A model generated the notes under the pieces. The model made no database searches. It was not told the DNA's origin and saw only the letters and a list, made by a program, of their open reading frames with translations. A stretch of DNA of 64,000 bases from Deltaproteobacteria bacterium (GTDB lineage: Bacteria > UBA10199 > JACPAL01 > JAHFST01). Within the stretch, counting starts at the first letter, position 1. Every line of letters starts with the position of its first letter. The translations under genes and the position numbers were made by a program. Location: positions 1 to 64,000 of the forward strand of contig JAHFST010000006.1 of assembly GCA_023265625.1 (NCBI GenBank), read 5' to 3'. Shown here in pieces: positions 1 through 64,000 of the stretch.

Positions 1-39
1 CCTTTTTAGTTAGGGGATCGACTTTACTGAAAGAATTAT

Positions 40-810
40 GTGGCGCAGGAATTAAAAAAGGTTACTGTTTTCGAGGAGGATTCAGGTCTGGGCCACATAA
101 CGATGAACACCACAGAAGAGCTCAAAACTGGAAAATTCAAGCCCGAATTTGCGGGGCAACTAAATTTTTACTTGTCAGCAATAGACGATAAACTTTGCCA
201 CTCATCAGACAACCCTACTATTGGACTTTTGCTTTGCAAAAATAAAAACAAGTTGGTCGCCGAATATGCTCTAAAGGATGTTTCTAAACCTATTGGTGTT
301 TCGGAATATAAAATCATGAAATCCATTCCAGCCAATCTCAAGACAAGTTTGCCGACGATCGAAGAATTGGAAAAACATATACCTGCTGCATGCGAAGTTT
401 GTGGTTTATTATTTTTGCCAGGAGATCTAGGCGAAAGCCGTGAACATTTAGATGTTCATAACAGATGGGTCTCTGCAACAAATTTCTTAAAATATTCCCC
501 GACACATCATCAAGAAAGAGAAAGTATAAAGCGCGAAGGCCATGTTATTCTTCAGTCCAATGGTTCTTTAGAGAAGCGTATTCAAGGTGCGATGATGGTT
601 TTAAGGGCATGGTTTGACCGTTCACTGGAAGCATCTATTGCTGGTAGTTTTTGGAAAAAGCATCCGAAATTTGATAATTATGTGGCAATGATTCTTAGTC
701 ATAAAGATCTCTCTTTTTCAGGGGATGTGCTAAAGTATTTAAAAAATAAGTTTGGAATCAATCCTGGTCAGATACCAGATGGACAGTCTTACTGGAAAAC
801 TACGTACTAA
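40..810 (+). CDS. Truncated YhcG/DUF1016-type nuclease fragment joined to a zinc-finger-like tail
   Basis: The reading frame opens with a GTG at 40, after an in-frame TGA at 28-30. Residues of about 28-110 match the C-terminal half of the YhcG (DUF1016) PDDEXK nuclease family: an ELKTGKFKPEFAGQLNFYL block, then PTIGLLLC, then the ALKD-KPIGVSEY block. The normal N-terminal DUF1016 domain and the first part of the nuclease core are missing. In place of the usual end, the protein continues for about 140 residues with a CEVC...HLDVH arrangement (C-x2-C...H-x3-H, probably zinc binding) and an unrecognised helical tail. No metal-binding PD residue pair is visible, so nuclease activity is doubtful. 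It is most likely a deletion fusion or decayed gene. A full-length relative lies at 25362-26546. Confidence 0.6.
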   Translation: MAQELKKVTVFEEDSGLGHITMNTTEELKTGKFKPEFAGQLNFYLSAIDDKLCHSSDNPTIGLLLCKNKNKLVAEYALKDVSKPIGVSEYKIMKSIPANLKTSLPTIEELEKHIPAACEVCGLLFLPGDLGESREHLDVHNRWVSATNFLKYSPTHHQERESIKREGHVILQSNGSLEKRIQGAMMVLRAWFDRSLEASIAGSFWKKHPKFDNYVAMILSHKDLSFSGDVLKYLKNKFGINPGQIPDGQSYWKTTY

Positions 811-867
811 TCCAATAAGTCAGGTTGCCGAATAGGCTTCATGGCATTACGCGCTACCATCTAGGAG

Positions 868-1287
868 CTATTTTCTACTGATAATATTAAACGTTGCCGT
901 CGCCATGGCTACGGGCTGTTTTTGGCGGTTGCGGTAGAGTAGGGCGTGGACCACGCAGAGGCGTTTGCCTCGGAAGACGACTTGGGAGTCACAGATGAGT
1001 TTGTCTCCGGAGTCCAATGGCGTGAAATAGTTTACCTTGAGTTCGACCGTGGAACAGAAATCACTGGGGGCCATGGTGGAAAAGACTGCGGCGCCGCAGG
1101 CAAAATCGAAGAATCCGGAAATAACCCCGCCATGGATACGCCCAGCCGGTGACAGGTGGTCCTCCCGAAGCTGCAATTCGAGTTTGGCCCCGCCTTTTTT
1201 ACGATCCAATTTGATGGCCCGATAGCCCAACCAGCGGCCATATTTATCGGGGAGTTGGTAGTTTTTTAATGGGAAGTCTTTCACCAT
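868..1287 (-). CDS. PaaI-family hotdog thioesterase
   Basis: This 139-residue protein has the size and motif order of PaaI/4HBT hotdog-fold acyl-CoA thioesterases. The conserved G-R-I-H-G-G-V helix-capping motif (residues about 49-55) is followed by the long hotdog helix with a FDFACG stretch. Strands around VELKVNYFTPL and a C-terminal ATFNI strand complete the fold. Such enzymes hydrolyse acyl- or aryl-CoA thioesters in the cytoplasm. The substrate cannot be read from the sequence. It is divergent from the secreted protein at 1385, and nothing nearby fixes its pathway. Confidence 0.8.
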   Translation of the reverse strand: MVKDFPLKNYQLPDKYGRWLGYRAIKLDRKKGGAKLELQLREDHLSPAGRIHGGVISGFFDFACGAAVFSTMAPSDFCSTVELKVNYFTPLDSGDKLICDSQVVFRGKRLCVVHALLYRNRQKQPVAMATATFNIISRK

Positions 1288-1384
1288 AGGGATGATCGAT
1301 CGAACTTTTATCTCCCTTTGTGAATCTTTGGCAACTATTTTGATTCCGGTTGAATTTGGCTTGAAAATCGATTAGTCCTGTCCC

Positions 1385-1966
1385 ATGCGAAAAAATATTT
1401 ACCAAACATTAGCGGTTGTCTTGGTTGGAACTTTTGTATCCTTGTCTCTTGGGGCTACGGAGAAGAAGGAGGCGTCGGACCAGATTGATCAGGCGATTGA
1501 TGCCCCGGAGGCGGCGCCTAAAAATAAGGAAGTCGATCTTCGTAAACATAAGAGTAGCCCGATTGATTCGGATCGGTCCTTCGACGCAAAAGATAATAAA
1601 TCAGAGACCAAGTGCCGCATGAAGTTTACCTTCAGCAGTTGGTCGGTCCTCTATAAGTCGGGGAAGGGAGTAGGGGATATTACCTGCGACAATGGCCAAC
1701 GATCCGATGTTAAGATTCGGGTCCATGGGGGCGGGGTGACCTTTGGCAAAAGCCGGATTGATGACGGCAGCGGGACCTTTTCTAAGGTGAAGGATATTTC
1801 TGAGTTGTATGGCGCTTATGCCGCCGCCGAGGCCCATGCTGGTGCGATTGGTTCGGCCGCTGTGCAAGCGATGACTAAAGGACCGGTTTCACTCGCCCTT
1901 TCTGGCACCGGTAAGGGTATTGATTTTGGAATTGCCTTTGGGCAGTTTAAGATTTCGCCGCGGTAA
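1385..1966 (+). CDS. Secreted protein of unknown function
   Basis: The N-terminus is a clear Sec signal peptide: a positive MRKN, a hydrophobic core VVLVGTFVSLSL, then GAT. A charged, low-complexity linker follows (about residues 25-70). The folded part starts near KCRMKFTFSSW and holds glycine-rich strands such as GGGVTFGKSRID, with an Ala-rich segment AYAAAEAHAGAIGSAA. The strand-rich C-terminal half is loosely reminiscent of envelope proteins such as the DUF1134/EipA group, but I cannot assign a family. It ends two bases before the converging cytochrome b-cc gene. Confidence 0.6.
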   Translation: MRKNIYQTLAVVLVGTFVSLSLGATEKKEASDQIDQAIDAPEAAPKNKEVDLRKHKSSPIDSDRSFDAKDNKSETKCRMKFTFSSWSVLYKSGKGVGDITCDNGQRSDVKIRVHGGGVTFGKSRIDDGSGTFSKVKDISELYGAYAAAEAHAGAIGSAAVQAMTKGPVSLALSGTGKGIDFGIAFGQFKISPR

Positions 1967-1967
1967 A

Positions 1968-2948
1968 TCAATGATGATGGCGTTGAGTCGATAAGATATA
2001 GCGCGATAGGTCTTCCACTTGACGGTCCGTCAGCACCCCTTTAAATCCTGGCATGGCCGTCTCTGGATTATGCTGTTGCGGGCTTTGAATGTAGTCGGCC
2101 AGGTAGGCCTTGTCTCGGTAAGTCCTGATGGCGGTCAAATCAGGCCCAGCCTCACCCCCGTTTCCGTCGATGACATGGCAGGCGCCGCAATTTTCAGAAA
2201 ATAGTTTGGGGGCTGCGGCGGTGAAAGGCTCGCTCTTTCCCAAAGTCTCCAGATAGGTCACTAGCTGATCGATCTCCTCCGGGAGGAGGTTCAGTTGAGG
2301 CATGACCGAGCCGGGGGTGACTTGATTTGGATCGCGAAAATGGCGCGTCAACCAATCCCGATCATGTCGAGCTCCCACGGTACCCAAGTCAGGAGCTGCG
2401 TTACCACCGCGGCCTTGAATGCTGTGGCAGTAATTGCAATGAAGTTGTCCGTAAAGCTGATATCCCGCCATCACTTGAGGATCGCGATGGATGACCGGAT
2501 TGAGCATGGGAGCTTCCATCCCCATGATGGTCAAGGATACGAGACCCACGAGCGCCACAACCCCTAAGACAGTGAAGAAAGGACGATCCAGCGGGTGACG
2601 TTTTGGTCCTCGATCAATGAAAGGTAAGATGACCAAAAATAAAATCGCCATCGCGGGTAAGATGATCGCGGCCACCGCCTCCAGCGAACCCGGAAAAAAT
2701 TTCAAGGCCTGAAATAAAAATAGGAAATACCACTCCGGGCGCGGATTATAGGTGGTATCCGTTGGGTTGGCCACTTCTTCCAGGTTGGCCCCTACGGCGG
2801 CGGCCAAATAAAAAATGACGAGAAAGGCCAGGAAGATGACAAGCGTATCTTTAAAAATAATATAAGGGAAAAATGGTTTTCCCAACTTCTTGAGCTCATC
2901 ATATCGCTGACGCACCTTTTGTTTCCAAGGTTCAAGCATGGGGACCAT
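1968..2948 (-). CDS. qcrC: Cytochrome b subunit IV-like protein fused to a diheme cytochrome c (quinol:cytochrome c reductase)
   Basis: The N-terminal third resembles the C-terminal half of cytochrome b (subunit IV/PetD type), with an NPRPEWYFLFLFQALK quinol-site segment and about three membrane helices. It is followed by a periplasmic tail with two CxxCH heme sites, CNYCH and CGACH, each with a downstream methionine candidate (SVMPQL, TAMPGF). The ATG at 2948 overlaps the end of the upstream cytochrome b gene; a second ATG at 2939 overlaps its TGA, so the two are translationally coupled. The last residues are His-rich. Fusions of subunit IV to cytochrome c occur in Gram-positive and some other bc complexes. 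The attached diheme could pass electrons directly to the oxidase at 11.2-13.5 kb, which lacks its own cytochrome c domain. Confidence 0.88.
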   Translation of the reverse strand: MVPMLEPWKQKVRQRYDELKKLGKPFFPYIIFKDTLVIFLAFLVIFYLAAAVGANLEEVANPTDTTYNPRPEWYFLFLFQALKFFPGSLEAVAAIILPAMAILFLVILPFIDRGPKRHPLDRPFFTVLGVVALVGLVSLTIMGMEAPMLNPVIHRDPQVMAGYQLYGQLHCNYCHSIQGRGGNAAPDLGTVGARHDRDWLTRHFRDPNQVTPGSVMPQLNLLPEEIDQLVTYLETLGKSEPFTAAAPKLFSENCGACHVIDGNGGEAGPDLTAIRTYRDKAYLADYIQSPQQHNPETAMPGFKGVLTDRQVEDLSRYILSTQRHHH

Positions 2949-3609
2949 CCGGCTTGTCTCGTTCGGGGGGTGCGGAAATCCCCTGACGCACGACAAAAAA
3001 TAAATGCAGGGCGATTAAAGTGAGCACCAGGGCGGGTAAGACGAGCACATGAATGGCGTAGAAGCGCGTCAAAGTGACGGTGCCCAAGGTGTCTCCACCC
3101 CTCAGGAGTTTTGCCAGGGCTGGTCCCACGAGCGGTGCTTGTTCGGCAATGGTGGTTCCCACCATCGTGGCCCAATAACCCTTTTGGTCCCAGGGCAGGA
3201 GGTAACCGGTAAATCCAAACCCCATGACGATCAACCAAATGAAGACCCCGACCACCCAGCTGAGCTCACGGGGATATTTATAGCTTCCCATGAAGTAGAC
3301 CCGGATCATGTGGAGGGTCACGATTAAGACCATCGCGGAGGCGCCCCATTTATGGAGACCGCGCACGATGTTGCCCAAGGTGACTTGGTGAGTGATGTAG
3401 CTGACCGATTCATAGGCGAATTGCGGGGAGGGGGAATAATTCATGGCCAGTAGAATACCTGTCACGCTCTGCAGCAGGAAGATGCCTAAGCTGAGACTCC
3501 CCAAGGTATAGATCCAGCCGACCCCTTTGGGGATCTTGCGATCGAACAGGGCGACCTTGATCTCGCGAATCTGCAATCTTTCATCAAGCCAATCGACGAG
3601 AGTTCGCAT
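2932..3609 (-). CDS. qcrB: Cytochrome b (b6-type, N-terminal half) of quinol:cytochrome c reductase
   Basis: About 225 residues with four membrane helices carry the two heme b sites. Histidines lie in RGLHKWGAS...VTLHMIRVYF on one helix and YAIHVLVLPALVLTLIALHLFF on another. The Qo-site segment GFGFTGYLLPWDQKGYW is present. The start at 3609 overlaps the Rieske stop codon (TAATG), with a GGAGGT ribosome site just upstream; a longer in-frame extension to 3771 runs inside the Rieske gene and is rejected. It is the membrane core of the complex, with the C-terminal half supplied by the next gene, as in b6f-type split cytochrome b. Confidence 0.93.
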   Translation of the reverse strand: MRTLVDWLDERLQIREIKVALFDRKIPKGVGWIYTLGSLSLGIFLLQSVTGILLAMNYSPSPQFAYESVSYITHQVTLGNIVRGLHKWGASAMVLIVTLHMIRVYFMGSYKYPRELSWVVGVFIWLIVMGFGFTGYLLPWDQKGYWATMVGTTIAEQAPLVGPALAKLLRGGDTLGTVTLTRFYAIHVLVLPALVLTLIALHLFFVVRQGISAPPERDKPDGPHA

Positions 3610-4091
3610 TAGGCACCTCCGGAGCGGGGTTTGATCAGTAATTTTCCGCCGACTACTTTGGTGGTGAATTGATCCAGCGGGCGCGGCGGCGGCCCGGAAA
3701 TGACCTGCCCATCCATGCCAAAGGTGGCGTTGTGACACGGACACAGGAATTTCTTTTTGGCCGTGTCCCAATGATAGGGACAGCCAAGATGAGTGCAGTG
3801 GGGATCAAAGACGGTGAATTTTTTTCCATCGTCAGTGACCACCCAGGCGCTGGATTTCTCTTCAATCGTGGCCCAGCCGTCTCGACGACGTTGCGCATAA
3901 TCGACCTTGACAGGCTCTCCTGGAAGGATTTTGGAGATTTCCCCCAATTCCAGCCAACCCTCTTCGCCTTTGCGCCATAGGGGGGAGAGGAAATAGGTCC
4001 CGCCGGGAACGGCGACGCCCACCGCCATCAATCCCCCGAGGAGAAAGATCGATTTTTTTAAAAAATCCCGTCGTGAATTCTCTGGATCCAT
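3609..4091 (-). CDS. qcrA: Rieske [2Fe-2S] iron-sulfur protein
   Basis: A 160-residue subunit with an N-terminal twin-arginine-like RRDFLKK followed by one hydrophobic anchor (about residues 12-35). The periplasmic domain holds the two cluster boxes: CTHLGC near residue 99 and CPCHNATF near residue 117, giving the two Cys and two His ligands. The GPPPRPLDQF loop that closes the Rieske fold follows. It transfers the first electron from quinol to cytochrome c. It lies two bases after the small cytochrome c gene and overlaps the cytochrome b gene by one base. Confidence 0.95.
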   Translation of the reverse strand: MDPENSRRDFLKKSIFLLGGLMAVGVAVPGGTYFLSPLWRKGEEGWLELGEISKILPGEPVKVDYAQRRRDGWATIEEKSSAWVVTDDGKKFTVFDPHCTHLGCPYHWDTAKKKFLCPCHNATFGMDGQVISGPPPRPLDQFTTKVVGGKLLIKPRSGGA

Positions 4092-4093
4092 GG

Positions 4094-4387
4094 CTATTTC
4101 AAACTCTTGAGATATTTCACGACCTCGCTGATTTCCGCGTCACTCAATTTTCCCTTGTAGGGGATCATCTTGCCTTTTCCATCCGCGACAACCTTTTGCA
4201 AATCAGCGTCTGACTTTGAGGTATCCATCGGCTTCATCATTTTGAGCGCGGGGTTCCCTTTTCCGTCTGGTCCATGACAGGCCTTACACTTGGTATTAAA
4301 AGTGGCAGCCCCATCCGCATGGACCAGATCTGACAGGACCAGCAGTCCGAATAAGACTGAGAAGACGACGGTTGTGATCTTAAGCAT
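4094..4387 (-). CDS. Small periplasmic monoheme cytochrome c (c553-like)
   Basis: This 97-residue protein has a signal peptide (MLKITTVVFSVLFGLLVLSDLVHA) and one heme site CKACHGPDGKG. A methionine in GKGKMIPYKGKL is the likely sixth ligand, and the C-terminal helix EISEVVKYLKSL is typical of class I cytochromes. The start has a good GGGAGG ribosome site. It is the first gene of the reductase operon, so it probably shuttles electrons from the reductase to the terminal oxidase. Confidence 0.92.
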   Translation of the reverse strand: MLKITTVVFSVLFGLLVLSDLVHADGAATFNTKCKACHGPDGKGNPALKMMKPMDTSKSDADLQKVVADGKGKMIPYKGKLSDAEISEVVKYLKSLK

Positions 4388-4484
4388 TATGCCTCCCTTT
4401 TTTGAAAACGTTGACTATGACTCTCAAACAGATAGAGCTTAAGGCGGAGTAAGAGATGCCTGCCATGACTGAGATCATCCACCC

Positions 4485-4502
4485 CTATGATTCTGATCAT
4501 AG
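4485..4502. promoter_or_regulatory. FNR/CRP-type operator between divergent electron-transport operons
   Basis: The sequence CTATGATTCTGATCATAG is a perfect inverted repeat with 7-base arms and a 4-base spacer. It contains the FNR core TGAT-N4-ATCA. It sits about 100 bases upstream of the cytochrome c start (minus strand) and about 33 bases upstream of the porin start (plus strand). An FNR-like regulator gene is 9 kb away at 13640. Assignment as its binding site is inference. Confidence 0.6.
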
Positions 4503-4534
4503 TTAATCGATGTCAATGCATTAATGTTAAATTC

Positions 4535-5857
4535 GTGAAGTTATGGCACCTCGCAGCGCTTTTTTTAAGCCTCTTAGGGGCGTTCCCCGCCTATTCGGAC
4601 GAGGTCAGCCTTCAGGGCAGTTTGTCGAATCGACTTAAATACCGTACGACCGGCACCGCCAAGGATCTTGATTGGGAAAGCCTCTTTTCACTCGACGTGG
4701 GATGGCCGCAAGTGGATCGTTTTTCCGGCTCTCTTTTGCTCGGGGGTCTGTTCGACATGGATGGCCGCAAAGGCGGGACGACGTTTTCCAGCCTCAATGA
4801 CGCCCTCCATCAGCGGGCCGTGGGGCGAATCTACTATGCCTATTTTGACGCCAAGGATCTGGGGCCCATTCATGCCCTGAGGGCGGGGCGACAAAACCGT
4901 TTTGAGTTTGAGTCCCTCTACTTTGATGGGGCTTCATTGGAGTTCAAGCCGGTCAAAAACTTTACCTTGAGTGTCTTGGGGGGAGTGCCGGTTCATTTGT
5001 TTGAAAATCAGAGTGGGTTAGATCCGGGGGACTGGATGGTGGGAAGTGTCTTGCAATGGGATCCCCTCACGGTGCTGCGCTTCCGGTTTGATCATGTTCA
5101 CTTGAAGGACAAGACCACCGGGTTTCGCAGCAGTTTTGGGGATCAGCAAGATGATCTTTTCGGGGGCTCGTTCTGGTGGGATGTTGATCGCCACGTTTCG
5201 CTCAATTCTCGCTTTACGGCCTTCTCTGATCAGGTTCGGGACTTTTCTTTTACCACCAAGGTTTATTACCCGGAACACGATTTTTCTTTTCGTCTTCAGG
5301 GGTACAGGTTGCTCAAGGGGTATGCGATTCGGGTGCTGGATTGGGATGCCTTTGGAGTTGCTGGAAGTCTTTTGCCCTATACGGAATTTTCCATGAGCAG
5401 CACCAAGGGGTTTGGCACGCATTGGGCGGTGGATGGTGGCGTGGGTTTTCGTTTCCTAGACCAGCCCCAAGTGGCCAGTGCCTTCAATCATGGCTATGAG
5501 CGGTTTTTCCTGGCCCTGTCCAGCTTTGACCTTCCATGCCATGGGCTTTCCATGACCGTGACGACGGACTACTATCATGGACGAGACAACTCCTTACAGA
5601 ATGACAATTTTGCCGTGTCCTTTACCGCGACGCAAAAATTATTGGGCAATCGCCTCCGGTTGAGCGGGGGTACGCAATATTATCTCTATCGCTACAATCT
5701 TTACGCGGGTCATGAGTCCAACCATGTGCGCACTTATTTTGCGCAAATTCGCGGAAAGATATTTCGCCAGTTGGAGGGTCGTTTGGGCTATGAATTTGAA
5801 GAAAATCCGATTAACAATTTTCATTCTTTAGACACAAGGCTGATATGGAGTTTTTAA
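4535..5857 (+). CDS. Outer-membrane beta-barrel porin of a putative porin-cytochrome conduit
   Basis: I chose the GTG at 4535 because it gives a clean signal peptide (MKLWHLAALFLSLLGAFPAYS) with the mature protein starting near DEVSLQG. The upstream ATG at 4487 lies inside the FNR-like palindrome. The mature protein of about 420 residues is built of alternating, aromatic-rich strands ending in LDTRLIWSF, the terminal Phe expected of outer-membrane barrels. The next two genes encode multiheme cytochromes, with a 13-base overlap to the first. The order porin, periplasmic cytochrome, surface lipoprotein cytochrome matches ombB-omaB-omcB of Geobacter. It is therefore likely to be the barrel that holds a periplasmic cytochrome for extracellular electron transfer. 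Confidence 0.72.
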   Translation: MKLWHLAALFLSLLGAFPAYSDEVSLQGSLSNRLKYRTTGTAKDLDWESLFSLDVGWPQVDRFSGSLLLGGLFDMDGRKGGTTFSSLNDALHQRAVGRIYYAYFDAKDLGPIHALRAGRQNRFEFESLYFDGASLEFKPVKNFTLSVLGGVPVHLFENQSGLDPGDWMVGSVLQWDPLTVLRFRFDHVHLKDKTTGFRSSFGDQQDDLFGGSFWWDVDRHVSLNSRFTAFSDQVRDFSFTTKVYYPEHDFSFRLQGYRLLKGYAIRVLDWDAFGVAGSLLPYTEFSMSSTKGFGTHWAVDGGVGFRFLDQPQVASAFNHGYERFFLALSSFDLPCHGLSMTVTTDYYHGRDNSLQNDNFAVSFTATQKLLGNRLRLSGGTQYYLYRYNLYAGHESNHVRTYFAQIRGKIFRQLEGRLGYEFEENPINNFHSLDTRLIWSF

Positions 5858-6522
5858 AAAAACAGAGAAGTTTATGCGGGTTTTTCCTGATAGCGGCGGG
5901 ATTATTGTGCGCCAATCGGGGTTGTGAAAAACCGGTTCGGGTGGAACATCCCCCTTTGGAGCAAGGGATGGGTTGTGCCGCCTGCCACGATGATGGTCGG
6001 ACCCGCGAGACCCGTCCTCCCGGCCATAATTCCCAGTGGATCCGCGGTCATGGGGAATTTATTCATCAGAATGGCTTTAAGACGGAGACGTATTGCACTG
6101 TTTGCCATAACCAGTCGCAATGCAGTCGCTGCCACCAGCAGGAGGCCCCGCGCAATCATACGGAGTTCTGGCGGCTCAAGGGACATGGCATCGCGGCGGG
6201 TCTCGATCGGGCAAGCTGCTTCACTTGTCATCATGGCGTGGATTCTTGTCAACGTTGCCATGCGACGACGGCCCCGTTGGATCATAGCGCCGCTTGGGGG
6301 GCGCCCAGTAATCGGCATTGTTTGGGTTGCCATTTCCCTTTGACTTCGGCGGGGGCGGAACGTTGCGCGGTTTGTCACACGGGGACTCCATCTCACGCCT
6401 CTGCTCCTCCGCAACCTGCCAATGCCCTGCATATTTCGAACGCTAATTGTCAGACCTGTCATACTCCACTGAGGCATCCGGATAATGGGATGGCCTGTGC
6501 AATTTGTCACCCCCGTCGGTGA
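5845..6522 (+). CDS. Nine-heme periplasmic cytochrome c
   Basis: In 225 residues I count nine CxxCH sites: CAACH, CTVCH, CSRCH, CFTCH, CQRCH, CLGCH, CAVCH, CQTCH and CAICH. A hydrophobic N-terminus (CGFFLIAAGLLCA) acts as export signal. Many extra His residues between the sites can serve as distal ligands. Size and heme density are like the MtrA and OmaB periplasmic cytochromes that plug into a porin. It overlaps the porin gene by 13 bases and precedes the surface lipoprotein cytochrome, which supports one complex. Exact partners are inferred from gene order. Confidence 0.88.
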   Translation: MEFLKKQRSLCGFFLIAAGLLCANRGCEKPVRVEHPPLEQGMGCAACHDDGRTRETRPPGHNSQWIRGHGEFIHQNGFKTETYCTVCHNQSQCSRCHQQEAPRNHTEFWRLKGHGIAAGLDRASCFTCHHGVDSCQRCHATTAPLDHSAAWGAPSNRHCLGCHFPLTSAGAERCAVCHTGTPSHASAPPQPANALHISNANCQTCHTPLRHPDNGMACAICHPRR

Positions 6523-6635
6523 CCACTAAGGGATTGCCCATGACGAAGGTCATGTGAAAGCCTGTCGCGTGTCATTGGGGAAAAAGCGTTTTTTGAGTAT
6601 CAATTGAAATGAAGATGCAAAAAACGAGAGGATTT

Positions 6636-9557
6636 ATGAATCGAAAAAGCGGAGGCATCCTCATATTTTTGTGGCTTTTGGCGGGGTGCAGCTCAAGCAC
6701 AACCTCCTCGACAACGGTCAGCGCCAATGCCGGTTCCGATCAGCAAGTTGTCACGGGCACGACGGCCACTTTGGATGGTCAGTCAAGCACGGGAGTGACG
6801 AGCGCCGCCTGGACCTTCAGTTCAAAACCATCCGGTTCTTCCGCGAGTCTCGCGAATTCCTCGACACTGACCCCTAGCTTTACGGCCGATGTGGCGGGTA
6901 GTTACGTTGTGCAACTTGCCATTAATGACAGTGCCAGCACCGATACAGTCACCGTCACGGCCCAAGCCACGGTTTCGGCCATTTCGGTTGGATCGGGTGT
7001 CGCCACCCGGGAACGATTTAACACCACGGAATATGTCGTGAGTGCCGGAGAGACGGCTACGCTCTCCGGGGCCTCGAGCGCTGCGGCCCTCAAGACCAAG
7101 GCGGCGGCGGTTTCCGGATATTCCTGGGAACAAATCTCCGGTCCCGGGGCCACGGTCGTGGGTAATACCACGAGTGAGACCTTGCAATTTGTCGCCCCCG
7201 GTTACGCCGGGATTCAGAATCTTAATCCGGCGGATAATTACAAATGGCAGATCCTGCCGATCTCTCGAGATGATACGAAGATGGTTTTTCGCTTGACCAC
7301 GACCGGGAGTAACGCGGCAACGGATGTCTCGACCTTTACCCTTTATCTACAAGACTCCGACGGGAGTGAGATCCATACCAGTAGCGGGCTCCCCAATGTG
7401 GCGATCGGGGCGCTGGTTGTTTTATCGGGCCCCGATTTGCTGGCCTCGGGGGCCAGCGCGACGGATGCCACTAAGACGAACGGCAGCGCGGTGACTGACT
7501 GGTCTTGGACATTGACTCCCCCGTCAGGTTCCTCGGCAACCTTTGAAGACACGGGCACGACGACGTCTGCCGTCCAATTTCCAAAATTCGTGGCCGATGT
7601 GGAGGGGATCTATGCCGTAGCGTATAGCAGCACCACAGGGACCAATACCTACACGGCCGCCACGACCAAGTGCCCCGGGACATTGACCATTAATGTGGCG
7701 GATTGGGTTGGGGTTGGAACGGTTGGCGGTACCACTCCGACGGCCCCGCAATGTGCCACCTGTCATGGTGTCTCGGACATCAGTGGTCTGGGAGACACCG
7801 TGACCCCCTGGTCTGCCACCGTTCATGCGAAGATTTTTGAGAATAACATGTCGACCTACCAGGGACTTGCGCCGGAACCTTACCTCTGGGAATTTCATAC
7901 GGTAGGTTACAATAAAGACGTGATCAATAATGGTTTTGATGATTTGGCCAGTGATAACAATTTTACATTTCCAAGCGCTGGCTTGACCTATGCGGCCTTT
8001 ACCTCCCAGGATCCTGCCGTGGCCAAACTGGCCAACGTGCAATGCGAGAACTGCCATGGTCCCGGGAGCCAGCATGATGGGGATCCGCTCCGCATTGGTG
8101 TTTCTTTTGCGCAGGCTGGGACCTGCGGACAGTGCCATATTCAAGAGACGGAGTGGGAAAACTCGGGGCACAACTTTGTCGGTGTGGAACATGGGAGCGG
8201 CAATTATCAATCCAGCTGGGTGAGTTCGCCAGGTTGTTTGCGTTGCCACAACTCCAAGGGTTTCACGACTTATCTTGAGAGTGGCAGAAGCGCCGAAACC
8301 AGTCTGGTTTCAGACGCCTCCGCGGACTTTCCAGGGGTTACCTGTGCCGCTTGTCATGATCCACACGATGTGACCAACGAAAGCCAACTGCGCCAAAAAG
8401 GGAATGTCACGATGGCGATTGATGGATCCACCGTCGATGCCGGGAAGGCGGCGGTTTGTTACACCTGTCATGATGGGAATTACGCCAAAGGAGAAACCAA
8501 CTGCGACGTGAATGGTGATGGTTTGGCCAATTCCAGCGATAGCAGCACCACCTTGGGGATCACCAGCGGGGTTTGCGGATCTCTTTATGGGACGGCCGTC
8601 GGATACTGGAGAGGGGGGATGCACTACGCCGAGGCGGCCCCCATGTTGGAAGGGAACCTAATGATTAAAGACCTGGATAACGATGCCACCGACGATCTGA
8701 CACTCGATGAGAATTCCTTTCATTCCAGCGATGCCTTTACCCTGGCTGGTGTGACGGGAAACACTAGCCTCCCTTCGGAAAACAATAAGTGCGTCACCTG
8801 TCACATGGCGGCAGGGCCTTCCGCAGAGGAGGCGGGATATGGACATCTCGGCGGGCATACCTTCAAGGTCGTGAGCGGACATGGCATCGGTCACCTGCTA
8901 GGTACCGATGAGGGAGATGAACAAGCCGGCGAGGCGGGTGACATTGAATTGGTGAGTGCATGCCAGACTTGTCACGCCTCTGTTACTGAGATTAACCGCC
9001 TGGCCCGGGCCGATTACGATGGAGACGGGGTGCGCGAGGGGATTCAGGACGAGGTCAGTGGACTTGTCTTTGCCCTGTGGAAGTTGATCAAGGTGGTGGA
9101 TACCGCGAATGGGGGCAACCTGAATCAGACGGCCACGACCTACAACACGACGGTGGGACCGGCCTCATCGGATGACACTCCTGGTGGCACTATCACGGTT
9201 AACACGATCAACTGGAAGGGCGATTGCGCAAGCTTCAGTGGAACCACCGGGGCCGCTTGCGGCAAGAGTATCACCGGCACCGGCAAGTGTACCAATGTCG
9301 CCCAGAATAAGACCAAGGATGATTATCAGCAATGCAACTTCATGGAGGCCCCCGCCTATCTTCGTGCGGCGATCTGGAATCTCAAGTCGGTCATTCAGGA
9401 TGGTAGTTTGGGAATTCACAACGCCGCTTACGTTGTCCAGACTTTGCAGGAGACCTACAAGGCGGTGGGGAGAAAGGCCGCTTTGACGAAAAATGGCACG
9501 GCGGCGACATCAAGCTTCACCTACCAGACCGACTACTCGAGTGCGACATTGCGTTGA
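6636..9557 (+). CDS. Eight-heme outer-surface lipoprotein cytochrome with Ig/PKD-like N-terminal region
   Basis: The ATG at 6636 has a GAGAGGA ribosome site and gives a lipoprotein signal (FLWLLAGC lipobox), so the mature Cys is anchored to lipid; the ATG at 6609 is less likely. Residues of about 20-360 are Ser/Thr/Gly-rich with PKD/Ig-like repeats (GSDQQVVTGTTATLDG and related strands). The rest carries eight CxxCH sites: CATCH, CENCH, CGQCH, CLRCH, CAACH, CYTCH, CVTCH and CQTCH. A heme-free C-terminal segment follows. It is the third gene of the porin-cytochrome operon and is placed like OmcB. The likely role is passing electrons to extracellular acceptors, or taking them up. Confidence 0.85.
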   Translation: MNRKSGGILIFLWLLAGCSSSTTSSTTVSANAGSDQQVVTGTTATLDGQSSTGVTSAAWTFSSKPSGSSASLANSSTLTPSFTADVAGSYVVQLAINDSASTDTVTVTAQATVSAISVGSGVATRERFNTTEYVVSAGETATLSGASSAAALKTKAAAVSGYSWEQISGPGATVVGNTTSETLQFVAPGYAGIQNLNPADNYKWQILPISRDDTKMVFRLTTTGSNAATDVSTFTLYLQDSDGSEIHTSSGLPNVAIGALVVLSGPDLLASGASATDATKTNGSAVTDWSWTLTPPSGSSATFEDTGTTTSAVQFPKFVADVEGIYAVAYSSTTGTNTYTAATTKCPGTLTINVADWVGVGTVGGTTPTAPQCATCHGVSDISGLGDTVTPWSATVHAKIFENNMSTYQGLAPEPYLWEFHTVGYNKDVINNGFDDLASDNNFTFPSAGLTYAAFTSQDPAVAKLANVQCENCHGPGSQHDGDPLRIGVSFAQAGTCGQCHIQETEWENSGHNFVGVEHGSGNYQSSWVSSPGCLRCHNSKGFTTYLESGRSAETSLVSDASADFPGVTCAACHDPHDVTNESQLRQKGNVTMAIDGSTVDAGKAAVCYTCHDGNYAKGETNCDVNGDGLANSSDSSTTLGITSGVCGSLYGTAVGYWRGGMHYAEAAPMLEGNLMIKDLDNDATDDLTLDENSFHSSDAFTLAGVTGNTSLPSENNKCVTCHMAAGPSAEEAGYGHLGGHTFKVVSGHGIGHLLGTDEGDEQAGEAGDIELVSACQTCHASVTEINRLARADYDGDGVREGIQDEVSGLVFALWKLIKVVDTANGGNLNQTATTYNTTVGPASSDDTPGGTITVNTINWKGDCASFSGTTGAACGKSITGTGKCTNVAQNKTKDDYQQCNFMEAPAYLRAAIWNLKSVIQDGSLGIHNAAYVVQTLQETYKAVGRKAALTKNGTAATSSFTYQTDYSSATLR

Positions 9558-9602
9558 AGGACAAGACCTGTCGTCATGACAGGAGAATGACCGAGTAACG
9601 CT

Positions 9603-9634
9603 GGCCCCGACCTCCTCCGGGGCCGGTGCTTTTT
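9603..9634 (+). terminator. Rho-independent terminator of the porin-cytochrome operon
   Basis: A stem GGCCCCG / CGGGGCC with an 8-base loop is followed by GGTGC and a run of five T. It lies 45 bases after the stop of the surface cytochrome gene and next to the 3' end of the converging oxidase operon. Confidence 0.8.
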
Positions 9635-9839
9635 AAGGGTCTTTAGGCAAGAGGTGACGAATCGCCAACGCTAGACTCGTTCCGACCACAATCAGACTAG
9701 TGAGAATGAAGAAGGTAGCGGCCCGATAACTGGTCCCATTTCCTAAATTTCCCGAACAGAGTGGACAGGCATAAACCTCTCTGCCCGTTGTGAAGATCAT
9801 GATTAGGATAGGGGCGATTTTAAAAATAAAGAACCCCAT
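9633..9839 (-). CDS. Small membrane protein at the end of the oxidase operon
   Basis: About 68 residues: an N-terminal hydrophobic segment (FFIFKIAPILIMIFTTG), then a CPLCSGN motif, then a second membrane helix (FFILTSLIVVGTSLALA). The ATG at 9839 overlaps the end of the preceding subunit III gene by 20 bases. The CPxC motif next to a heme-copper oxidase invites a link to metal or cofactor handling, but that is speculation and I do not recognise a family. Confidence 0.55.
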   Translation of the reverse strand: MGFFIFKIAPILIMIFTTGREVYACPLCSGNLGNGTSYRAATFFILTSLIVVGTSLALAIRHLLPKDP

Positions 9840-10380
9840 AAAGTAGCGGCCAGATGAGGACCACAAAGGTCCAATACATCCGGCACAAAGTAAGTCCCCC
9901 TGAGTGGCCAACTGTGTAGCGTCCCCGCACGGCCTGCAAGGCCACCACTAAGAGGACGGCTAGGGCCGCGACGACATGCAGGGCGTGGCTCCCGATCACG
10001 ATGTAAAAGAGTCCGCCATAAATATTATGGGTGGTGGTGAGCCCGAAGGAGATCAATCTCAGCCATTCGTAGCCCTGCAATCCTAGGAAAAAAAGACCCA
10101 ACAACAGGGTTAAACCCAACCAACCCATCAGGCACAGGTGACAACCACGCTTTACGGCGCGTTCGGCCCCATAAATGGTAAGTCCGCTAAGCAGGAATAG
10201 AGTGGTGTTTAACCCGGTGATCCCCGCAGGCAGTCGAGGTTGTCCGGGAGGGGGCCAGAGACCCATTTTATTTCGTAAGACCCAATAGGCGCTGAGCAGG
10301 CCGGCAAAAAACATCAGCTCAGTGGCCAAAAATAATAGCAGGCCAATTTGACCAGCCACGGCACGTGATCGTTCCGACAT
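9820..10380 (-). CDS. Second heme-copper oxidase subunit III-like protein
   Basis: This 186-residue protein has five hydrophobic helices and subunit III hallmarks: LFLATELMFFAGLLSAYW near the N-terminus, HNIYGGLFYIVIGSHALHVVAAL, and a C-terminal RMYWTFVVLIWPLLYGVLYF. It belongs to the same superfamily as the gene at 10647 but differs clearly in sequence. The ATG at 10380 abuts the subunit IV stop, so it is co-transcribed with the oxidase. Two subunit III genes in one operon occur in some bacterial oxidases. Whether both proteins enter one complex cannot be read here. Confidence 0.85.
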   Translation of the reverse strand: MSERSRAVAGQIGLLLFLATELMFFAGLLSAYWVLRNKMGLWPPPGQPRLPAGITGLNTTLFLLSGLTIYGAERAVKRGCHLCLMGWLGLTLLLGLFFLGLQGYEWLRLISFGLTTTHNIYGGLFYIVIGSHALHVVAALAVLLVVALQAVRGRYTVGHSGGLTLCRMYWTFVVLIWPLLYGVLYF

Positions 10381-10650
10381 CTACCCTCCGTATCTGTAGA
10401 CAATATCAGGGACCAGGGCAAAATAAAGCAGTATGAGGCAGAGGATGCCCGATAAGATGATGAGGGCAATATACTTGGGTTCCCACTTCAATCCCATATA
10501 ATAATAGACGACCAGCCCCGCCTTGAGCAGGGCAATCGTGAAGATGAGACTCGTGGCCAAGACCACATGCCCCCAAGATCCCAGCAACAAACTCAAGCCC
10601 AGTAGCAGCAGCAGGCCAAGCCAGATGTTGATCAACGATTGTTTGGTCAT
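10381..10650 (-). CDS. Cytochrome c oxidase subunit IV (CtaF/CyoD-like)
   Basis: The ATG at 10650 overlaps the stop of the preceding subunit III gene (ATGA), giving an 89-residue protein with three membrane helices. The central VVYYYMGLKWEPKYIAL segment is typical of prokaryotic subunit IV. The longer frame to 10722 lies within the upstream gene and is rejected. It is a small accessory subunit of the aa3 oxidase. Confidence 0.82.
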   Translation of the reverse strand: MTKQSLINIWLGLLLLLGLSLLLGSWGHVVLATSLIFTIALLKAGLVVYYYMGLKWEPKYIALIILSGILCLILLYFALVPDIVYRYGG

Positions 10651-11207
10651 CGCATCCCTCCCGAGGCACTCAAGTACAACAGGGGGAACAAAAAGATCCA
10701 AACCACATCGACGAAATGCCAATAAAGCCCGACCGACTCAATGCGGTGAGTGGCAAATCTCCGCTTTAACCCGGACCACACGACGACGTTGGCCACCAAA
10801 CCACCTACGATATGAAGTCCATGCAGTGCGGTCATGAGAAAATAAAAAGACCAGAACAGAGAACGTGAAGGCAAAAATCCTTCGGTGATCTCGTGGTGGT
10901 ATTCGTAACTTTTTAATAAGAGAAAGATAATCCCTGCCAGAATGGTGAGCCCTAGATAAGTGGCCCCCGAGCGTGCGTTGCCATGTTCGACTTCGTGATG
11001 GGCCAAGATCATGGTTAAACTGCTGGTTAAGAGGACCACGGTGTTGACGGCCCCCACCCAAGTGAGGGTATGGGCGGCCTCGCTGGCCCATTCGGGGTGA
11101 TGAAAGCGGTACAGCAGGTAACAGACAATCAAACCACCAAAGACGACAATCTCAGACCCGAGAAACCACCAAATCCCAAGACGCCAGATGGGAACCGACG
11201 ATTTCAT
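10647..11207 (-). CDS. ctaE: Cytochrome c oxidase subunit III
   Basis: A 186-residue five-helix protein. GIWWFLGSEIVVFGGLIVCY is the conserved N-terminal helix. FYFLMTALHGLHIVGGL and the ending GLYWHFVDVVWIFLFPLLYL are the diagnostic subunit III segments (HG-H and WHFVD). The ATG at 11207 overlaps the subunit I stop codon. It stabilises the catalytic core of the oxidase in the inner membrane. Confidence 0.93.
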   Translation of the reverse strand: MKSSVPIWRLGIWWFLGSEIVVFGGLIVCYLLYRFHHPEWASEAAHTLTWVGAVNTVVLLTSSLTMILAHHEVEHGNARSGATYLGLTILAGIIFLLLKSYEYHHEITEGFLPSRSLFWSFYFLMTALHGLHIVGGLVANVVVWSGLKRRFATHRIESVGLYWHFVDVVWIFLFPLLYLSASGGMR

Positions 11208-12847
11208 ACGGCCTCCGTCTGATTCTTCCAATCCTTGCCGGTCAAACCCGGGAGACTGTAATCATAGGGGCCTCGGTGGACCACAGGAGGTTCCTCAAAA
11301 TTGCCATGCCCTGGAGGAGACGGGGCCAGCCATTCAAGGGTGGCGGCGGACCAGGGGTTGCGGGTGGCGATTGGACCGTAACATAGGCTGGCGATGAAAT
11401 TGACGACAAAAATGATTTGCGACAAAAACAGGATAATGAAACCCCATGTTGAGATGACATGAAGATGTTGAAAGGGTTGCAGGTAATCAAAGAGTGAAGG
11501 GTCAAAGATACGTCTTTGGTGGCCCACCAACCCGATGGCAAAGAGCGGTAAGAAGGTGACATTGAAGGAAATGATGGTGAGAACGGCATGAATTTTCCCC
11601 CAAGTCTCGTTCATCAGGCGTCCAAACCATTTAGGGTACCAGAAATAGATGCCTGCAAAGCCCGCTAAAAATGTGACGGGAAACAGGGTGTAATGAAAGT
11701 GGGCCACCACAAAATACGTGTCGTGCAGATAGATATCGGCTGCGGCGGAACCGTTAAAAATTCCCGTGACACCTCCTACCAGGAACTCGGCTAACATCCC
11801 CAAGGCGAAGATCATCGGGGTCTTGAGCTCGATGGATCCGCCCCACAGGGTCGCAATATAAGAAAAGATAGCGACAGCAAATGGTACGGAGATGATGATG
11901 GTGGTGATACTAAAAGGCGCGGCCAGGCGAGGATCCATGCCACTGATAAACTGATGATGGGCCCAGACAAGAAAGCTTAAGACGCTGGCGATCAGTGAGG
12001 CATAGATGAGGGGGCGGTATCCAAAAAATGGCTTACGTGCAAACACGGTCATGACCTCGGCAATGATTCCCAAGGCTGGAAAGAGCAGGACATAGACTTC
12101 CGGATGACCGAAAAACCAGAAGAGGTGTTGAAAGAGGAGCGGGTCTCCGCCGGATTGCGGGAGAAAAAAACCGGTTTGAAAGAGACGATCGGCGAGCAGC
12201 ATGAAGGCCCCGGCAATCAAGGGGCCTACCGAAAACATAAAGACCAAGGAGGCGATATTCAGCATCCAGACCAAAATGGGCATGCGAAACAACGTCATTC
12301 CTGGGGCGCGCATGGTCAGGGTGGTGGTTAAAAAATTGATTCCCCCCATCAACATAGAGGCGAATTCCAAGGCGACTGCTAAAATCCATAAGTGTCCACC
12401 CCATTCCACACCGGAAAGCCCAGGGGAAGCGGCCAGGGGTGGGTAAGAGGTCCAACCTCCTGAAGCAGCCCCTCCGGGTACGAGGAAGGAACTCATGAGG
12501 AGCAGGGTGCTGAGGAAAAAAGTCCAGAAAGACATCATGTTGAGACGAGGAAAGGCCATGTCTGGGGCCCCGATCATCAGCGGGAGCAGATAATTGCCAA
12601 ACCCGGAGAGGAGGATGGGCATGGCCACCCAGAAGACCATGATGGTACCATGCATGGTCACAGAAGCATTGTACTGATCGGGGCCGACCATCCCAAACAA
12701 GGGTACGGGTTCATTGGGCCAGGCCAATTGATGACGAAATACATAAGCTAGATAACCACCCACAAAGGCCATGACCAAGCCGGTGCATAAGTATTGCATG
12801 CCGACTATTTTGTGATCGACGGAAAAAATATATTTACGGAGTGCCAC
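11204..12847 (-). CDS. coxA: Cytochrome c oxidase subunit I (aa3-type, A1 class)
   Basis: The GTG at 12847 lies 6-7 bases after a GGAGGGG ribosome site; an upstream GTG at 12865 is in frame but lies inside that site. The protein has about 547 residues and 12 helices. Heme and copper ligands are visible: TMHGTIMVFW (heme a), FGHPEVYVLLFPALG with the His-Tyr pair and the helix VI glutamate of A1 oxidases, WAHHQFISGMD (CuB), and TYFVVAHFHYTLF (heme ligands). It reduces oxygen to water and pumps protons. It overlaps subunit II upstream and subunit III downstream. Confidence 0.96.
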   Translation of the reverse strand: MALRKYIFSVDHKIVGMQYLCTGLVMAFVGGYLAYVFRHQLAWPNEPVPLFGMVGPDQYNASVTMHGTIMVFWVAMPILLSGFGNYLLPLMIGAPDMAFPRLNMMSFWTFFLSTLLLMSSFLVPGGAASGGWTSYPPLAASPGLSGVEWGGHLWILAVALEFASMLMGGINFLTTTLTMRAPGMTLFRMPILVWMLNIASLVFMFSVGPLIAGAFMLLADRLFQTGFFLPQSGGDPLLFQHLFWFFGHPEVYVLLFPALGIIAEVMTVFARKPFFGYRPLIYASLIASVLSFLVWAHHQFISGMDPRLAAPFSITTIIISVPFAVAIFSYIATLWGGSIELKTPMIFALGMLAEFLVGGVTGIFNGSAAADIYLHDTYFVVAHFHYTLFPVTFLAGFAGIYFWYPKWFGRLMNETWGKIHAVLTIISFNVTFLPLFAIGLVGHQRRIFDPSLFDYLQPFQHLHVISTWGFIILFLSQIIFVVNFIASLCYGPIATRNPWSAATLEWLAPSPPGHGNFEEPPVVHRGPYDYSLPGLTGKDWKNQTEAV

Positions 12848-13535
12848 TAGTTGCCCCCTCCCCACTGGGTGTTTGTTCCGCCAGCCATTTTTGGTAATCG
12901 GCGAAATCCATTACATGAAGTTGGCCCTGCATCGTTCCGTGGCCGCTGCCACACAGCTCTGCGCAGGCGATCGGATAGGTCCCGGTTTGCATCGTTTCAA
13001 ACCAGCCTCGAATGGTACGGCCTGGGACCGCATCTTGTTTGAGACGAAGATTCGGAATCCATAAGCTATGGATGACGTCTTCAGCTTGGAGCTCAAAGAC
13101 GATCTTTTGATGGACTGGGATTGTCAGTTGATTGAAGGTTTTGATGTCATCCGCGGTATCGAGCCGCCCATCGGGGCCCGGATGGGTGATCTCCCAGACA
13201 AACTGTCTGCCACGAATTCGGATGGTCTGGTCTGGTTTTTCCGGCAGGTTCATTTTTATTTCTTCCCAAATGGGACCTTGCACGACCTCAATGCCGATAT
13301 CAAAGGCCAAGACGAGTGCGGCGGGGATCAGGACCCACATCAATGAGCGCAGGGAGGTACCGGGCTGAAAAATGGCAGGTTGCCCCTTGCTCCTATGGTA
13401 TCTAATGATGAAGTAGCCGAGAATACCTTCTGCCAGTAAAAACCAGATGCCTACGATGAGATAAATGACAAGAATGACGTGGTCGATCTTGTGGCCATAA
13501 GTCGAGATGTTAATGGGGAGCCAATGGAGCATCAT
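12834..13535 (-). CDS. coxB: Cytochrome c oxidase subunit II
   Basis: Two N-terminal membrane helices are followed by a periplasmic cupredoxin domain carrying the CuA site CAELCGSGHGTM (C-x3-C-x3-H-x2-M). The upstream QFVWEITHPGPDG segment is the usual electron-entry region. There is no C-terminal cytochrome c domain, so this is aa3 rather than caa3. Electrons must come from a separate donor, plausibly the diheme tail of the reductase or the small cytochrome at 4094. It is the first gene of the oxidase operon, about 63 bases downstream of an FNR-type palindrome. Confidence 0.95.
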   Translation of the reverse strand: MMLHWLPINISTYGHKIDHVILVIYLIVGIWFLLAEGILGYFIIRYHRSKGQPAIFQPGTSLRSLMWVLIPAALVLAFDIGIEVVQGPIWEEIKMNLPEKPDQTIRIRGRQFVWEITHPGPDGRLDTADDIKTFNQLTIPVHQKIVFELQAEDVIHSLWIPNLRLKQDAVPGRTIRGWFETMQTGTYPIACAELCGSGHGTMQGQLHVMDFADYQKWLAEQTPSGEGATSGTP

Positions 13536-13597
13536 GAAGTGGGTGTTAAGATAGATAAGAAAGTTGGAAGTGAAATGACGGGAATCATCTCATGGCA

Positions 13598-13609
13598 TGA
13601 TTGTTATCA
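13598..13609. promoter_or_regulatory. FNR/CRP-type operator upstream of the oxidase operon
   Basis: TGATTGTTATCA is a perfect TGAT-N4-ATCA palindrome. It lies between the FNR-like gene and the subunit II start, about 63 bases before the latter. It has the same core and spacer length as the site at 4488-4499. Function as a repressor or activator site is inferred. Confidence 0.55.
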
Positions 13610-13639
13610 GGTCGTAGCAACGGAAAAAGTTCTCTACCC

Positions 13640-14371
13640 TTATGAAAAGGCATTGATGACATCAAGATTGGCAATATCAATTAAGGCTTTGGCGTCTAGG
13701 ATCGTAATTTCCCGCTCTTTTACGTCGATGATGCCATCTTTTTTAAATTCAGAGAGGAGACGAATGGCCGTTTCTTGGGTGATGCCGATCATCTCCCCCA
13801 CCTCTTCTCGGGAGAGTTGGAGCCCAATGATGACACCTTTTTTTCCCTGTCTGCCGTAGGCCTCTTTGAGTAGGCATAGCAGTTCGGCCATACGCTCTCG
13901 AACAGAACGTTGGGCAATGCTCGTGGCCAAGTCTTCTGCGGAACGAAGTTCCTTGGATAGTTTTTGGATGATATTGAGGGCCAAAGCAGGATTTTTGGCG
14001 AGGACCTGGTAAAAGGATTTTTTGTCAATGCAGCAAATGGTGGCATCTTCCAAGACCTCGGCCGTGGCATGATAAGGCTCATCGGCAAACACGGATCGAT
14101 AGCCCAGCAGGTCCCCCGCTCCGGCGATGCGGACGATTTGCTGTCGTCCACTTATTCCTGATTTGTAAAGTTTGACCCTGCCGGAAAATATGCAGTAAAG
14201 CCCATGGGCGACGTTTCCTTCATAAAAAATAACTTGCCCCTTTTTATAAGTGTTGGAAGTTTTGTGGTCATTACATTCTATTAATCCCGATTTTTCCAGG
14301 TCGCAAAATACCCCGAGTAGGCGCGATTCGCAGTGGGCACATTCCGGTTTGGAGGTTTTGTTCACATTCAC
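13640..14371 (-). CDS. Crp/Fnr-family regulator, probably FNR-like with an Fe-S cluster
   Basis: The N-terminus has CAHC and a further Cys at residue 23 (C11, C14, C23). This resembles the cluster-binding cysteines of FNR proteins, although the spacing differs. A cyclic-nucleotide-type beta-barrel follows (KKGQVIFYEGN...GLYCIFSGRVKLY). The C-terminal Crp helix-turn-helix reads LSREEVGEMIGITQETAIRLLSEF, with the Glu and Arg that contact TGA-type half sites. It lies directly upstream of the oxidase operon on the same strand. Two matching palindromes sit in front of the three electron-transport operons, so it probably adjusts respiration to oxygen or redox state. Confidence 0.85.
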   Translation of the reverse strand: MNVNKTSKPECAHCESRLLGVFCDLEKSGLIECNDHKTSNTYKKGQVIFYEGNVAHGLYCIFSGRVKLYKSGISGRQQIVRIAGAGDLLGYRSVFADEPYHATAEVLEDATICCIDKKSFYQVLAKNPALALNIIQKLSKELRSAEDLATSIAQRSVRERMAELLCLLKEAYGRQGKKGVIIGLQLSREEVGEMIGITQETAIRLLSEFKKDGIIDVKEREITILDAKALIDIANLDVINAFS

Positions 14372-14412
14372 TAGTAATACTTTATCTCAACCTTGCGATC
14401 TGTGACAAGAAC

Positions 14413-14450
14413 CAAAAAAAACGCGGCACCCTAAGGCACCGCGTTTTTTT
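14413..14450 (-). terminator. Bidirectional-looking terminator after the RRM gene
   Basis: A stem ACGCGG / CCGCGT with a 12-base loop is flanked by an A run on one side and a T run on the other. It can therefore terminate the RRM gene on the minus strand. Confidence 0.75.
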
Positions 14451-14474
14451 AAAGATGTAATGATATTTTAAAAA

Positions 14475-14906
14475 TTACCAGCTGCGACGATTGCCACCGC
14501 CACCGCCGCCGCCTCCACCACCATAATCACCGCCACGGCCACCACCACCGCCGCCACGTCCACGGCCACCACCGCCGCCGCCTCCTCCACCGTAACCACC
14601 ACGACCGCCACCGCCGCCATACCCACCACCGCCGCCGCCACCACCAGAACCGCGCGGGGCTTGGGGACGTGCTTCGGAAACAGTCAAAGGACGACCTTCA
14701 TAGTCTTGACCATTGAGGCGAGTGACTGCATCCGTGGCCTCTTGCTCATTGGACATCTCAACGAAACCGAACCCTTTACTGCGTCCGGAATAACGATCCA
14801 TCACCACTTGAGCCGACACAACCGAACCGCATTGCGAGAAGAGCTGCTGGAGCGCGTCGTCTGTTATTGAATACGGCAGATTGCCGACATATAATTTTGC
14901 ACCCAC
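14475..14906 (-). CDS. Glycine-rich RRM RNA-binding protein
   Basis: Residues 1-80 form one RRM: RNP2 LYVGNLP near the start and RNP1 KGFGFVEM near residue 45. The remaining 60 residues are almost only Gly with Arg and Tyr (RGG/YGG type). The start is GTG, preceded by AAGGAGG. Such single-RRM, Gly-rich proteins occur in cyanobacteria and deltaproteobacteria and are often cold-induced RNA chaperones. The mRNA targets cannot be inferred. Confidence 0.92.
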   Translation of the reverse strand: MGAKLYVGNLPYSITDDALQQLFSQCGSVVSAQVVMDRYSGRSKGFGFVEMSNEQEATDAVTRLNGQDYEGRPLTVSEARPQAPRGSGGGGGGGGYGGGGGRGGYGGGGGGGGGRGRGGGGGGRGGDYGGGGGGGGGGNRRSW

Positions 14907-15063
14907 GAAACCTCCTTAAGGTTTTACGCGCCGCTTAAGAGGACATGAGCACCATGCTGCAGGACTCTAGCGGACAAAGTTGTACAAAACATCCGTAGCC
15001 TTTTTGACAACAAAAGTCAACAATACCTTGAATTTATTAATGATCCGATGAGGTTGGCGAGGA

Positions 15064-15408
15064 CTAGTTATAAAGCTCACCTCGTGGGACGATGTCAGAC
15101 AGCCTGGCAACGTAACCGTCCAAAAACATATTGGCCCATTCTAGGAAACAGTGGCCGCAAATCATATAATCGGTGGCCTCGTCTACAATGGCGGTGAGAC
15201 TGCTTTTCTTCTGGCAACAGGAATCACAAAAAATATCGCCTTCGATACCTCGACTTTGTCGTACTTGGCTGACAAATTTGAGGGCTTCTTGGATTTGTTC
15301 CAGGGCCAGGGCTCGTCGCTCGGGGTAAGTCTCTGAAAGGTCCGACGCGGTTGGATTGGGTATCTCTCTTACCGCCTCTGTTACTTCCAATAATTGTAGT
15401 TTCTGCAT
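15064..15408 (-). CDS. Hypothetical protein with two CxxC pairs
   Basis: About 114 residues from the ATG at 15408, which follows AAGGGGGGAG. Two cysteine pairs, CDSCC near the middle and CGHC about 25 residues later, look like a small zinc ribbon. The N-terminal half is helical and charged. No family is recognised and there is no operon partner. The start is uncertain because two upstream ATGs are in frame. Confidence 0.5.
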   Translation of the reverse strand: MQKLQLLEVTEAVREIPNPTASDLSETYPERRALALEQIQEALKFVSQVRQSRGIEGDIFCDSCCQKKSSLTAIVDEATDYMICGHCFLEWANMFLDGYVARLSDIVPRGELYN

Positions 15409-15512
15409 GTCTCCCCCCTTCACCTGCCTAAACTCTGACTTCATACGATAGAACGGCATCCTTTCCTAAAACCTTAAGGATTTTTTTCTTTTATTGAATT
15501 TATTGGGTTTTT

Positions 15513-16286
15513 TTAATGATTTGGCAAGGCCATGGGCTGAATGTGGGATAAACCGCCGTCCGCGCGGATGGTTTGACCACATATCCAGTTGGCCTGATCG
15601 GAGCAGAGGAACATCACCACATCGGCGATTTCCTTGCCATCGGTGACGTGGCCACGGGGAGTGATCTCCTCGTTGAGTTTCTTGATGGATTCGTAAAACT
15701 CTCCCATATAAATCTTGGTGGAGGTGGTGGCCAAGAAGCCTGGATTGACGGCATTGACGTTGATCTTGTACGGGGCCAGTTCCACCGCGAAATATTTGAC
15801 CAGGGTTTCCAGCGCCGCCTTGGCCGCCCCCAAGACACCGTGTCGCGGCAGGTAGGTGTGGGTGTCGTAGCCCGAGATGGCGACAATCTTGCCATTTTGT
15901 CCTGTCATCAGCTCGGTGGCCCGTTGGCAGCCAATCACAAACCCAGTGACGGTAATGGCAAAGGTTCGTTGAATGTGATGCGGCTTAATCTCCGCCAGCG
16001 GCTTAAAGGCCGTGGCGGCGGCATTGGCGATGTAGTAGTTTAAATAGCCATACTTCTCTTTGACGTAATCAAATAATCGATGGACCTGGGCCTCTTCGCC
16101 GAGATCGGCTTGGAAGGCGTGGACCTTACTCTTGGCCGAGGCGAATTCCTTCAGGAACTGATCGGCGGTCGCCTGATCCTTGCGAAAATTGGTCACCACA
16201 TCGACCCCGCGGTCGACGAGTTGTTTGACGATCTCCTTCCCGGTCCCTTTGATCCCGCCGGTTACGATGGCCACTTGAGTTTTCAT
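15513..16286 (-). CDS. FabI/FabL-like short-chain dehydrogenase (enoyl-reductase type) lacking the catalytic Tyr
   Basis: About 257 residues with a Rossmann fold. AIVTGGIKGTGKEI binds the nucleotide, NAAA follows strand 4, and the protein ends in the GQTIRADGGLSH motif of enoyl-ACP reductases. Overall it resembles FabL/FabI (Y-x6-K active site). In FabI the motif is P-x-Y-N-V-M-G-L-A-K; here it reads P-R-H-G-V-L-G-A-A-K, so His replaces the catalytic Tyr, and no Tyr stands at the classic YxxxK place either. The function may therefore have changed. The ATG at 16286 starts the fold; the longer frame to 16346 overlaps the cupin gene. Confidence 0.75.
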   Translation of the reverse strand: MKTQVAIVTGGIKGTGKEIVKQLVDRGVDVVTNFRKDQATADQFLKEFASAKSKVHAFQADLGEEAQVHRLFDYVKEKYGYLNYYIANAAATAFKPLAEIKPHHIQRTFAITVTGFVIGCQRATELMTGQNGKIVAISGYDTHTYLPRHGVLGAAKAALETLVKYFAVELAPYKINVNAVNPGFLATTSTKIYMGEFYESIKKLNEEITPRGHVTDGKEIADVVMFLCSDQANWICGQTIRADGGLSHIQPMALPNH

Positions 16287-16329
16287 GAAGGAGTTGTCCT
16301 TCCTTTTGAATGGGTTTTCAACGAATTTT

Positions 16330-16638
16330 TTAGTCTTTTTCCCCAATCAAATAAAAACAATTCTCAGCGCTTGGTACTATCGCGGCGTGGCGTTGGCCGC
16401 GGGGGAGGAAGAGGCGGTCTCCGGGTTTGAGACGGATGCGGTTTTGATCGATGGCGAATTCAATTTCTCCTTCGAGGATCCAGATGCTTTCATGATGGGA
16501 GTGATGATGCGGATGATAAACGGTCCCAGCGGAATCGGCCCATTTAAAAACGGAGTAGCCTTCCTTGATTAAAGCCAAACGTATTTTGTCTTCTTCGGGT
16601 GCCACCGGCTTATCCCAACGAAGGACCTTGACTTCCAT
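16330..16638 (-). CDS. Small cupin-domain protein
   Basis: About 102 residues from the ATG at 16638. A single cupin barrel is visible: motif 1 HPHHHSHHESIWILEGEIEF, with several metal-ligand His and the Glu, and motif 2 LKPGDRLFLPRGQRHAAIV. Single-domain cupins like this bind a metal and often act as isomerases, dioxygenases or sensors. The substrate is unknown. It lies about 45 bases upstream of the SDR gene on the same strand, so the two may be co-transcribed. Confidence 0.8.
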   Translation of the reverse strand: MEVKVLRWDKPVAPEEDKIRLALIKEGYSVFKWADSAGTVYHPHHHSHHESIWILEGEIEFAIDQNRIRLKPGDRLFLPRGQRHAAIVPSAENCFYLIGEKD

Positions 16639-16765
16639 GGTTGGATCAAAGATCAGCCCCGATAATTTTTCAAGCAAAAACGTACAATGACGCCTCATAA
16701 AAGAACTTTTCACGGGCAATAAATTGATTTAGGAGTTTTTCAGCAGGCAGGAAGTGACGGAGTTG

Positions 16766-16852
16766 GGATGGGTGGCCGAGTGGTTGAAGGCGCTAGTCTC
16801 GAAAACTAGTATACCCGCAAGGGTATCGGGGGTTCGAATCCCCCCCCATCCG
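16766..16852 (+). tRNA. tRNA-Ser(CGA)
   Basis: An 87-base gene with acceptor stem GGATGGG / CCCATCC, discriminator G, and no encoded CCA. The anticodon loop CTCGAAA gives anticodon CGA (codon UCG). A long variable arm (TACCCGCAAGGGTA) and the GGTTCGAATCC T-loop confirm a serine tRNA. Confidence 0.96.
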
Positions 16853-16862
16853 TATCGTCAAT

Positions 16863-17351
16863 TCAAGGAATTCCTTCTGATAAACAAAACCACGATTGGC
16901 AGCCTCGATACTCATCCCTCATCGGAAAGGTCAGCGGGGGTGTGAGTTTTTTGATGTTCAATTCGATAATCCAAAGCCCTGGCTCAGAGCCGTAGTCGAA
17001 ACGACTTTTCAGATAATCCCAGGTGAAGAGACAGTCGCGATGGATGGCGGTCAATTCTGCGAGGGTTGTTATCTTGTTTTTTTCAATGATCACTCCGGTA
17101 TAACTTAACTCGAGTTGGTCAACGCTGAGTGATGGAGGATTCAATGCGTCGAAGAGTTTATGGTACTGAGGCTTGATGTTATTTTTATGTTCATGGAAGT
17201 AGGTTGCCTGCAGATAAAACTCTTGCGGAAGGTTGTTAAAAACATCCTCCTCGTCGCGCAGTCCTCCTTTGCGGGCGATAAAATTTTGCTGCCCGGTTTC
17301 CAGGGCATGCCCAATGATGGCCCACTCTTTGAGGACGAAATTATTGGGCAA
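16863..17351 (-). CDS. DUF1802 family protein
   Basis: The N-terminus FVLKEWAIIGHALETGQQ...ARKGGLRD matches the start of DUF1802 proteins, which have a conserved LKEWA motif and an RKGGI/L-type strand. It has about 162 residues, the usual size. The biochemical role of the family is not known to me. The start overlaps the end of the next gene by 11 bases, so it is the last gene of the metal-efflux operon unit by position. A role in efflux is not implied. Confidence 0.7.
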   Translation of the reverse strand: MPNNFVLKEWAIIGHALETGQQNFIARKGGLRDEEDVFNNLPQEFYLQATYFHEHKNNIKPQYHKLFDALNPPSLSVDQLELSYTGVIIEKNKITTLAELTAIHRDCLFTWDYLKSRFDYGSEPGLWIIELNIKKLTPPLTFPMRDEYRGCQSWFCLSEGIP

Positions 17352-17823
17352 GGCTGTGCACCTTGGCCGGATATCCGGTTCCAGCCCAGATTGTTGTTTG
17401 GTAGCCGGAGGTTTTGACTTTTTCCGAAGTCACTTCGATATTCACCAGCCCGTTGTAAGATTGCTGGGCCGCAAAAAAGGCCAGGCGTAAGAGCGTTTCT
17501 TTGCGGTCGGGACAGTTTTGCACGCTGACTATTTTTCTGGAGCGATGGATCAACGGCACGTCTCGTTCGTTCTTGTAGAAGAGATGAACCTCTCGGGCAC
17601 GATTCATGATTTCGGTATAAGTCTCCAGCTCCGGAGCGACTTTTTTGTCGTAACACAAGCCGCAATAGGTGAAATGAGAGAGGATCTCAGGGATCTCTCT
17701 TAAGAACGAAAAAGTGCTCGCTGCGAGAAATTGAGCGCAGTCTTTGCAAAGCCACTCGTGGCAAAGGTCGCAGTGGGTGGAAGCCTTGGGCCGGTGGCAC
17801 GAAGGACAGAGTTGTTTTGTCAT
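17341..17823 (-). CDS. Zinc-finger protein with a C-terminal YbjQ-like segment
   Basis: Residues 1-60 hold four Cys/His pairs (CPSC, CDLCHEWLCKDC, CGLC), looking like a B-box or related treble-clef zinc site. The C-terminal 60 residues (AAQQSYNGLVNIEVTSEKV...GTGYPAKV) resemble the short alpha-beta repeat of YbjQ/DUF74-like proteins, but this is a weak call. Its ATG overlaps the stop of the RND transporter gene (TAATG), so it is translationally coupled to metal efflux. A cytoplasmic metal-binding accessory role is possible but unproven. Confidence 0.55.
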   Translation of the reverse strand: MTKQLCPSCHRPKASTHCDLCHEWLCKDCAQFLAASTFSFLREIPEILSHFTYCGLCYDKKVAPELETYTEIMNRAREVHLFYKNERDVPLIHRSRKIVSVQNCPDRKETLLRLAFFAAQQSYNGLVNIEVTSEKVKTSGYQTTIWAGTGYPAKVHSLAQ

Positions 17824-20800
17824 TAAGCTTCTTCTTCCTCAGGTTTTAAATACTTTTCAAAAAGACTATAGAGAGCTGGTAAAATAATCAGTGTCAGAAG
17901 CGTGGAAGACAGAATGCCTCCGATCACAACCGACGCGAGTGGTTTTTGCACTTCGGAACCCACCCCATGAGAGAGCATCATGGGAAGAAAACCAAAGATA
18001 TCCACCAGCGCCGTCATGAGAACTGGCCGCAATCTTAAAAGTGTTCCTTTGCGAATGAGGGGATCGCCTTCAAGACCTTGTTGGTAGAGATCATTGAAAT
18101 AATTCACGAGCACGACGCCGTTTAAGACGGCGATGCCGGAAAGGGCGATGAATCCGATTCCAGCCGAGATACTGAAGGGAAGGCGGTTGAAGATGAGGCC
18201 CAGGACTCCACCCACCAGGGACAAAGGCACACAAACAAAGATGAGGGCCGTCTGGTACCCGTTTTTAAAGGCCGTATAAATCATCATCAAAACCAGGAGC
18301 AAGGCCAGAGGGGCGAGCACTAAGAGCCGGGAGCGGGCGGTTTGAAGATTCTTAAAAGTCCCGCCCCATTCGGTGTAATATCCCGGCGGGAGTTTCACCT
18401 GATCGGCAACGGCTTGCTGCGCCTCTAAGACAAAGCTTTCCGTATCGCGTCCTCTGGGGTTGATCATGACGGCCGCCCGCCGCTTGCCATCCTCGCGCGT
18501 GACGGCCCCATAAGCCTCCGTAAACTCAATGGTCGCCACTTTTTCCAAAGCAAGCGTCATATTTGCCGAAATTCCCACCGGCAGTTTCTTAATCGCCGCA
18601 AGATCGGAACGGTCTTTTTCGCTCAATCGAATGATGATGGGAAACCGCTTGACCCCTTCATAGAGAAACCCCGCCTCCTGTCCTCCCAGGGCGATCCCCA
18701 CCGCCTCCAACACGTCCAAGGTTGAAAGCCCTAGACCATGAAGCACCTCTTCTTTGGGAGTGATTCGCAAAAGCGGTGAGGTGCCGCGAAGTTCGGTTTC
18801 CAATTCCGCCGCCCCCGGCACCTTGCCGATCACCTCGGCCATCTGTCGGGTCAAACTCGCCAGTTGATCCATGTCATCGCCGAAGAGTTTCACCGAGACG
18901 TCCGATTTGGATCCTTCGAGCAGATCGTTAAAACGCATCTGAATGGGTTGGCTTAAAAGCACCGATTGTCCCGGAAGTTCGGCGTCCAGTTTTTCAATCA
19001 TCAACTGGGCGAGCTCTGCCCTGGTTCTTCGTTTTCCATCGACAAGCGGGAAGTCTTTTTCATTTTTAAAAATAACATAAGTATCGGCCTGGTTGACCCC
19101 CATCGGGTCATTGGCAATCTCCGACGTTCCAATTTTTGAGAAAGTAAAAGCGACTTCGGGAAATTGAGAAACAAGCTCTTCGGTCTTGGCCTGAAGAACC
19201 ACGGACTGATCAATGCTGATATTGACCGGACGTGTGCACTGGATGAGAAGCGTCCCTTCGTCGAGCTGGGGCAAAAATTCCCCCCCAAGCATGGCAAAGA
19301 GAAGTCCGCCTAATGCGGTTGCGGTCAGACCGATGAAGAGCGTGGACCTTCGCTTTTTTAAAACCGCATCCAGGAAACGCGAGTAGACCTTTTCGGTTTT
19401 CCGCATGATCCAAGGCTCTTTGTCGGCGACATTCCCTTTCAACAGGATGCTCGCCAAGGCGGGGACCGTCGTGAAGGAGAGGATTAAGGCCGTCAGGATG
19501 GCGACGATAAAAGTCGCGGCCATCGGCTGAAACATTTTTCCTTCAACGCCGACCAGCGAAAAAACGGGGAGAAAAACCACGACAATAATAAGTTGCCCAA
19601 ATCCCGCCGCTGTCCGTATCTGGACGGCCGCCTCATAAATGGTGTGTTTTAGCTCTTCCGGGGTGAGGGCTCTTTTGGCTTGCAACGTGCGTTCGTGGAT
19701 GACCCGCACGCAATGGTCCAGCAGAATGACCGCTCCGTCGACGATGATGCCGAAATCGAGGGCGCCCAAACTCATCAGATTTCCGGAGATGTTAAAATGC
19801 TTCATGAAGATAAACGAAAAGAGGAGTGAAAGAGGAATGGTGATCGCCGTAATCAGCGCCGCCCTTAAATTGCCGATCAAAAGAAAGAGGACAACGATCA
19901 CCAGAAAGGCCCCGGTGAGGAGGTTGTGCTCTACTGTTCCCAGCGTGAAATTGACCAGATCGGACCGGTTATAAAGGGGCTCCAGCTTATAACCCTTTGG
20001 TAGGCCTGCTTTGATCTCCTTGAGACGCTCGGCCACGCGAAGGGCCACCGTCCGACTGTTTTCGCCCATCAACATCATCGTCGTGCCGATAACCGCCTCT
20101 TTTCCGTGCACCAACGCTGCTCCCGAGCGGAGTTCGGTTGCAAAAACCACATCGGCGACATCTCCAATCGTGATCGTCTTGAAAGTTTCCAGGGTTTTGA
20201 CGGGGACCGCTTTGATTCCATTGATATTTTTCAAAACTCCCAGGCCTTGCACGAGAAATTGCTCTCCGGTTTGCTGAACGTAACCACCACCCACGTTCTG
20301 ATTGCTGCGCTCCAAGGCGGTCTCGATGTCATCAAAGTGAAGGCCATAGAGGGCCATTTTTTGGATGTCGGGTTGGATATGAAACTGTTTTTCAAAACCG
20401 CCGATGGTGTTGACATCCGCCACCCCTTTGACGGTTAATAGTCGGGGTTTTACAAACCATTCCTGGAGCGTGCGCAATTCCATGAGCTGCTCCAAGCGTG
20501 CTTCTCCGGTGGCAGGGACCTCCGCTTCAATCGAATAATGGAAAATCTCGCCAAGCCCTGAGCTCACTGGACCCGGTTTGGGAGTCACTCCTTTGGGGAG
20601 GTTGGGTCCGACCATCTGCAATCTCTCAGAGACCAATTGCCTGGCCCGATAGATGTCGACCTCATCTTCGAAAATAACCGTGACCTGGGAAAGGTTGAAG
20701 CGTGTGAGCGAGCGCACCTGCATGACGCCTGCGATCCCGCGCATGGCGGTTTCAATGGGAAAGGTGACGTTTTTTTCGACTTCTTCTGTCGAAAGGCCCT

Positions 20801-20960
20801 CAACTTCGGTGTTGATTTGAACCTGATTGTTGGTCACATCGGGAACCGCATCAATGGGGAGATTTTTAAAACTGATCCAACCCGCGACGGCGATAACAAA
20901 GGTCAGGATAAGAACGGTGGTACGGTGATAAACGGAGAAATGGATGATTCGATTAATCAC
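17823..20960 (-). CDS. CzcA/CusA-type heavy-metal efflux RND transporter
   Basis: A 1045-residue inner-membrane pump of full length, with 12 helices and two large periplasmic loops. The N-terminal FSVYHRTTVLILTFVIAVAG helix, the NNQVQINTEVEGLSTEEVEKNVTFPIE block and the helix-4 proton relay DFGIIVDGAVILLDHCVR are typical of the heavy-metal class. The usual IVEN ending of that relay is LLDH here, so Asp replaces Glu. It exports metal cations across the envelope together with the adaptor and channel encoded just upstream. The start overlaps the adaptor stop by four bases. Metal specificity cannot be read from the sequence. Confidence 0.93.
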   Translation of the reverse strand: MINRIIHFSVYHRTTVLILTFVIAVAGWISFKNLPIDAVPDVTNNQVQINTEVEGLSTEEVEKNVTFPIETAMRGIAGVMQVRSLTRFNLSQVTVIFEDEVDIYRARQLVSERLQMVGPNLPKGVTPKPGPVSSGLGEIFHYSIEAEVPATGEARLEQLMELRTLQEWFVKPRLLTVKGVADVNTIGGFEKQFHIQPDIQKMALYGLHFDDIETALERSNQNVGGGYVQQTGEQFLVQGLGVLKNINGIKAVPVKTLETFKTITIGDVADVVFATELRSGAALVHGKEAVIGTTMMLMGENSRTVALRVAERLKEIKAGLPKGYKLEPLYNRSDLVNFTLGTVEHNLLTGAFLVIVVLFLLIGNLRAALITAITIPLSLLFSFIFMKHFNISGNLMSLGALDFGIIVDGAVILLDHCVRVIHERTLQAKRALTPEELKHTIYEAAVQIRTAAGFGQLIIVVVFLPVFSLVGVEGKMFQPMAATFIVAILTALILSFTTVPALASILLKGNVADKEPWIMRKTEKVYSRFLDAVLKKRRSTLFIGLTATALGGLLFAMLGGEFLPQLDEGTLLIQCTRPVNISIDQSVVLQAKTEELVSQFPEVAFTFSKIGTSEIANDPMGVNQADTYVIFKNEKDFPLVDGKRRTRAELAQLMIEKLDAELPGQSVLLSQPIQMRFNDLLEGSKSDVSVKLFGDDMDQLASLTRQMAEVIGKVPGAAELETELRGTSPLLRITPKEEVLHGLGLSTLDVLEAVGIALGGQEAGFLYEGVKRFPIIIRLSEKDRSDLAAIKKLPVGISANMTLALEKVATIEFTEAYGAVTREDGKRRAAVMINPRGRDTESFVLEAQQAVADQVKLPPGYYTEWGGTFKNLQTARSRLLVLAPLALLLVLMMIYTAFKNGYQTALIFVCVPLSLVGGVLGLIFNRLPFSISAGIGFIALSGIAVLNGVVLVNYFNDLYQQGLEGDPLIRKGTLLRLRPVLMTALVDIFGFLPMMLSHGVGSEVQKPLASVVIGGILSSTLLTLIILPALYSLFEKYLKPEEEEA

Positions 20961-21334
20961 TCCTCACCCCCGAAGGCATCCATCTCGGCAACCCGCAAGA
21001 GAGCGACCCCTTGAACCACGATTTGATCCCCTGAAGCGAGCTCCGCAGAACGGGTTTCCAGAGGAATAAATTTGAACCATCCCTTTCGGAATCGGTAAAC
21101 ACCCATCTTATCCAGGGAATGGACCAAGGCGGATTCTGGAATGGTCTCCGACGCTGATTGAATGGGTTGCATAACAAGTCCGATGGTCCGAATGGCTTTG
21201 TCTGAAAGCCGAAACTCGCCGGTTGCAGACGTTTCCAAAATCGCCTTGACGGGCGTGGGTTGAGATTCCCGCCCTTTACAGGCACCCACGCCGGCCAATA
21301 CAAACAGCAAGAAATAGAAAAACATTTGCTTCAT
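20957..21334 (-). CDS. Very short RND periplasmic adaptor (lipoprotein)
   Basis: Only 125 residues. A lipobox VGACKG follows the hydrophobic N-terminus, so it is probably lipid-anchored. The body matches just the end of CzcB/CusB adaptors: IPESALVHSLDKMGVYRF, then FKFIPLETRSAELASGDQIVVQGVALLRVAE (split across about 60 residues), which is the membrane-proximal domain. The alpha-hairpin, lipoyl and most of the beta-barrel domain are absent, against about 350-500 residues in normal adaptors. It lies between pump and channel genes with four-base overlaps on both sides, so it is unlikely to be a random remnant. Confidence 0.7.
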   Translation of the reverse strand: MKQMFFYFLLFVLAGVGACKGRESQPTPVKAILETSATGEFRLSDKAIRTIGLVMQPIQSASETIPESALVHSLDKMGVYRFRKGWFKFIPLETRSAELASGDQIVVQGVALLRVAEMDAFGGEE

Positions 21335-22581
21335 AAGGACTCCTCAAAAAGCCGGCCTTGGAACGCATAGAAATAAGCCAGCGACTCCACGGCGGCCAAT
21401 TCCTGCTCGTTTCGACTCTTGCTGTAATCGAGCATCTGTCGGTGGATTTCGATCACCAAGGTGCCCGGGAGAAGACCTCTATCGAAAAGACTTTCAATCT
21501 CATTGTGCCTCTGCACGAGCCCGCCCGTTCCTATTTGAGATTGGAGGACCTTGACGGAATTTTGATAACGCTTGAAAAAATATTCTCTTTGATCACGAGC
21601 TTCCTTCTCGGTTGCGTCGTGGGATATCAGGGTCTTGGCCACTTCCTGTTTGGCATAGGTCCGCCCCGCGCCGTTTTGATGAAAAAGCGGCAGAGGAAAG
21701 GAGGCATGAAATCCATAGGCGTTGTACCCGGCGTTTGTTTGGGATTGTTTTTCAATACTCGGTCCGATTTTCAAATCCGGCCATGAATCACTTTTAGCCA
21801 GCTTCTGCTCCGACTTGGCGATATCAAGCCGCGCCCTTGCAAATTCAACTTGGGAGCCGTACACCGGAGAAAGCAGGCTTTTTGCGTCAAGTTGGGGCCA
21901 GCTTGTTTTTGGTTTTGGCAGAATGTCAGGTCTTGGGTTGAAGGGAATGCCCAAGGAGAACTCCAAAGCGCGTTTTTCGCGGTCCAGTTCGGTTTCGAGA
22001 CGGACTTTCTGAAGCTGGTAATCACCCCCGGCCACCTCAAAAATACTCAGCGAGGCCTGCTGCTCGGGATTTAGCGCGGATCTTGCGCGGTATTGCTTCC
22101 CAATCCGGGCGAATGATTTCAGGGCGTCGTTGATGATCCCAAGTTCCGTTTGCAACTGGCGGATCCGGTAGAGGGATAGGAGCGTTTGGATGAAAACTTG
22201 TTCCTTGGCGGCCAAAAACTTGGCGCCGCGTTCCGTGGATTCGGAGCGGGCTTTTTCAAGCCGAGCCCCTCTTTTGCCTCCCAATTCCATCGTGTGGGCG
22301 AGATTGAGTTCCGTATAGAGATAACTTGCGTTGCCCGGTGAACTTCCGAAGACGGTTTTGGAACCCAGCTCCGGGTTGGGTCTTTGGGAAGCGATGCCAT
22401 AAAGCGATTTTCCCTGTTCCAAACCGATTTGGGCTTGCCGGACTTCGGGATGGTTTTCGAGAGCGCAGGAGAGGACGTCTTGGACACTTCGGAGACGATC
22501 ACAATCAACGGTTCCGGCATGAACGGGAAGCGCCCACTGTAAAAAAATGAGTCCTAAAATTAAAACTTTAGGAAGTTTCAT
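21331..22581 (-). CDS. TolC/CzcC-like outer-membrane efflux channel
   Basis: I place the start at the ATG at 22581, which has an AAGGAT ribosome site and begins a signal peptide (MKLPKVLILGLIFLQWALPVHA). The mature protein has the long helices of outer-membrane factors: VLSCALENHPEVRQAQIG near the start, and a second copy of the repeat after LDAKSLLSPVYG. The length, about 416 residues, fits CzcC/CusC. The same reading frame stays open upstream into an ArsR regulator, with no stop between. It forms the exit duct of the metal-efflux system with the adaptor and pump. Confidence 0.85.
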   Translation of the reverse strand: MKLPKVLILGLIFLQWALPVHAGTVDCDRLRSVQDVLSCALENHPEVRQAQIGLEQGKSLYGIASQRPNPELGSKTVFGSSPGNASYLYTELNLAHTMELGGKRGARLEKARSESTERGAKFLAAKEQVFIQTLLSLYRIRQLQTELGIINDALKSFARIGKQYRARSALNPEQQASLSIFEVAGGDYQLQKVRLETELDREKRALEFSLGIPFNPRPDILPKPKTSWPQLDAKSLLSPVYGSQVEFARARLDIAKSEQKLAKSDSWPDLKIGPSIEKQSQTNAGYNAYGFHASFPLPLFHQNGAGRTYAKQEVAKTLISHDATEKEARDQREYFFKRYQNSVKVLQSQIGTGGLVQRHNEIESLFDRGLLPGTLVIEIHRQMLDYSKSRNEQELAAVESLAYFYAFQGRLFEESL

Positions 22582-22935
22582 TGAGAATCCTTTTCTCCTT
22601 CGGTGATGACTGGCTAATTTCATCCGCTCATGCTCGGCGTGGGAAAAGGCCTGAAGCATCAGGTCCGCGACATGGTCGCTCGGCAAGTCATAAAAAATAT
22701 GGTTGGCCTCACGCCGGGTTGTCACCAGGCCGGCGGCTCGTAAAATGGCCAGATGCCGTGATATGCTGCTCTGCGGGGCGTCAATTATCCGCATAAGACC
22801 GCTGACATTGAGTTCCCGGTCTGTCAGCGCGAGAACAATACGGGCACGGATGGGGTCGGCAAGCGCCTTGAGCGTGCGTGTCACTGTCATTAAATCAGCG
22901 GAATCCGGTTGATGTTGAATGGAGTGTTTGTACAT
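22582..22935 (-). CDS. ArsR-family regulator continuing in frame into the efflux channel gene
   Basis: About 118 residues with a winged-helix domain: LKALADPIRARIVLAL, then VSGLMRIIDAPQSSISRHLAILRAAGLVTTRREANHIFYDL, typical of ArsR/SmtB metal sensors. (The second segment is the recognition region, broken here only for description.) No stop codon separates it from the channel gene; the frame runs through HHRRRKGFS into its signal peptide. Either an ArsR-channel fusion is made, or the internal ribosome site at about 22590 restarts translation. The start could also be the ATG at 22890. It is first in the efflux operon and likely represses it. Confidence 0.75.
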
Positions 22936-22959
22936 TCGTATATGGAGATATTCAGATAT
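22934..22959. promoter_or_regulatory. Possible ArsR operator
   Basis: Two near-identical blocks, ATTCGTATAT and ATTCAGATAT, stand 16 bases apart in an AT-rich stretch at the start of the ArsR gene. The position fits an autoregulatory site. The first block overlaps the ATG at 22935. Confidence 0.3.
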
Positions 22960-22974
22960 AAGAGTTATGTCAAT

Positions 22975-23159
22975 CTTTTGTCGAGGATAAGCTCAACGGG
23001 ATTCCCTTCGTTGTGATCAAAACCTAGGTCGAATCCATCCGGGTCGGGGTCGCCATTGTCAATCAAGATGGGTCCTGGAGTGTCCTGCTCAATGTCCTTC
23101 CAGGCAGTGGCAGGTTACTGATTCGGGATTCACAGAGGAAGAAGAAGGAGACTGGCCAG
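22975..23159. other. Non-coding stretch, nothing recognised
   Basis: Short frames with stops in all directions; no RNA gene, hairpin or protein match was seen. It starts the decayed region that runs to the tRNA at 27077. Confidence 0.4.
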
Positions 23160-23324
23160 ATGGATTACCTCCCCTTCGAGGAGGCGCCCTAGCCTCCGGG
23201 GGAAGTGCCAGACAAACCTCAAGTGTTACGGAATCAGTTGTTTGGAGAAAAAGAAGGGGTTTTGACGAGGATTGAGAGATTGGAACGGGCCGTTTTTAAA
23301 AAAACGGAATTGATCCGTCTCTAA
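23160..23324 (+). pseudogene. Possible short gene relic with an in-frame stop
   Basis: An ATG at 23160 follows AAGGAG with 9-base spacing. The frame reads MDYLPFEEAP, then TAG at 23190, then continues open as PPGEVPDKPQVLRNQLFGEK... to a TAA at 23322. The good ribosome site and the sensible sequence on both sides of the stop suggest a nonsense-mutated small gene. No family is recognised. Confidence 0.25.
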
Positions 23325-23587
23325 TGAAGTCATTCAAATCAGGCAGCAATAGGTTTGGGCCGCTCTTTCACTCCGCGGAGGATTAATCCTATCGCCGTAG
23401 TAATAGGAGGGATTGTTGACAAGGTCGCCGGATCCAGACCAGGGGTGTGCCAGCATTTTGTCGGATCGAAACTAACTTTAGTGAAACCCGACACGCGGGC
23501 GTCAACAACCTCGGAAGGGCTTCTGACGTACCCCAACTCCCTTTGACGTCAGTTGTAGAGGGAATAGGATAATCCCTGCCCGCTTCT

Positions 23588-23749
23588 GACCATGTTTTCC
23601 GCGAAAAATTGGGTGAGTTGTTTGAAAAATTTGTTCGACTGGACCGGGGAAGTCGCAAAGCCACTTACAAAGGGACGGGGTTAGGACTTGCAATCTGTAA
23701 GGAGATCATTGGTAGTCCCGGGGGAAAGATAGGAGTGCAACTCCTCTGA
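23588..23749 (+). pseudogene. Remnant of a sensor histidine kinase (C-terminal ATPase domain)
   Basis: One frame reads VFREKLGELFEKFVRLDRGS, then GTGLGLAICKEIIG, then GGKIGVQLL and a stop. This is the F box plus G2 box of a HATPase_c domain, the last 50 or so residues of a histidine kinase. Upstream, the dimerisation and N-box parts cannot be found in frame. There is no start codon with a ribosome site, so it is a gene fragment. Confidence 0.8.
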
Positions 23750-23773
23750 ATTCAACTCCCATTTCAGGAAATA

Positions 23774-24955
23774 CTATGATGAGGTTTCTCCAATTCTTCT
23801 CAAAATCTCTTCAATTGTGGTTGCATGAGTTTCGGTGTCAAATTCCTTGGCAAATATTTTGTATTCTATCGTCTGTTTCTTTTCTTCGTCAGTCAAATCA
23901 GAACGGAGAACGAGGCGTAACGTTTCAAAGTGATACGGCGACATGCTTGGTGGCAGGCAGTCTGGCAATTTATGGGGATGACCATGTCCCGGTGGAATAC
24001 ACCCTTGATAAACAGTGCATCGATAACGAAAATATCGCACGCCATTCTTTTGTTCGACATTGGTGACTGAAAAATTTGGAATACTCGGTGGTCTAGCCCA
24101 ATTTGGAAGAAGAAGATTCTCCGGAATGGCTGCTTCCACTGCTAACGGATACGCATCCGTCGTTCCATTGTTAATGAGATTGAATTGAATAATAAAGGAA
24201 CGCCCACCTCCACTTGGTACACAGTAAGGCTGAAGATAAAGCCCCTGATAAGGGAGGGCCCGTACAATTCCAAGAATATCCTTTGTAAAAATTGACCAGT
24301 CTCCAGAAGGTTCTTTCTGTCCCAAATATTTCGCGATATGGTGTATGAGAGCTTCGACTCCTTTTGGATCTCGGAGATCTCTCACTTGGAGAAATTTGAG
24401 AGGTTCTGGCACTCCATCTGCGTCTATATTTCGTGCAACGATCGGTATCACCTCTCCAAAACTACCAGAGCCAATTCCTGCTTCAAAGTTGATCCAAGGC
24501 TTAAATATTGATTGTTTTGAAAGGATAACAAGGACTACTTTTGCGGACTGTGCCGCTTTAGCGATGGCATCGTACCATTTTTTCCCGGAGAGGATGCTTT
24601 CGTAATCAGATGAAACGAATACCGGAACATCTCTGAACGTTTCTTTTAGCAAGCCTTGGAGGGCCAAGGCAACAGGAGCCTCCTCAGAAATGTGACTGAT
24701 GAAGATAGTTTTTTCTTTAACGATTAAAACTTTATTAATATCTCTGGATTCCTTTTTTTCTCTTTCTTCCCTCTCTTTTACGTAGTCAAGCATGTAAACA
24801 TAATATTCACGGTCTTTATCTACTGCCAGATGAGCTTTTGCCAACATGATTGCTGATAATGGAATCTTATCAATTTCAGAACAGTCCCCTGTTTTGACGG
24901 TTGCCTGAAATTTTGCCATGATTTTAATTGATTCTTCAGGAGTTTTCATTGTCAT
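23774..24955 (-). CDS. TIR-domain protein with a C-terminal beta-sandwich-like region
   Basis: From the ATG at 24955 the protein has about 393 residues. A charged helical N-terminus is followed by a TIR domain (residues about 80-230): IFISHISEEAPVALALQGLL, then VFVSSD, then the WYDAIAKAAQSAKVVLVILS strand-helix, then PWINFEAGIGSG. The Glu after W-x-x-x fits the NADase-type glutamate of TIR enzymes. The last 150 residues have Ig-like strands (FIIQFNLINNGTTDAYPLAVEAAIP split over two strands). Bacterial TIR proteins often serve in antiphage defence by depleting NAD. The setting in a decayed mobile region fits that, but no partner gene is visible. Confidence 0.75.
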   Translation of the reverse strand: MTMKTPEESIKIMAKFQATVKTGDCSEIDKIPLSAIMLAKAHLAVDKDREYYVYMLDYVKEREEREKKESRDINKVLIVKEKTIFISHISEEAPVALALQGLLKETFRDVPVFVSSDYESILSGKKWYDAIAKAAQSAKVVLVILSKQSIFKPWINFEAGIGSGSFGEVIPIVARNIDADGVPEPLKFLQVRDLRDPKGVEALIHHIAKYLGQKEPSGDWSIFTKDILGIVRALPYQGLYLQPYCVPSGGGRSFIIQFNLINNGTTDAYPLAVEAAIPENLLLPNWARPPSIPNFSVTNVEQKNGVRYFRYRCTVYQGCIPPGHGHPHKLPDCLPPSMSPYHFETLRLVLRSDLTDEEKKQTIEYKIFAKEFDTETHATTIEEILRRIGETSS

Positions 24956-24959
24956 GACA

Positions 24960-25350
24960 AAATGTGGTACCGCTATTAAACGTCCTCGGCACTCGCTCAT
25001 GCTCCGTCAGTCTCTTGTATTCCGGCGTTGCTGCTTCGATGATCATGTACACGGCTTGATACCGTCCTTTTGAATGAGCACTGCCTTGATATCCTTATCC
25101 AAGTCAAACCATATTTCCTTTTCGCAACTGCGCTTGGCTAGGATCAGCATCACCTTGGGCTTTAGCTTCTCTCATTTCTTAGCCAGCAACTTTCTTAGGA
25201 AACGGGACCTTATCATCCCGGTTGCCCAAGCAAGCAGGCAAACACGATCTCACCGTTCCGTTCAAATTTCTTGATCTTGTCTTCAGAAAGGAACTTGGTC
25301 AGTTCCTCTCTAAGGGCGGGATCATATTGAATGGAAACGGCTCCACACAT
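24960..25350 (-). pseudogene. Decayed SRAP/YedK-like (HMCES family) gene
   Basis: Three pieces lie in order on the minus strand in different frames. An N-terminal piece at 25350-25213 begins MCGAVSIQYDP, with the Cys2 typical of SRAP proteins, and stops after 45 residues. A middle piece at about 25160-25043 contains CEKEIWFDLDKDIKAVLIQ. A C-terminal piece from 25046 contains YMIIEAATPEYKRLTEHERV. The frame changes and stops show it is broken. SRAP proteins crosslink to abasic sites in single-stranded DNA. Its end overlaps the 5' region of the TIR gene, so the TIR start must be the internal ATG. Confidence 0.55.
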
Positions 25351-25361
25351 TCAGGGCCTTT

Positions 25362-26546
25362 CTATTTTGCCTTCCTGCTTCGCCTCGTTTTTTTCTTTGC
25401 CAAAACTTTTTTAGGAACGGGTGTTCTTGCATTTTCAATCAATCGCCGCTCCCGCCCGATTTCCTGACGCAACTCCTCCTCATCCGGCAGGACCAACTTA
25501 TACCGTGAGGCAAATAATTTCTGACTTTCCTTGAGCACTGAATAATGAACAATCGCGTCATCCTTGTCAGAACAAAGAATGAGGCCGATCGTAGGATTAT
25601 CGTCAGGGGCTTTGCATTGCTCTTCGAAGAGCCGGACATAGCCATCCATCTGGCCGATATCCTGATGGGTGAGGTCGCCAACTTTTAAATCGATCAGTAA
25701 AAAACATTTGAGGAGGTAGTTGTAGAAAACCAAGTCCACAAAAAAATCTTTGCTACCCATGCGGATATGTTTCTGACGTGCGACGAATGAAAAACCTTTG
25801 CCCAATTCCAGGAGGAAGTATTGCAGGTTGGCAATCAGAGCTCCCTCCAATTTTGATTCGCGCAATCCCGGCGTGTTAGGCAGGTTAAGAAATTCCAGAA
25901 TGTAGGGATTCTTGAGGACATCAATGGGTTGAAGTCCCTTACTTTTTGATGCCGCTTGCTGAAGCATGGCGGACTTGTCACCGCTTTTAAGCAGTCGTTC
26001 ATAGAAGAGAGTGGAGATCTGTCGTTCCAAGGCTCTTTTATCCCAGCCACAGCGCACGGCTTCTATTTCGTAGAAATCTCGGGCGTTCTTGTTTTCAACG
26101 CGCATGAGGGCACGATAGTGGGACCAGCTCAGATTGGGGTGGAAGGGACCTTCGGACATTTCCAATTGGTCGCCCATTGGGCGACCTTTTTGACCGTCAC
26201 CCAATAGGTCGCCCGCGGGGCGACTTATTTCCGGGGTCCGAGCCGCATAGGTGAGGTAAAAAGTGCGGAAATATTTGAGGCTGGTAACGGAATAGCCCTC
26301 GCCGTAACGTTTCATGAGCCTTTCAGACAGATTTTCGAGAATGTGCTTGCCATATTCCGCACGTTCCTGGCCCCTTTGATGCTCCTGAACAATTTCCTGC
26401 CCGATGAGCCAATAGGCAACCACCATGTTGGTGTTGACCGACTGGACGACATTGGCCCTGGCCCGCTCTAAAATGGCGACAACCCGCTCGAACAGGTTAT
26501 CTAAAGAGGGCTCAGCTTTCATGAGTGTCTTTTCAGATTTTTTCAT
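25362..26546 (-). CDS. YhcG/DUF1016-family PDDEXK nuclease
   Basis: The ATG at 26546 gives about 394 residues. The N-terminal DUF1016 domain (VVQSVNTNMVVAYWLIGQEIVQ, the GYSVTSLKYFRTFY block, the LSWSHYRALMRVEN block) is followed by the PDDEXK core: GFSFVARQKHI, then DFFVDLVFYN, then FLLIDLKVGDLTHQDIGQM, where D and D-x-K are the catalytic pattern. Compared with most relatives the second acidic motif is IDLK rather than IELK. The tail is Lys/Arg-rich. Members are often found with restriction-modification or mobile elements; this one sits between relics of a recombinase and an SRAP gene. Confidence 0.85.
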   Translation of the reverse strand: MKKSEKTLMKAEPSLDNLFERVVAILERARANVVQSVNTNMVVAYWLIGQEIVQEHQRGQERAEYGKHILENLSERLMKRYGEGYSVTSLKYFRTFYLTYAARTPEISRPAGDLLGDGQKGRPMGDQLEMSEGPFHPNLSWSHYRALMRVENKNARDFYEIEAVRCGWDKRALERQISTLFYERLLKSGDKSAMLQQAASKSKGLQPIDVLKNPYILEFLNLPNTPGLRESKLEGALIANLQYFLLELGKGFSFVARQKHIRMGSKDFFVDLVFYNYLLKCFLLIDLKVGDLTHQDIGQMDGYVRLFEEQCKAPDDNPTIGLILCSDKDDAIVHYSVLKESQKLFASRYKLVLPDEEELRQEIGRERRLIENARTPVPKKVLAKKKTRRSRKAK

Positions 26547-26650
26547 AAAATAGATTAACCCTCTTAAAACAAAAGGGTTTAAAGAGTCTAGTAGTTCTAA
26601 ATCACGTGGACAAAATCTCCAGCGGTCTTGCCTCGTGCCCAAGGGCATGA

Positions 26651-26990
26651 ATTCATGATGGGCGAGTTAGCCAAGGAAAGAACAAGTACCTTGGCAAAAA
26701 GGGGGACCTGCTCAAGCAAAAGGTCGATTTTGAGGAAGCTTTGACCAAGTTATCGAGCGAGGGGGCTAGTGCTCGGTTGGAACCGTGTGAGACCTTCCTC
26801 AAAGAGGCTCACAGAGCGGGCCAGCTGGCAGTCAGCGAGGATTTAGCGGCGAAAAAGGAATTCTTGAAAAAGATCGGTTGGAACTTTCATTTAGGGTCAC
26901 GTCGTCTTCAATTCGACTATGAAAACCCGTGGGGGCTTCTTTTGGGGGGCGATACAAATGCCTTCAATTGCGGGGGCTTAACTTCCTCGG
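26651..26990 (+). pseudogene. C-terminal remnant of a large serine recombinase
   Basis: The frame opens after a TGA at 26648 and reads KKGDLLKQKVDFEEALTKL, then LEPCETFLKEAHRAGQLA, then KKEFLKKIGWNFHLGSRRLQF and NPWGLLL. This is the coiled-coil and end of large serine recombinases used by integrative elements. The catalytic and recombinase domains are missing. The open frame continues to 27115, but the part after about 26990 is spurious because it runs into the tRNA. It is evidence of a lost integrative element at this tRNA. Confidence 0.7.
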
Positions 26991-27076
26991 ATGGGGGGCG
27001 CTCTGCAGTTTTCTCCACACCGGCGGCGGCTCCCGCCGCCGAAATTTTTACAAAATCCCCAACAATCGAACAAATG

Positions 27077-27166
27077 CGGAGAGGGGGGGATTCGAACCCC
27101 CGATACGGCTTTTGACCGTATAACGGTTTAGCAAACCGCCGCCTTCAGCCACTCGGCCACCTCTCC
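27077..27166 (-). tRNA. tRNA-Ser(GCU)
   Basis: A 90-base gene on the minus strand with acceptor stem GGAGAGG / CCTCTCC, discriminator G and no encoded CCA. The anticodon loop TTGCTAA gives GCU (AGC/AGU codons). The long variable arm and GGTTCGAATCC T-loop mark it as serine. A recombinase remnant ends just next to its 3' end. Confidence 0.96.
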
Positions 27167-27193
27167 GGAAATTCCCGTAGGGAATTTCCGGAG
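27163..27193. repeat. Perfect 14-base inverted repeat at the 5' end of tRNA-Ser(GCU)
   Basis: CTCCGGAAATTCCC and GGGAATTTCCGGAG are separated by GTA. The left arm covers the first four bases of the tRNA gene. There is no T run, so it is not a classical terminator. It could be a remnant of an attachment or processing structure. Confidence 0.7.
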
Positions 27194-27232
27194 GCGATTC
27201 GCTCGGACTGGCAAAGCCAGATCCTCACTAAG

Positions 27233-27259
27233 GTCAGGGGGAGATCTTCTCCCCCTGAC
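27233..27259. repeat. Perfect 12-base inverted repeat
   Basis: GTCAGGGGGAGA and TCTCCCCCTGAC are separated by TCT. A weaker hairpin CTGGC-AAA-GCCAG stands just before it at about 27208-27220. Together with the repeat at 27163 these make three hairpins in 100 bases between the tRNA and the prepilin peptidase gene. Confidence 0.65.
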
Positions 27260-27371
27260 TACCCCCATCTAAAATCCCCTACTGGATAATTGACTGAACA
27301 GGCTAAATCAAGTTGATGAAAGAATCAAATTTTCTTTATAGGGTTTGGCCAATCTGTGGTAAAAAAGGGCG

Positions 27372-28172
27372 ATGGGTGACACCCTCCTGTTAGCGGCATT
27401 CGCCTTTGGGCTTATTTTGGGGAGTTTTTTGAATGTTTGTATCTTCCGGCTCCCTTATGAAGAATCGATTGTCAAGCCTCGCTCCCATTGCCGGGGCTGT
27501 GGGGCCCAGATCTCCTGGTACGATAATATCCCGCTCTTTAGTTACCTTTGGCTGAAGGGGGCCTGTCGCTATTGTCATGAATCCATCCCCTTGCAGTACC
27601 CCTTGGTTGAGGCGGTGACGGGCGTGTTGTCGGCTGGGACACTTTACAAATTTGGTTATTCCACGTCGTATCTCTTATATTTCCTCCTGTTGGTGGCCCC
27701 CTTGATTGTGATTGCCTTTATCGATCTTGAACATCGGATTATCCCCAATGTCATTTCCATCCCCGGGATTGGGGCGGGGATCCTGACGACGTCCTTATTG
27801 GGACCCGGACTTCATCCGGTCGATCGTCTCCTCTTTTCCTTGATTGGTATTGCCACCGGAGGGGGGGCACTTTTTTTGGTCAGTTGGTTGTATGAAAAAT
27901 TGCGTGGCCAAGAGGGGATTGGGATGGGGGATGTTAAATTGGCGGCGATGTTTGGGGCCTTCTTTGGTTGGAAGGGGGTCTTTGTCATCCTGATGCTCAG
28001 TTCCCTACTTGGTTCCCTGGTGGGGATCTTTCTGATGGTTGTCTTGAAAAAGGGCCTCAAGTACGCCGTCCCGTTTGGTCCCTTCCTGGCCGGTGGTGCC
28101 TTGATTTATCTCTTCTATGGCAATGCCCTCTTATCCTGGTATTTGGGCTACGCGACGCACGTTCATAATTGA
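27372..28172 (+). CDS. pilD: Prepilin peptidase / N-methyltransferase (A24)
   Basis: A 266-residue polytopic membrane enzyme. The N-terminal part has the zinc-binding pairs CRGC and CRYC of the methyltransferase domain. The catalytic aspartates lie in FIDLEHRIIPN and GIGMGDVKLAAMFGAF, the GxGD motif of A24 peptidases. It cleaves the leader of type IV pilins and type II secretion pseudopilins and methylates the new N-terminus. No pilin genes are in the window. It precedes the shikimate operon on the same strand but is separated by an AT-rich gap. Confidence 0.95.
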   Translation: MGDTLLLAAFAFGLILGSFLNVCIFRLPYEESIVKPRSHCRGCGAQISWYDNIPLFSYLWLKGACRYCHESIPLQYPLVEAVTGVLSAGTLYKFGYSTSYLLYFLLLVAPLIVIAFIDLEHRIIPNVISIPGIGAGILTTSLLGPGLHPVDRLLFSLIGIATGGGALFLVSWLYEKLRGQEGIGMGDVKLAAMFGAFFGWKGVFVILMLSSLLGSLVGIFLMVVLKKGLKYAVPFGPFLAGGALIYLFYGNALLSWYLGYATHVHN

Positions 28173-28260
28173 TAATATTTAATATTAATTATATATAATT
28201 ATACTGTATTTATATTTTTTTTGTTTAATCTCTATTCAAGTTATGTTACAGATACCTTAG

Positions 28261-28473
28261 ATGGTAGATAACAAGAAAAATTGTGTGCGTAAGTTCCGCG
28301 AGGAGCTCCTGGTGAGCAAGGCGGAATTGGCCCGCAAGGCCGGTGTTTCTCCTTTGACCATCGACCGCATCGAAAATGGCTTTGATTGCCGGGTGGACAC
28401 CAAAAGAAAGATTATTTTAGCCCTGGGTTTGAAACTGACCGACAAAGATAAAGTTTTTCCTGAAATAGCTTAA
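28261..28473 (+). CDS. Small Xre-type helix-turn-helix protein
   Basis: A 70-residue single-domain protein. VSKAELARKAGVSPLTIDRIENGFDCRV (two helices and the recognition turn) is a standard Xre/Cro helix-turn-helix with R-I-E-N-G. Such one-domain proteins commonly regulate nearby genes. An AT-rich promoter-like region precedes it, and aroC starts 48 bases downstream. It might regulate the shikimate operon, but there is no direct evidence. Confidence 0.85.
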   Translation: MVDNKKNCVRKFREELLVSKAELARKAGVSPLTIDRIENGFDCRVDTKRKIILALGLKLTDKDKVFPEIA

Positions 28474-28521
28474 TCCTTTCTCTTGCAAATCAAGTGCCTC
28501 TGAAAGTAGTTTACCATCCCT

Positions 28522-29712
28522 ATGCTACGTTATCTCACAGCCGGTGAGTCACATGGACAGGCCCTGGTCACTATCCTGGAAGGAATCCCTGCTGGCTTGA
28601 AGGTTCGGGCTGAAGAGATCAATGAACAATTGGCCAGGCGGCAGAAGGGGTATGGCCGCGGTGGGCGGATGAAGATTGAGCAAGATCAAGTGGATATCCT
28701 CTCTGGCATTCGGGCGGGTAAGACCCTGGGTGGCCCGATTGCGATGAAGATTAAGAACAAGGATTGGGTAAATTGGAGGAAGATCATGTCCGCCGAAGGC
28801 GGATCCGCCTCCGGCGGAGATGTGGCCCAGGATGACTTGGGACAAGCCAAGGTCGTGCATCATCCCCGACCCGGTCATGCCGATCTCCCCGGTGGGATTA
28901 AATACCAGCATCACGATCTGCGGAATATTTTGGAGCGCGCCAGCGCCCGAGAGACGGCCGCGCGCGTGGCGGCTTGTGCCATTGCCCGGAAATTTTTGGA
29001 GTCTTTTGGTGTCGAACTCGTCGGTCATCTGGTGAATCTGGGCGGGATTGGCGTGACCGAGGATCGCCCTGGCGTGGCGGAGATTGCCAAACGGACCGAG
29101 GCCAGTGAATTACGGTGCCTGGATCAGGGCGCGGAGCAAAAGATGATTGCACGGATTGATCAGGCTAAAAAGGTGGGTGATTCCTTGGGGGGCGTGATTG
29201 AGGTGATTGTGACCGGGCTCCCGGTTGGACTGGGCTCGCATGTTCAATGGGATCGTAAGCTGGATGGCCGTTTGGCCCAGGCGCTCATGAGCATTCAGGC
29301 CATCAAAGGGGTTGAGGTGGGATTGGGTTTCGAGTCGGCGAACCGCTTGGGTTCTGAAGTGCACGATGAGATCTTCTTTACCGCAAAAAAAGGCTTTTAC
29401 CGCAGTCATAACCACGCCGGTGGCTTGGAGGGCGGGATGACCAACGGCGAGCCTTTGGTGTTGCGAGCGGCCATGAAGCCACTTTCCACCCTGTATCGAC
29501 CGCTCCGTTCCGTGAATATTATGACGAAAGAGGCCTATGAGGCGACGGTCGAACGCACGGATATCACCGCGGTACCGGCGGCGGCGGTGATTGCGGAAAA
29601 CGTGGTGGCGTACACTTTAGCCGATGCTTTTTTAGAGAAATTTGGCGGAGATTCGATGGATGAGATTTTGAGAAATCACGCCGGTTATCAAAAACAAGTG
29701 AAGGATTACTGA
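28522..29712 (+). CDS. aroC: Chorismate synthase
   Basis: A 396-residue enzyme that converts EPSP to chorismate with reduced FMN. The family signatures are clear: YLTAGESHGQAL at the N-terminus, RQKGYGRGGRM, the RPGHADLPGGIKY block, the HNHAGGLEGGMTNGEPL block and a KPLSTL segment. Around residues 90-97 there is an extra EGGSASGG loop encoded by a near-perfect 30-base palindrome, between KDWVNW and PRPGHADL. The stop shares a base with the aroK start, so the two are coupled. It heads the shikimate operon. Confidence 0.96.
   Translation: MLRYLTAGESHGQALVTILEGIPAGLKVRAEEINEQLARRQKGYGRGGRMKIEQDQVDILSGIRAGKTLGGPIAMKIKNKDWVNWRKIMSAEGGSASGGDVAQDDLGQAKVVHHPRPGHADLPGGIKYQHHDLRNILERASARETAARVAACAIARKFLESFGVELVGHLVNLGGIGVTEDRPGVAEIAKRTEASELRCLDQGAEQKMIARIDQAKKVGDSLGGVIEVIVTGLPVGLGSHVQWDRKLDGRLAQALMSIQAIKGVEVGLGFESANRLGSEVHDEIFFTAKKGFYRSHNHAGGLEGGMTNGEPLVLRAAMKPLSTLYRPLRSVNIMTKEAYEATVERTDITAVPAAAVIAENVVAYTLADAFLEKFGGDSMDEILRNHAGYQKQVKDY
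28789..28818. repeat. 30-base near-perfect palindrome inside aroC
   Basis: The left half TCCGCCGAAGGCGGA and right half TCCGCCTCCGGCGGA pair with each other except at one position. It encodes the extra Gly/Ser loop of chorismate synthase in frame. It looks like an inserted palindromic element. Confidence 0.6.
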
Positions 29713-30233
29713 TGAAGCAAGATAGAATTATCTTAACCGGGTTTATGGGGACGGGCAAAACCGCCGTGGGCCAGTCGTTGGCCAAGAAACTCTCGTTGCG
29801 TTTTGTGGATACCGATCAACTGATTGAAGAGGAGCATGGTCAGACGATTACGGAGATTTTTGAGAAAAAGGGCGAGGTGATTTTTCGGGAATATGAACGC
29901 AAGGTGGTGCAGAAAATCTTGGGTGAGAAGGGCATTGTGATGGCCACCGGGGGTGGGGCCGTCATTGATCCCGATAATTTAAAGGCCATGAAAGAACGGG
30001 GAGTGCTCATTGCCCTCTCGGCCTCTGCCGAGGTGATCTTGGAGCGGGTGAGTCGTTTGGGCAATCGTCCCTTGCTCAAGAGCAAGGATCAGATGGAGAC
30101 TATTCGGAATCTCTTGTCGCGCCGTTCCCCCTATTACCGACAGGCGGATCATATTATCGATACCACGGGCAAGACGGTGGAACAGACGGTGCAAGAATTG
30201 ACCAAACTTCTGCATGAAAAATATAAAGGTTAA
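29712..30233 (+). CDS. aroK: Shikimate kinase
   Basis: A 173-residue kinase. The P-loop reads LTGFMGTGKTAVGQSLAKKL. FVDTDQLIEEEHGQTI holds the shikimate-binding Asp, FREYERKV the Arg, and MATGGGAV the substrate loop. RPLL, the lid Arg and RSPYYRQAD complete the set. It phosphorylates shikimate at the 3-hydroxyl using ATP. The start overlaps the aroC stop and the end overlaps the aroB start by 20 bases. Confidence 0.96.
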   Translation: MKQDRIILTGFMGTGKTAVGQSLAKKLSLRFVDTDQLIEEEHGQTITEIFEKKGEVIFREYERKVVQKILGEKGIVMATGGGAVIDPDNLKAMKERGVLIALSASAEVILERVSRLGNRPLLKSKDQMETIRNLLSRRSPYYRQADHIIDTTGKTVEQTVQELTKLLHEKYKG

Positions 30234-31260
30234 GCTAGGCGCTTCCAGCTACCCCGTTTTTATTGAGGCGAGTTTTGCCCCACTACGGAAGCAACTGAGT
30301 TCCATGGCCGCAAAGGCTTGTCTGCTCACTAGTCCTACGGTCTATCGGGTTTGTTACCCAGCTTTGCAAAAGGTGATCCCTCAAGTCCCAGTGATTGTCA
30401 TTCCCGATGGCGAACGGGCCAAACATCTCAAAACCGTGGAACGCGCCTACCATGAGCTGATTCGCAAAAAAGCGGATCGGGATACGGTGCTTTTGTTGTT
30501 GGGTGGCGGGGTCATGGGCGATTTGGGCGGTTTTGTCGCGGCGACTTTTTTGCGCGGGCTTCGTTTCGTGCAGATCCCCACCACGTTGGTGGCCCAGGTT
30601 GATTCCAGTATTGGTGGCAAGGTGGGGGTGGACCTCCCGGAAGGTAAAAATCTAGTCGGGGCCTTTGCCCATCCCCTATTGGTTTTTTCCAATGTGAGCC
30701 TGCTCAAGACACTCTCGCATCGGGACTTGTTGGGTGGAATGGGAGAGGTGATCAAGTATGGGGTGATTGCGGATGCCAAGTTCTTTCATTGGATGATGGC
30801 GCAGCGGGAGGCTATTTTTTCTCGCCATAGTGACACCCTCAGTCGCATCGTGCGTGTTTCCGCGCAGATCAAGGCGGATGTTGTCTCGCAAGACGAACGG
30901 GAATCCGGGCTGCGGATGGTGCTGAATTTTGGCCATACCTTTGGCCATGCCTTGGAGAAGATTACCGGCTATAAAAAATATACCCATGGCGAGGCGGTGG
31001 CGCTTGGTATGGTCATTGCGGCGCGTCTGTCCCATGCCTTGGGGTACTGTCGGTCAGAGGTGGTCGATGAAATCGTCGGGGGGATTCGCCTGATGGGACT
31101 TCCGACTCAGTACCCTGACATTTCCAGTGCGGCCTGGCAGCGGGCGATTGGGGTTGACAAAAAACGTCGTGGGGGGAAGATTCGATTTGTTTTTGTGGAA
31201 AAAATTGGCAAGGTGACGATCGCGGAAGAGTTGGCCGCAAACTTGGTGAGGCATGTGTGA
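30214..31260 (+). CDS. aroB: 3-dehydroquinate synthase
   Basis: 348 residues. LLLGGGVMGDLGGFVAATFLRG binds NAD (two short segments), and PTTLVAQVDSSIGGKVGVDL is the family signature. The metal ligands lie in GEVIKYG and the histidines of NFGHTFGHALEK and YTHGEAVALGM. It closes DAHP into dehydroquinate, the second step of the shikimate pathway. It overlaps aroK by 20 bases and the next TPR gene by four bases. Confidence 0.96.
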   Translation: MKNIKVKLGASSYPVFIEASFAPLRKQLSSMAAKACLLTSPTVYRVCYPALQKVIPQVPVIVIPDGERAKHLKTVERAYHELIRKKADRDTVLLLLGGGVMGDLGGFVAATFLRGLRFVQIPTTLVAQVDSSIGGKVGVDLPEGKNLVGAFAHPLLVFSNVSLLKTLSHRDLLGGMGEVIKYGVIADAKFFHWMMAQREAIFSRHSDTLSRIVRVSAQIKADVVSQDERESGLRMVLNFGHTFGHALEKITGYKKYTHGEAVALGMVIAARLSHALGYCRSEVVDEIVGGIRLMGLPTQYPDISSAAWQRAIGVDKKRRGGKIRFVFVEKIGKVTIAEELAANLVRHV

Positions 31261-31823
31261 ATGATTTTCAACCCCCGGAGAATATTCGGGAATTTTTAAA
31301 AAACCCCCATTTTGCGCGCTACTACCACACCTGGCAGGAGAATGAACGGTCGTTGGTGTTTATCCCTTTGGCGGAATTTTTTCGGGCCAAGGGATTGTTG
31401 GTCGAGGCCTTGGCGATTTGTAAAAAGGGGCTCGCCTTTTACCCGCAGTCCGTGACCGGCCGCCTGGCCTTGACTCGGATTTACCTCGATCTGGATCGAA
31501 AAGATGAGGCGACAAGTTTATTAGAGGGGGTTTTGCAAGAAGTTCCGGGGCAGGGAGAGGCGGTTGATCTCCTCAAAAAGATCCATCTTGTGAAACGTCT
31601 TGGTGGACAAGAAGCGGTACAGCCGTCTGAAGAGGCCCCGATCTCCTTGTCTACCTGGGATACGTGCACCATGGCGGAGATTTATGCGGGGCAGGGGGAG
31701 TATCGCCGGGCCCTCGTTATTTTGGACAAGATTATCGCGGCCGATGCTGGCAATGATCGTGCGCGTCACTTAAAAGAGGAAGTTCTCAAATGCAAATCCT
31801 CATCATCCACGGCCCAAACTTAA
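31257..31823 (+). CDS. TPR-repeat protein in the shikimate operon
   Basis: A 188-residue helical protein starting with GTG at 31257 (GTGA overlap with aroB). TPR-like units include LVEALAICKKGLAFYPQSV and YRRALVILDKIIAADAGND. No signal peptide is present, so it is cytoplasmic. Its partner is unknown. It overlaps aroQ by 34 bases. The TPR gene at 32235 has a similar arrangement, so both may belong to the same cell process rather than to aromatic synthesis. Confidence 0.8.
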   Translation: MNDFQPPENIREFLKNPHFARYYHTWQENERSLVFIPLAEFFRAKGLLVEALAICKKGLAFYPQSVTGRLALTRIYLDLDRKDEATSLLEGVLQEVPGQGEAVDLLKKIHLVKRLGGQEAVQPSEEAPISLSTWDTCTMAEIYAGQGEYRRALVILDKIIAADAGNDRARHLKEEVLKCKSSSSTAQT

Positions 31824-32242
31824 ATTTATTGGGCGCGCGCGAGCAGGGTATTTACGGCAAGGTGTCTCTTCAGGAGATTGAGCGGGACCTTGCGAAGCTG
31901 GCCAAGAAGGAACAGGTCACTTTGGAGTTCTATCAATCCAACCATGAAGGGGAGATTGTCAGTAAAATTCAGCAGGCGCAACGGGGTTGCGACGGGATTG
32001 TCATTAATCCGGCCGCCTACACCCACACCAGTGTGGCGATACGCGATGCGATCGCGGCGATCACTATTCCCGTGGTGGAGGTGCATCTTTCTAATATCCA
32101 TGCCCGTGAAGATTTTCGCAAGGAGTCGTATGTTTCTCCGGTCGCCCGAGGGGTGGTTTTTGGGTTCGGCCCCAGGAGTTATCAGTTGGGTTTGTTGGGG
32201 CTCATTAAAATTTTGAAGGAAGGTAACCATTCAAATGGATAA
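31790..32242 (+). CDS. aroQ: Type II 3-dehydroquinate dehydratase
   Basis: A 150-residue flavodoxin-like enzyme. The N-terminal ILIIHGPNLNLLGARE motif, the lid with catalytic Tyr in GIYGKVSL, INPAAYTHTSVAIRDA with the substrate-binding Asn and His, and EVHLSNIHAREDFRKES are all present. It dehydrates dehydroquinate to dehydroshikimate. The gene overlaps both TPR neighbours. Confidence 0.96.
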   Translation: MQILIIHGPNLNLLGAREQGIYGKVSLQEIERDLAKLAKKEQVTLEFYQSNHEGEIVSKIQQAQRGCDGIVINPAAYTHTSVAIRDAIAAITIPVVEVHLSNIHAREDFRKESYVSPVARGVVFGFGPRSYQLGLLGLIKILKEGNHSNG

Positions 32243-33233
32243 GGATAAGTTAATTTCCCAAGCTGAGAAGTTTGTCCAGGAGGGAAAACTCGACAAGGCC
32301 ATTAAGGAATATGAAAAGGTGGTGGCGGGTGATTCCCACGACACCCGGACCAAACTCAAGTTGGCCGACCTTTTTTCCCGGCAAAAGCAGACTCCAAAGG
32401 CGGTTGCCGTCTATCGCGAGGTGGGCGAGCAATATATGCAGGACAATTTTAGCCTCAAGGCGATTGCCGTCTATAAGACGATTTTAAAGATGAGCCCGAC
32501 CTTGATCGATATTAACGAAAAGTTGGGAGATCTGTACCGGCAGATCGGGCTGACGGCGGATGCGATCAACCAGTACTACATTGTGGCCGGTTCTTACGAC
32601 AATAAGGGCCTGACCCGTGAGTCGATGGAGATTCGCCAAAAGATCGTGGAATTGGATCCGTCCAATACCACCGGTCGTATCCGCTTGGCCGAGCTGATGC
32701 AGGCTGAGGGAAAGACCGATGATTCTTATCGGGAATATGAGCGAGTGGCCGAGTTTATGAAGAACAAAAAAGATCGCGACGGCCTGGCCGAGGTTTATGA
32801 AAAAATGCTGCATTACCGGCCCGAGAACAAAAAAATGTTGGACGAGTTGTGCAAGATCTATTTTGCCAAACGGGATTTTAAAAAGGTGTTGAAGAAGATT
32901 GAGTCCTCCCCCGTGGCCCTCAAGGATGATTTGGAGATAGCCCTGTTGTGGGCCGAGGCCTTGTTGGAGGACCGGCAGATTGACATGGCCCGGAAAAAAT
33001 TCCGGGTGGTTTTTTCCAACGCTGTGGAGGCTAAAAAGACGGAGTTGGTCGCCATGATCAAGAGCCGTCTGCTCCAGGAATTTAGCGATGACGAAGATTA
33101 TCTCCGTGAGATAGAGGACATCAGCCGCCAGTCCCCCCAACCCCCTCCCACCGTAGCACCCCATCATCGTCAGGATTTTGAAAAGACGGAGATGGTGGAT
33201 CTGGATAGTTTTGATTTCACGCCAAAGAAGTAG
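32235..33233 (+). CDS. TPR-repeat protein
   Basis: A 332-residue cytoplasmic helical protein of stacked TPR units (GKLDKAIKEYEKVVAGD, KAVAVYREVGEQYM, KAIAVYKTILKMSPT, and others) with a charged, Pro-rich C-terminal tail ending in EMVDLDSFDFTPKK. The ATG overlaps the aroQ stop. Proteins of this layout act as scaffolds, but no specific partner is evident. It ends the shikimate operon. Confidence 0.85.
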   Translation: MDKDKLISQAEKFVQEGKLDKAIKEYEKVVAGDSHDTRTKLKLADLFSRQKQTPKAVAVYREVGEQYMQDNFSLKAIAVYKTILKMSPTLIDINEKLGDLYRQIGLTADAINQYYIVAGSYDNKGLTRESMEIRQKIVELDPSNTTGRIRLAELMQAEGKTDDSYREYERVAEFMKNKKDRDGLAEVYEKMLHYRPENKKMLDELCKIYFAKRDFKKVLKKIESSPVALKDDLEIALLWAEALLEDRQIDMARKKFRVVFSNAVEAKKTELVAMIKSRLLQEFSDDEDYLREIEDISRQSPQPPPTVAPHHRQDFEKTEMVDLDSFDFTPKK

Positions 33234-33257
33234 GGGACGAATACAAGATTCTTCTCT

Positions 33258-33375
33258 ACGGAATGCTTACTACCACAGGTGCTTTCTCAGGCCGCGTTCT
33301 CACAAACACAAACGATGGGATGCCCTCGTGTACCGTTGAGGGGGTGATGCTTGGGAGCAAGAGGACTTGCACCGG
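33258..33375 (-). repeat. Partial duplicate of the 3' end of the lipoprotein gene at 35662
   Basis: This 118-base stretch is about 85% identical by eye to 35663-35781, which encodes the last 40 or so residues of the lipoprotein. A shared core block includes CTCACAAACACAAACGATGG-like sequence and GAGGACTTGCACCGG. It has no start, so it is a dead copy 2.4 kb from the intact gene. Confidence 0.8.
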
Positions 33376-33381
33376 AAAATG

Positions 33382-33436
33382 GGGGACGTTGTTGACCAGA
33401 TGAACTAACAAAGTTCACTCAATCAACAACGTCCCC
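33382..33436. repeat. Long hairpin element with 14-base arms
   Basis: GGGGACGTTGTTGA and TCAACAACGTCCCC are perfect inverted arms around a 27-base centre that contains a second hairpin (TGAAC...GTTCA). No coding gene is in it. It resembles palindromes mobilised by REP-associated (IS200-like) transposases or a small MITE, and it follows directly on the partial duplication. Confidence 0.6.
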
Positions 33437-33491
33437 TATTTTACAGCTAAGTCGATTTCGAAAATGCGCAACTCTTTTTTTATAGTGCCGA

Positions 33492-35111
33492 ATGATAGGC
33501 ATGAGACTCTTGCTGGCAGAACCCTTAAGATTGTTGGTGCAAAGTGGGGGCGTGGTCCGTGAAGCCCTGGTATCAGGGGAAGAAGGTCCGCAGGTTCAGG
33601 CAAAAATTCAAGCGGGTTTGGCCCCCTATCGCTCCGCATTGGAGGGGTTGAAAGTTCCCGTTTGGACCTCCCTTCAGTCTGATGCGGCCCTCTTGCGCCG
33701 GCTGGCCGCCGGAGAGGGTGTTGATGGGGGAAGTTTGTCGGGATTGGTGGCCCGTTCCATTGCGTTAGAACACGCTGTTATTGAGTCGGAAGGGTTGGAT
33801 TGCATGGATGCCGGTTCTCTTGGGGAAAGCCTGTTTCGTCTCAGCGTAGGGATCAGGACTAAGCTACAACAGCAGGCCTTGATTGTGAGCTCTGCGGTGT
33901 CGGCTTATACGGTTTTGACACCGGCGGTGGTGGATTGGATGACCGGTTTGGCGCGGTGGCCCGGCGGGGCTCAAATAGGAGTGACCGTTGGAGCCATGGT
34001 TTTGTTCAGTTTTGCGGTGGTGTACGGTCTCCTCCCGGCCGGCTGGCGGTTGCAGCGGAGTGAAAAATTCTGGCCTCGTTTGTTGGGCAAGCTGGCGACG
34101 ATTGGCTTGGAGGCCTTGGCCTCTATCGGGCTCTTGGAGGGGCTGGGGTTGGTGTATGGTTGGAATCCATGGAAAACCCTTCAGACCGGCGCCTGGATGG
34201 GGGCCACCCAGGGGTTGCCTCTGAGCACGGTGAGTCGAAAATGGGGGAATCATCCCTTACTGGCCACCGCCATGAGGCAGGGAGCGATGATGGCCATCCA
34301 GACGAATGCCGCTGTGATCAACGCCCTGGCGGCGGAGCATGGCGACAACTTGTCTTCCCAAGATGTGATAAAGATTGTCATGGTCAGTGCGGCGCTCGAT
34401 TACCTTTTTTATCTCCTTCCCTCTTTTGGTGAAGGGCATATGTCCACGCGGCAGCGACGGCCGGAGAGCGAGTGGAGTCTCCTGAGTCCTACGGAAAAAT
34501 CGCTCCTATTGTTGGATGATCAGCGCCTTTGGCCCTACCGGTATGGACATACGCTGGTGAAGGTCTCGTTGCCCGAGGGGGTTACGCTCGCCAACCTGAC
34601 TCGGTTGATGAAAAAGGAGAGGTGTTTTGAGGAGTGGGGTTTTTTCACGATGGGAGAATTGCGCAGACTTTTGCATAGTGATGGTCCAGTGGCGGTTCGG
34701 ACCCGGTTGTCAAGACAAACTCAAAATGTCATCGTTGGATGGATGCATTTTGACGAATTGGGCCGGCTCTTGCCCGATTTTCAAAAGCAACAGTATATTG
34801 CCGAGCTTGCCTTGGCCAGCGGGAGCAGGATCCATTTTTTCCATAGCACGGGGCACGTCCATACGGGAGAGGAGGGTTGGTCGGATTTAGGGAAGCGGGA
34901 AAATCCCCTTGCCACGATTTCATATCGGCAGCGGGTGGCGTTTCATTTGGCCCCGACTCATGAAGAGGCTGTCGTCATGACGGATCGATGTTCCGGCACT
35001 CTTGACCTTCCGGCTGCCCTTAGCGGAGGACAGACCGGTTGGGTGCGACAGGCGTTGAAGGCGGTGGCCGAGTCAGGCGAAATTTTTGTGATCGAAGGGG
35101 ATGAAAGTTAA
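33492..35111 (+). CDS. Membrane protein of unknown function
   Basis: 539 residues, not recognised. The first 115 residues are helical and soluble. Residues of about 130-320 hold four to six hydrophobic segments (for example IGVTVGAMVLFSFAVVYGLL and ATIGLEALASIGLLEGLGLV). The last 200 or so residues are soluble, with HIGH-like HFFHSTGHVHTG and MHFDELGRLLPDF segments. An ATG at 33501 is an alternative start. It stands alone between the shikimate operon and a hydrolase relic. Confidence 0.65.
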   Translation: MIGMRLLLAEPLRLLVQSGGVVREALVSGEEGPQVQAKIQAGLAPYRSALEGLKVPVWTSLQSDAALLRRLAAGEGVDGGSLSGLVARSIALEHAVIESEGLDCMDAGSLGESLFRLSVGIRTKLQQQALIVSSAVSAYTVLTPAVVDWMTGLARWPGGAQIGVTVGAMVLFSFAVVYGLLPAGWRLQRSEKFWPRLLGKLATIGLEALASIGLLEGLGLVYGWNPWKTLQTGAWMGATQGLPLSTVSRKWGNHPLLATAMRQGAMMAIQTNAAVINALAAEHGDNLSSQDVIKIVMVSAALDYLFYLLPSFGEGHMSTRQRRPESEWSLLSPTEKSLLLLDDQRLWPYRYGHTLVKVSLPEGVTLANLTRLMKKERCFEEWGFFTMGELRRLLHSDGPVAVRTRLSRQTQNVIVGWMHFDELGRLLPDFQKQQYIAELALASGSRIHFFHSTGHVHTGEEGWSDLGKRENPLATISYRQRVAFHLAPTHEEAVVMTDRCSGTLDLPAALSGGQTGWVRQALKAVAESGEIFVIEGDES

Positions 35112-35600
35112 TTAGGTCTCTAGCCAGGGGATATCCACCCGCAATTCTTTGGAGCGTCGGTTCAATTCTGAAACTCGTTCATTGAGATAGCGGCGGAAGA
35201 GGTCACGACTGGTGATGAAGAGGGGTTCGCCATTGGCCACTACCTGTTGGCCATCGACGTAGACATCGGTGGCCGTCTGTCGCGTCCGTACGATCCGGCC
35301 GATGATATCTCGGTTGGACTCAAGATCAATCATCGCTGACCAATCAAGCTGGTTCCAAAAGACCAGATCGGCCCGTTGTCCCACCGCAATCTGACCCAAT
35401 TCTTTTTCCATGCCCAGCCCGTGCATGCCGCCAGTGGTGGCCATGGTGAGAATATCGAGCGGGGAGAGGGCCGCCGAGTTTTTGTTGGTCACGACAAAGT
35501 TCGCCGTCGGATCGGGTAAATTTTTTAGGTAGGGAAACTGACCCGTTGCCAGGGCGGCTTCAGTATAAGGTCTGGCGATGTTAGGTAATGATGATAAATA
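35112..35600 (-). pseudogene. C-terminal remnant of an ATZ/TRZ-type amidohydrolase
   Basis: The frame encodes only the end of a hydrolase: ALSPLDILTMATTGGMHGLGM, then LGQIAVGQRADLVFWNQLDW, then VYVDGQQVVANGEP. All the metal-binding segments of the TIM barrel are missing. The open frame reaches up to 35933, but that extension is the antisense-frame shadow of the lipoprotein gene and has no family match. It is related to the amidohydrolase at 58373. It is not expected to be functional. Confidence 0.75.
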
Positions 35601-35661
35601 CACCCGACACTTCTCGAATGATTCGGGCAAAAGGTTGCCTATAATTTTTTGCGTTCCTGTT

Positions 35662-36714
35662 TTACGGAATATCCACCACCACCGGTGCTTGCTCAGGCCG
35701 CATCCTGACAAACACAAACGATGGGATGCCCTCGTGCACCGTCGAGGGGGCAATGCCTGGGAGCAGGAGGACTTGCACCGGGGCGAAGGCGGGGAAGTTG
35801 AGGTCTGAGGTGCCGCAGCCGGCGGGTAATTCATTGGCCTCGGTGTCGCGGGCGTCTTGCAATAGGGTGTACTGATCTGGCGTGGGGGAATAGAAACCAA
35901 AGGCCCCGTCGGTTGGGTCTTTGGTGCTGCCATTAAAAATATCGGCGGCGGTCAGGACGGCTTGGTCGTAGGCGATCAGGCTGGATTTTTTTACGTTGGT
36001 GCGTTGTGCGGCGCCCTCATACTCATCATGGGTCGGGTCATCGGGTGTTAAGGGGGAAAATTGGTAGATCATTCCATTGTTAGCCTCGATCACCTCGTTG
36101 TAATAGGAAACGGATGGATTCAGGGCGTAAAGATCCGGGTTGGCCAAAAATAGGCCGGGATTTTCCTGCTCATTAATCAGATCAATGCGATTGCGGATCA
36201 CGGAACCCAGGGCATCGCCGGTGACACTGACGCTCGTTAATTTGACCTGTCCCTCCGCATCGAGGCTGGCCTCGGCGTTGAGTTCTCCTTGGGCCTCGGC
36301 GAACAAGATCTGGATCAGACGTTGGGGGGGGATGGTTATCTCCGTGGTGGTGAATTCTTTGCCGTCCACCTGAGCGGTGACGTAACCGATGCCCTCTTGT
36401 TTGGGAACGATCTGGGCCTGTTTGGCATCGGTGAAGGTTGTTTGACCCTGCGGAACCATGATGGAAAATAGGTCGGTGTCCTCACTGACGAAGTCTAATA
36501 ATTTGAGATCAACATTGGCGGTGACCAGGTCTGTATCGCTTCTAGTCCCACCCAAGGCCAAGGCGAGTGTGTTTGTCACTGATTTTTCTTGCTGGGTCGC
36601 TGCAGGCTGGGCGCTGCTGCCAGTGAATGGGATGAGTTTTTTGAAAAAATTGCAACTCGCCAGAAGCATGACGCCCATGCACAGGATCAAGATATAGAAG
36701 CATTTTCTTTTCAT
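35662..36714 (-). CDS. Lipoprotein of unknown function
   Basis: A 350-residue protein with a lipoprotein signal (MKRKCFYILILCMGVMLLASC, broken at the Cys; lipobox LASC). The mature part has no recognised domain. It is acidic, with strands such as ITIPPQRLIQILFAEAQGEL and a conserved end FVFVRMRPEQAPVVVDIP. The base composition is like the housekeeping genes, unlike the AT-rich genes upstream. The last part was partially duplicated at 33258. It is probably anchored in the inner or outer membrane. Confidence 0.7.
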   Translation of the reverse strand: MKRKCFYILILCMGVMLLASCNFFKKLIPFTGSSAQPAATQQEKSVTNTLALALGGTRSDTDLVTANVDLKLLDFVSEDTDLFSIMVPQGQTTFTDAKQAQIVPKQEGIGYVTAQVDGKEFTTTEITIPPQRLIQILFAEAQGELNAEASLDAEGQVKLTSVSVTGDALGSVIRNRIDLINEQENPGLFLANPDLYALNPSVSYYNEVIEANNGMIYQFSPLTPDDPTHDEYEGAAQRTNVKKSSLIAYDQAVLTAADIFNGSTKDPTDGAFGFYSPTPDQYTLLQDARDTEANELPAGCGTSDLNFPAFAPVQVLLLPGIAPSTVHEGIPSFVFVRMRPEQAPVVVDIP

Positions 36715-36817
36715 TAATTAAAAGCTCCAAGTATGGAGGGATGCTATCGAAGTTAAACAGCATAACCAAGTTTATTATTTTTCACTTTGGGCAAGGGAGT
36801 ACGGAGGTATTTCAAGT

Positions 36818-37759
36818 TTAAGGCTTTTTAAAGTTGTTCAAATAATTCTTATATTCTGTATTATCAGGCTCAATAGATAAGGCTTTCTGAAGCCATCCAT
36901 AGGCTTTATCTTGTTCCCCGTTGCTAAGCGCAATTTTACTAATATTGAAATACGCGTCACTATTTTCCGGATCTTTCTCGATAACATCCTGAGATATCTG
37001 TAGGGCTTTATCAAAATGTTTGCTTTCAATGTAAGCTTCCGCCAAATTACTTTGAATTACGCTTTTATCAGGATTTTTCTTGGCCATTTCTTCCCATGTT
37101 TCGATAGCTTTATCGACTCTATTTGTTTTGAGATAGACTGTAGCTAGGCCGTTTTGAGCATCGATATTAGTATGATCATTTGAGATAATTTCATTATAGT
37201 ATTGCTCGGCAAATAACTTTTCTGCCGTAGTCCCCTCTGTTCCTCTTTCAAAGGTTAACATTTCTGCAACATTAAACTTTGCATCCGCATTATTGGGGTC
37301 TTGCAGTAGAATTTCGTTAAACTTCAAAAGAGCGTCGTTAGATTTTCCTTTTAGGCGATCAATAATGCCCAAACCTAATTTGGCCGCTTCGCTATTAGGC
37401 TGATTTTGAAGCAAGTCTGTGTAATAGGCCTCAGCGGAAGCTAAATCCCCAGATTCTATTGAACTCATTCCAACGTCTTTAGTCCCAGGAAAATTGGAAG
37501 TTTCTACGTCTCCCATATCCTGAGGCCTGTTCTTATCATCGTCTAAATTATCATCCTCATCATCCGTAGGGGAGATTTTTTTCAAAATGGTGTCCTTTTG
37601 CTCTTTTCTTTTCGCGTGATTTGATAAGGAGCGCGGAGGGCCTTTTTTTTCAAGTGCGTTATTGACAGGGGTATTTTCTTTTGTTTGGCGGGTGAGCATT
37701 ACAACCAAATTGGCTATTAGTAGCAGAATAAGGATAAATAATAATTTATTTTTTTTCAT
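36818..37759 (-). CDS. Membrane-anchored TPR protein of the peptide-export operon
   Basis: A 313-residue protein with an N-terminal anchor (LLFILILLLIANLVVML), an acidic linker (DDEDDNLDDDKN) and about five TPR units (ASAEAYYTDLLQNQPNSEAA, DKAIETWEEMAKKNPDKS, DKALQISQDVIEKDPENS). It is 3 bases from the small membrane protein gene and downstream of the ABC exporter, so it is one operon. A scaffold role for export is inferred from position. The sequence is AT-rich like the RiPP genes. Confidence 0.78.
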   Translation of the reverse strand: MKKNKLLFILILLLIANLVVMLTRQTKENTPVNNALEKKGPPRSLSNHAKRKEQKDTILKKISPTDDEDDNLDDDKNRPQDMGDVETSNFPGTKDVGMSSIESGDLASAEAYYTDLLQNQPNSEAAKLGLGIIDRLKGKSNDALLKFNEILLQDPNNADAKFNVAEMLTFERGTEGTTAEKLFAEQYYNEIISNDHTNIDAQNGLATVYLKTNRVDKAIETWEEMAKKNPDKSVIQSNLAEAYIESKHFDKALQISQDVIEKDPENSDAYFNISKIALSNGEQDKAYGWLQKALSIEPDNTEYKNYLNNFKKP

Positions 37760-37762
37760 ACA

Positions 37763-38017
37763 TCAGTTGCTCGATGAAGTTTGTTCAAATAAGATATCCT
37801 TAATCGGTATCGAAATTGACTGTCCTTCCTTGTCCGTGATTTTTATGGGAAGTTTCAAAAGTTGAAATCCCACAAGAAACAACAATAGGACAGCTGTGAT
37901 CATGGATGCTGAAATCAAAGTTATTATTCTTTCCAGCTGAATATGGCTTATTGTGTAAATCCAAGATTCGAATTTTTTCTGAAGATTATGCATAAAGGTA
38001 AAGATTTGATGGGTCAT
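37763..38017 (-). CDS. Small single-pass membrane protein between exporter and TPR genes
   Basis: An 84-residue protein with one hydrophobic helix (IITLISASMITAVLLLFLVG), a charged N-terminus and a C-terminal periplasmic-looking tail (ITDKEGQSISIPIKDILFEQ). The gene overlaps the 3' end of the ABC exporter by 32 bases; an ATG at 37993 would shorten the overlap. No family is recognised. Its fixed place between exporter and TPR gene suggests it belongs to the export machine. Confidence 0.6.
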   Translation of the reverse strand: MTHQIFTFMHNLQKKFESWIYTISHIQLERIITLISASMITAVLLLFLVGFQLLKLPIKITDKEGQSISIPIKDILFEQTSSSN

Positions 38018-40139
38018 TGGAGGTTTTATCTAGATCACTTTCAATCGCTTGAATCAATTGTTCAGCCATTTTCATTGATTGATGAGCTGTCGCGGCACAA
38101 CTATTAAATTTGTTCACGTGATGAATCCCGTGTGTTTGAATATATTTATTAATAATTAGATTAATTCTTTTCTCTACTTGAATAGAACCGGATAGACTCG
38201 TATCCGGTAAGCACAAAAGAACCATCCGATCCCTATATATGGTTGAAAAGTCCATTGCTCTTAAATAATGGTTGATGTGCTGATGCAAGGATCTAACGAA
38301 ATTATTTGAAGATGATTCTTCATTTTCAACCCTAAATCCAATAAGAGAAAGGGCTGTGTGGTAACGTTTGAACCTAGAAAATTCAGTTTCAAGGCGTTGT
38401 TGGAACTCCCCAAAGCCCGTTGTCTGCAATTGATAGAGATTAAAGAAGGCTCCCTTTCTGGCCATTAGATCAAAAAAATTCCCTTGCTCTTGTATCATGC
38501 CTTCCTTCAGAACAACAATGTTATCAAATCCTTTAAGATTGTTTAAGCGGTGAGTTGCTGTCACTATGGTCATATTTTTTTTGCATTTCTGAAGTGCATT
38601 AAAAATAAGATATTCACTTTCAGGGTCTAGGGCGCTTGATACTTCATCAAGGAGAAGAATTTTCGGTTTAAGAATCAAAGCGCGCGCGAGCGCAATTCGT
38701 TGTCTTTGACCACCTGAAAGATTCGTCCCTAATTCATCTACTTGAAAATCATATTGTTGAGGCAATTGATTCATGAAGTCATAAGCATCCGCCAATTGGC
38801 ATGCTTGGGTGATTTCACTATCCTCTGATTGGCCACTTCCAAAACATATATTCTCCCTAAGTGTTCTTTTAAATAGGGCGATCTCTTGAGGGACATAGGC
38901 CATAAAATTTCTTTCAAAGCCATGGGTAGGATCGCGTTTATTGCCATTCAAGAAAATGCCGCCGTTATCGGGTTGATAAAGGCCTGCCAAGATTTTGATT
39001 AAAGTAGATTTTCCAGAGCCACTAGCTCCCACGATAGCTACAAGAGTTTTATCTTCAATCTTCAGACTGATATCTTTTAAGATACATTGGTTACTATAGC
39101 TAAATGAAATATTGCTGAAAACAAAATTAGCTTCCGTGTTTAAGGGGGGGGTGTTTTTTTCGGGCTGATTTTGAGCGGAATGGTCAGTGGACGGGGAAAG
39201 AATAATTTCATTAAGTCGGTCTGCAGACACTTGTGCAATTCGCAGTGAAGAGTAAAGACGTGTAAATTCTCGAATAGGATTCCAAAATTGGGCTAAATAG
39301 GCGGTTAAGGCCATCATATGGCCCACTGTCATTTTTCCTGTGATAACTTCCCAGCCAATAAAGCCCGTGACAAGCGTGCTCCATATTTTTACCGTAAAAC
39401 TGTGACTGAGAACATTAACAAGCTCGATGATTTTTTTCTGAAGATTAATAGAATTTCTAGTCTTAAAACATCTTAATACTTTTTGTTCTTCCTGTTTTTC
39501 ACGACCGAAACATTTAATTAGATGGAAGTTTGCTAGCCTTTCGTAAAGGGAACTATATAAGTTTGCCTGGGTTTGTTGTTCATGCTGCAATAATTTCTGA
39601 GAAGTATTCGAAAAAAAATGAGCTTCCAGCCAATTTAAAGGAACGGAAAGGATGGCAAGAAAAGTGACAAGAGGATTGATATGAAATGCTATTGATAATA
39701 GGAAAAATAATGTTACAAAATTGATGACCAAAACCTGAGGAGTGCTTACAATTATACTAGAAATAATTTCCGTATCATCTGTAGCTCTAATGATAAGATC
39801 GCTACGATTTAAGTGATCAAATTTTTTGGCTGACAATGCGCCTATCTTTTCAATAAAAATCTTGCTGATAATGCGAGTTGTCGAGACTTTAGTATACTCG
39901 TGCAGATAATCCGTCAGAGAGCTTAGGAGAGTTTGTAAGATATAAATACCAAAACCCGCAAGTAGAATCTTGATAAATAATGGAAAGTTACGATTGGGAT
40001 AGGCATAATCAAAAATTATAATCGCAAACAGGGGTGCCAAAAGTCCTAAAAAATTTGAAAAAAGGTCAGTAATAATTTCCGCAATGATGATGAGTCGATA
40101 AGGTTTTAAATAGTGAAAAAAATTGGTTACTTTCGACAT
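37986..40139 (-). CDS. ABC exporter (fused permease-ATPase) with a degenerate GGDEF-like C-terminal domain
   Basis: 717 residues. Residues 1-320 form a six-helix exporter membrane domain. The ATPase follows, with Walker A GASGSGKST, signature NLSGGQRQR and Walker B ILLLDEVSSALD. There is no N-terminal C39 peptidase. After about residue 590 comes a domain that aligns by eye with GGDEF domains: EFQQRLETEFSRFKRYHTAL (helix and first strand), then LRAMDFSTIYRDRMVLLCLP where the GGDEF motif should be, then the closing helices. The catalytic motif is replaced by YRDRM, so cyclase activity is not expected. It is divergent from the RiPP precursor and probably exports the product. Confidence 0.88.
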   Translation of the reverse strand: MSKVTNFFHYLKPYRLIIIAEIITDLFSNFLGLLAPLFAIIIFDYAYPNRNFPLFIKILLAGFGIYILQTLLSSLTDYLHEYTKVSTTRIISKIFIEKIGALSAKKFDHLNRSDLIIRATDDTEIISSIIVSTPQVLVINFVTLFFLLSIAFHINPLVTFLAILSVPLNWLEAHFFSNTSQKLLQHEQQTQANLYSSLYERLANFHLIKCFGREKQEEQKVLRCFKTRNSINLQKKIIELVNVLSHSFTVKIWSTLVTGFIGWEVITGKMTVGHMMALTAYLAQFWNPIREFTRLYSSLRIAQVSADRLNEIILSPSTDHSAQNQPEKNTPPLNTEANFVFSNISFSYSNQCILKDISLKIEDKTLVAIVGASGSGKSTLIKILAGLYQPDNGGIFLNGNKRDPTHGFERNFMAYVPQEIALFKRTLRENICFGSGQSEDSEITQACQLADAYDFMNQLPQQYDFQVDELGTNLSGGQRQRIALARALILKPKILLLDEVSSALDPESEYLIFNALQKCKKNMTIVTATHRLNNLKGFDNIVVLKEGMIQEQGNFFDLMARKGAFFNLYQLQTTGFGEFQQRLETEFSRFKRYHTALSLIGFRVENEESSSNNFVRSLHQHINHYLRAMDFSTIYRDRMVLLCLPDTSLSGSIQVEKRINLIINKYIQTHGIHHVNKFNSCAATAHQSMKMAEQLIQAIESDLDKTSNDPSNLYLYA

Positions 40140-40357
40140 AGAATCGATTTCCTGTTCATGGGCAGCTATCGGGGATGTTTATTTAGGGATATTCCTGAAG
40201 TTTTATAGGTGTGACCCCTCATATTTTAGCAAACCAATAATTTCTCTAATAGTTATAATATTGCCATAAATAACATTATATATTTTATCATTTAGGTAAT
40301 AAAAAATATATAAAATTAAATACCGTTTATTTTTAATTATTTATAAGAAAGTATTTC

Positions 40358-40386
40358 TTGATCATTTTTTCAATTTTGTGTACTAT
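40358..40386 (+). promoter_or_regulatory. Promoter of the RiPP precursor operon
   Basis: TTGATC and TACTAT are separated by exactly 17 bases, matching a sigma-70 pattern. The -10 box lies about 40 bases before the precursor ATG, which has an AAGGAG ribosome site. The surrounding 290 bases up to the divergent exporter gene are very AT-rich and contain no gene. Confidence 0.5.
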
Positions 40387-40426
40387 GTCCATAAAATAGA
40401 TAAGTGGTTATAAAAAAGGAGAAAAT

Positions 40427-40642
40427 ATGCCGCGTCAGATTGAGAAGAAAATTAAGCTAGGTAAGACCGACAGTATTAAGGCGGCCTGTCAGGTACGTAG
40501 TCTTGCCATCCAGACAGGCAAGACGGACACCATCAAGGCAGCCTGTCAGGTACGTAGTCCTGCCATCCAGACAGGCAAGACGGACACCATCAAGGCAGCC
40601 TGTCAGCAACATAGTCCTGCTGCGAATCCAAAAAATAAATAA
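40427..40642 (+). CDS. Multi-core RiPP precursor peptide with three tandem 19-residue units
   Basis: A 71-residue, very basic peptide. After an 11-residue start (MPRQIEKKIKL) it consists of three units of the form GKTD(S/T)IKAACQ followed by VRS(L/P)AIQT in units 1 and 2 and QHSPAANP in unit 3, then a short KNK end. Each unit has a single Cys in KAACQ plus Thr and Ser, the residues used by YcaO enzymes. A strong AAGGAG site precedes the ATG. The next genes encode a HEXXH modification protein and a YcaO protein. There is no signal peptide and no recognised leader family (no Nif11, no GG motif). This identity is inferred from repeats plus context. Confidence 0.7.
   Translation: MPRQIEKKIKLGKTDSIKAACQVRSLAIQTGKTDTIKAACQVRSPAIQTGKTDTIKAACQQHSPAANPKNK
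40460..40630 (+). repeat. Three 57-base tandem repeats within the precursor gene
   Basis: The units start at 40460, 40517 and 40574, with a period of 57 bases (19 codons). The first parts of units 2 and 3 are almost identical at the DNA level, which indicates recent duplication, while unit 1 differs at several silent positions. Confidence 0.9.
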
Positions 40643-40683
40643 AGGTCGCGGTTCTTCTGCTATCTGGATTTAAGTGGATCTCT

Positions 40684-42006
40684 ATGATTAAAATACGGCC
40701 TTCTGCTTCAACCTCGTTGGTGCGGAGTCAGCAACTGTCACGGCAGGTGATTAGTGACATTAAAACGCTTTTGGTGTTTTACAAAAATGAACACAATAGA
40801 TCTTTATCAAGTGAAGAAGTGCAAACGATTGCTGGCCTGCTAAAAACCCTCTCCTATTTCTCTGCAAAGCTAAAAGAGGCCTCTCATGACCAAAGATGGC
40901 AAATTGTAAGCCCGGAACTTTATCAATGGTATTTCAAGGCGTTGGGAATTTTAAAAGCAAAAGAATGGAATCTATTTAAAGAATGTATCTCAGATCTTTC
41001 TCAGCAGATCCTCCCTCGATTATTAAGCCTGGGTTTTCAAATAAATGAAATCCCCATATTGCTCGATTCAGAATACAAAATACATTTTCCGCAAGTGAGA
41101 AAAATATATTGTTTCCCAAAGGTGAATGGAAAGCTTGTCAAATCAAGACTTGAAAATAAGACAATGCTGCTAGAAAATAACCAACATCGCGTTAAGATTA
41201 ATATTAAGCGGCTACTTGAGAATTTAGAAGATAGCCAATGGTCACAGCGCCCTAGGATTGCCGGAACTAGTATTTATTATAAACAAAGTGGGGATGAGCT
41301 GGGGCAAGTCATAAAAACCATTGCCAGTGAAACTAGCATGGCTAAGGAAGAAGCGTCTGAACTTTGCAATGTTTCATGGCATGAATTTTTTAATGATAAG
41401 CTGTATATAAACTCGAGGAGAAAAATTGATCGGGCGATGAGATTGATAAAAAATATTTCTCCGACATTTTATGAGGAAGTTGTTTCAGTGACTCATGCAT
41501 TTTCCCTTCTTAAAAATACATGCCTGATTGGGGCTACGGTTATTTCATATTATGGAGTTTGTTTTTTAAACCCACGTTCCGATTGGAATGTGATTACATT
41601 CGCCGATCATATCGTCCATGAAGCAGCTCACCAGATACTTTATGCTTGGCATGAATTAAGCCCGCTTTTAGTCAATTGCAACGAGATGGGCTATCCTTCA
41701 CCCATTCGGGATGACCCACGCCCTCTCTATGGCTCCTTTCATGCGACGTTTGTTTTTTTACGGCTGGTCTTATTTTTTGATCAATTAGTCCGTAAAACTA
41801 AATCTAGGGAAGCTGAATTTCGCTTTCATCGTCATTTACAGGGTTTGTACACGGGTATGGATGTTTTAGAAAAGGCGGCTAAATTTACGCCTAAAGGCAA
41901 AGAATTATTTCAGGCGATGAAATTTGAAACAGCAAGATTCAAAAAAAGAATACCACGGCCAGATCCGAAAGCTTATAATCGTTATCTACGTGATTACTCA
42001 AACTAA
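40684..42006 (+). CDS. HEXXH-motif RiPP peptide-modification protein
   Basis: 440 residues. The C-terminal part contains FADHIVHEAAHQILY with HEAAH at residues 312-316. A DDPRPLYGSFHATFVFLRLVL block follows with His at about 353, as in the HEXXH-domain family linked to peptide natural products (TIGR04267-like; NCBI also names members aKG-HExxH-type peptide beta-hydroxylase). The two His plus the distal His could bind iron or zinc. The N-terminal 200 residues are helical and unassigned. The gene starts 41 bases after the precursor and overlaps YcaO. The likely role is hydroxylation or another change on the precursor, which is inference. Confidence 0.75.
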   Translation: MIKIRPSASTSLVRSQQLSRQVISDIKTLLVFYKNEHNRSLSSEEVQTIAGLLKTLSYFSAKLKEASHDQRWQIVSPELYQWYFKALGILKAKEWNLFKECISDLSQQILPRLLSLGFQINEIPILLDSEYKIHFPQVRKIYCFPKVNGKLVKSRLENKTMLLENNQHRVKINIKRLLENLEDSQWSQRPRIAGTSIYYKQSGDELGQVIKTIASETSMAKEEASELCNVSWHEFFNDKLYINSRRKIDRAMRLIKNISPTFYEEVVSVTHAFSLLKNTCLIGATVISYYGVCFLNPRSDWNVITFADHIVHEAAHQILYAWHELSPLLVNCNEMGYPSPIRDDPRPLYGSFHATFVFLRLVLFFDQLVRKTKSREAEFRFHRHLQGLYTGMDVLEKAAKFTPKGKELFQAMKFETARFKKRIPRPDPKAYNRYLRDYSN

Positions 42007-43249
42007 CGCCATAGATTACACAAGAAAGAATTTTCCCAGTGCTTTCTTAGATTCAAAGATTTCACATTTTCAGCGTATCCCAAGTAAGATTATTTCTAAA
42101 GAATTCTCCCTTTACATGGGGTTAATGTCGATTGTCCACCAGCAAGAAAATATTTTAGGCCATGCCCTGACTCAAAGATTCGAAGCTTTTGGAATGGGAC
42201 AAAGCATTGAGGAGGCTCAATTTAAATGTTTAATGGAAATGCTAGAAAAATTCTCAATTACTTCTACGGATACGATAAAGCGACATCTCGTACGCCGAAG
42301 TATGTCCCATCCACATTTGGATTGGAGCTTATTTGCTCCCTATCAATCATTAGTGGTCAAGCAAATGAAGCAAGATAAAGCCCATTACCCCTGTTATCAT
42401 GTTCTTTGTGAGGGAATGATTTCAGGCAAAAAATACACTGTTCCTGCAGAGTGTGTGTTTCCAAGGTGGAACAGCCAAATAGCGTGTGAAAGGCATATAG
42501 ATGAATATGACGGGAGCGGAATAGCTGCAAGCCTATCAAAAAATAGAACCTATGCTTTGGCGCACGGTATAAGCGAGGTGCTAGAGAGGGATGCTCTCAT
42601 GCTTTCCTGGAGACTTAGAGGTTGGCCGTGTCACATTGTTTCTGAATCATTGATCGATCAAAAAATTAAGGATTATATTCAGCTAAAACACCTGAAAGTT
42701 GAATTGTATGACGTGGGTGACCCTCATCTCATTCCGGTTATAATTTCTGTTCTTGGGAAGAAGGATGAGAGTGAAGTAACAATAGGATCCAGCGCATCGT
42801 TTGATCTACATCAGGCTTCTGATAAGGCAGTCACTGAGGCTCTGATGCTAAGGGATGCTGGTAGATATTGGTCTAGAAGAGGGGTAGGTGATAAGCCAAA
42901 GCTCATAGCTGATAGCTACGGTCATATTGCTTATGGATTCGAACATGGTTCTCAAATTGTTAATTGGTATCGGAAACAAGCATTACTTAGTAGAACAATA
43001 TCTAGGAAGAGAAAGAGTTTGAGTAAGCTATTATTGGGGTGTCATCAAGTATTTGGTTATGAACCGCTCTTTATTGACGTGACAGAGCCTCAATTAAAAA
43101 AAGATGGGTATTTTGTTTGTCGTACTCTTATCCCCAACGCTTATCGTAAAGAATGGCGTCATCAAAAGCCTTTCTTGGGTGGGGTGCGATTGCTACGTTT
43201 AACAAAAAAAGGTTTGGGCTTAAATAAAAAACCTCACCCGTTTGGATAA
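41990..43249 (+). CDS. YcaO-domain peptide-modifying enzyme
   Basis: From a GTG at 41990 the protein has about 419 residues; an ATG at 41924 would overlap the previous gene by 83 bases. The YcaO ATP-binding signatures are present: SIEEAQFKCLMEMLEKFS and the hallmark HGISEVLERDALMLSW. The end LNKKPHPFG carries the Pro-rich C-terminus seen in azoline-forming members. YcaO enzymes activate backbone amides with ATP to make azolines, amidines or thioamides at Cys, Ser or Thr. No E1-like or ThiF partner gene is in the cluster, so it either acts alone or uses a new partner. Confidence 0.88.
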   Translation: MITQTNAIDYTRKNFPSAFLDSKISHFQRIPSKIISKEFSLYMGLMSIVHQQENILGHALTQRFEAFGMGQSIEEAQFKCLMEMLEKFSITSTDTIKRHLVRRSMSHPHLDWSLFAPYQSLVVKQMKQDKAHYPCYHVLCEGMISGKKYTVPAECVFPRWNSQIACERHIDEYDGSGIAASLSKNRTYALAHGISEVLERDALMLSWRLRGWPCHIVSESLIDQKIKDYIQLKHLKVELYDVGDPHLIPVIISVLGKKDESEVTIGSSASFDLHQASDKAVTEALMLRDAGRYWSRRGVGDKPKLIADSYGHIAYGFEHGSQIVNWYRKQALLSRTISRKRKSLSKLLLGCHQVFGYEPLFIDVTEPQLKKDGYFVCRTLIPNAYRKEWRHQKPFLGGVRLLRLTKKGLGLNKKPHPFG

Positions 43250-43254
43250 ATAAT

Positions 43255-44142
43255 ATGTCTTCTTTTAAATTAATTCCTCCTGTTGGTATGTCTGACTTAC
43301 TGGGTACTGGCGTGTGTAAGCCCAATCTGCCGATTCCTTCTACTGCTCATCACGAAGAAAAGCCTCCTTTAATGGACAATTTTCATGGAACACAATTTAA
43401 ACAGGATCTGGATACTGGTAGAGGAGTTGGTATGAAGAGATCAATTATAATAAGTGACCCAGCTCAATATTCTAATAGAGTTGTTTTGGCTGAGATTCAG
43501 CTTAAAAAAAATGCCAATATCAATGCCAAGGATTGGAAATTATTCATGGAAGCTAAAAGAGGTGAAGTTGCCCAAAGCTTGAATCAAGAAGGGGTTGAAG
43601 GGGAACATTATTTTATCTTGGAAGAAGATGGTAAGCCAGATTCTATCCTTATTTTCATGGAAGCTGATGATTTACAGCAATCCGCTAGAATTGCAGCACA
43701 ATCAAATTTGGGTGTTGATAAATTTCACCGTCAATTTAAGCAATCTTGGGATTCAAAACAAAAACACGAGCTTCTGGGAGTTGTGGAATTAGGGTTAGCT
43801 ATGGAAAAAAAACGGAGAGCAAAATACTTTTGTCAAATCGTTGAATTTGATATCGATGAGAGTCAGTTATCAGCTCTTAGGCGAGATCTTCAAGATAGCA
43901 ATAGCTTCTCATTGGAAGAGTTTCGTAAAGGTCGAATCATAAGTGCTCATTTTTTTCTTCGCCAAGGAGGGGGAATGACTAGATTGATTCAAATCGCTAA
44001 GATTGAAGGCGATTCTAAAAGTTCATTGGGAAAATTGAGTCCTTTAGATCTAACTCAAAATATGAACAATAAAGATTTATTCATAAGATCACCTTTGTTG
44101 GCAACCTTTAAGCCTTTTATTTCTTTTTGCGCGTCTTCTTAG
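43255..44142 (+). CDS. DUF6176-like protein of the RiPP operon
   Basis: 295 residues without a signal peptide. Residues of about 75-170 match the DUF6176 pattern: VVLAEIQLKK, then EVAQSLNQEGVEGEHYFIL, then ILIFMEADDL, then DKFHRQFKQSWD. A second, weaker copy may lie at about 195-265 (FCQIVEFDIDES...). The N-terminal 60 residues are Pro-rich. The function of DUF6176 is not known to me. The gene is 5 bases after YcaO and followed by a terminator, so it is the last gene of the modification operon and might be a leader-binding or immunity protein. Confidence 0.6.
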   Translation: MSSFKLIPPVGMSDLLGTGVCKPNLPIPSTAHHEEKPPLMDNFHGTQFKQDLDTGRGVGMKRSIIISDPAQYSNRVVLAEIQLKKNANINAKDWKLFMEAKRGEVAQSLNQEGVEGEHYFILEEDGKPDSILIFMEADDLQQSARIAAQSNLGVDKFHRQFKQSWDSKQKHELLGVVELGLAMEKKRRAKYFCQIVEFDIDESQLSALRRDLQDSNSFSLEEFRKGRIISAHFFLRQGGGMTRLIQIAKIEGDSKSSLGKLSPLDLTQNMNNKDLFIRSPLLATFKPFISFCASS

Positions 44143-44147
44143 TAAAA

Positions 44148-44179
44148 AAATGCCGCTCTCATTTCTGAGAGCGGCATTT
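44148..44179. terminator. Strong bidirectional terminator after the RiPP operon
   Basis: AAATGCCGCTCTCA and TGAGAGCGGCATTT form a perfect 14-base stem with a 4-base loop. A run of A precedes it on the plus strand, so T follows it on the minus strand. It separates the RiPP operon from the converging RCC1 gene. Confidence 0.85.
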
Positions 44180-44204
44180 GCAAAATACAGATCAGTTGTG
44201 CAGA

Positions 44205-45431
44205 TTAATCACATGGAATGTTAATCTTTACGGGAACGCTGGATGCTGAAATATCCTTTGCCAATTCTCCATTAGATCCTGAACCCCAGCAGAACACGTC
44301 TCCATTTTTCGTGATAGCACATGAGTGTGTCTGCCCAGAGGCGATAGAGATAGCGGTATCTTCCAGAGCAACGGGTCTGGATGGACGAGGCACAAAGCCA
44401 GAATTATAGCTCAATTTTCCAAACCCCAATTGACCATATTGAGAACTGCCCCAACAGAAAACATCTCCATTGGATATTAACCCGCAACTCGTATCTTGCC
44501 CAACCGAAATGTCCTTAAACTTCAGCTTTTTTTCTTCAACAAGCTTGGGCGAAGCTTCCACCGGCTTAAAAGAGTTGTTACCAACCTGTCCTAAATCATT
44601 CCTTCCCCAACAGATGTCCTTCCCATCCTCTCTCAATGCGCAGGTTGTTTGATGGTAAGACGACACTTTAACAATGCTATTCAACGGGAGTGTTACTCCA
44701 TTATTGGAAGCGATGTTTTTATTCGGTACTCCTAATTGGCCAAAATTATTATACCCCCAGCACATCACATGGCCAGACTGATTTACAATACATGTATGAT
44801 TCGTACCGCCAGTCGCTGTGGCAATCCCATCTTTTGCAAATTTTTGCTCGTTAGAGATAGCGACAGGATTGCTTGTAGCAGGTTTGACCCAATTATACAA
44901 TCCGTTCGATGATGTTCCCGCACACAATAAATTTCCATTAGCGGCATTGTTTCCATCGAATGAGTAGGCACACGACTGATTTCCAGCAGCCATCAAGCCG
45001 TCTACGTGGATCAAGTCTGATATCAACAACGCAGATTCTGGTTTTGGAATGCCATAAGCAATAATATTTCCATCACCTAGTTGTCCGAAGTTGTTGTCTC
45101 CCCAGCAAGTAACTTCACCTTGAGCAGAAAGGGCACAAGCATGTAAATGTCCGGCTTGGATATCCACAACGTCAGACAAACCAGATATTTGGAGAGGTTT
45201 CTCAGACTTTACTACGCTAATATCTTGTCCCAATTGTCCATATTGGTTGCTTCCCCAACACCAAACTGTCCCTTTTGTGGTATCCGTATCCACTATCGTG
45301 CATGTAAAAGAGTTCCCTGCTGCAATGCCACTGGCCTGACAAATATTTTGCTTATTATCTGTAGCCCATACGGTTGTTATCATAACAAACTGACATAAAA
45401 TCAATATCTTACCAACTGTAGATTTATTCAT
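44205..45431 (-). CDS. Secreted RCC1-repeat (beta-propeller) protein
   Basis: The ATG at 45431 follows AGGGGG and starts a signal peptide (STVGKILILCQFVMITTVWA). The mature 380 residues hold about seven RCC1-type units, each with a C-W-G-x-N-x-x-G-Q-L-G motif (WCWGSNQYGQLG, TCWGDNNFGQLG, MCWGYNNFGQLG, ICWGRNDLGQVG, FCWGSSQYGQLG, FCWGSGSNGEL). Cys residues recur in each blade and could form disulfides. It is AT-rich like the RiPP genes. A link to the RiPP cluster is only positional. Confidence 0.85.
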   Translation of the reverse strand: MNKSTVGKILILCQFVMITTVWATDNKQNICQASGIAAGNSFTCTIVDTDTTKGTVWCWGSNQYGQLGQDISVVKSEKPLQISGLSDVVDIQAGHLHACALSAQGEVTCWGDNNFGQLGDGNIIAYGIPKPESALLISDLIHVDGLMAAGNQSCAYSFDGNNAANGNLLCAGTSSNGLYNWVKPATSNPVAISNEQKFAKDGIATATGGTNHTCIVNQSGHVMCWGYNNFGQLGVPNKNIASNNGVTLPLNSIVKVSSYHQTTCALREDGKDICWGRNDLGQVGNNSFKPVEASPKLVEEKKLKFKDISVGQDTSCGLISNGDVFCWGSSQYGQLGFGKLSYNSGFVPRPSRPVALEDTAISIASGQTHSCAITKNGDVFCWGSGSNGELAKDISASSVPVKINIPCD

Positions 45432-45587
45432 TCTCATCCCCCTGTGATGTAAATGGTTATTGTTTTTCAATAGTCAAAACTATTGATGTCTTCCCATTAT
45501 CGACACTGAGATGGGTAGGAGTTGCTTAGCCGAGAAGATTTTTCTATACCGCTTCATAAATGAGTTTGATATGGGGTTGGGTTTCTT

Positions 45588-47561
45588 ATGAACTTAACGG
45601 AAGAGCAAATTCAGCAGATTGCCCAAGAAGAGGATGTCCGGTGGTGCCGGGTTCATGCCTCGGTTGTCCGGGAGGTCCTGCGCACGCAATCAGATTATCA
45701 ACAAGATCGAAAATTGGCGCGCGAGCTGACCTCGGAGTTGGTGGCGAGTACCCGCGATGAAGACAAGGCGGCCTTGGCCAGCGATGAGGCCGTGGCCCAT
45801 GGCCTGACCAAGTTACGGAAAAATAAGTCGGATGGGTTGAGCTCCTTGGTGGAACAGCCTTACTTTGCCCGAGTGGTGACCCAGGAAGCGGGGCGGGAGG
45901 TGGAGTTTCGCCTTGGAACGGCCAGCTATCCTGATGAACGCATCATTGATTGGCGCAAGGCCCCCATCAGCAAACTCTACTATGACTACAAAGAGGGGGA
46001 CGCGTTTAGCGAGGTGATTCAAGGGAGTGAGCGCGAGGGGGTTATCAAGACACGGCGCGCCTTCCAGGGGGTTGAGGCCAGGTTGAATGTCATTGAATTG
46101 CCTCAGGGGCGGGTGAGTCGCACGGAACAAGGTTGGAAACTGGAACAGAAGGGGGAGAAATTTTCCCGGGCGCCGCAGCATGACGGCCATCTCCCCCCGA
46201 TCCTGTCTCTCATTACCTCCGATCAGTTTGCCTTGATCACGCGTGATCCGCAAAAGCCGATCTTCATCCAAGGGATTGCCGGTAGCGGCAAGACGACCGT
46301 CGCCCTGCATCGCCTCGCCTGGTTGCTCCATGAGGATAACAGCTCGGCCCGGCCGGAGCGATGTTTGGTGGTGATGTTCAATCGGTCGCTCAAGGCCTAC
46401 GTGGAGACCACCCTCCCGGAGTTGAAGATCCCCAAGCTTCCGATCATGACTTTTGGGCAATGGGTGAATCAACTGGTGGGGGACATGATCGGTCCCAGGC
46501 CGCGCGGGGTTTTTCCCAAGAGCAGCGAGCTGGAACGGTTCAAGTCTTCTTCGCAATGCTTGAAATGGATGCAGCGTTATATCGAGGAGAGCCCGAAACG
46601 CGGCAAGAATTTTGTCGATGATCTGCTGCAATTTTTTGCTTACTTGGCGACGCAACGGATCGACTGGCCGCGCTGGGACGTGGCGGTGGGGCAGTTGCAA
46701 GAACAGATCGCGAAGCGCTTGTGTGATTTACAGGATGATGCCCTGATCTTGCACCTGATCTATGCCGAGCACGGTTACTATCCTGCGAAGTCGGCGGCCA
46801 GTTTGGGCGTGTGTGATCATATCGTGATTGACGAGGCCCAGGATTTTGGGGTGGTGGAGATTCGGGCCTTGCTCAACGCGGTGGATCGCGAGCGCACGGT
46901 GACGATTGTCGGGGATACCGCGCAGAAGATCGTGACCAATCGCGACTTCGACAGTTGGGAGGTGTTGTTGGCGGAGGCCGGTTTTGAAAAATCGGCCCCG
47001 CTCTTTTTGACAGTATCGTTTCGTTCCACGATCGAGATCTTGGAGTTGGCCAATAAACTGCGGGACCCGGCCACCGAGGCGGCCCTCCCGTCCAGCGCCC
47101 AACGGCATGGGCCGACGCCCATTTTTATCCAGACGGACAATGCCTCGTCTTTGGCGCATACCGTCGGCCAGTGGATCACCGCCCGCCAGACGGAGAGTCG
47201 CCGGACCCTCTGCGCCCTGATCTGCCGTTGGCCCAAGCAGGCCCAGCAATTGGTGGAAGAGTTGCGGAAGATCGGCTACCCCTCGGTGCGCCTGGGGCAC
47301 CGCGATCAGTTTGAATTCTCGCCCGGCATTACGGTGACCAATGTGCATCAGGTAAAAGGTTTGGAATTTCGCAATGTCTTGGTAGTTGAGCCTTCCGAGG
47401 AAAACTATCATGGCACGAGCGAGGAAGAACGGAATCTCCTCTATGTGGCCGTGACCCGGGCGGAACACCGCCTTGATTTTATTGGGTCGCAAAAACCGAC
47501 GGCCTTGCTGGCGGGGATGCGGCGGGTGAAGGGGGATGAGATTGCGGCATGGCTAAAATAG
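45588..47561 (+). CDS. HelD/UvrD-like superfamily 1 ATPase
   Basis: 657 residues. Walker A IQGIAGSGKTTVALHRLAWL, Walker B HIVIDEAQDF, GDTAQKIV, SFRSTIEILELANKL, NVHQVKGLEFRNVLVVEP and the motif VI NLLYVAVTRAEHRL are all present. The long N-terminal coiled-coil-like region with DWRKAPISKLYYDY is typical of HelD, which removes stalled RNA polymerase from DNA, rather than UvrD. The alkylguanine methyltransferase gene overlaps its end by 13 bases. Confidence 0.85.
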   Translation: MNLTEEQIQQIAQEEDVRWCRVHASVVREVLRTQSDYQQDRKLARELTSELVASTRDEDKAALASDEAVAHGLTKLRKNKSDGLSSLVEQPYFARVVTQEAGREVEFRLGTASYPDERIIDWRKAPISKLYYDYKEGDAFSEVIQGSEREGVIKTRRAFQGVEARLNVIELPQGRVSRTEQGWKLEQKGEKFSRAPQHDGHLPPILSLITSDQFALITRDPQKPIFIQGIAGSGKTTVALHRLAWLLHEDNSSARPERCLVVMFNRSLKAYVETTLPELKIPKLPIMTFGQWVNQLVGDMIGPRPRGVFPKSSELERFKSSSQCLKWMQRYIEESPKRGKNFVDDLLQFFAYLATQRIDWPRWDVAVGQLQEQIAKRLCDLQDDALILHLIYAEHGYYPAKSAASLGVCDHIVIDEAQDFGVVEIRALLNAVDRERTVTIVGDTAQKIVTNRDFDSWEVLLAEAGFEKSAPLFLTVSFRSTIEILELANKLRDPATEAALPSSAQRHGPTPIFIQTDNASSLAHTVGQWITARQTESRRTLCALICRWPKQAQQLVEELRKIGYPSVRLGHRDQFEFSPGITVTNVHQVKGLEFRNVLVVEPSEENYHGTSEEERNLLYVAVTRAEHRLDFIGSQKPTALLAGMRRVKGDEIAAWLK

Positions 47562-48001
47562 GATATTATGATTCCCCCGTTGGAATGATCCAGATCGAGA
47601 TGGAGGTCAACCGGGTTTGCGCGCTTCGTTTTGTTACCAAGGCGGGGCGTTCCGATGTGTCGCCATTTTTGACCACCTGTTTGCGCCAGTTACGCGATTA
47701 TTTTTCCGGCAAGAAACGTTCCTTGGAGTTGCCGCTCTCTTTGGCAGGGACTGATTTCCAAAAAAAGGTCTGGCGCCAATTGAGAAAAATTCCCCATGGC
47801 CAAACCGTCTCGTACGCCGACGTGGCCCGCGCCATCGGCCACCCCAAGGCGGTTCGGGCCGTTGGTAACGCCAATGGTAAAAATCGCATCCCAATCATTA
47901 TCCCCTGCCATCGGGTGATTGCCTCCGACGGGAAGTTGGGGGGCTATTCCAGTGGTCTAGCGCGCAAGCGGTGGTTGCTCCGGCATGAGAAAGATCGTTA
48001 A
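47549..48001 (+). CDS. ogt: Methylated-DNA-protein cysteine methyltransferase
   Basis: 150 residues. The active-site motif IPIIIPCHRVIASDGKLGGYSSG carries the acceptor Cys in PCHRV. FQKKVWRQLRKIPHGQTVSYADVA and RAVGNANGKN are the DNA-binding and Arg-finger regions. It transfers the methyl group from O6-methylguanine to itself. It overlaps the helicase gene, so the two are co-expressed. Confidence 0.94.
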   Translation: MAKIGYYDSPVGMIQIEMEVNRVCALRFVTKAGRSDVSPFLTTCLRQLRDYFSGKKRSLELPLSLAGTDFQKKVWRQLRKIPHGQTVSYADVARAIGHPKAVRAVGNANGKNRIPIIIPCHRVIASDGKLGGYSSGLARKRWLLRHEKDR

Positions 48002-48044
48002 TTCCAATTTTTTGAAATTTTTTGAAGACGGAGGAATTATAACT

Positions 48045-48060
48045 ACCTATAATTATAGGT
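48045..48060. promoter_or_regulatory. Perfect 16-base palindrome in a promoter region
   Basis: ACCTATAATTATAGGT is self-complementary. It lies about 50 bases upstream of the HEAGH gene in an AT-rich region, so it could be an operator. Nothing shows which regulator uses it. Confidence 0.35.
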
Positions 48061-48112
48061 ACAATTAGGTTCTCTCGCAACTCCATTGAACTCCTGACCG
48101 ATAATAAAAAAT

Positions 48113-49045
48113 ATGGGCGATGACCTGTCACCGGTAACCAAGGCAAGAATTCAAGAGACCTGTCAAACGATGCGGGATCTAGGGCTGACGATCGATCGAT
48201 CGCAAGAGTTTGACAACGGTCCAATCAAGGGTACGGATCCGGATTATCTCGACTACTGTCACGATGAATTGGTCCGGTCAGCCCAGTCGCAGCAGGAAAA
48301 GTGGCCTCATCAAGAACCCCAGATTTGGTCCCCGGCGATGATGACCACTGCGGCCAATTTTGTGAAAGACCGCGGTTTTGAATTACATATTATTCCGGCC
48401 CTCAATGAAAATGGGCAAGGTGGGCAGCCCCTATCCAGTTGTGGCCACGCCATCAACATGGGTCTTGCCGCCATACGTATTTATGAAACTCAAAGAAATT
48501 TTGAGCGGGGGTTGAGACACGAAGCCGGACACATCGCGGACAATGAGTCCTTGGCAACCAAGTTTCCTGACTTGGCACCACTGTTATCATGCGCCCCGAT
48601 GGATCCAGCAGGGACAAGGACCATCATCAAAAAACTTTTGGAGATCTTTATGGAGGCATTACCGGCAAAAGAAGCCGCCGAATTCAAGGGACTGGTACGT
48701 GATGTGATAGGGGATCTTGAGATCGTCCCTTTGGAAAGTTTATCTGGCATTGCCTCCATACTCTTCGAGGCGCTTCGTTACGGAGAGGAGGCCTATGTCC
48801 AAGAAATAAAGGATCACGATTTTTGGCCTGAGTATCACCAATTCAAAAAAGGTGGAGAAAATCTCAAAAAAAACCATCCCCTTCTCAAGGAACTTCAAAT
48901 CGCCCGGATGCAGGAAGCTGGAAATTGGGCACAATTCAAAAAGGAACCTTCCTTTGATCCCAAAAGTGTTCAGGATATCAATAAAAAAGCGGTGAGATTT
49001 TTTCGCATGGCCATCAAGGCTTCGCATCGTTTCTTACAACAATGA
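48113..49045 (+). CDS. Putative zinc metallopeptidase-like protein with a HEAGH motif
   Basis: 310 residues, soluble, no signal peptide. GLRHEAGHIADNESLA (residues about 140-155) matches the HExxH pattern of gluzincin or minimal zinc peptidases, and an acidic residue follows as possible third ligand. The rest is helical, with a charged C-terminus, and no family is recognised. Upstream lies a 16-base palindrome. Peptidase activity is inferred from the motif alone. Confidence 0.6.
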   Translation: MGDDLSPVTKARIQETCQTMRDLGLTIDRSQEFDNGPIKGTDPDYLDYCHDELVRSAQSQQEKWPHQEPQIWSPAMMTTAANFVKDRGFELHIIPALNENGQGGQPLSSCGHAINMGLAAIRIYETQRNFERGLRHEAGHIADNESLATKFPDLAPLLSCAPMDPAGTRTIIKKLLEIFMEALPAKEAAEFKGLVRDVIGDLEIVPLESLSGIASILFEALRYGEEAYVQEIKDHDFWPEYHQFKKGGENLKKNHPLLKELQIARMQEAGNWAQFKKEPSFDPKSVQDINKKAVRFFRMAIKASHRFLQQ

Positions 49046-49060
49046 TTGTTATCTTTTTTC

Positions 49061-49098
49061 GTCCAGTCCTCGATGACAAGCCCCGGGACCCTCTGGAA
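49061..49098 (-). pseudogene. Tail of a second VapC gene
   Basis: On the minus strand this stretch encodes FQRVPGLVIEDWT, nearly the same as the end of VapC at 50307 (FQKIPGLVIEDWT). Over about 38 bases the DNA is close to 50326-50364. The rest of that VapC gene is gone; the DUF4143 ATPase gene stands in its place. Confidence 0.65.
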
Positions 49099-49103
49099 TG
49101 TTG

Positions 49104-50273
49104 TTATTTAGGATGTAAGCCGATTTTCTTCAGCCCCATCTCCCATGGCAGCAAGTGAATGCCCTCGATCATTTTTGGAATAGGATCGCGTGACAGGCAA
49201 TAGGCCTCGGTTTTTTGTTTCATGTCTCCCTTGAAGGCGCGAAGGGTACGGATGTCCCGCTCATCCACTTGCTTGGCGGATTTGATCTCCAGTAAGGCCA
49301 ACGGGGCTCCGGGTCGTTCGACGATGAGATCAATTTCCGCGCTTTCCTTGGTGCGCAGATAGCTGAAGCGGTAGTCCTTTTCGAAATAGGCATTGAGCCT
49401 GAGGGCTTCCAAGATGACAAAATGCTCAAATGTTTTTCCGTAGCCGTAATTACCTTCCGGCAAGTCGAGACCGATATTCCCCTCCAGCGCCCGTTTCACC
49501 CCCAAATCAAAGAAGTAGAATTTGGGATTGGTCCTTTGCCTTTTGCGGATGGATTCATGAAAGGGGGGCAACAGAAATCCCATCAGGGTATCTTGCAAGA
49601 TTTGAAAGTAGGATTGGATGGTGACCGTGTCCACTCCCACGTCACGGGCGATGTTGGAGAAATTTAAAATCTCGCTATTTTGTTGGGCGGCGATTTCCAA
49701 AAACATCCGGAATGGATCCAATTTGCGGATCACTTGTTCCGCGACGATTTCTTCCTTCAAGTAAGTTTGCGTGTAGGTGCGTAGGTAACGGATCTTGTCT
49801 TGCGGGTCTTGCAGTTGGAGCAGCTTAGGGAGGCTGCCCCATTGCAGTGCCTGGTGTAAGTCAAGCTGGGTCCCTAATTCAAGATGGGTCAGGGGGAAAA
49901 AGTGATACATAAAGGCCCTGCCTGCCAGGAGATTGGCATGGCCCCGCTTGAGCTTTCTGGCCGAAGAGCCGGTGAGGGCAAAGAGCTTGTGATGTTTTTC
50001 GATGCAGAGATGAGCCACGTCGAGCAACTTGGGTAATTTTTGCACCTCGTCGATGACGATCCACTGACACGTCTTGGGCAGGGACTCGATTTGGGCCAAT
50101 AGGGCACCCGGATTTTTGGCAAGCCGCTCTTCTTCATCCGGGTTGAGTAGGTCGATGTACAGATGAGGAATTTTGGAAAATTCCTGTTGTAACCAGGTCG
50201 ATTTACCCGTTCCTCTGGGCCCAAATAGAAAAAAACTGTTGTTTTTTTGATGGGTTATAATTCTATTGATCAT
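49104..50273 (-). CDS. AAA-type ATPase with DUF4143 domain
   Basis: 389 residues. The N-terminal ATPase has Walker A LFGPRGTGKSTW, Walker B WIVIDEVQKLP and sensor LTGSSARKLKRG. The C-terminal DUF4143 domain carries a nuclease-like core ending in ESAEIDLIVERPGAPLALLEIKSAK, with the E-x-D...E-x-K pattern. Many copies of this family occur in mobile or toxin-antitoxin surroundings, and their role is unresolved. Here it is flanked by a VapC remnant and an intact VapBC. Confidence 0.9.
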   Translation of the reverse strand: MINRIITHQKNNSFFLFGPRGTGKSTWLQQEFSKIPHLYIDLLNPDEEERLAKNPGALLAQIESLPKTCQWIVIDEVQKLPKLLDVAHLCIEKHHKLFALTGSSARKLKRGHANLLAGRAFMYHFFPLTHLELGTQLDLHQALQWGSLPKLLQLQDPQDKIRYLRTYTQTYLKEEIVAEQVIRKLDPFRMFLEIAAQQNSEILNFSNIARDVGVDTVTIQSYFQILQDTLMGFLLPPFHESIRKRQRTNPKFYFFDLGVKRALEGNIGLDLPEGNYGYGKTFEHFVILEALRLNAYFEKDYRFSYLRTKESAEIDLIVERPGAPLALLEIKSAKQVDERDIRTLRAFKGDMKQKTEAYCLSRDPIPKMIEGIHLLPWEMGLKKIGLHPK

Positions 50274-50306
50274 ACTAAATAAATGTACGACTAATATTGA
50301 ATATGG

Positions 50307-50720
50307 TCAACGAAAATTGTTCTGAGTCCAATCCTCGATGACAAGCCCCGGGATTTTCTGAAATTCGGAAATATTCGCCGTCACGAAGGTCAGGTTACGA
50401 CTCAGGCTTGTACCGGCTAGCAGGATATCGTAGGCGCCGATCGGTTGGCCCTTTTTCTTCAATGAGGCCCTGATCTTGGCGGCTGCGATGGAGTCTGCGA
50501 GCTCGAAGGGGAGGATGTAGATCGTTGCGAAGAAGGCCTCCAATGGCGCGCGCAATTTCTTTTCATAGCTGGGCTGCAGGTCTAGACCATATTCGATCTC
50601 CATTCGGGAGATGGTCGAGAGGGCGATCTCTTCCGGGGGGTGGGATAGCAGGGTTTTGACGACGTTGGGATGGCCGCGAATGAAATGGCTGACGATGCAG
50701 GTATCGAGGAGATACTTCAT
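50307..50720 (-). CDS. vapC: VapC-type PIN-domain toxin
   Basis: 137 residues with PIN-domain acids: LLDTCIVSHFI (Asp near the N-terminus), SRMEIEYGL (Glu), PIGAYDILLAG (Asp) and the final LTFVTANISEFQKIPGLVIEDW. VapC toxins cleave RNA. It overlaps the antitoxin gene by four bases, as usual for these pairs. Confidence 0.93.
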   Translation of the reverse strand: MKYLLDTCIVSHFIRGHPNVVKTLLSHPPEEIALSTISRMEIEYGLDLQPSYEKKLRAPLEAFFATIYILPFELADSIAAAKIRASLKKKGQPIGAYDILLAGTSLSRNLTFVTANISEFQKIPGLVIEDWTQNNFR

Positions 50721-50956
50721 TTGAGAGGTTCTTCGGTCGGAGGCTTGAGCTCATCACGGTAGTCCTCAAAAGGCCTCAATCCCTTGAGGGAGCCAGCCAA
50801 ACGCCTAACCTCCTCGGGCCACTTCGAGCGTTGCTCTTGTTCCAAGAGGCGACGGATGGCCTTGTTGATCAAGGCGTTGCGCGTCTGGCCACTCTGGACC
50901 ACTAGGTGATTCAACGCCTCGACTATTTGGTTGTCGATATGGATGCTGAAGTTCAT
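50717..50956 (-). CDS. vapB: VapB-type ribbon-helix-helix antitoxin
   Basis: 79 residues. FSIHIDNQIVEALNHLVVQS and TRNALINKAIRRLLEQE form a ribbon-helix-helix DNA-binding fold, and the C-terminal tail (GSLKGLRPFEDYRDELKPP) would bind and block the toxin. A perfect palindrome stands directly before its start codon, fitting autorepression. Confidence 0.88.
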   Translation of the reverse strand: MNFSIHIDNQIVEALNHLVVQSGQTRNALINKAIRRLLEQEQRSKWPEEVRRLAGSLKGLRPFEDYRDELKPPTEEPLK

Positions 50957-50959
50957 GCA

Positions 50960-50987
50960 TTAATAACATCACATGTTATGTTATTAA
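50960..50987. promoter_or_regulatory. Operator of the vapBC promoter
   Basis: TTAATAACAT and ATGTTATTAA are perfect inverted 10-base arms around 8 bases, only 3 bases upstream of the vapB ATG. The inner ACATGT is also palindromic. This fits binding of a VapB dimer pair. Confidence 0.7.
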
Positions 50988-51104
50988 TCAAGCTGTTTTT
51001 TTGAAGGTTGTGAGATCCTTCGCTCTACAGGCCTTAGCATGACCTCATTGATCTTCTGATCTCCTGGAAAAAACTTGACGACTCAATCCAGTTGGCCGTA
51101 TGGG

Positions 51105-51300
51105 GTCAGGGTTGTCTTGGCGCCGTTAGGCTTAAAAGGGAAGCCGGTGTAAATCCGGTGCGGTTCCCGCCACTGTGACCCTTCTCTTCCCGACAATGGG
51201 AAGAAAGTTCTCCTGGTTTTTGTGCCACTGTCTGCTGTGATAGACGGGAAGGCTACTAGGAGAGAAGGGGAGTCAGGAGACCTGCCAAGACGCAATAACT
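51105..51300 (+). promoter_or_regulatory. Cobalamin riboswitch
   Basis: The conserved core is easy to read: AAAAGGGAAGCCGGTG, GCGGTTCCCGCCACTGTGAC and the B12 box AGTCAGGAGACCTGCC near 51271-51286. It lies in front of the adenosyltransferase-btuB-btuF-btuD-btuC operon. Binding of cobalamin should shut down the operon. Confidence 0.95.
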
Positions 51301-51363
51301 GTCTGAATGCCCTCGGGACAAGGGCGGGGCGGGTCGTTTAAAAATGGTTGGTTTTTTTAACGT

Positions 51364-51396
51364 GACCCACTTCTCATCCCGAGAGTGGGTCTTTTT
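51364..51396 (+). terminator. Terminator downstream of the riboswitch
   Basis: GACCCACT and AGTGGGTC form a stem with an inner CTC/GAG pairing and are followed by CTTTTT. Standing between the riboswitch and the first gene, it is the likely expression platform for transcription control. Confidence 0.75.
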
Positions 51397-51464
51397 GCGT
51401 GGGACAACTGACTTCTTTCCCCCTCTTAAAGTAAGAGGGGGTTGGGGGTGTTAAGGAGGCTTTT

Positions 51465-52064
51465 ATGGTGATGCTGAACAAGATCTATACCCGGCAAGGG
51501 GACAAAGGACAGACCCAGTTGGTGGGCGGGACTCAGGTGCCCAAAGATTCATTGCGGATTGAGGCCTATGGCACGGTTGATGAATTGATGAGCGTGATCG
51601 GCTTGGCGGTGGAGGCGCTGCGTGAGGCGTCGCAGGTGGAATTGCGGCAGGTCGTGAGCCATCTCAAACAGATCCAAAACAAGCTTTTTGACACGGGGAG
51701 CGTGTTGGCGAGCGATCCGAAGAAGATGGAAGAGAAGATGCGAGTGTTGATTGGCCCAGACGATGCGACGGCCTTGGAGCAGGAGATTGACCGGATGAAT
51801 GAATCATTGCCGGCCCTCAAGAGTTTTGTCTTGCCCGGTGGTTCGCAAGCGGCGGCTGCGTTGCACCTAGCAAGGACGGTGTGCCGTCGCGGCGAGAGGA
51901 TTGTGGTGGCCTTGCAGCGGCAGGAGGACGTCCCGGCGGCGGTGCTGATATTCTTGAATCGGTTGTCGGATTATCTGTTTGTCCTGTCTCGTTATGTGAA
52001 CCAGCGGTTGGGAAGGGAAGAGGTGTTGTGGGAGATTGGCAAAAAGGGGTTTTTAAAATCTTAG
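51465..52064 (+). CDS. PduO-type ATP:cob(I)alamin adenosyltransferase
   Basis: 199 residues. The N-terminal IYTRQGDKGQTQLVGG (family TRxGDxGxT motif), EAYGTVDELMSVIGLA, and the C-terminal RTVCRRGERIVVALQ and LNRLSDYLFVLSRYVN are diagnostic. It attaches adenosine to cob(I)alamin, making coenzyme B12. It is first in the riboswitch-controlled operon, so salvaged cobalamin is adenosylated after uptake. Its 3' end overlaps btuB by 37 bases. Confidence 0.94.
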   Translation: MVMLNKIYTRQGDKGQTQLVGGTQVPKDSLRIEAYGTVDELMSVIGLAVEALREASQVELRQVVSHLKQIQNKLFDTGSVLASDPKKMEEKMRVLIGPDDATALEQEIDRMNESLPALKSFVLPGGSQAAAALHLARTVCRRGERIVVALQRQEDVPAAVLIFLNRLSDYLFVLSRYVNQRLGREEVLWEIGKKGFLKS

Positions 52065-54019
52065 TCATGGGTCTGATGTTAGCACAGGCAGGCACGGCGA
52101 CGGGTGAACCGGTTTCTTTGGGAGAGGTTCATGTGGTGGGGGCATCGGATACCCGAGGCCTTGGGCGCCTTTCCTCGTCACAAATGACGGTTGTCCCTGT
52201 GGTGCAAGCCCGGCAAGGCGGCGAGGGGATTCCCGATCTTTTGTCCAAGGTGGCGGGCGTGCAGGTGAAACATTATGGAGGTCTGGAGGATTTTAGCCTG
52301 GTCTCGATCCGCGGGACCTCGCCGACCCATACCCGGTTTTATCTGGATGGGATTCCACTCCCCCAGAGTGCCAACGGTTTTGTCAATCTGGCGGCCCTGC
52401 CGCTGTCCCAGATCGAACGGATGGAGGTCTACAAGGGGGCGCCCCCGATTCGTTTTCTGGATGCGCCCATCGGCGGTGCGGTGAATCTCGTGTCCAAAAA
52501 GGTGCCGCGCAGCTTAAGCCTGGGAGGCGAAGTGGGCTACGGCTCTTATCAAACGGTTCATGCCCAGGCTGATTACGGCCAGTTTTTTACCCGCTCCGGG
52601 TTTCGCTTGGGGGTTGGTTATCGCCGCACGGACGGGGATTTTCCTTTTTTGGACGACAACGGAACACCGTTCAATTTGAATGATGATGCCGTCGTCACGC
52701 GACGCAACAATGACTCGGAAGACATCTCGCTGCATGGGGCCTACGAAACGGCGCAAGATTGGGGACAGGTCGACCTTGGCTCCGATTTTTTGTCCAAACA
52801 TTCCGGGGTGCCGGGGCTGGGAAGCTTTCAGTCCGCCTCCGCTCGGTTCGACAGTTGGCAACACCTGTTGCATGCCCGTTACCGTCATCCCTTGGGTGGT
52901 GAGCGGGGGAGCACGGAGTCGACCCTCTTCTACGGTTTGGAACAAGATACCTTCAAGGATTTGAATGGGGAGATTGGGTTGGCCCGGCAACACAACAAGA
53001 ATCGTTCCCTCAATCTCGGTGCGATGGAGCGCGTGACCTATCGATGGGGAAAAAACTTGTTTGAGGCCGATTTCCGGCTGGAGTGGGACCTCTTTGCCCC
53101 CACCGACCAATTGAGTGGAATGGATCTTCCCAACCATCATCGCACATCCCTGCAGTGGGGTTTGCAGGACGAGATCGGTTTTTGGGAGGATAGGCTCACG
53201 GTGGTGCCTTCGGTTCGGTTGGAGGAAGATTTTTCTCCGGGGAAATTTAACTACGCCCCCGGGTTGCGGGTTCGGTTTGCCCCGTTTGATTTTCTTTATT
53301 TTAAACTGGGTGTGGCACGGGGTTTTCGGATCCCCACTTTTTTTGAATTGTTTGGGGATCGGGGGAGCACCGCTGGCAATCCAAATCTATTGCCCGAGAC
53401 CAGTTGGGGGTTCGATGGGGCGGCGGGTTTGGTGATTCGAGAACAGGGTATTTTGGATGAATTGATGTTGGAGGTGGCCCCCTTTCAAATCTTTGCGGAT
53501 CAGCTCATTATCTTTGAACAAAATTCCCAGCGCACCGTCGTGGCTCGTAATGCCAGTTCGGCCAGGATTCGCGGCATGGAGTTGGTTTTTGACCTCAGGT
53601 TGTTACGCCATATCCGGTTCAACGCCAACTACACGTACCAACGGGCGATCGATACTTCGGATATCCCCTTTCTGAACGGCAACCTTCTTCCAGGGCGTCC
53701 GTTACATGAGGTCTATCTCCGCCCGGAATTTTCCTGGACGCTGCCGCGAGATATTCCGCTGAAGGTTTTTTACGAGGGCAATTTTACCGGGAGAAATTTT
53801 TTGGATCGGGCCAATCTCACCCCGGTCGGTGTCCGTGTCATTCATAATGCCGGCTTTTCAATCAAACCTTCTCAGGCCACCACAGTGGTTTTTGAGGCCA
53901 AAAATTTGTCTAACAATCAAGTCGTTGATGCGATCGGATTTCCGCTCCCGGGGAGGTCTTATTTTGGGAGCGTCAATTTTAGCTTCAACAAGGAGAAAAC
54001 TCATGAAAAAAGAAATTAA
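52028..54019 (+). CDS. btuB: TonB-dependent cobalamin receptor (BtuB-like)
   Basis: The GTG at 52028 gives a signal peptide (MGDWQKGVFKILVMGLMLAQ) and about 663 residues. The plug domain has IPDLLSKVAGVQV, SIRGTSPTHTRFYLDGIPL and GGAVNLVSKKVPRS. The 22-strand barrel ends in SYFGSVNFSFNKEK. A short MxVxA-type TonB box VSLGEVHVVGA stands near the mature N-terminus. The riboswitch upstream and btuFDC downstream identify the substrate as a corrinoid. The frame upstream of 52028 is a shadow of the adenosyltransferase gene. Confidence 0.9.
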   Translation: MGDWQKGVFKILVMGLMLAQAGTATGEPVSLGEVHVVGASDTRGLGRLSSSQMTVVPVVQARQGGEGIPDLLSKVAGVQVKHYGGLEDFSLVSIRGTSPTHTRFYLDGIPLPQSANGFVNLAALPLSQIERMEVYKGAPPIRFLDAPIGGAVNLVSKKVPRSLSLGGEVGYGSYQTVHAQADYGQFFTRSGFRLGVGYRRTDGDFPFLDDNGTPFNLNDDAVVTRRNNDSEDISLHGAYETAQDWGQVDLGSDFLSKHSGVPGLGSFQSASARFDSWQHLLHARYRHPLGGERGSTESTLFYGLEQDTFKDLNGEIGLARQHNKNRSLNLGAMERVTYRWGKNLFEADFRLEWDLFAPTDQLSGMDLPNHHRTSLQWGLQDEIGFWEDRLTVVPSVRLEEDFSPGKFNYAPGLRVRFAPFDFLYFKLGVARGFRIPTFFELFGDRGSTAGNPNLLPETSWGFDGAAGLVIREQGILDELMLEVAPFQIFADQLIIFEQNSQRTVVARNASSARIRGMELVFDLRLLRHIRFNANYTYQRAIDTSDIPFLNGNLLPGRPLHEVYLRPEFSWTLPRDIPLKVFYEGNFTGRNFLDRANLTPVGVRVIHNAGFSIKPSQATTVVFEAKNLSNNQVVDAIGFPLPGRSYFGSVNFSFNKEKTHEKRN

Positions 54020-55169
54020 TATGCTGTTGGCAGGATTTATCATCCTGGCGCTCACCGGTGGTAGTTGTCCCGGTAGCAATGGGAGCAACCAAGAAAATAA
54101 TGCCCAAAGTGCTGCAGCCTCCGGCTCTACAGCCACCGACGATACGGATGCCTTTGTGGTGACCACCGATTTTACCACCGGATCCTTTGCGGTGGTTCAT
54201 CTCGCCGATCAGTCAGTGCAGTCCAACGTGGGGTCGATCTTGGCTGATGCCACGGCCACTTTTTTTGGTGATAGCCTCTACGTGGTGAATCGCCTCGGTC
54301 AGGACAATATCCAGACCATCAAGGCCAGTGACTTGGTAACGGAGACTCAGTTTTCCACGGGCAATGGGAGCAACCCGCAAGATATTGCTATGGTTAGTGC
54401 CGCCAAGGCCTATGTGTCTCGGTTAAACGAGGTCTCGTTACTCGTCATGAATCCTGGAACGGGTGATACGTTAGGGACCATTGACCTTACCTCTCACGCC
54501 GATGCCGATGGGAAGCCGGAGGCCACTGGTTTGTTGCTGCATAACGATAAGCTTTATGCGGCTTTGGGGCGACTTGATCAAGATGCTTTTCTTTTTCCGA
54601 CGGATCATAGCGAGATTGTGATCATAGATACGGTTACCAATACAGTCGAGAAGACCTTGATAACTACTGTGCCCAATCCCTACACCGATTTTGTGTACCA
54701 TGCGACGATGGATCGTATCTTGATTTCTGAAGTCGGTTTTTTTGGGGTGAACGACGGGGGCATTGAGTCGATTAACCCGACGACGGGCGCGAGCGAGGGA
54801 TTGATCGTGACCGAGGCGACCATGGGCGGGGATATTATCGCCTTTGATATTTTATCTAAAACCAAAGGTTATGCCGTGGTGGCGGGGGGGACGGTGTGTG
54901 ACAACAATGCCGGGACCTGCCAGACCAATGTGACGCAGTTGATGAGTTTTAATCCGACTACGGGGGCGAAGCTCGCGACCGTGTTTGTGGGCGGTCCGTT
55001 TACGCTCGTGGATGTTCGTTTCAACTCGCTTGGGCAGGCCTATTTGTGCGACACCACCTTTACCAAGCCGGGCATTCGTATTTTTGATGGGACGACGGAC
55101 CTGCCGGTCAATAGCGATCCGATTGATACGGGGTTGCCGCCTTATAAGGTGGTGTTTTTTAATCGGTGA
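54003..55169 (+). CDS. Surface lipoprotein with beta-propeller-like repeats in the B12 operon (BtuG-like position)
   Basis: The ATG at 54003 has an AAGGAGA site and overlaps btuB by 17 bases. A lipoprotein-type signal ends at LTGGSC. The mature protein of about 365 residues has repeats like YVVNRLGQDNIQTIKASD, AYVSRLNEVSLLVMNPGTG and IVIIDTVTNTVEKTLITTV, the YncE/NHL type of beta-propeller. In Bacteroides, BtuG is a propeller lipoprotein that captures B12 on BtuB. The gene order here suggests a similar partner, but sequence homology to BtuG is not shown. Confidence 0.7.
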   Translation: MKKEINMLLAGFIILALTGGSCPGSNGSNQENNAQSAAASGSTATDDTDAFVVTTDFTTGSFAVVHLADQSVQSNVGSILADATATFFGDSLYVVNRLGQDNIQTIKASDLVTETQFSTGNGSNPQDIAMVSAAKAYVSRLNEVSLLVMNPGTGDTLGTIDLTSHADADGKPEATGLLLHNDKLYAALGRLDQDAFLFPTDHSEIVIIDTVTNTVEKTLITTVPNPYTDFVYHATMDRILISEVGFFGVNDGGIESINPTTGASEGLIVTEATMGGDIIAFDILSKTKGYAVVAGGTVCDNNAGTCQTNVTQLMSFNPTTGAKLATVFVGGPFTLVDVRFNSLGQAYLCDTTFTKPGIRIFDGTTDLPVNSDPIDTGLPPYKVVFFNR

Positions 55170-55179
55170 CATTTGGGAT

Positions 55180-55276
55180 TGTAGGGGCGCTGCTTGCTGC
55201 GCCCTCCTGCGGGGTATGTGTTTCCCCACAGGTATCGTGTCAACACCCAGGGGGCGCGCCAAGGGGCGCCCCTACA
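55180..55276. repeat. Inverted-repeat element between lipoprotein gene and btuF
   Basis: TGTAGGGGCGC at the left and GCGCCCCTACA at the right are perfect arms. Inside are further GC-rich blocks (TGCTGCGCCC, GGGGGCGCGCC) that can pair. This TAGGGGCG...CGCCCCTA layout is like widespread small palindromic intergenic repeats. It lies inside the B12 operon just before the btuF start. Confidence 0.65.
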
Positions 55277-55293
55277 GAAACCGGGGTTTCCTA

Positions 55294-56145
55294 TTGAAAC
55301 GATTATTAATCATCATCGTTCTGTTGTGGTGTCACCACGCATCCGCCACCTGCCCCCGCACCGTGGCCCTTGCCCCCAATTTGACCGAGATCGTCTTTGC
55401 CCTGGGCAAGGGAGATTGTCTAGTCGGCGTCTCAGAAGGATCCGACTACCCACCGGAGGCGAAAAAATTGCCGCAGATCGGGGGATATTATCAGAACTTG
55501 AATCTAGAGCGGGTCCTCACCCTGAAACCGGATCTGGTGTTGGCGCTCCAGGCGAATGAGCGGCAGACGCCGGTGGCGGAAAAATTACAAAAGAGGGGGT
55601 TGGAGGTGGTGTCGGTGCCTTCGGAGAGTGTGGCGGACATCAAAGCCGCGATTCGTTCGGTTGGGGCGCGCCTGGAAGTGACTGGCCAGGCCGAGGCGAT
55701 TGTGGCGGGCATGGAGCGGGATTTTTTGGGGTTGCGGGAGCGATTGCAAAAAATGAAAATGGCCGCGAGGCCGAAGGTGGCCTTGATCCTGTGGCGCACG
55801 CAGGGAACCTTGCAGGATCTCTACGTGGCCGGTGGCACGGGATTCCACAACGAATTGTTGCAGGCGATTGGCGTCCAGAATATTTTTGGTGATCTGACAA
55901 CCCCTTTTCCCCGGATCGCCAAGGAGGCGTTGATTGCGCGCAACCCGGAGGTGATCATTGACGCCCTGCCGTCCCATACCGCCGAAGACATGCGGACGAG
56001 TCTAGCGCTTTGGGATCGTTTGACGCCGCTTCAGGCTGTTCAGAAAAAAAAGATTTACCCGCTCGCCTTGGCGGAAATCACCATTCCCGGGCCGCGGATC
56101 GGCCAAGTGGCCAAGACCCTCTTTGAGACCGTTTATGGGCACTGA
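55294..56145 (+). CDS. btuF: Periplasmic cobalamin-binding protein (BtuF-like)
   Basis: A TTG at 55294 gives the signal peptide MKRLLIIIVLLWCHHASA and about 283 residues; upstream sequence in frame crosses the repeat element and is rejected. RTVALAPNLTEIVFALGKGD, LVGVSEGSDYP, KPDLVLALQAN and the long backbone helix are typical of the helical-backbone metal and corrinoid-binding fold. The gene overlaps btuD. In this operon it should deliver B12 from the receptor to BtuCD. Confidence 0.88.
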   Translation: MKRLLIIIVLLWCHHASATCPRTVALAPNLTEIVFALGKGDCLVGVSEGSDYPPEAKKLPQIGGYYQNLNLERVLTLKPDLVLALQANERQTPVAEKLQKRGLEVVSVPSESVADIKAAIRSVGARLEVTGQAEAIVAGMERDFLGLRERLQKMKMAARPKVALILWRTQGTLQDLYVAGGTGFHNELLQAIGVQNIFGDLTTPFPRIAKEALIARNPEVIIDALPSHTAEDMRTSLALWDRLTPLQAVQKKKIYPLALAEITIPGPRIGQVAKTLFETVYGH

Positions 56146-56902
56146 TATTTTACAGGTCGAAGGACTTTCCTTCTCTCTCGGGGACAAAAGAATCCTGAAG
56201 GATCTTACTTTTGCCATCCCGACAGGTTCCATGGTGGGAGTGTTGGGCCCGAATGGTTCCGGCAAGACCACCTTGCTTCGGCTCCTCTGCCGTTATTGGC
56301 AAGCGGAGCACGGTCGCGTGTTGTTGGCGGGAAGGGATGATTATTCTTTGCAGGAACTCTCCCGTCTGATGGCGTATTTGCCCCAAAACCTACCGGAAGG
56401 TTTGCCCATGCCGGTCGAGGATTTTCTCCTGCTGGGACTCTACCCGACGTTGCAGAAGCGTACCCTGCTTGCTGAACATTACCAACAACTGGAGACGATC
56501 ATTTCACAATTTGATCTAAAAAAAATCAGGCACTCTCGGGTGGGGGATCTGAGCTCCGGTGAAGAGCGGCGGGTCTTTATCGCCTCTGGATTGATGCACC
56601 GGCCAAAAATTTATCTCTTGGATGAGCCCAATAACGGGCTTGATTGGAAATATCACGCCGCCATCTTTGCGCGGCTCAGGACGTATCAGCAAGAACAGGG
56701 CATGACCTTGGTGATGACCCTGCATGACCTGAATCTTGCCTGGAACCTCTGCGAATGGATCCTCCTCCTGCACCCGGGAGGCGGCTGCCATTTTGGTCCG
56801 GCGCGCGAGGTGTTAACGGTTGAAAACTTGTCGTTGGTTTATGGCGTCCCTTTTGAAAGGGTGGAGAGTCGTGACGGGCAAAAACAATTCTTCGTGCACT
56901 AG
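56135..56902 (+). CDS. btuD: ABC transporter ATPase of the B12 importer (BtuD-like)
   Basis: 255 residues from the ATG at 56135. Walker A GVLGPNGSGKTTLL, Q-loop AYLPQNLP, signature DLSSGEERR (instead of LSGGQ), Walker B IYLLDEPNNGLD and switch MTLHDLN are all found. It overlaps btuF by 11 bases and btuC by 32 bases. It powers corrinoid import by the inner-membrane permease. Confidence 0.93.
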   Translation: MGTDILQVEGLSFSLGDKRILKDLTFAIPTGSMVGVLGPNGSGKTTLLRLLCRYWQAEHGRVLLAGRDDYSLQELSRLMAYLPQNLPEGLPMPVEDFLLLGLYPTLQKRTLLAEHYQQLETIISQFDLKKIRHSRVGDLSSGEERRVFIASGLMHRPKIYLLDEPNNGLDWKYHAAIFARLRTYQQEQGMTLVMTLHDLNLAWNLCEWILLLHPGGGCHFGPAREVLTVENLSLVYGVPFERVESRDGQKQFFVH

Positions 56903-57887
56903 ATTTTTTCTCTTGATCGGATTTTTTCTGGCAACCTTGTTGGTGGCCCCTTGGTTGGGGTCGACGCCGGTTGGGGTGAAGGATATTTGGCAATCGCTCC
57001 ATGGTCAGGTCAACGATGTTTCCTACATCTTTTGGTCACTCCGGTTGCCGCGGGTCCTGATGGGGGGGTTGACTGGGATGGGTCTGGCCCTCTCCGGCCT
57101 GGTGTTGCAGGCGTTATTGCGAAATCACCTGGCCGATCCCTACACCTTGGGGATTGGTAGTGGTTCGGCCCTGGGGGCGGTGTTGGCGATCGCCTTGGGG
57201 GTGGGGTCGCATTTTTATTTTTTATCGACTGTCAGTCTGATGGCCTTCTTGGGGGCGCTGCTCTCCATGATGATCGTCTTGGGATTATCGCGCGGGCTCT
57301 CGGGGTTAGAGTCGGCGCGGATCATCTTGACCGGGATTACCCTACAGTTCTTTTTTTCCTCGGTTGTCCTGATCCTTCACTACTTGGCCTCGCTCTTTCA
57401 GTCGCAGCAGATCTTGCATTGGTTGATCGGTGGCATCGACATCGACGGCTACGAGGTCTTCGCCCAGATCGCCCCCTTTTACCTGATAGGGCTCTGTTTG
57501 CTTTTTCCCCTAAGGGACGATCTCAACCTCCTTCTAGTCGGGGAAGAATATGCCCATTCCCGTGGGGTGAATGTGAAATCCATCAAGACCCGGGTTTTTT
57601 TGGGGGCGTCACTCCTGACCGGTTCGATTATCTCGGTAGTGGGGCCGATCGGTTTTGTCGGCCTGATGTCGCCTCATCTGGCAAAATTTCTGATGGGCTG
57701 GGACCATCGCCGCGGCTACTGGGCGACGATGATGATTGGGGCCCTGTTGGTCATCTGGTGTGATGTGGTCTGCCGTGTTTTGATCTTTCCCCTGGAACTT
57801 CCGGTCGGGGCCATGACTTCGTTGATTGGGGGACCGTACATGATTTTTCTGTTGTATCGACGGCAGCGGGGGCGGGGTTTAATGTAG
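56871..57887 (+). CDS. btuC: B12 importer permease (BtuC-like, FecCD family)
   Basis: About 338 residues from a GTG at 56871 that has a GGTGGAGAG site. RLPRVLMGGLTGMGLALSGL, GSALGAVLAIALG, VGPIGFVGLMSPHLAKFLMG and the ending LPVGAMTSLIGGPYMIFLLYR are the usual FecCD/BtuC segments, with about nine to ten helices. It is the membrane channel that works with BtuD and BtuF, and is last in the operon. Confidence 0.93.
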   Translation: MTGKNNSSCTRFFLLIGFFLATLLVAPWLGSTPVGVKDIWQSLHGQVNDVSYIFWSLRLPRVLMGGLTGMGLALSGLVLQALLRNHLADPYTLGIGSGSALGAVLAIALGVGSHFYFLSTVSLMAFLGALLSMMIVLGLSRGLSGLESARIILTGITLQFFFSSVVLILHYLASLFQSQQILHWLIGGIDIDGYEVFAQIAPFYLIGLCLLFPLRDDLNLLLVGEEYAHSRGVNVKSIKTRVFLGASLLTGSIISVVGPIGFVGLMSPHLAKFLMGWDHRRGYWATMMIGALLVIWCDVVCRVLIFPLELPVGAMTSLIGGPYMIFLLYRRQRGRGLM

Positions 57888-57894
57888 GAAAACA

Positions 57895-58392
57895 TTACCT
57901 ACTCTTTAATACCCTCGAAATCACCCGATTCTGTTCCTTCCGCTTGATCGACTCCCGCTTGTCGTGCAATTTTTTCCCCTTCGCCAATGCGATCTCGCAC
58001 TTGGCCAAACCATTTTTGAAATACATTTTCGTGGGGATAAGGGTGAGGCCGCGCTCCTTCATCTTGGCGGCGATCTTGTCAATTTCGTGGGCGGTCAGGA
58101 GGAGTTTACGGGGGCGGAGGGGTTCGTGGTTGAAGCGGTTGGCGGCGGGGTAGGGGGAGATGTGGGCGTTGAGCAGATAGAGCTCGCCCCGGCGATCATC
58201 GACGTAGCTATCGCCCAGATTGACCTTGCCGTCGCGGAGCGATTTGACCTCGCTCCCCACCAGGACCATTCCGGCCTCAAACTTTTCCAATAGGGAATAG
58301 AGGAAGGCCGCCTTGCGGTTGGCGGTGATGAGTTTGGTTCCTTGGGATTTTGCGGCGACCGGGTGGTCGCCCTTACCGGATTTTTTGCCCAT
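57895..58392 (-). CDS. smpB: SsrA-binding protein
   Basis: 165 residues from the ATG at 58392. NRKAAFLYSLLEKFEAGMVL, GSEVKSLRDGKVNLGDSY, ELYLLNAHISPY and the basic tail KGKKLHDKRESIKRKEQNR are family signatures. It brings tmRNA to stalled ribosomes. The gene overlaps the 3' end of the amidohydrolase gene by 20 bases. No ssrA gene is seen in the window. Confidence 0.95.
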   Translation of the reverse strand: MGKKSGKGDHPVAAKSQGTKLITANRKAAFLYSLLEKFEAGMVLVGSEVKSLRDGKVNLGDSYVDDRRGELYLLNAHISPYPAANRFNHEPLRPRKLLLTAHEIDKIAAKMKERGLTLIPTKMYFKNGLAKCEIALAKGKKLHDKRESIKRKEQNRVISRVLKSR

Positions 58393-59614
58393 CGATGTAT
58401 ACCGCCTTGATCTGGCCCTCACTGGTCTCTTGAATCAGGGTGGTCAGCAGTTGCTCCGAAGTTGTTTTGGGGGGAAGTTTCACGGCGATCAAATCGGCTC
58501 GTTTCTTGGGTTCGAGCGAGCCAATCTCTCGTTCCATACCCAACACGCGGGCGGCCTCCAGAGTGGCCATCTGCAAGAGATCCAATGCGGAGAGGCCGTA
58601 TTCCTTGGGACGATCCAAGACATAACGCATCTCATCCCAGAGCGAGACTGATTGCAGTCCCAGGCCATCCGTTCCCAGGCCGATGGGGATACCGGCTTGT
58701 TTTAATTTTTTCAGGGGCAAAATACCAAACTGACAGGCGGCCTGATGCCTGGGCGTGAAGGCAATCTTGGACTCCCGTTTCTTCAAAATTTGCAGGTCGC
58801 CATCGGCTAGGTGGATACCGCCTACCAGGATCGTCCTGGGACCAAGGAATTGAAGGGAATCGAGAAATTGGATGGGGGTCTTGCGGTGCGGTAGCGGCAG
58901 CGTGTCCCAGCCGAGTGCGGGAAAAAGCTGTTCGGCGATCTCCCCGGCGGATTCGAAGAAGAACTGCATCTCGGCAAAGGATTCCGCCGCATGGATCTTG
59001 ATCGGGAGTTTTTGTTGTTCCGCCGCGCGCGACAAGATTTTTAAGAGGGAACCGGAAACGGTGTAGGCCGCATAGGGAGAGAGGCCTGGACGAATGTGCG
59101 GTGAATCCAAGGCGGCAATCTCATCGACCATCGTGAAAACGGCTTCGTAATCGGTTTGCACGGTTTTTTCCGCCGAGGTGAAGATTTCCGGAAATAGGAT
59201 CATGCGCAGCGGTTGTTTGGCGAGGGAGGGAATCACCCCCACATAGTCCCCCACATCGGCCGTGCAGGTGGTGCCAGCGCTCAAGAGTCGATCCATACCT
59301 TCGAGGAGATGGGTGCGGCGCTCCACCGGTGTTATTTTTTTGCGATGCTCTCGGGTCAAGATCAGCCATTCGGTGAGGGAGAGACTTTTGCCGGTCTGGG
59401 CGAGCGAGAGAAATTCCAACTGGCTATGGGCGTTGACTAGGCCCGGCATGAGGACCGATTGAGCATAATCCTCTCGTGTTGCCTTTGGGTATTTTTGCAG
59501 GAGGGTGTCAACCGGACCAATCTCCAAGATTAATCCCTCATCGATGACGACGCCCTGCTTTTCCCGGATGGGGCCTTGCATGGTGAGAACGTAGGGTGCG
59601 GTCAAAATTTTCAT
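58373..59614 (-). CDS. ATZ/TRZ-type amidohydrolase with an altered metal motif
   Basis: About 413 residues from the ATG at 59614, with the fold of chlorohydrolases and aminofutalosine deaminases: VLMPGLVNAHSQLEF, KIHAAESFAEMQF, GGIHLADGDL, GLGTDGLG and the LGMEREIGSLEPKKRADLIAVKL end. In normal members the first motif is NAHxH; here it is NAHSQ, so one metal-binding His is replaced by Gln. The other ligands (His, His, Asp) seem to be in place. It may have reduced or changed activity. It is preceded by panC in the same direction. Confidence 0.75.
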   Translation of the reverse strand: MKILTAPYVLTMQGPIREKQGVVIDEGLILEIGPVDTLLQKYPKATREDYAQSVLMPGLVNAHSQLEFLSLAQTGKSLSLTEWLILTREHRKKITPVERRTHLLEGMDRLLSAGTTCTADVGDYVGVIPSLAKQPLRMILFPEIFTSAEKTVQTDYEAVFTMVDEIAALDSPHIRPGLSPYAAYTVSGSLLKILSRAAEQQKLPIKIHAAESFAEMQFFFESAGEIAEQLFPALGWDTLPLPHRKTPIQFLDSLQFLGPRTILVGGIHLADGDLQILKKRESKIAFTPRHQAACQFGILPLKKLKQAGIPIGLGTDGLGLQSVSLWDEMRYVLDRPKEYGLSALDLLQMATLEAARVLGMEREIGSLEPKKRADLIAVKLPPKTTSEQLLTTLIQETSEGQIKAVYIDGQKIR

Positions 59615-59634
59615 AGGAGGGACATTAACAGAGC

Positions 59635-60483
59635 TTAGGGTAGAAGACAATTATCAATCAGTCGGACTTCATCAATAAAAATGGCTATCGCCAGCAGGGT
59701 TTTCTGTTTGATGGTCTTGACTGGTCGGAGCGTCTGAACATCGACTAGTTCCAGGTAGTCGATCTTGCCTTTTTCTTGCAGGATGTGACGTACGGCTTTT
59801 TTTAACCGAGTGACATTGCGCACTCCAGAGGATGTCAATCGCTTCGCCTCTCGAAGGCCCTGCACGACGGCCAAGGCACGACGGCGGCCTTCGGGAGAGA
59901 GTCGGGCATTGCGTGAGCTCATGGCCAGGCCATCTGACTCTCGTACGGTGGGGTGTCCGATGATTTGCACGGGAAAATTGAGGTCTTTGGCCATTTGCCG
60001 GATAATGGCCAATTGCTGAAAGTCTTTTTCGCCAAAAATGGCAAAGTCCGGTTGCACAATATGAAAAAGTTTCGCGACGATCGTGATGACCCCACGAAAA
60101 TGACCCGGGCGGGTGGCCCCGCAAAGGTATTGGGCCAAGGCCCCAGGCTCGACGCAGGTCTCGGCCCCTTCGGGGTACATCATGGCGGCGCTGGGGGTAA
60201 AAACGTAATCAACTTTGCAATGCCGCAATAAGGACAGATCTTTTGGCAAGGTGCGCGGGTAGAATTTAAAATCCTTGGGAGAGTTGAACTGGGTCGGGTT
60301 GACAAAGATGCTGACAATGAGGGCATGGGGTGTGCCGGAGCAAAGTTGGTGTCCGTGCTTGATTAAGGCGAGATGCCCCTGATGAAGGGCCCCCATAGTG
60401 GGGACGAAGATAATTTTTTTTCGCCGGAGTCGGAGTTGCTGCGACAGCCGCTGCATTTGGACGATGTCTTTGACAACTTTCAT
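59635..60483 (-). CDS. panC: Pantothenate synthetase
   Basis: 282 residues. VPTMGALHQGHLALI (HIGH-like nucleotide site), VSIFVNPTQF, FGEKDFQQLAIIRQM and the MSSRNARLS loop are family hallmarks. It joins pantoate and beta-alanine using ATP. The start overlaps the panB stop by four bases. Confidence 0.96.
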   Translation of the reverse strand: MKVVKDIVQMQRLSQQLRLRRKKIIFVPTMGALHQGHLALIKHGHQLCSGTPHALIVSIFVNPTQFNSPKDFKFYPRTLPKDLSLLRHCKVDYVFTPSAAMMYPEGAETCVEPGALAQYLCGATRPGHFRGVITIVAKLFHIVQPDFAIFGEKDFQQLAIIRQMAKDLNFPVQIIGHPTVRESDGLAMSSRNARLSPEGRRRALAVVQGLREAKRLTSSGVRNVTRLKKAVRHILQEKGKIDYLELVDVQTLRPVKTIKQKTLLAIAIFIDEVRLIDNCLLP

Positions 60484-61322
60484 GAGGCGGAACTTTTGGG
60501 CCGTTTCAGCAAGGTTAGGTCGCGGTGAAAGCTGTGTTCTTCGGTGGGGAAGTGGCCGGATTTGATCTCGCCTTGGTAGCGTTGCAGGGCCTCGGGGATG
60601 ATCTTGCCAAGATCGGCATACGGTTTGACAAAGCGGGGCCGAAATTTGGGGTCCATCCCCAATAAATCATAAATGACCAAGACCTGGCCGTCACAATGCG
60701 GGCCGGAGGCGATCCCGATGGTTGGAATGGCAACGGAACGGGTGATTTTTTGCGCGACCTCGATGGGAATGCCCTCCAGCACCAAGGACCAGCAACCCGC
60801 CTCGGCTAAGACCTTGGCTTCTTTGATGAGGCGTTTCTCATCGGAGAGGCTTCTGCCTTGGATCTTATAGCCGCCATATTTGTGGATGGATTGAGGTTGC
60901 AGTCCAATGTGCCCCATCACCGGGACACCGATCTTTGTGAGCTTAGCGACCAGCTCGCCCACTTCTTCTCCCCCTTCGATTTTCACCGACTCCGCGTGGC
61001 CTTTCTTGAGGAGTTGGCCGGCATTTTTGATCGCCTCGGAGAGCGAGGCCTGGTAGCTCAAAAAGGGCATGTCGGCTACTAGGAGTGGTTTGGTGAGTCC
61101 GCGTGCGACTGCCCGGGTGTGATAAATCATCTCTTCCAAGGTGACGGGTAGGGTGGTCTTTTGTCCTTGAATGACCATGCCCAGGGAATCCCCGACCAAA
61201 ACCACCTCAATGTCCGTGCTGTCAATCAGCCGGGCAAAGGTGGCATCGTAGCAGGTGACCATGGCGAGCTTTTCGCCAGACTGTTTTAATTTTTGCAGTT
61301 TGGGGATATTTATTTTGCTCAT
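60480..61322 (-). CDS. panB: 3-methyl-2-oxobutanoate hydroxymethyltransferase
   Basis: 280 residues. MVTCYDATFARLIDSTDIE, LVGDSLGMVIQG, VADMPFLSYQ, VMGHIGLQPQS and TIGIASGPHCDGQVLV contain the magnesium- and substrate-binding residues. It makes ketopantoate, the step before panC in pantothenate synthesis. It lies 2 bases after the deoxynucleoside kinase gene. Confidence 0.96.
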   Translation of the reverse strand: MSKINIPKLQKLKQSGEKLAMVTCYDATFARLIDSTDIEVVLVGDSLGMVIQGQKTTLPVTLEEMIYHTRAVARGLTKPLLVADMPFLSYQASLSEAIKNAGQLLKKGHAESVKIEGGEEVGELVAKLTKIGVPVMGHIGLQPQSIHKYGGYKIQGRSLSDEKRLIKEAKVLAEAGCWSLVLEGIPIEVAQKITRSVAIPTIGIASGPHCDGQVLVIYDLLGMDPKFRPRFVKPYADLGKIIPEALQRYQGEIKSGHFPTEEHSFHRDLTLLKRPKSSAS

Positions 61323-61324
61323 TT

Positions 61325-61969
61325 CTATTTTCCTATTGAAAAATAGTGTTTATTCCCGCGTTTGGAGCGCAAGGTCAGGATCTCCTTGACCAGGTTGTCA
61401 TAATCCTGGCGATTTTTCACAAAGTCGAGGTCGCTGACATTTACCACCAGCAACGGGGTTTCATTATAGCTGAAAAAATAGCGATTGTAACCCTCGGTCA
61501 ACTCCGAGAGGTAGTCGTCCGTGATGTATTTTTCAAAGGCGATTCCCCTTTTTTTGATGTGTTTTTTGAGCACATCGAGCGAGGCTTGGAGATAGACGAC
61601 GAGATCGGGTTTGGGGAGTTGGGTGTCAAAGAGGGTGTAAATCTTTTCATAGAGAAAAAACTCTTCCTTGGAGAGGTTCATGGCGGCAAAGATGCGGTCT
61701 TTGGAGAAGAGGTAGTCGCAGACGACCGTTTGTTGGAACAGTTCATGTTGGGCCAGTTCTTTTTGTTGGAGGTAACGGGTGATCAGAAAGAGTATTTGTG
61801 TTTTGAGACCGTATTTGGCGCGGTCTTTGTAAAAACTTACCAAAAACGGATTTTCCTCCGCTTCCTCCAATACAGGTTTTCCCCCAAGGTCCTCGGCCAA
61901 CTTCCGACACAGGGTAGTTTTTCCCGCCCCAATGGGGCCTTCAATGGCAATATAACGAGGCTTCTCCAT
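61325..61969 (-). CDS. Deoxynucleoside kinase
   Basis: 214 residues. IAIEGPIGAGKTTLCRKLAE is the P-loop. LEEAEENPFL, VVCDYLFSKDRIFA (in place of the DRS motif) and the KKRGIAFEKYI lid segment match the dGK/dAK family of bacteria. It phosphorylates salvaged deoxynucleosides. It is first in a unit with panB and panC, an arrangement seen in several bacteria. Confidence 0.92.
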   Translation of the reverse strand: MEKPRYIAIEGPIGAGKTTLCRKLAEDLGGKPVLEEAEENPFLVSFYKDRAKYGLKTQILFLITRYLQQKELAQHELFQQTVVCDYLFSKDRIFAAMNLSKEEFFLYEKIYTLFDTQLPKPDLVVYLQASLDVLKKHIKKRGIAFEKYITDDYLSELTEGYNRYFFSYNETPLLVVNVSDLDFVKNRQDYDNLVKEILTLRSKRGNKHYFSIGK

Positions 61970-62044
61970 GCCTTAAGCCCTATGACAAACGACTTTTTTT
62001 GTCTAGCGGGCTGTGCGTTGCGATTTGGGTGCAGTAAAAAAAAT

Positions 62045-62074
62045 ATCAAGAAAAATTAATCAAGAAAAATTAAT
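62045..62074. repeat. 14-base tandem repeat
   Basis: Two perfect copies of ATCAAGAAAAATTA stand side by side, upstream of the porin promoter (TTGACA at 62076). They could be a regulator-binding or simple slippage repeat. Confidence 0.6.
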
Positions 62075-62122
62075 ATTGACAGTTTGATCCTCATCGCGTA
62101 GCAAATTGTCTGTTTTGAAAAT

Positions 62123-62141
62123 GAAATTGATAATCATTTTC
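62123..62141. promoter_or_regulatory. Fur box upstream of porin gene
   Basis: GAAATTGATAATCATTTTC matches 16 of 19 positions of the Fur consensus GATAATGATAATCATTATC. It lies 34 bases before the porin start and overlaps a wider palindrome (GAAAATGA...TCATTTTC). It suggests iron-dependent control. Confidence 0.75.
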
Positions 62142-62174
62142 TATTTTATATCCATTTAACCCAAAGGGGGAATT

Positions 62175-63353
62175 ATGAGGCGAGTTGTGTTGTGGGTCTT
62201 TTTAGTGTTTTTTGCTTGTCCGCTCGTGGCCAAAGAGGGTTCGTCGGGTCCTGAGCTCAAGGTGGATGAATCGGAATTGGCGGCGACCACCCATAAAGAA
62301 GGGCTTGAACGTCTTGGTAATTTTGGAAAACTTCATCTCTTTGGTTATGGGGAATTGCATTATAATAATCCCATTGGAAGTTCTGCGGATCTGATTGATT
62401 TTCACCGGATGGTGCTGGGGGTTGGATATGATTTCAATGATTGGCTTAAATTTGAGTCGGAAGTTGATTTTGAGCATGCTTTTAAAGAGCCGGAGTTGGA
62501 ATTTGCCCAGCTTGATTTCCTGATTCGGCCTTGGTTTAACGTCCGGGTAGGGAGCCTCCTCATGCCGATGGGGGTGATCAATCAGCATCACGAGCCACCC
62601 TTGTTCTACAGTGTCGAACGGCCCGAGTTTTATCGCGTTATCATTCCTACTTCTTGGCAGGAGGGCGGTGTGGGTATTTACGGGGATCTTCCCGCCGGGT
62701 TTGACTATCAAGTTTATGGGGTCTCGATGCTGGATGCGAGCGGCTTTACCGGGAGCACCGGGTTTCGGGGCGGGCGCGGCCATGTTGGCGAACAGTCGGC
62801 CCGTGATTTTGGAGTGGCTGGACGCTTACAGTACAAGGGAACTCCCGGTTTAAGAATTGGAACTTCATTGTTGATGGGCAATACCGGGCAGGGCGATGCG
62901 ACGATCAGTGGCGGGCTCCTGTCAATCATCGAGGCGGACGCCAAGTACAGTTTTCAAGGAATCGATCTTGACGGGGCTTTTGCCTTCACCAATCTTTCGG
63001 ATGCGGGAAATGTGAACACGGCTCGCCTGGCCGCAACCCCAACCTTTACCAACTTTGTGGCGAGTCAAATGCTCGGTTGGTACCTGGAAGGGGCCTATCA
63101 TCTTTTCCATCATTTGTTGCCGAACACGAGGCATGACCTGGTTGTTTTTGGGCGCTTTGAGGATTTCAATACCCAGCATAAAATGCCGGCCGGGTTTGCG
63201 GCGAGTGCGGTTAATGACCGCAATACCGTGACGGCGGGTATTTCGTACCTGCCGATTCCGCAAGTGGCGATCAAGGCGGACTACATGTTTAACTGGAATA
63301 AGGCCAACGCTGGGACGGATCAATTCAACCTTGGCGTGGGTTTTTATTACTAA
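62175..63353 (+). CDS. Outer-membrane porin of phosphate-selective O/P-like type
   Basis: 392 residues. The signal peptide is MRRVVLWVFLVFFACPLVA. The mature part is a barrel of alternating strands (FGKLHLFGYGELHYN, WLKFESEVDFEHAFKEPE, AQLDFLIRPWFNVRVGSLL) with a LMPMGVINQHHEPP loop typical of porins related to OprO/OprP, and it ends QFNLGVGFYY, an aromatic last residue. A Fur box lies just upstream, so it may serve in iron-limited growth. The substrate is not known. Confidence 0.78.
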   Translation: MRRVVLWVFLVFFACPLVAKEGSSGPELKVDESELAATTHKEGLERLGNFGKLHLFGYGELHYNNPIGSSADLIDFHRMVLGVGYDFNDWLKFESEVDFEHAFKEPELEFAQLDFLIRPWFNVRVGSLLMPMGVINQHHEPPLFYSVERPEFYRVIIPTSWQEGGVGIYGDLPAGFDYQVYGVSMLDASGFTGSTGFRGGRGHVGEQSARDFGVAGRLQYKGTPGLRIGTSLLMGNTGQGDATISGGLLSIIEADAKYSFQGIDLDGAFAFTNLSDAGNVNTARLAATPTFTNFVASQMLGWYLEGAYHLFHHLLPNTRHDLVVFGRFEDFNTQHKMPAGFAASAVNDRNTVTAGISYLPIPQVAIKADYMFNWNKANAGTDQFNLGVGFYY

Positions 63354-63647
63354 GCAACCGAAAATTTGGGTATTCCGATAGGGGGTTATGTTCGGCCTAC
63401 GTCCCTTACCACGGTTGCCATTTCCCTCTTCGGGGTTTCCTTTGAGCTGAAGCAATGGGATTTAGTTTAGGTTTAGGGGGCAAGGCTTTTGACTAGCGAT
63501 GAAATGCGTACGGCAAATATTGCGCAACATACCAAAATGCCACTCTCAAAAAAATCTAATGGACATTATTTCCCTTTGCCGGCCGGTTGAAACCGGACAG
63601 CAAAATTTTCCTTGAAGTCGAAGCCAATTTGTTCCAGTTAATCCACT
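63354..63647. other. Intergenic stretch without visible gene
   Basis: About 290 bases with only short frames. TTGACT at about 63489 could be part of a promoter for the monooxygenase-like gene, but the -10 match is poor. No RNA gene, repeat or terminator was recognised. Confidence 0.4.
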
Positions 63648-63947
63648 ATGTCCAATCAAACCATCCGTATTGTTGCCCTCTTCAAGGCCCGGCCGGAGAG
63701 GGTCCAGGCCCTCAAGGAATTTCTCACGCAGTTGATTGAACCAACTCGCCAGGAAAAGGGGTGTCTCCGCTACGAGTTGCATCAAAACACCGCCGACCCG
63801 ACTGATTTTGTCTTTATCGAGGAATGGGATAATCACCAATCCATCGACCAGCACATGCAGACGCCTCACATCCAAGCCGCCCTGCCGAGGGTTGGGGATT
63901 TTATCGTGGCACCACCGGATATTCGCCGCTATCAGAAGTGCGGGTAA
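63648..63947 (+). CDS. Small antibiotic biosynthesis monooxygenase-domain protein (YgiN-like)
   Basis: 99 residues with a single ferredoxin-like ABM fold: IRIVALFKARPERVQALKEF, then EKGCLRYELHQN, then DFVFIEEWDNHQSIDQHM and the final helix. Proteins of this size act as quinol monooxygenases or small detoxifying enzymes without cofactor. The substrate is not evident. Confidence 0.88.
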   Translation: MSNQTIRIVALFKARPERVQALKEFLTQLIEPTRQEKGCLRYELHQNTADPTDFVFIEEWDNHQSIDQHMQTPHIQAALPRVGDFIVAPPDIRRYQKCG

Positions 63948-64000
63948 CTCTTTTCATCCTGTTTCATTAAAGTATTCCAAGCCATTTTTTTGGCGCAACT

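Follow-up and report, generated by a model that had tools for sequence, protein, structure and literature searches.

A candidate RiPP biosynthetic locus combining a YcaO, an αKG-HExxH-type protein and a tandem-repeat peptide

Introduction

The YcaO and αKG-HExxH families have both yielded much new peptide chemistry. What could be made by a locus in which genes of both families overlap, follow the gene of a short repeat peptide and stand divergent to an ABC exporter? Such a locus occurs in the window analyzed here (a stretch of 64,000 nucleotides), which is carried by a 164-kb contig (C25) of a 2.93-Mb genome with 37 contigs and 96% completeness. Its individual parts are known; what sets it apart is the YcaO-HExxH combination, its recurrence and the repeats. 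The first-pass annotation did not recognize this combination as a described RiPP class, and a literature search whose scope excluded most subscription papers also found no description of the pair or of a YcaO and an αKG-HExxH enzyme acting together.

The locus is probably a RiPP biosynthetic cluster, and we infer that the enzymes act on the repeat peptide, with the chemistry predicted below, and that the product is exported. The peptide would serve as a multi-core precursor. The YcaO would use ATP to activate a backbone amide, the most likely outcome being a thiazoline at the single Cys of each repeat (KAAC), the αKG-HExxH enzyme would β-hydroxylate one residue per repeat (Asp, Gln or other), and the product would presumably leave through the divergent ABC exporter and its two partners, the small membrane protein and the TPR protein.

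Organization of the locus

All seven ORFs of the first-pass annotation were recovered at the same coordinates, and the ORF list and base composition agree with two divergent AT-rich operons separated by an intergenic region with no notable ORF. The features are as follows.

36818..37759, minus strand: TPR protein with a hydrophobic anchor at its N-terminus, encoded by the final gene of the export operon (TPR_19, E 1.1e-24; N-terminus MKKNKLLFILILLLIANLVVML)
37763..38017, minus strand: small membrane protein, 84 aa, an ORF with a hydrophobic segment that overlaps the exporter gene (no family above cut-off)
37986..40139, minus strand: ABC exporter (TMD-NBD), no C39 peptidase (ABC_tran E 3.2e-32, ABC_membrane E 3.7e-28)
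40140..40426, no strand: divergent intergenic region, 25% G+C, no ORF of note; presumed promoters of both operons
40427..40642, plus strand: candidate precursor peptide, 71 aa, MPRQIEKKIKL + 3 x (GKTD[ST]IKAACQ...); first gene of the plus-strand operon
40460..40516, plus strand: repeat 1, GKTDSIKAACQVRSLAIQT
40517..40573, plus strand: repeat 2, GKTDTIKAACQVRSPAIQT
40574..40630, plus strand: repeat 3, GKTDTIKAACQQHSPAANP; second half diverged
40684..42006, plus strand: αKG-HExxH-type peptide β-hydroxylase family protein, 440 aa (TIGR04267, 92.4 bits vs cut-off 40)
41990..43249, plus strand: YcaO, most likely azoline-type, ending KKPHPFG and overlapping the HExxH gene (PF02624, 80.8 bits vs 25.7)
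43255..44142, plus strand: 295-aa DUF6176-like protein extended at both termini (PF19673, 39.6 bits vs cut-off 27, residues 75-170)
44148..44179, no strand: intrinsic terminator with a 14-pair stem at the end of the plus-strand operon, common to the convergent RCC1 gene

Family models agreed with the first reading of the plus-strand operon as encoding a YcaO (PF02624), a DUF6176-like protein (PF19673 above cut-off) and a HEXXH modification protein, the last belonging to the αKG-dependent hydroxylase family and not to the peptidases (TIGR04267 above cut-off). The start of the YcaO is uncertain (TTG 41924, GTG 41990 or later, up to ATG 42116). Consensus promoter matches in 40140..40426 were no more frequent than in shuffled sequences, and the single-sequence AlphaFold model of the DUF6176-like protein was too poor for use (pLDDT 31).

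The AT-rich island (window 36818-44142) has about 37% G+C, compared with 54-58% in the genes on either side. All of its genes lie at 35-40% G+C apart from that of the small peptide (50%). Third-position G+C, precursor aside, is 28-39% in the island and 60-71% in the flanks. This composition suggests horizontal acquisition. The same third-position departure, together with the occurrence of the HExxH family in this genome alone among 46 of the phylum (the others had no close relative), might also point to a non-functional remnant, degenerate or of horizontal origin, or to an assembly chimera. We regard this as highly improbable: all ORFs are intact, the catalytic residues are conserved, the terminator is present and identical junctions occur in a contig of another MAG, though possibly from the same site or sample.

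That contig, JAHFGK010000070.1 (L004) from a separate assembly, contains the same 10.2 kb including both island junctions, with two mismatches, both outside the locus, and is filed under Candidatus Omnitrophota MAG nzgw313. An island copy in a second phylum, as the label would imply, was rejected. JAHFGK010000070.1 is probably misbinned, because all of its 10,188 bases correspond to the source contig at 99.98% and window positions 20000-34000 are absent from that MAG.

Several neighbors of the island were also noted. The convergent gene at 44205-45470 (minus strand), likewise AT-rich (43% G+C) and set apart from the island by the bidirectional terminator, faces the DUF6176 gene and encodes an RCC1-repeat protein with an apparent signal peptide. 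At 35112-36714 (minus strand), the overlap of two frames, one lipoprotein-like (35662-36714) and one resembling an amidohydrolase C-terminus (35112-35933), suggests a gene with a frameshift, and a 119-bp stretch within this region repeats 33257-33375 at 87%. A protein with a TIR domain (TIR_2, 45.6 bits) is encoded at 23774-25000 (minus strand), and a HEAGH-motif protein with no Pfam match at 48113-49045 (plus strand), 4 kb downstream of the island.

The repeat peptide as candidate precursor

The candidate precursor gene has a strong Shine-Dalgarno sequence (AAGGAG before ATG). At 40478-40620 TRF detected 2.5 tandem copies of a 57-bp unit with 94% match; the window has one other tandem array of 25-120 bp, a weaker one with a 27-bp unit. 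The three units have 19 residues each, and the block GKTD[ST]IKAACQ, including the Cys of KAAC, is common to all three. Between repeats 1 and 2 there are seven base differences, five of them at third positions, which amount to four silent codon changes and two amino-acid changes (S/T and L/P); when seven changes were placed at random, amino-acid changes were as few in 1% of trials. The short repeat peptide first read in this operon is therefore supported by its coordinates, TRF, the Shine-Dalgarno sequence and the codon pattern. Conservation of its frame, on which the first reading also depended, received a divided answer: the codon pattern between the gene's own repeats supports the frame, whereas no orthologous precursor was found across species. 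A dispersed repeat element instead of a gene was rejected, as the genome contains no further copy of the repeat DNA.

Could the enzymes modify another small protein, the repeat ORF being unrelated or regulatory? We consider this quite unlikely. It would fit the lack of sequence similarity to the peptides of related loci, the openness of the other reading frames of the repeat region and the folding of its RNA, somewhat better than that of shuffles (z -2.5), to which Rfam gave no match of note as a known RNA. Against it stand the strong Shine-Dalgarno sequence, the position as first gene of the operon, the synonymous bias and the presence of a repeat peptide near a related HExxH gene in G533 (see below).

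The YcaO and its chemistry

Sequence comparisons indicate that the locus YcaO is most likely azoline-type and of the TOMM D protein branch, its exact placement being unsure. The SagD model (TIGR03604) matches it end to end at 96 bits, under the cut-off of 219, and methanogen-type and general YcaO models give 35 bits or less, lower than the SagD model. Two trees contained supported TfuA-type and S12-type clades, both of which exclude the locus protein. In the tree that also includes the G477 protein, it is joined by a 95/93 branch to TOMM YcaOs of Streptomyces, Rhizobium jaguaris, Hymenobacter and Alkalihalophilus, though long branches in these trees leave the exact placement unsure. A grouping with non-RiPP YcaO proteins, which the first-pass annotation had named as the outcome that would speak against it, was thus not what the trees gave: the protein lies outside the S12-type and TfuA-type clades and with discrete TOMM YcaOs.

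E105, E108, E218, E221, R222, E305 and PHP are invariant in alignment with TOMM YcaOs, and in this family E105, E108, E218, E221 and E305 have an ATP/Mg role. The protein is highly divergent, with about 20% identity, a long branch and EK in place of one conserved ER, and neither the 385 sampled genomes (at E 1e-15) nor IMG/VR contained a close relative. It ends in NKKPHPFG, similar to the PHPFP/PHPFS termini of TOMM proteins on the 95/93 branch; set against the PxPxP pattern, PHPFG keeps two prolines and has G in last place, as do the ends of G477 (PPHPLG) and of the G533 fragment (PWPLG). The best matches of a profile built from the locus YcaO and its relatives were MusD, LynD and TruD, which are cyanobactin heterocyclases. 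A Pro-rich/PxPxP C-terminus marks azoline-forming YcaOs (PMC8442711, PMC12670281).

There is a sizable chance, short of even, that within a RiPP cluster this YcaO makes another amide-derived modification (amidine, imidazoline or thioamide) or acts at a site made by the HExxH enzyme, for example using a β-hydroxyl nucleophile. Divergent YcaOs with a PxPxP end are known to perform other chemistry, the daptide YcaOs forming imidazolines (PMC12670281) and streptamidine AmiD an amidine (PMC8442711), and the small peptides beside the G223 and G477 pairs have no Cys. On the other hand, the nearest branches and profile matches are azoline formers, Cys is present in all three repeats and TfuA is missing among the operon proteins. 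Azoline formation remains our preferred reading, and the Cys need not be the YcaO target, because the G223 and G477 small peptides are without it and a site of the G533 repeats varies (C/N/H).

The likeness to TOMM/linear azol(in)e peptide systems and to the cyanobactin heterocyclases (LynD, TruD, MusD) lies in the YcaO branch, the ATP residues, the PHPF-type C-terminus and the nearest solved structures by profile. The locus differs from TOMM/LAP systems in having no E1/ocin-ThiF protein, no SagB dehydrogenase in the operons, a C-terminal G for P and an αKG-HExxH partner. Thiovarsolins (YcaO-TfuA) share the pairing of a YcaO with a precursor of imperfect tandem repeats (PMC6511847), but the present locus has no TfuA and its YcaO is outside the TfuA clade (99/99); also, unlike here, no αKG-HExxH enzyme is among the genes sufficient for thiovarsolins. 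Bottromycin, other stand-alone YcaOs and streptamidine resemble the locus in having a YcaO without a recognizable E1-like partner (PMC8442711, PMC6511847), whereas their precursors and partner enzymes are different.

Several partners whose absence the first-pass annotation noted were not recognized here either. Family models found no E1-like/ocin-ThiF protein for leader binding among the genes of the locus, and nowhere in the genome did a TOMM leader-binding protein exceed the cut-off (TIGR03882, best 27.5 bits vs 36.9; sub-cut-off matches of this model were also seen in control genomes). No SagB-type dehydrogenase and no TfuA were present among the operon proteins, and the former result agrees with the first reading of a locus without a dehydrogenase. 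Neither a leader peptidase nor an RRE was recognized. The streptamidine protein AmiB is a cryptic YcaO partner that was detected solely by structure prediction (PMC8442711), and by analogy the locus may have a cryptic AmiB-like partner.

The HExxH protein

The 440-aa protein is a member of the αKG-HExxH peptide β-hydroxylase family, and hydroxylase activity is predicted for it. It matches ChlH in PDB (8s5f, E 1e-8), and H312, E313 and H316 (HExxH), R346 (RP arginine) and H353 (FHA histidine) are invariant in alignment with its relatives. Pfam had no match for the N-terminal region of about 240 residues, which is common to the closest HExxH relatives at lower identity. A profile search of PDB with the relatives recognized the catalytic part and nothing else, and the single-sequence AlphaFold model was too poor for use (pLDDT 48).

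Activity of this family on RiPP precursors is documented (PMC12636437, PMC13060819). ChlH is a characterized β-hydroxylase, and ChlH-type enzymes hydroxylate His and Asp (PMC12636437); PflC/PosC couple Gln hydroxylation to oxidative backbone cleavage (PMC12636437), and PesO hydroxylates Pro (PMC13060819). ChlH, PflC/PosC, PesO and BpmH belong to the same family as the locus protein, which has the conserved HExxH, Arg and His. The described enzymes have radical SAM, MNIO/nitroreductase or Asn-synthetase-like partners (PMC12636437, PMC13060819), whereas here the partner is a YcaO, and the NHLP leader of PflA has no counterpart in the locus peptide.

The HExxH enzyme might also release cores by oxidative backbone cutting between the repeats, as PflC/PosC do, which would explain the missing leader peptidase gene. 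PflC/PosC both hydroxylate and cleave, PflC can act as a peptidase without leader and its cluster has no protease gene (PMC12636437), and the catalytic residues are conserved in the locus protein. Such release is unlikely, as the ARMD signal needed by PflC/PosC is missing from the locus peptide and other characterized family members are reported as hydroxylating alone.

The export operon

The initial description of the export operon (ABC exporter, small membrane protein, TPR protein and no C39 peptidase) is borne out by family models, the ORF list and the alignment to TIGR03796, a model of C39-bearing NHLP exporters, which begins at model position 152 of 710; a C39 domain was not found on the exporter, whose ORF starts at the TMD. 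The proposed exporter-GGDEF fusion is weak. The C-terminal tail of about 140 aa is a degenerate GGDEF-like sequence whose PF00990 match (16.8 bits, E 0.006) falls short of the 23.8 cut-off, and the motif is absent, YRDRMV being read by eye at the expected place; thus, a genuine GGDEF signaling domain is unsupported. By adjacency, the divergent exporter and its two partners presumably export the product.

Related loci

HExxH domains were present in 8 of the 385 genomes of a domain-wide sample, and 195 genomes from the same phylum as G073 (regarded as Myxococcota on the basis of gene content), searched with a profile, gave three informative loci. The co-occurrence of HExxH and YcaO genes, proposed earlier as a check, was found: the pair is complete in two other genomes, G477 (Myxococcota) and the unrelated G223, and partial in a second myxobacterium, G533, which has a YcaO C-terminal fragment. 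The paired genes are adjacent, overlapping or abutting in G223 and G477. In G223 (L026 16051-18049), the HExxH gene overlaps a divergent YcaO gene, and a 40-aa peptide with a GGAGG site is encoded just upstream. In G477 (L074 6155-8415), a small ORF with a weak ribosome site precedes HExxH and then YcaO, the YcaO matching the locus protein with BLASTP E 1e-7 (small set). Both upstream ORFs are short, non-repeat and without Cys.

In G533, where contig ends truncate the locus, contig 832 (L070) starts with the C-terminal end of a YcaO-like protein (…HRTSPWPLG), whose length does not allow a significant match alone (E 7.5), followed by an HExxH protein 29% identical to that of the locus over its length. 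Contig 599 encodes a peptide with three 24-aa repeats, a PhyH-family oxygenase and a second HExxH protein, 38% identical to the locus protein in the catalytic part and two genes from the peptide. Related loci lacking any repeat peptide would have weakened the first interpretation, and this repeat peptide near a close HExxH relative sustains it. Repeats 1 and 2 of G533 differ by five synonymous changes and one amino-acid change (P 0.0003), the changed site reading C, N or H across the three units. This peptide (L071 2102-2353, minus strand), with the oxygenase and αKG-HExxH genes, is a candidate RiPP cluster of its own.

The locus HExxH protein and the two of G533, its closest relatives, form a clade (98/97). 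Repeat peptide, HExxH and YcaO thus occur together around this clade independently of the window, which argues against chance proximity. The YcaO-paired HExxH genes are not one clade overall in the tree, and the pairing may therefore have arisen repeatedly. The peptides of G223, G477 and G533 have no significant similarity to the locus peptide, its repeat units show no significant resemblance to those of G533 (P 0.18), and an ABC/TPR export operon was not seen in the related loci. HExxH relatives were not found in IMG/VR, and no annotated YcaO was located near those on the plasmids inspected (Staphylococcus, Pantoea, Xenorhabdus) or on phage SPbetaL1.

A bolder reading, which we hold to be speculative and improbable, is that the YcaO/αKG-HExxH pair represents a RiPP class that is undescribed and widely scattered, across at least three lineages. 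Here, a YcaO with a PxPxG end would work without an E1-like partner, both enzymes would receive the precursor from the HExxH N-terminal region of about 240 aa, and in multi-repeat members the HExxH enzyme would free the cores by oxidative cleavage. The recurrent pair with naturally repeating precursors provides a compact, testable system for asking how a YcaO functions when the leader-binding partner typical of YcaOs is missing and whether an HExxH enzyme will hydroxylate or cut, and it extends RiPP mining into poorly sampled lineages.

Other αKG-HExxH genes were observed in different settings. Pantoea (L017) and Staphylococcus warneri (L016) plasmids have such a gene with an adjacent or nearby MFS transporter gene and no other annotated RiPP enzyme, and the SPbeta-type Bacillus phage SPbetaL1 (L075) encodes a homologue at 5034-5912, with short ORFs before it. 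On contig 10 of G223 (L026 7349-11690, L027 8756-14221), further YcaO (312 aa) and HExxH genes, one of each, occur near genes for oligopeptide-binding proteins, sensor kinases and MFS proteins, as if there were two peptide-signaling-like modules of common layout.

Follow-up and report, generated by a model that had tools for sequence, protein, structure and literature searches.

Characterised alpha-ketoglutarate-dependent HEXXH enzymes of RiPP pathways include ChlH, BpmH and PflC/PosC; ChlH hydroxylates Asp and His, and PflC and PosC hydroxylate consecutive Gln residues and cleave the peptide backbone at an ARMD motif (PMC12636437). Repeated core peptides are known from the thiovarsolins (varA/varY/varT), products of a YcaO pathway whose precursors vary across the family from no repetition to five repeats; the repeated cores are excised although the cluster encodes no protease dedicated to this (PMC6511847). 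TOMM systems of the SagBCD type constitute a further point of comparison. In this work, we describe a locus within a 64,000-nucleotide stretch of contig JAHFST010000006.1 (hereafter the window), where a small frame encoding a peptide with a repeated motif stands directly before an HExxH gene and a YcaO gene, a pair for which a literature search of limited range found no describing paper. Since this peptide gene directly precedes genes for two peptide-modifying enzymes, it probably encodes the raw material of an undescribed modified-peptide product. Judged from sequence, the locus displays the arrangement of a RiPP gene cluster, with a short precursor frame adjoining genes for enzymes that modify peptides, and is a probable cluster of the HExxH-YcaO type with a multi-core precursor.

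The frame (40427-40642, forward strand) encodes a putative multi-core precursor of 71 residues, in which an N-terminal part of 11 residues (MPRQIEKKIKL) is followed by GKTDSIKAACQ, the spacer VRSLAIQT, GKTDTIKAACQ, the spacer VRSPAIQT, a second GKTDTIKAACQ and the end QHSPAANPKNK. The preliminary description had reported three GKTD(S/T)IKAACQ motifs, each holding a single Cys, and both the open reading frame and its coordinates proved exact. The peptide is basic throughout, with a single Cys per unit, and carries neither an acidic leader nor a recognised cleavage site; it also differs from the PflC/PosC type in that the ARMD cleavage motif, the Gln run and an NHLP leader are absent from its sequence. 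A Shine-Dalgarno sequence, AAGGAG, is located at 40416-40421 (forward strand), 5 nt before the ATG, and is the only clear one in this four-gene operon, the enzyme genes having none. No family in NCBIfam or Pfam matched the peptide above the cut-off, and the best match in PHROGs had an E value of only 0.016. Further, no homologue was found in plasmids (tblastn, E up to 10) or in viral contigs (degenerate pattern), no second copy elsewhere in its own genome, and no diverged homologue in a scan of genome contigs, which gave only a near-identical MAG. On the contig of this second MAG (JAHFGK010000070.1, Candidatus Omnitrophota), 2 mismatches were present over 10,188 bases, none of them in the repeat; the array, and hence its copy number, is identical.

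The repeated part of the peptide corresponds to a 57-bp tandem array (40459-40620, forward strand; TRF score 254, 90% match), which occurs once in the 2.93-Mb genome and holds only 2.8 units, the third ending in QQHSPAANPKNK. Units 2 and 3 had been taken as almost the same at the DNA level; this holds for their 33-nt heads, which are identical, but not for their 24-nt tails, which differ at 10 positions and thereby at 5 residues, as would be expected of unconstrained sequence. With the register set to VRS(L/P)AIQTGKTDTIKAACQ, the copies at 40493-40549 and 40550-40606 differ at 1 of 57 nt, so that one recent 57-bp duplication explains the third motif. Conversely, heads 1 and 2 differ at 6 of their 33 nt, five of these differences falling on third codon positions and only one residue being changed (Ser to Thr), whereas 3.1 to 3.7 changed residues are expected when the changes are permuted (P 0.044 or 0.007, depending on direction), and the same differences read in the other forward frames give 5-6. 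The permutation for the whole of unit 1 against unit 2 reached only P 0.09; the head test is sharper, but because the division into head and tail was picked after seeing the pattern and one sequence is concerned, we regard the selection-like pattern as moderate evidence. Since the frame is open through all units and the head differences fall mostly on third positions with a single residue change, the repeat frame does not appear to be a product of chance. Taken together, these comparisons suggest that the peptide once had two motifs, whose sequence was maintained by apparent selection, and that it gained its third through a recent duplication of 57 bp; conserved motifs with variable spacers, the pattern of a multi-core precursor, are seen within this one sequence. 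The proposal of a translated precursor ahead of the HExxH/YcaO pair gains support from the Shine-Dalgarno site and the coding-like substitution pattern.

Another way to read the array is as an untranslated minisatellite or a structured RNA element, which would be in line with the inverted repeats in its units, with folding z-scores of -2.1 on the plus strand and -2.6 on the minus strand, and with a GC content unlike that of the surroundings (GC 0.56 and GC3 0.54 in the repeat, versus GC3 of 0.28-0.35 in the enzyme genes). We consider this very improbable, as it is opposed by the open frame, the strong Shine-Dalgarno site, a period divisible by three and the third-position bias, and as the array is not dispersed in the genome; a structured RNA element in particular was set aside given these coding-like features and the lack of a credible Rfam family.

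The first enzyme gene (40684-42006, forward strand) encodes a protein of 440 residues belonging to the aKG-HExxH-type peptide beta-hydroxylase family (TIGR04267, 92.4 bits, cut-off 40), with its HExxH motif, HEAAH, at about 41617-41631; its best solved relative is ChlH (8s5f, E 1e-8). By this curated score the protein belongs with ChlH, BpmH and PflC/PosC; those enzymes come from pathways of the radical SAM or MNIO kind, whereas its partner here is a YcaO protein. The gene of the latter (41990-43249, forward strand) begins with a GTG that overlaps the HExxH gene, and its product, the sole YcaO of the genome, matches PF02624 over nearly the full length (80.8 bits) and ends in PHPFG. Resemblance to TOMM systems is found in the full-length match of this protein to the SagD-type model TIGR03604, in its end, close to the PHPFP ends in two TOMM-like loci examined, and in the Cys, Ser and Thr that each repeat unit offers; however, the SagD score of 96 bits lies far under the cut-off of 219, and the island that holds these genes contains neither an E1-like YcaO partner (cyclodehydratase C) nor a dehydrogenase. 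Genome-wide, the only E1-like candidate, encoded on another contig, stayed below the cut-off with 27.5 bits, and similar matches turned up in control genomes. With the thiovarsolin system the locus shares a YcaO, a precursor with a repeating core and the lack of a specific protease in the cluster; in contrast, YcaO-TfuA makes the thioamides of thiovarsolin, whereas no TfuA was found above the cut-off in this genome, which has an HExxH enzyme instead. No recognised RiPP recognition element was found near the small frame or the enzyme genes, although the N-terminal 240 residues of the HExxH protein might fill this role. Neither the HExxH nor the YcaO protein had a match in viral contigs. Downstream, a DUF6176-domain protein is encoded at 43255-44142 (forward strand; PF19673, 39.6 bits, cut-off 27). 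Single-sequence structure models were unusable, with pLDDT values of 48 for the HExxH protein and 31 for the DUF6176 protein.

All these genes lie in an AT-rich island (36800-45500; 38% GC, with values of 0.36-0.42, versus about 0.52) that was presumably acquired horizontally, and the HExxH family was found in 1 of 46 Omnitrophota genomes searched, being missing from the 45 others. A divergent operon, on the reverse strand of the same island, encodes an ABC exporter with membrane and ATPase parts (37986-40139, by profile matches), a small membrane-type protein with no family match (37763-38017) and a TPR protein with an N-terminal membrane segment (36818-37759). The ABC protein is likely the exporter of the product; it has no N-terminal C39 peptidase part, and about 140 extra residues at its C-terminus have no Pfam match. 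A protein with RCC1 repeats and a likely signal sequence is encoded at the edge of the island (44205-45470). Just outside it, a 119-bp direct repeat (33257-33375 and 35663-35781, 87% identical) resembles a duplicated remnant of coding sequence. Elsewhere in the window, a CCA-rich tandem repeat with periods of 3 bp and 27 bp is present at 14494-14646.

The island contains no protease gene, and this bears on whether the repeated units are ever separated. The 71-residue peptide might instead be a substrate that receives modifications at more than one site yet is never divided, its repeats providing multivalency, for example in metal or surface binding; the missing protease, the lack of an evident cleavage site, an exporter devoid of the C39 part, and a basic peptide with one Cys per unit would all agree with this. 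We nevertheless hold it to be rather unlikely, since the repeated cores of thiovarsolin are excised even though no dedicated protease is encoded in their cluster (PMC6511847), and separate units fit better with spacers that diverge and motifs that hold.

Relatives of the locus were sought across about 1,800 genome searches. In a Streptomyces-like genome (G468), an HExxH protein of similar length is 40% identical over 197 aa (E 3e-47), with a truncated YcaO gene directly downstream and a 43-residue frame, MPEIDELDIQINRGAVGSAMMQMKSAVSTELDDDAFTSFEDNR, with a GGAGG site directly upstream; the similarity of this frame to the 71-residue peptide, suggestive by eye, is not significant (P 0.09). Just upstream of that small frame (L041, about 8001-8355) lies another that, read by eye, looks like the final part of a methionyl-tRNA synthetase and may represent a resistant version of a target. 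The order small frame, HExxH, YcaO also occurs on plasmids of Streptomyces microflavus (NZ_CP054927) and Embleya (NZ_CP108777). The HExxH-YcaO pairs of these two plasmids share about 43% and 51% identity with one another and are preceded by clearly homologous frames of 24-26 residues, MNEEIEQVPEEELPELALMVDVPS and MNEVIEPVTPEELPELPLLIDLPGDQ, respectively. The window shares this gene order, and the S. microflavus YcaO also ends in PHPFG; in contrast to the window peptide, the two plasmid frames are short, acidic, nearly free of Cys, Ser and Thr, and unrepeated, and the S. microflavus cluster additionally contains a methyltransferase, a P450 and an aldo/keto reductase.

Other matches resembled the locus less. 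An S. hirsutus locus has an HExxH protein and a ThiF protein with no YcaO listed, representing another RiPP-like setting. HExxH proteins in G078, G223, G088, Staphylococcus, Xenorhabdus and Pantoea had no recognised adjoining YcaO among the listed features and frames, several of these loci having an MFS transporter, and weak YcaO matches in G209 and G062 corresponded to TOMM-like loci without close similarity. In G088 (L025, 1418-8280), a frame looking by eye like a member of the MNIO (DUF692) family is found within a few kb of the HExxH gene.

The expectation that small frames precede other HExxH/YcaO pairs and keep a constant KAACQ in a variable number of repeats has so far gained support in its first part only: small frames are present in that position in three other loci and conserved between two of them, but none has KAACQ or repeats. 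The recurrence of a small frame with HExxH and YcaO across phyla speaks, through its position, for a precursor role, but not for KAACQ as a core of general occurrence. The same recurrence, together with the curation of the TIGR04267 family as peptide-acting, makes it improbable that the two enzymes act on some other substrate, such as a host protein, with the small frame being unrelated or a regulatory peptide. Some YcaO enzymes do act on proteins, ribosomal ones among them (PMC13063428, PMC5589413), and the lack of a peptide homologue and a codon make-up unlike that of the enzyme genes would suit this explanation.

We therefore favour, with fair but not high confidence, a reading in which 40427-40642 encodes the precursor of a RiPP that is modified by the adjoining HExxH and YcaO enzymes, with the motif as its unit, and exported by the ABC protein. 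Counted against it are the GC content of the repeat relative to the enzyme genes, the lack of a homologue of the peptide and of KAACQ or repeats in the frames of related loci, the truncation of the G468 YcaO, and the lack of an acidic leader, a cleavage site, a protease in the island, a recognition element and an E1-like partner. Modification of the peptide, the residues modified, the cutting into units and export are steps that we infer as follows. The precursor would be made in excess from its strong ribosome-binding site; the alpha-ketoglutarate/Fe HExxH enzyme would modify it, with a mass shift of +16 expected per hydroxylation, and the YcaO would activate backbone amides with ATP, with -18 expected per azoline, or another backbone change. 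The 11-mer GKTD(S/T)IKAACQ would be the selected unit, as a core or as a core plus recognition signal, its multiplication by the in-frame 57-bp duplication may have raised the yield of product per precursor, and release of the product would fall to the divergently encoded ABC exporter. As the preliminary description proposed, the repeated part may itself guide the enzymes, and cutting would yield separate products with one Cys each.

A more specific proposal, to which we give a slim chance, is that the pair works as a module that hydroxylates and then cyclises, the HExxH enzyme beta-hydroxylating a residue such as Asp or Gln and the YcaO closing an oxazoline there. As the YcaO would use the new beta-hydroxyl, heterocycle formation would extend beyond Ser, Thr and Cys; a hint in this direction comes from the S. 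microflavus and Embleya frames, which have almost none of these three residues and yet keep Asp. In the window, the candidate residues would be the conserved Asp of GKTD and the Gln of AACQ.

HExxH enzymes are newly recognised RiPP catalysts, and their pairing with a YcaO and a repeated, leader-poor precursor constitutes a new combination of components whose kinds were already known, the pair posing a testable question of chemical logic. Such a precursor would also offer a simple substrate for asking how enzymes recognise a peptide that has no classical leader. Finally, if the RiPP reading holds, the locus would represent a RiPP pathway of the Omnitrophota, whose members are known almost entirely through their genomes.
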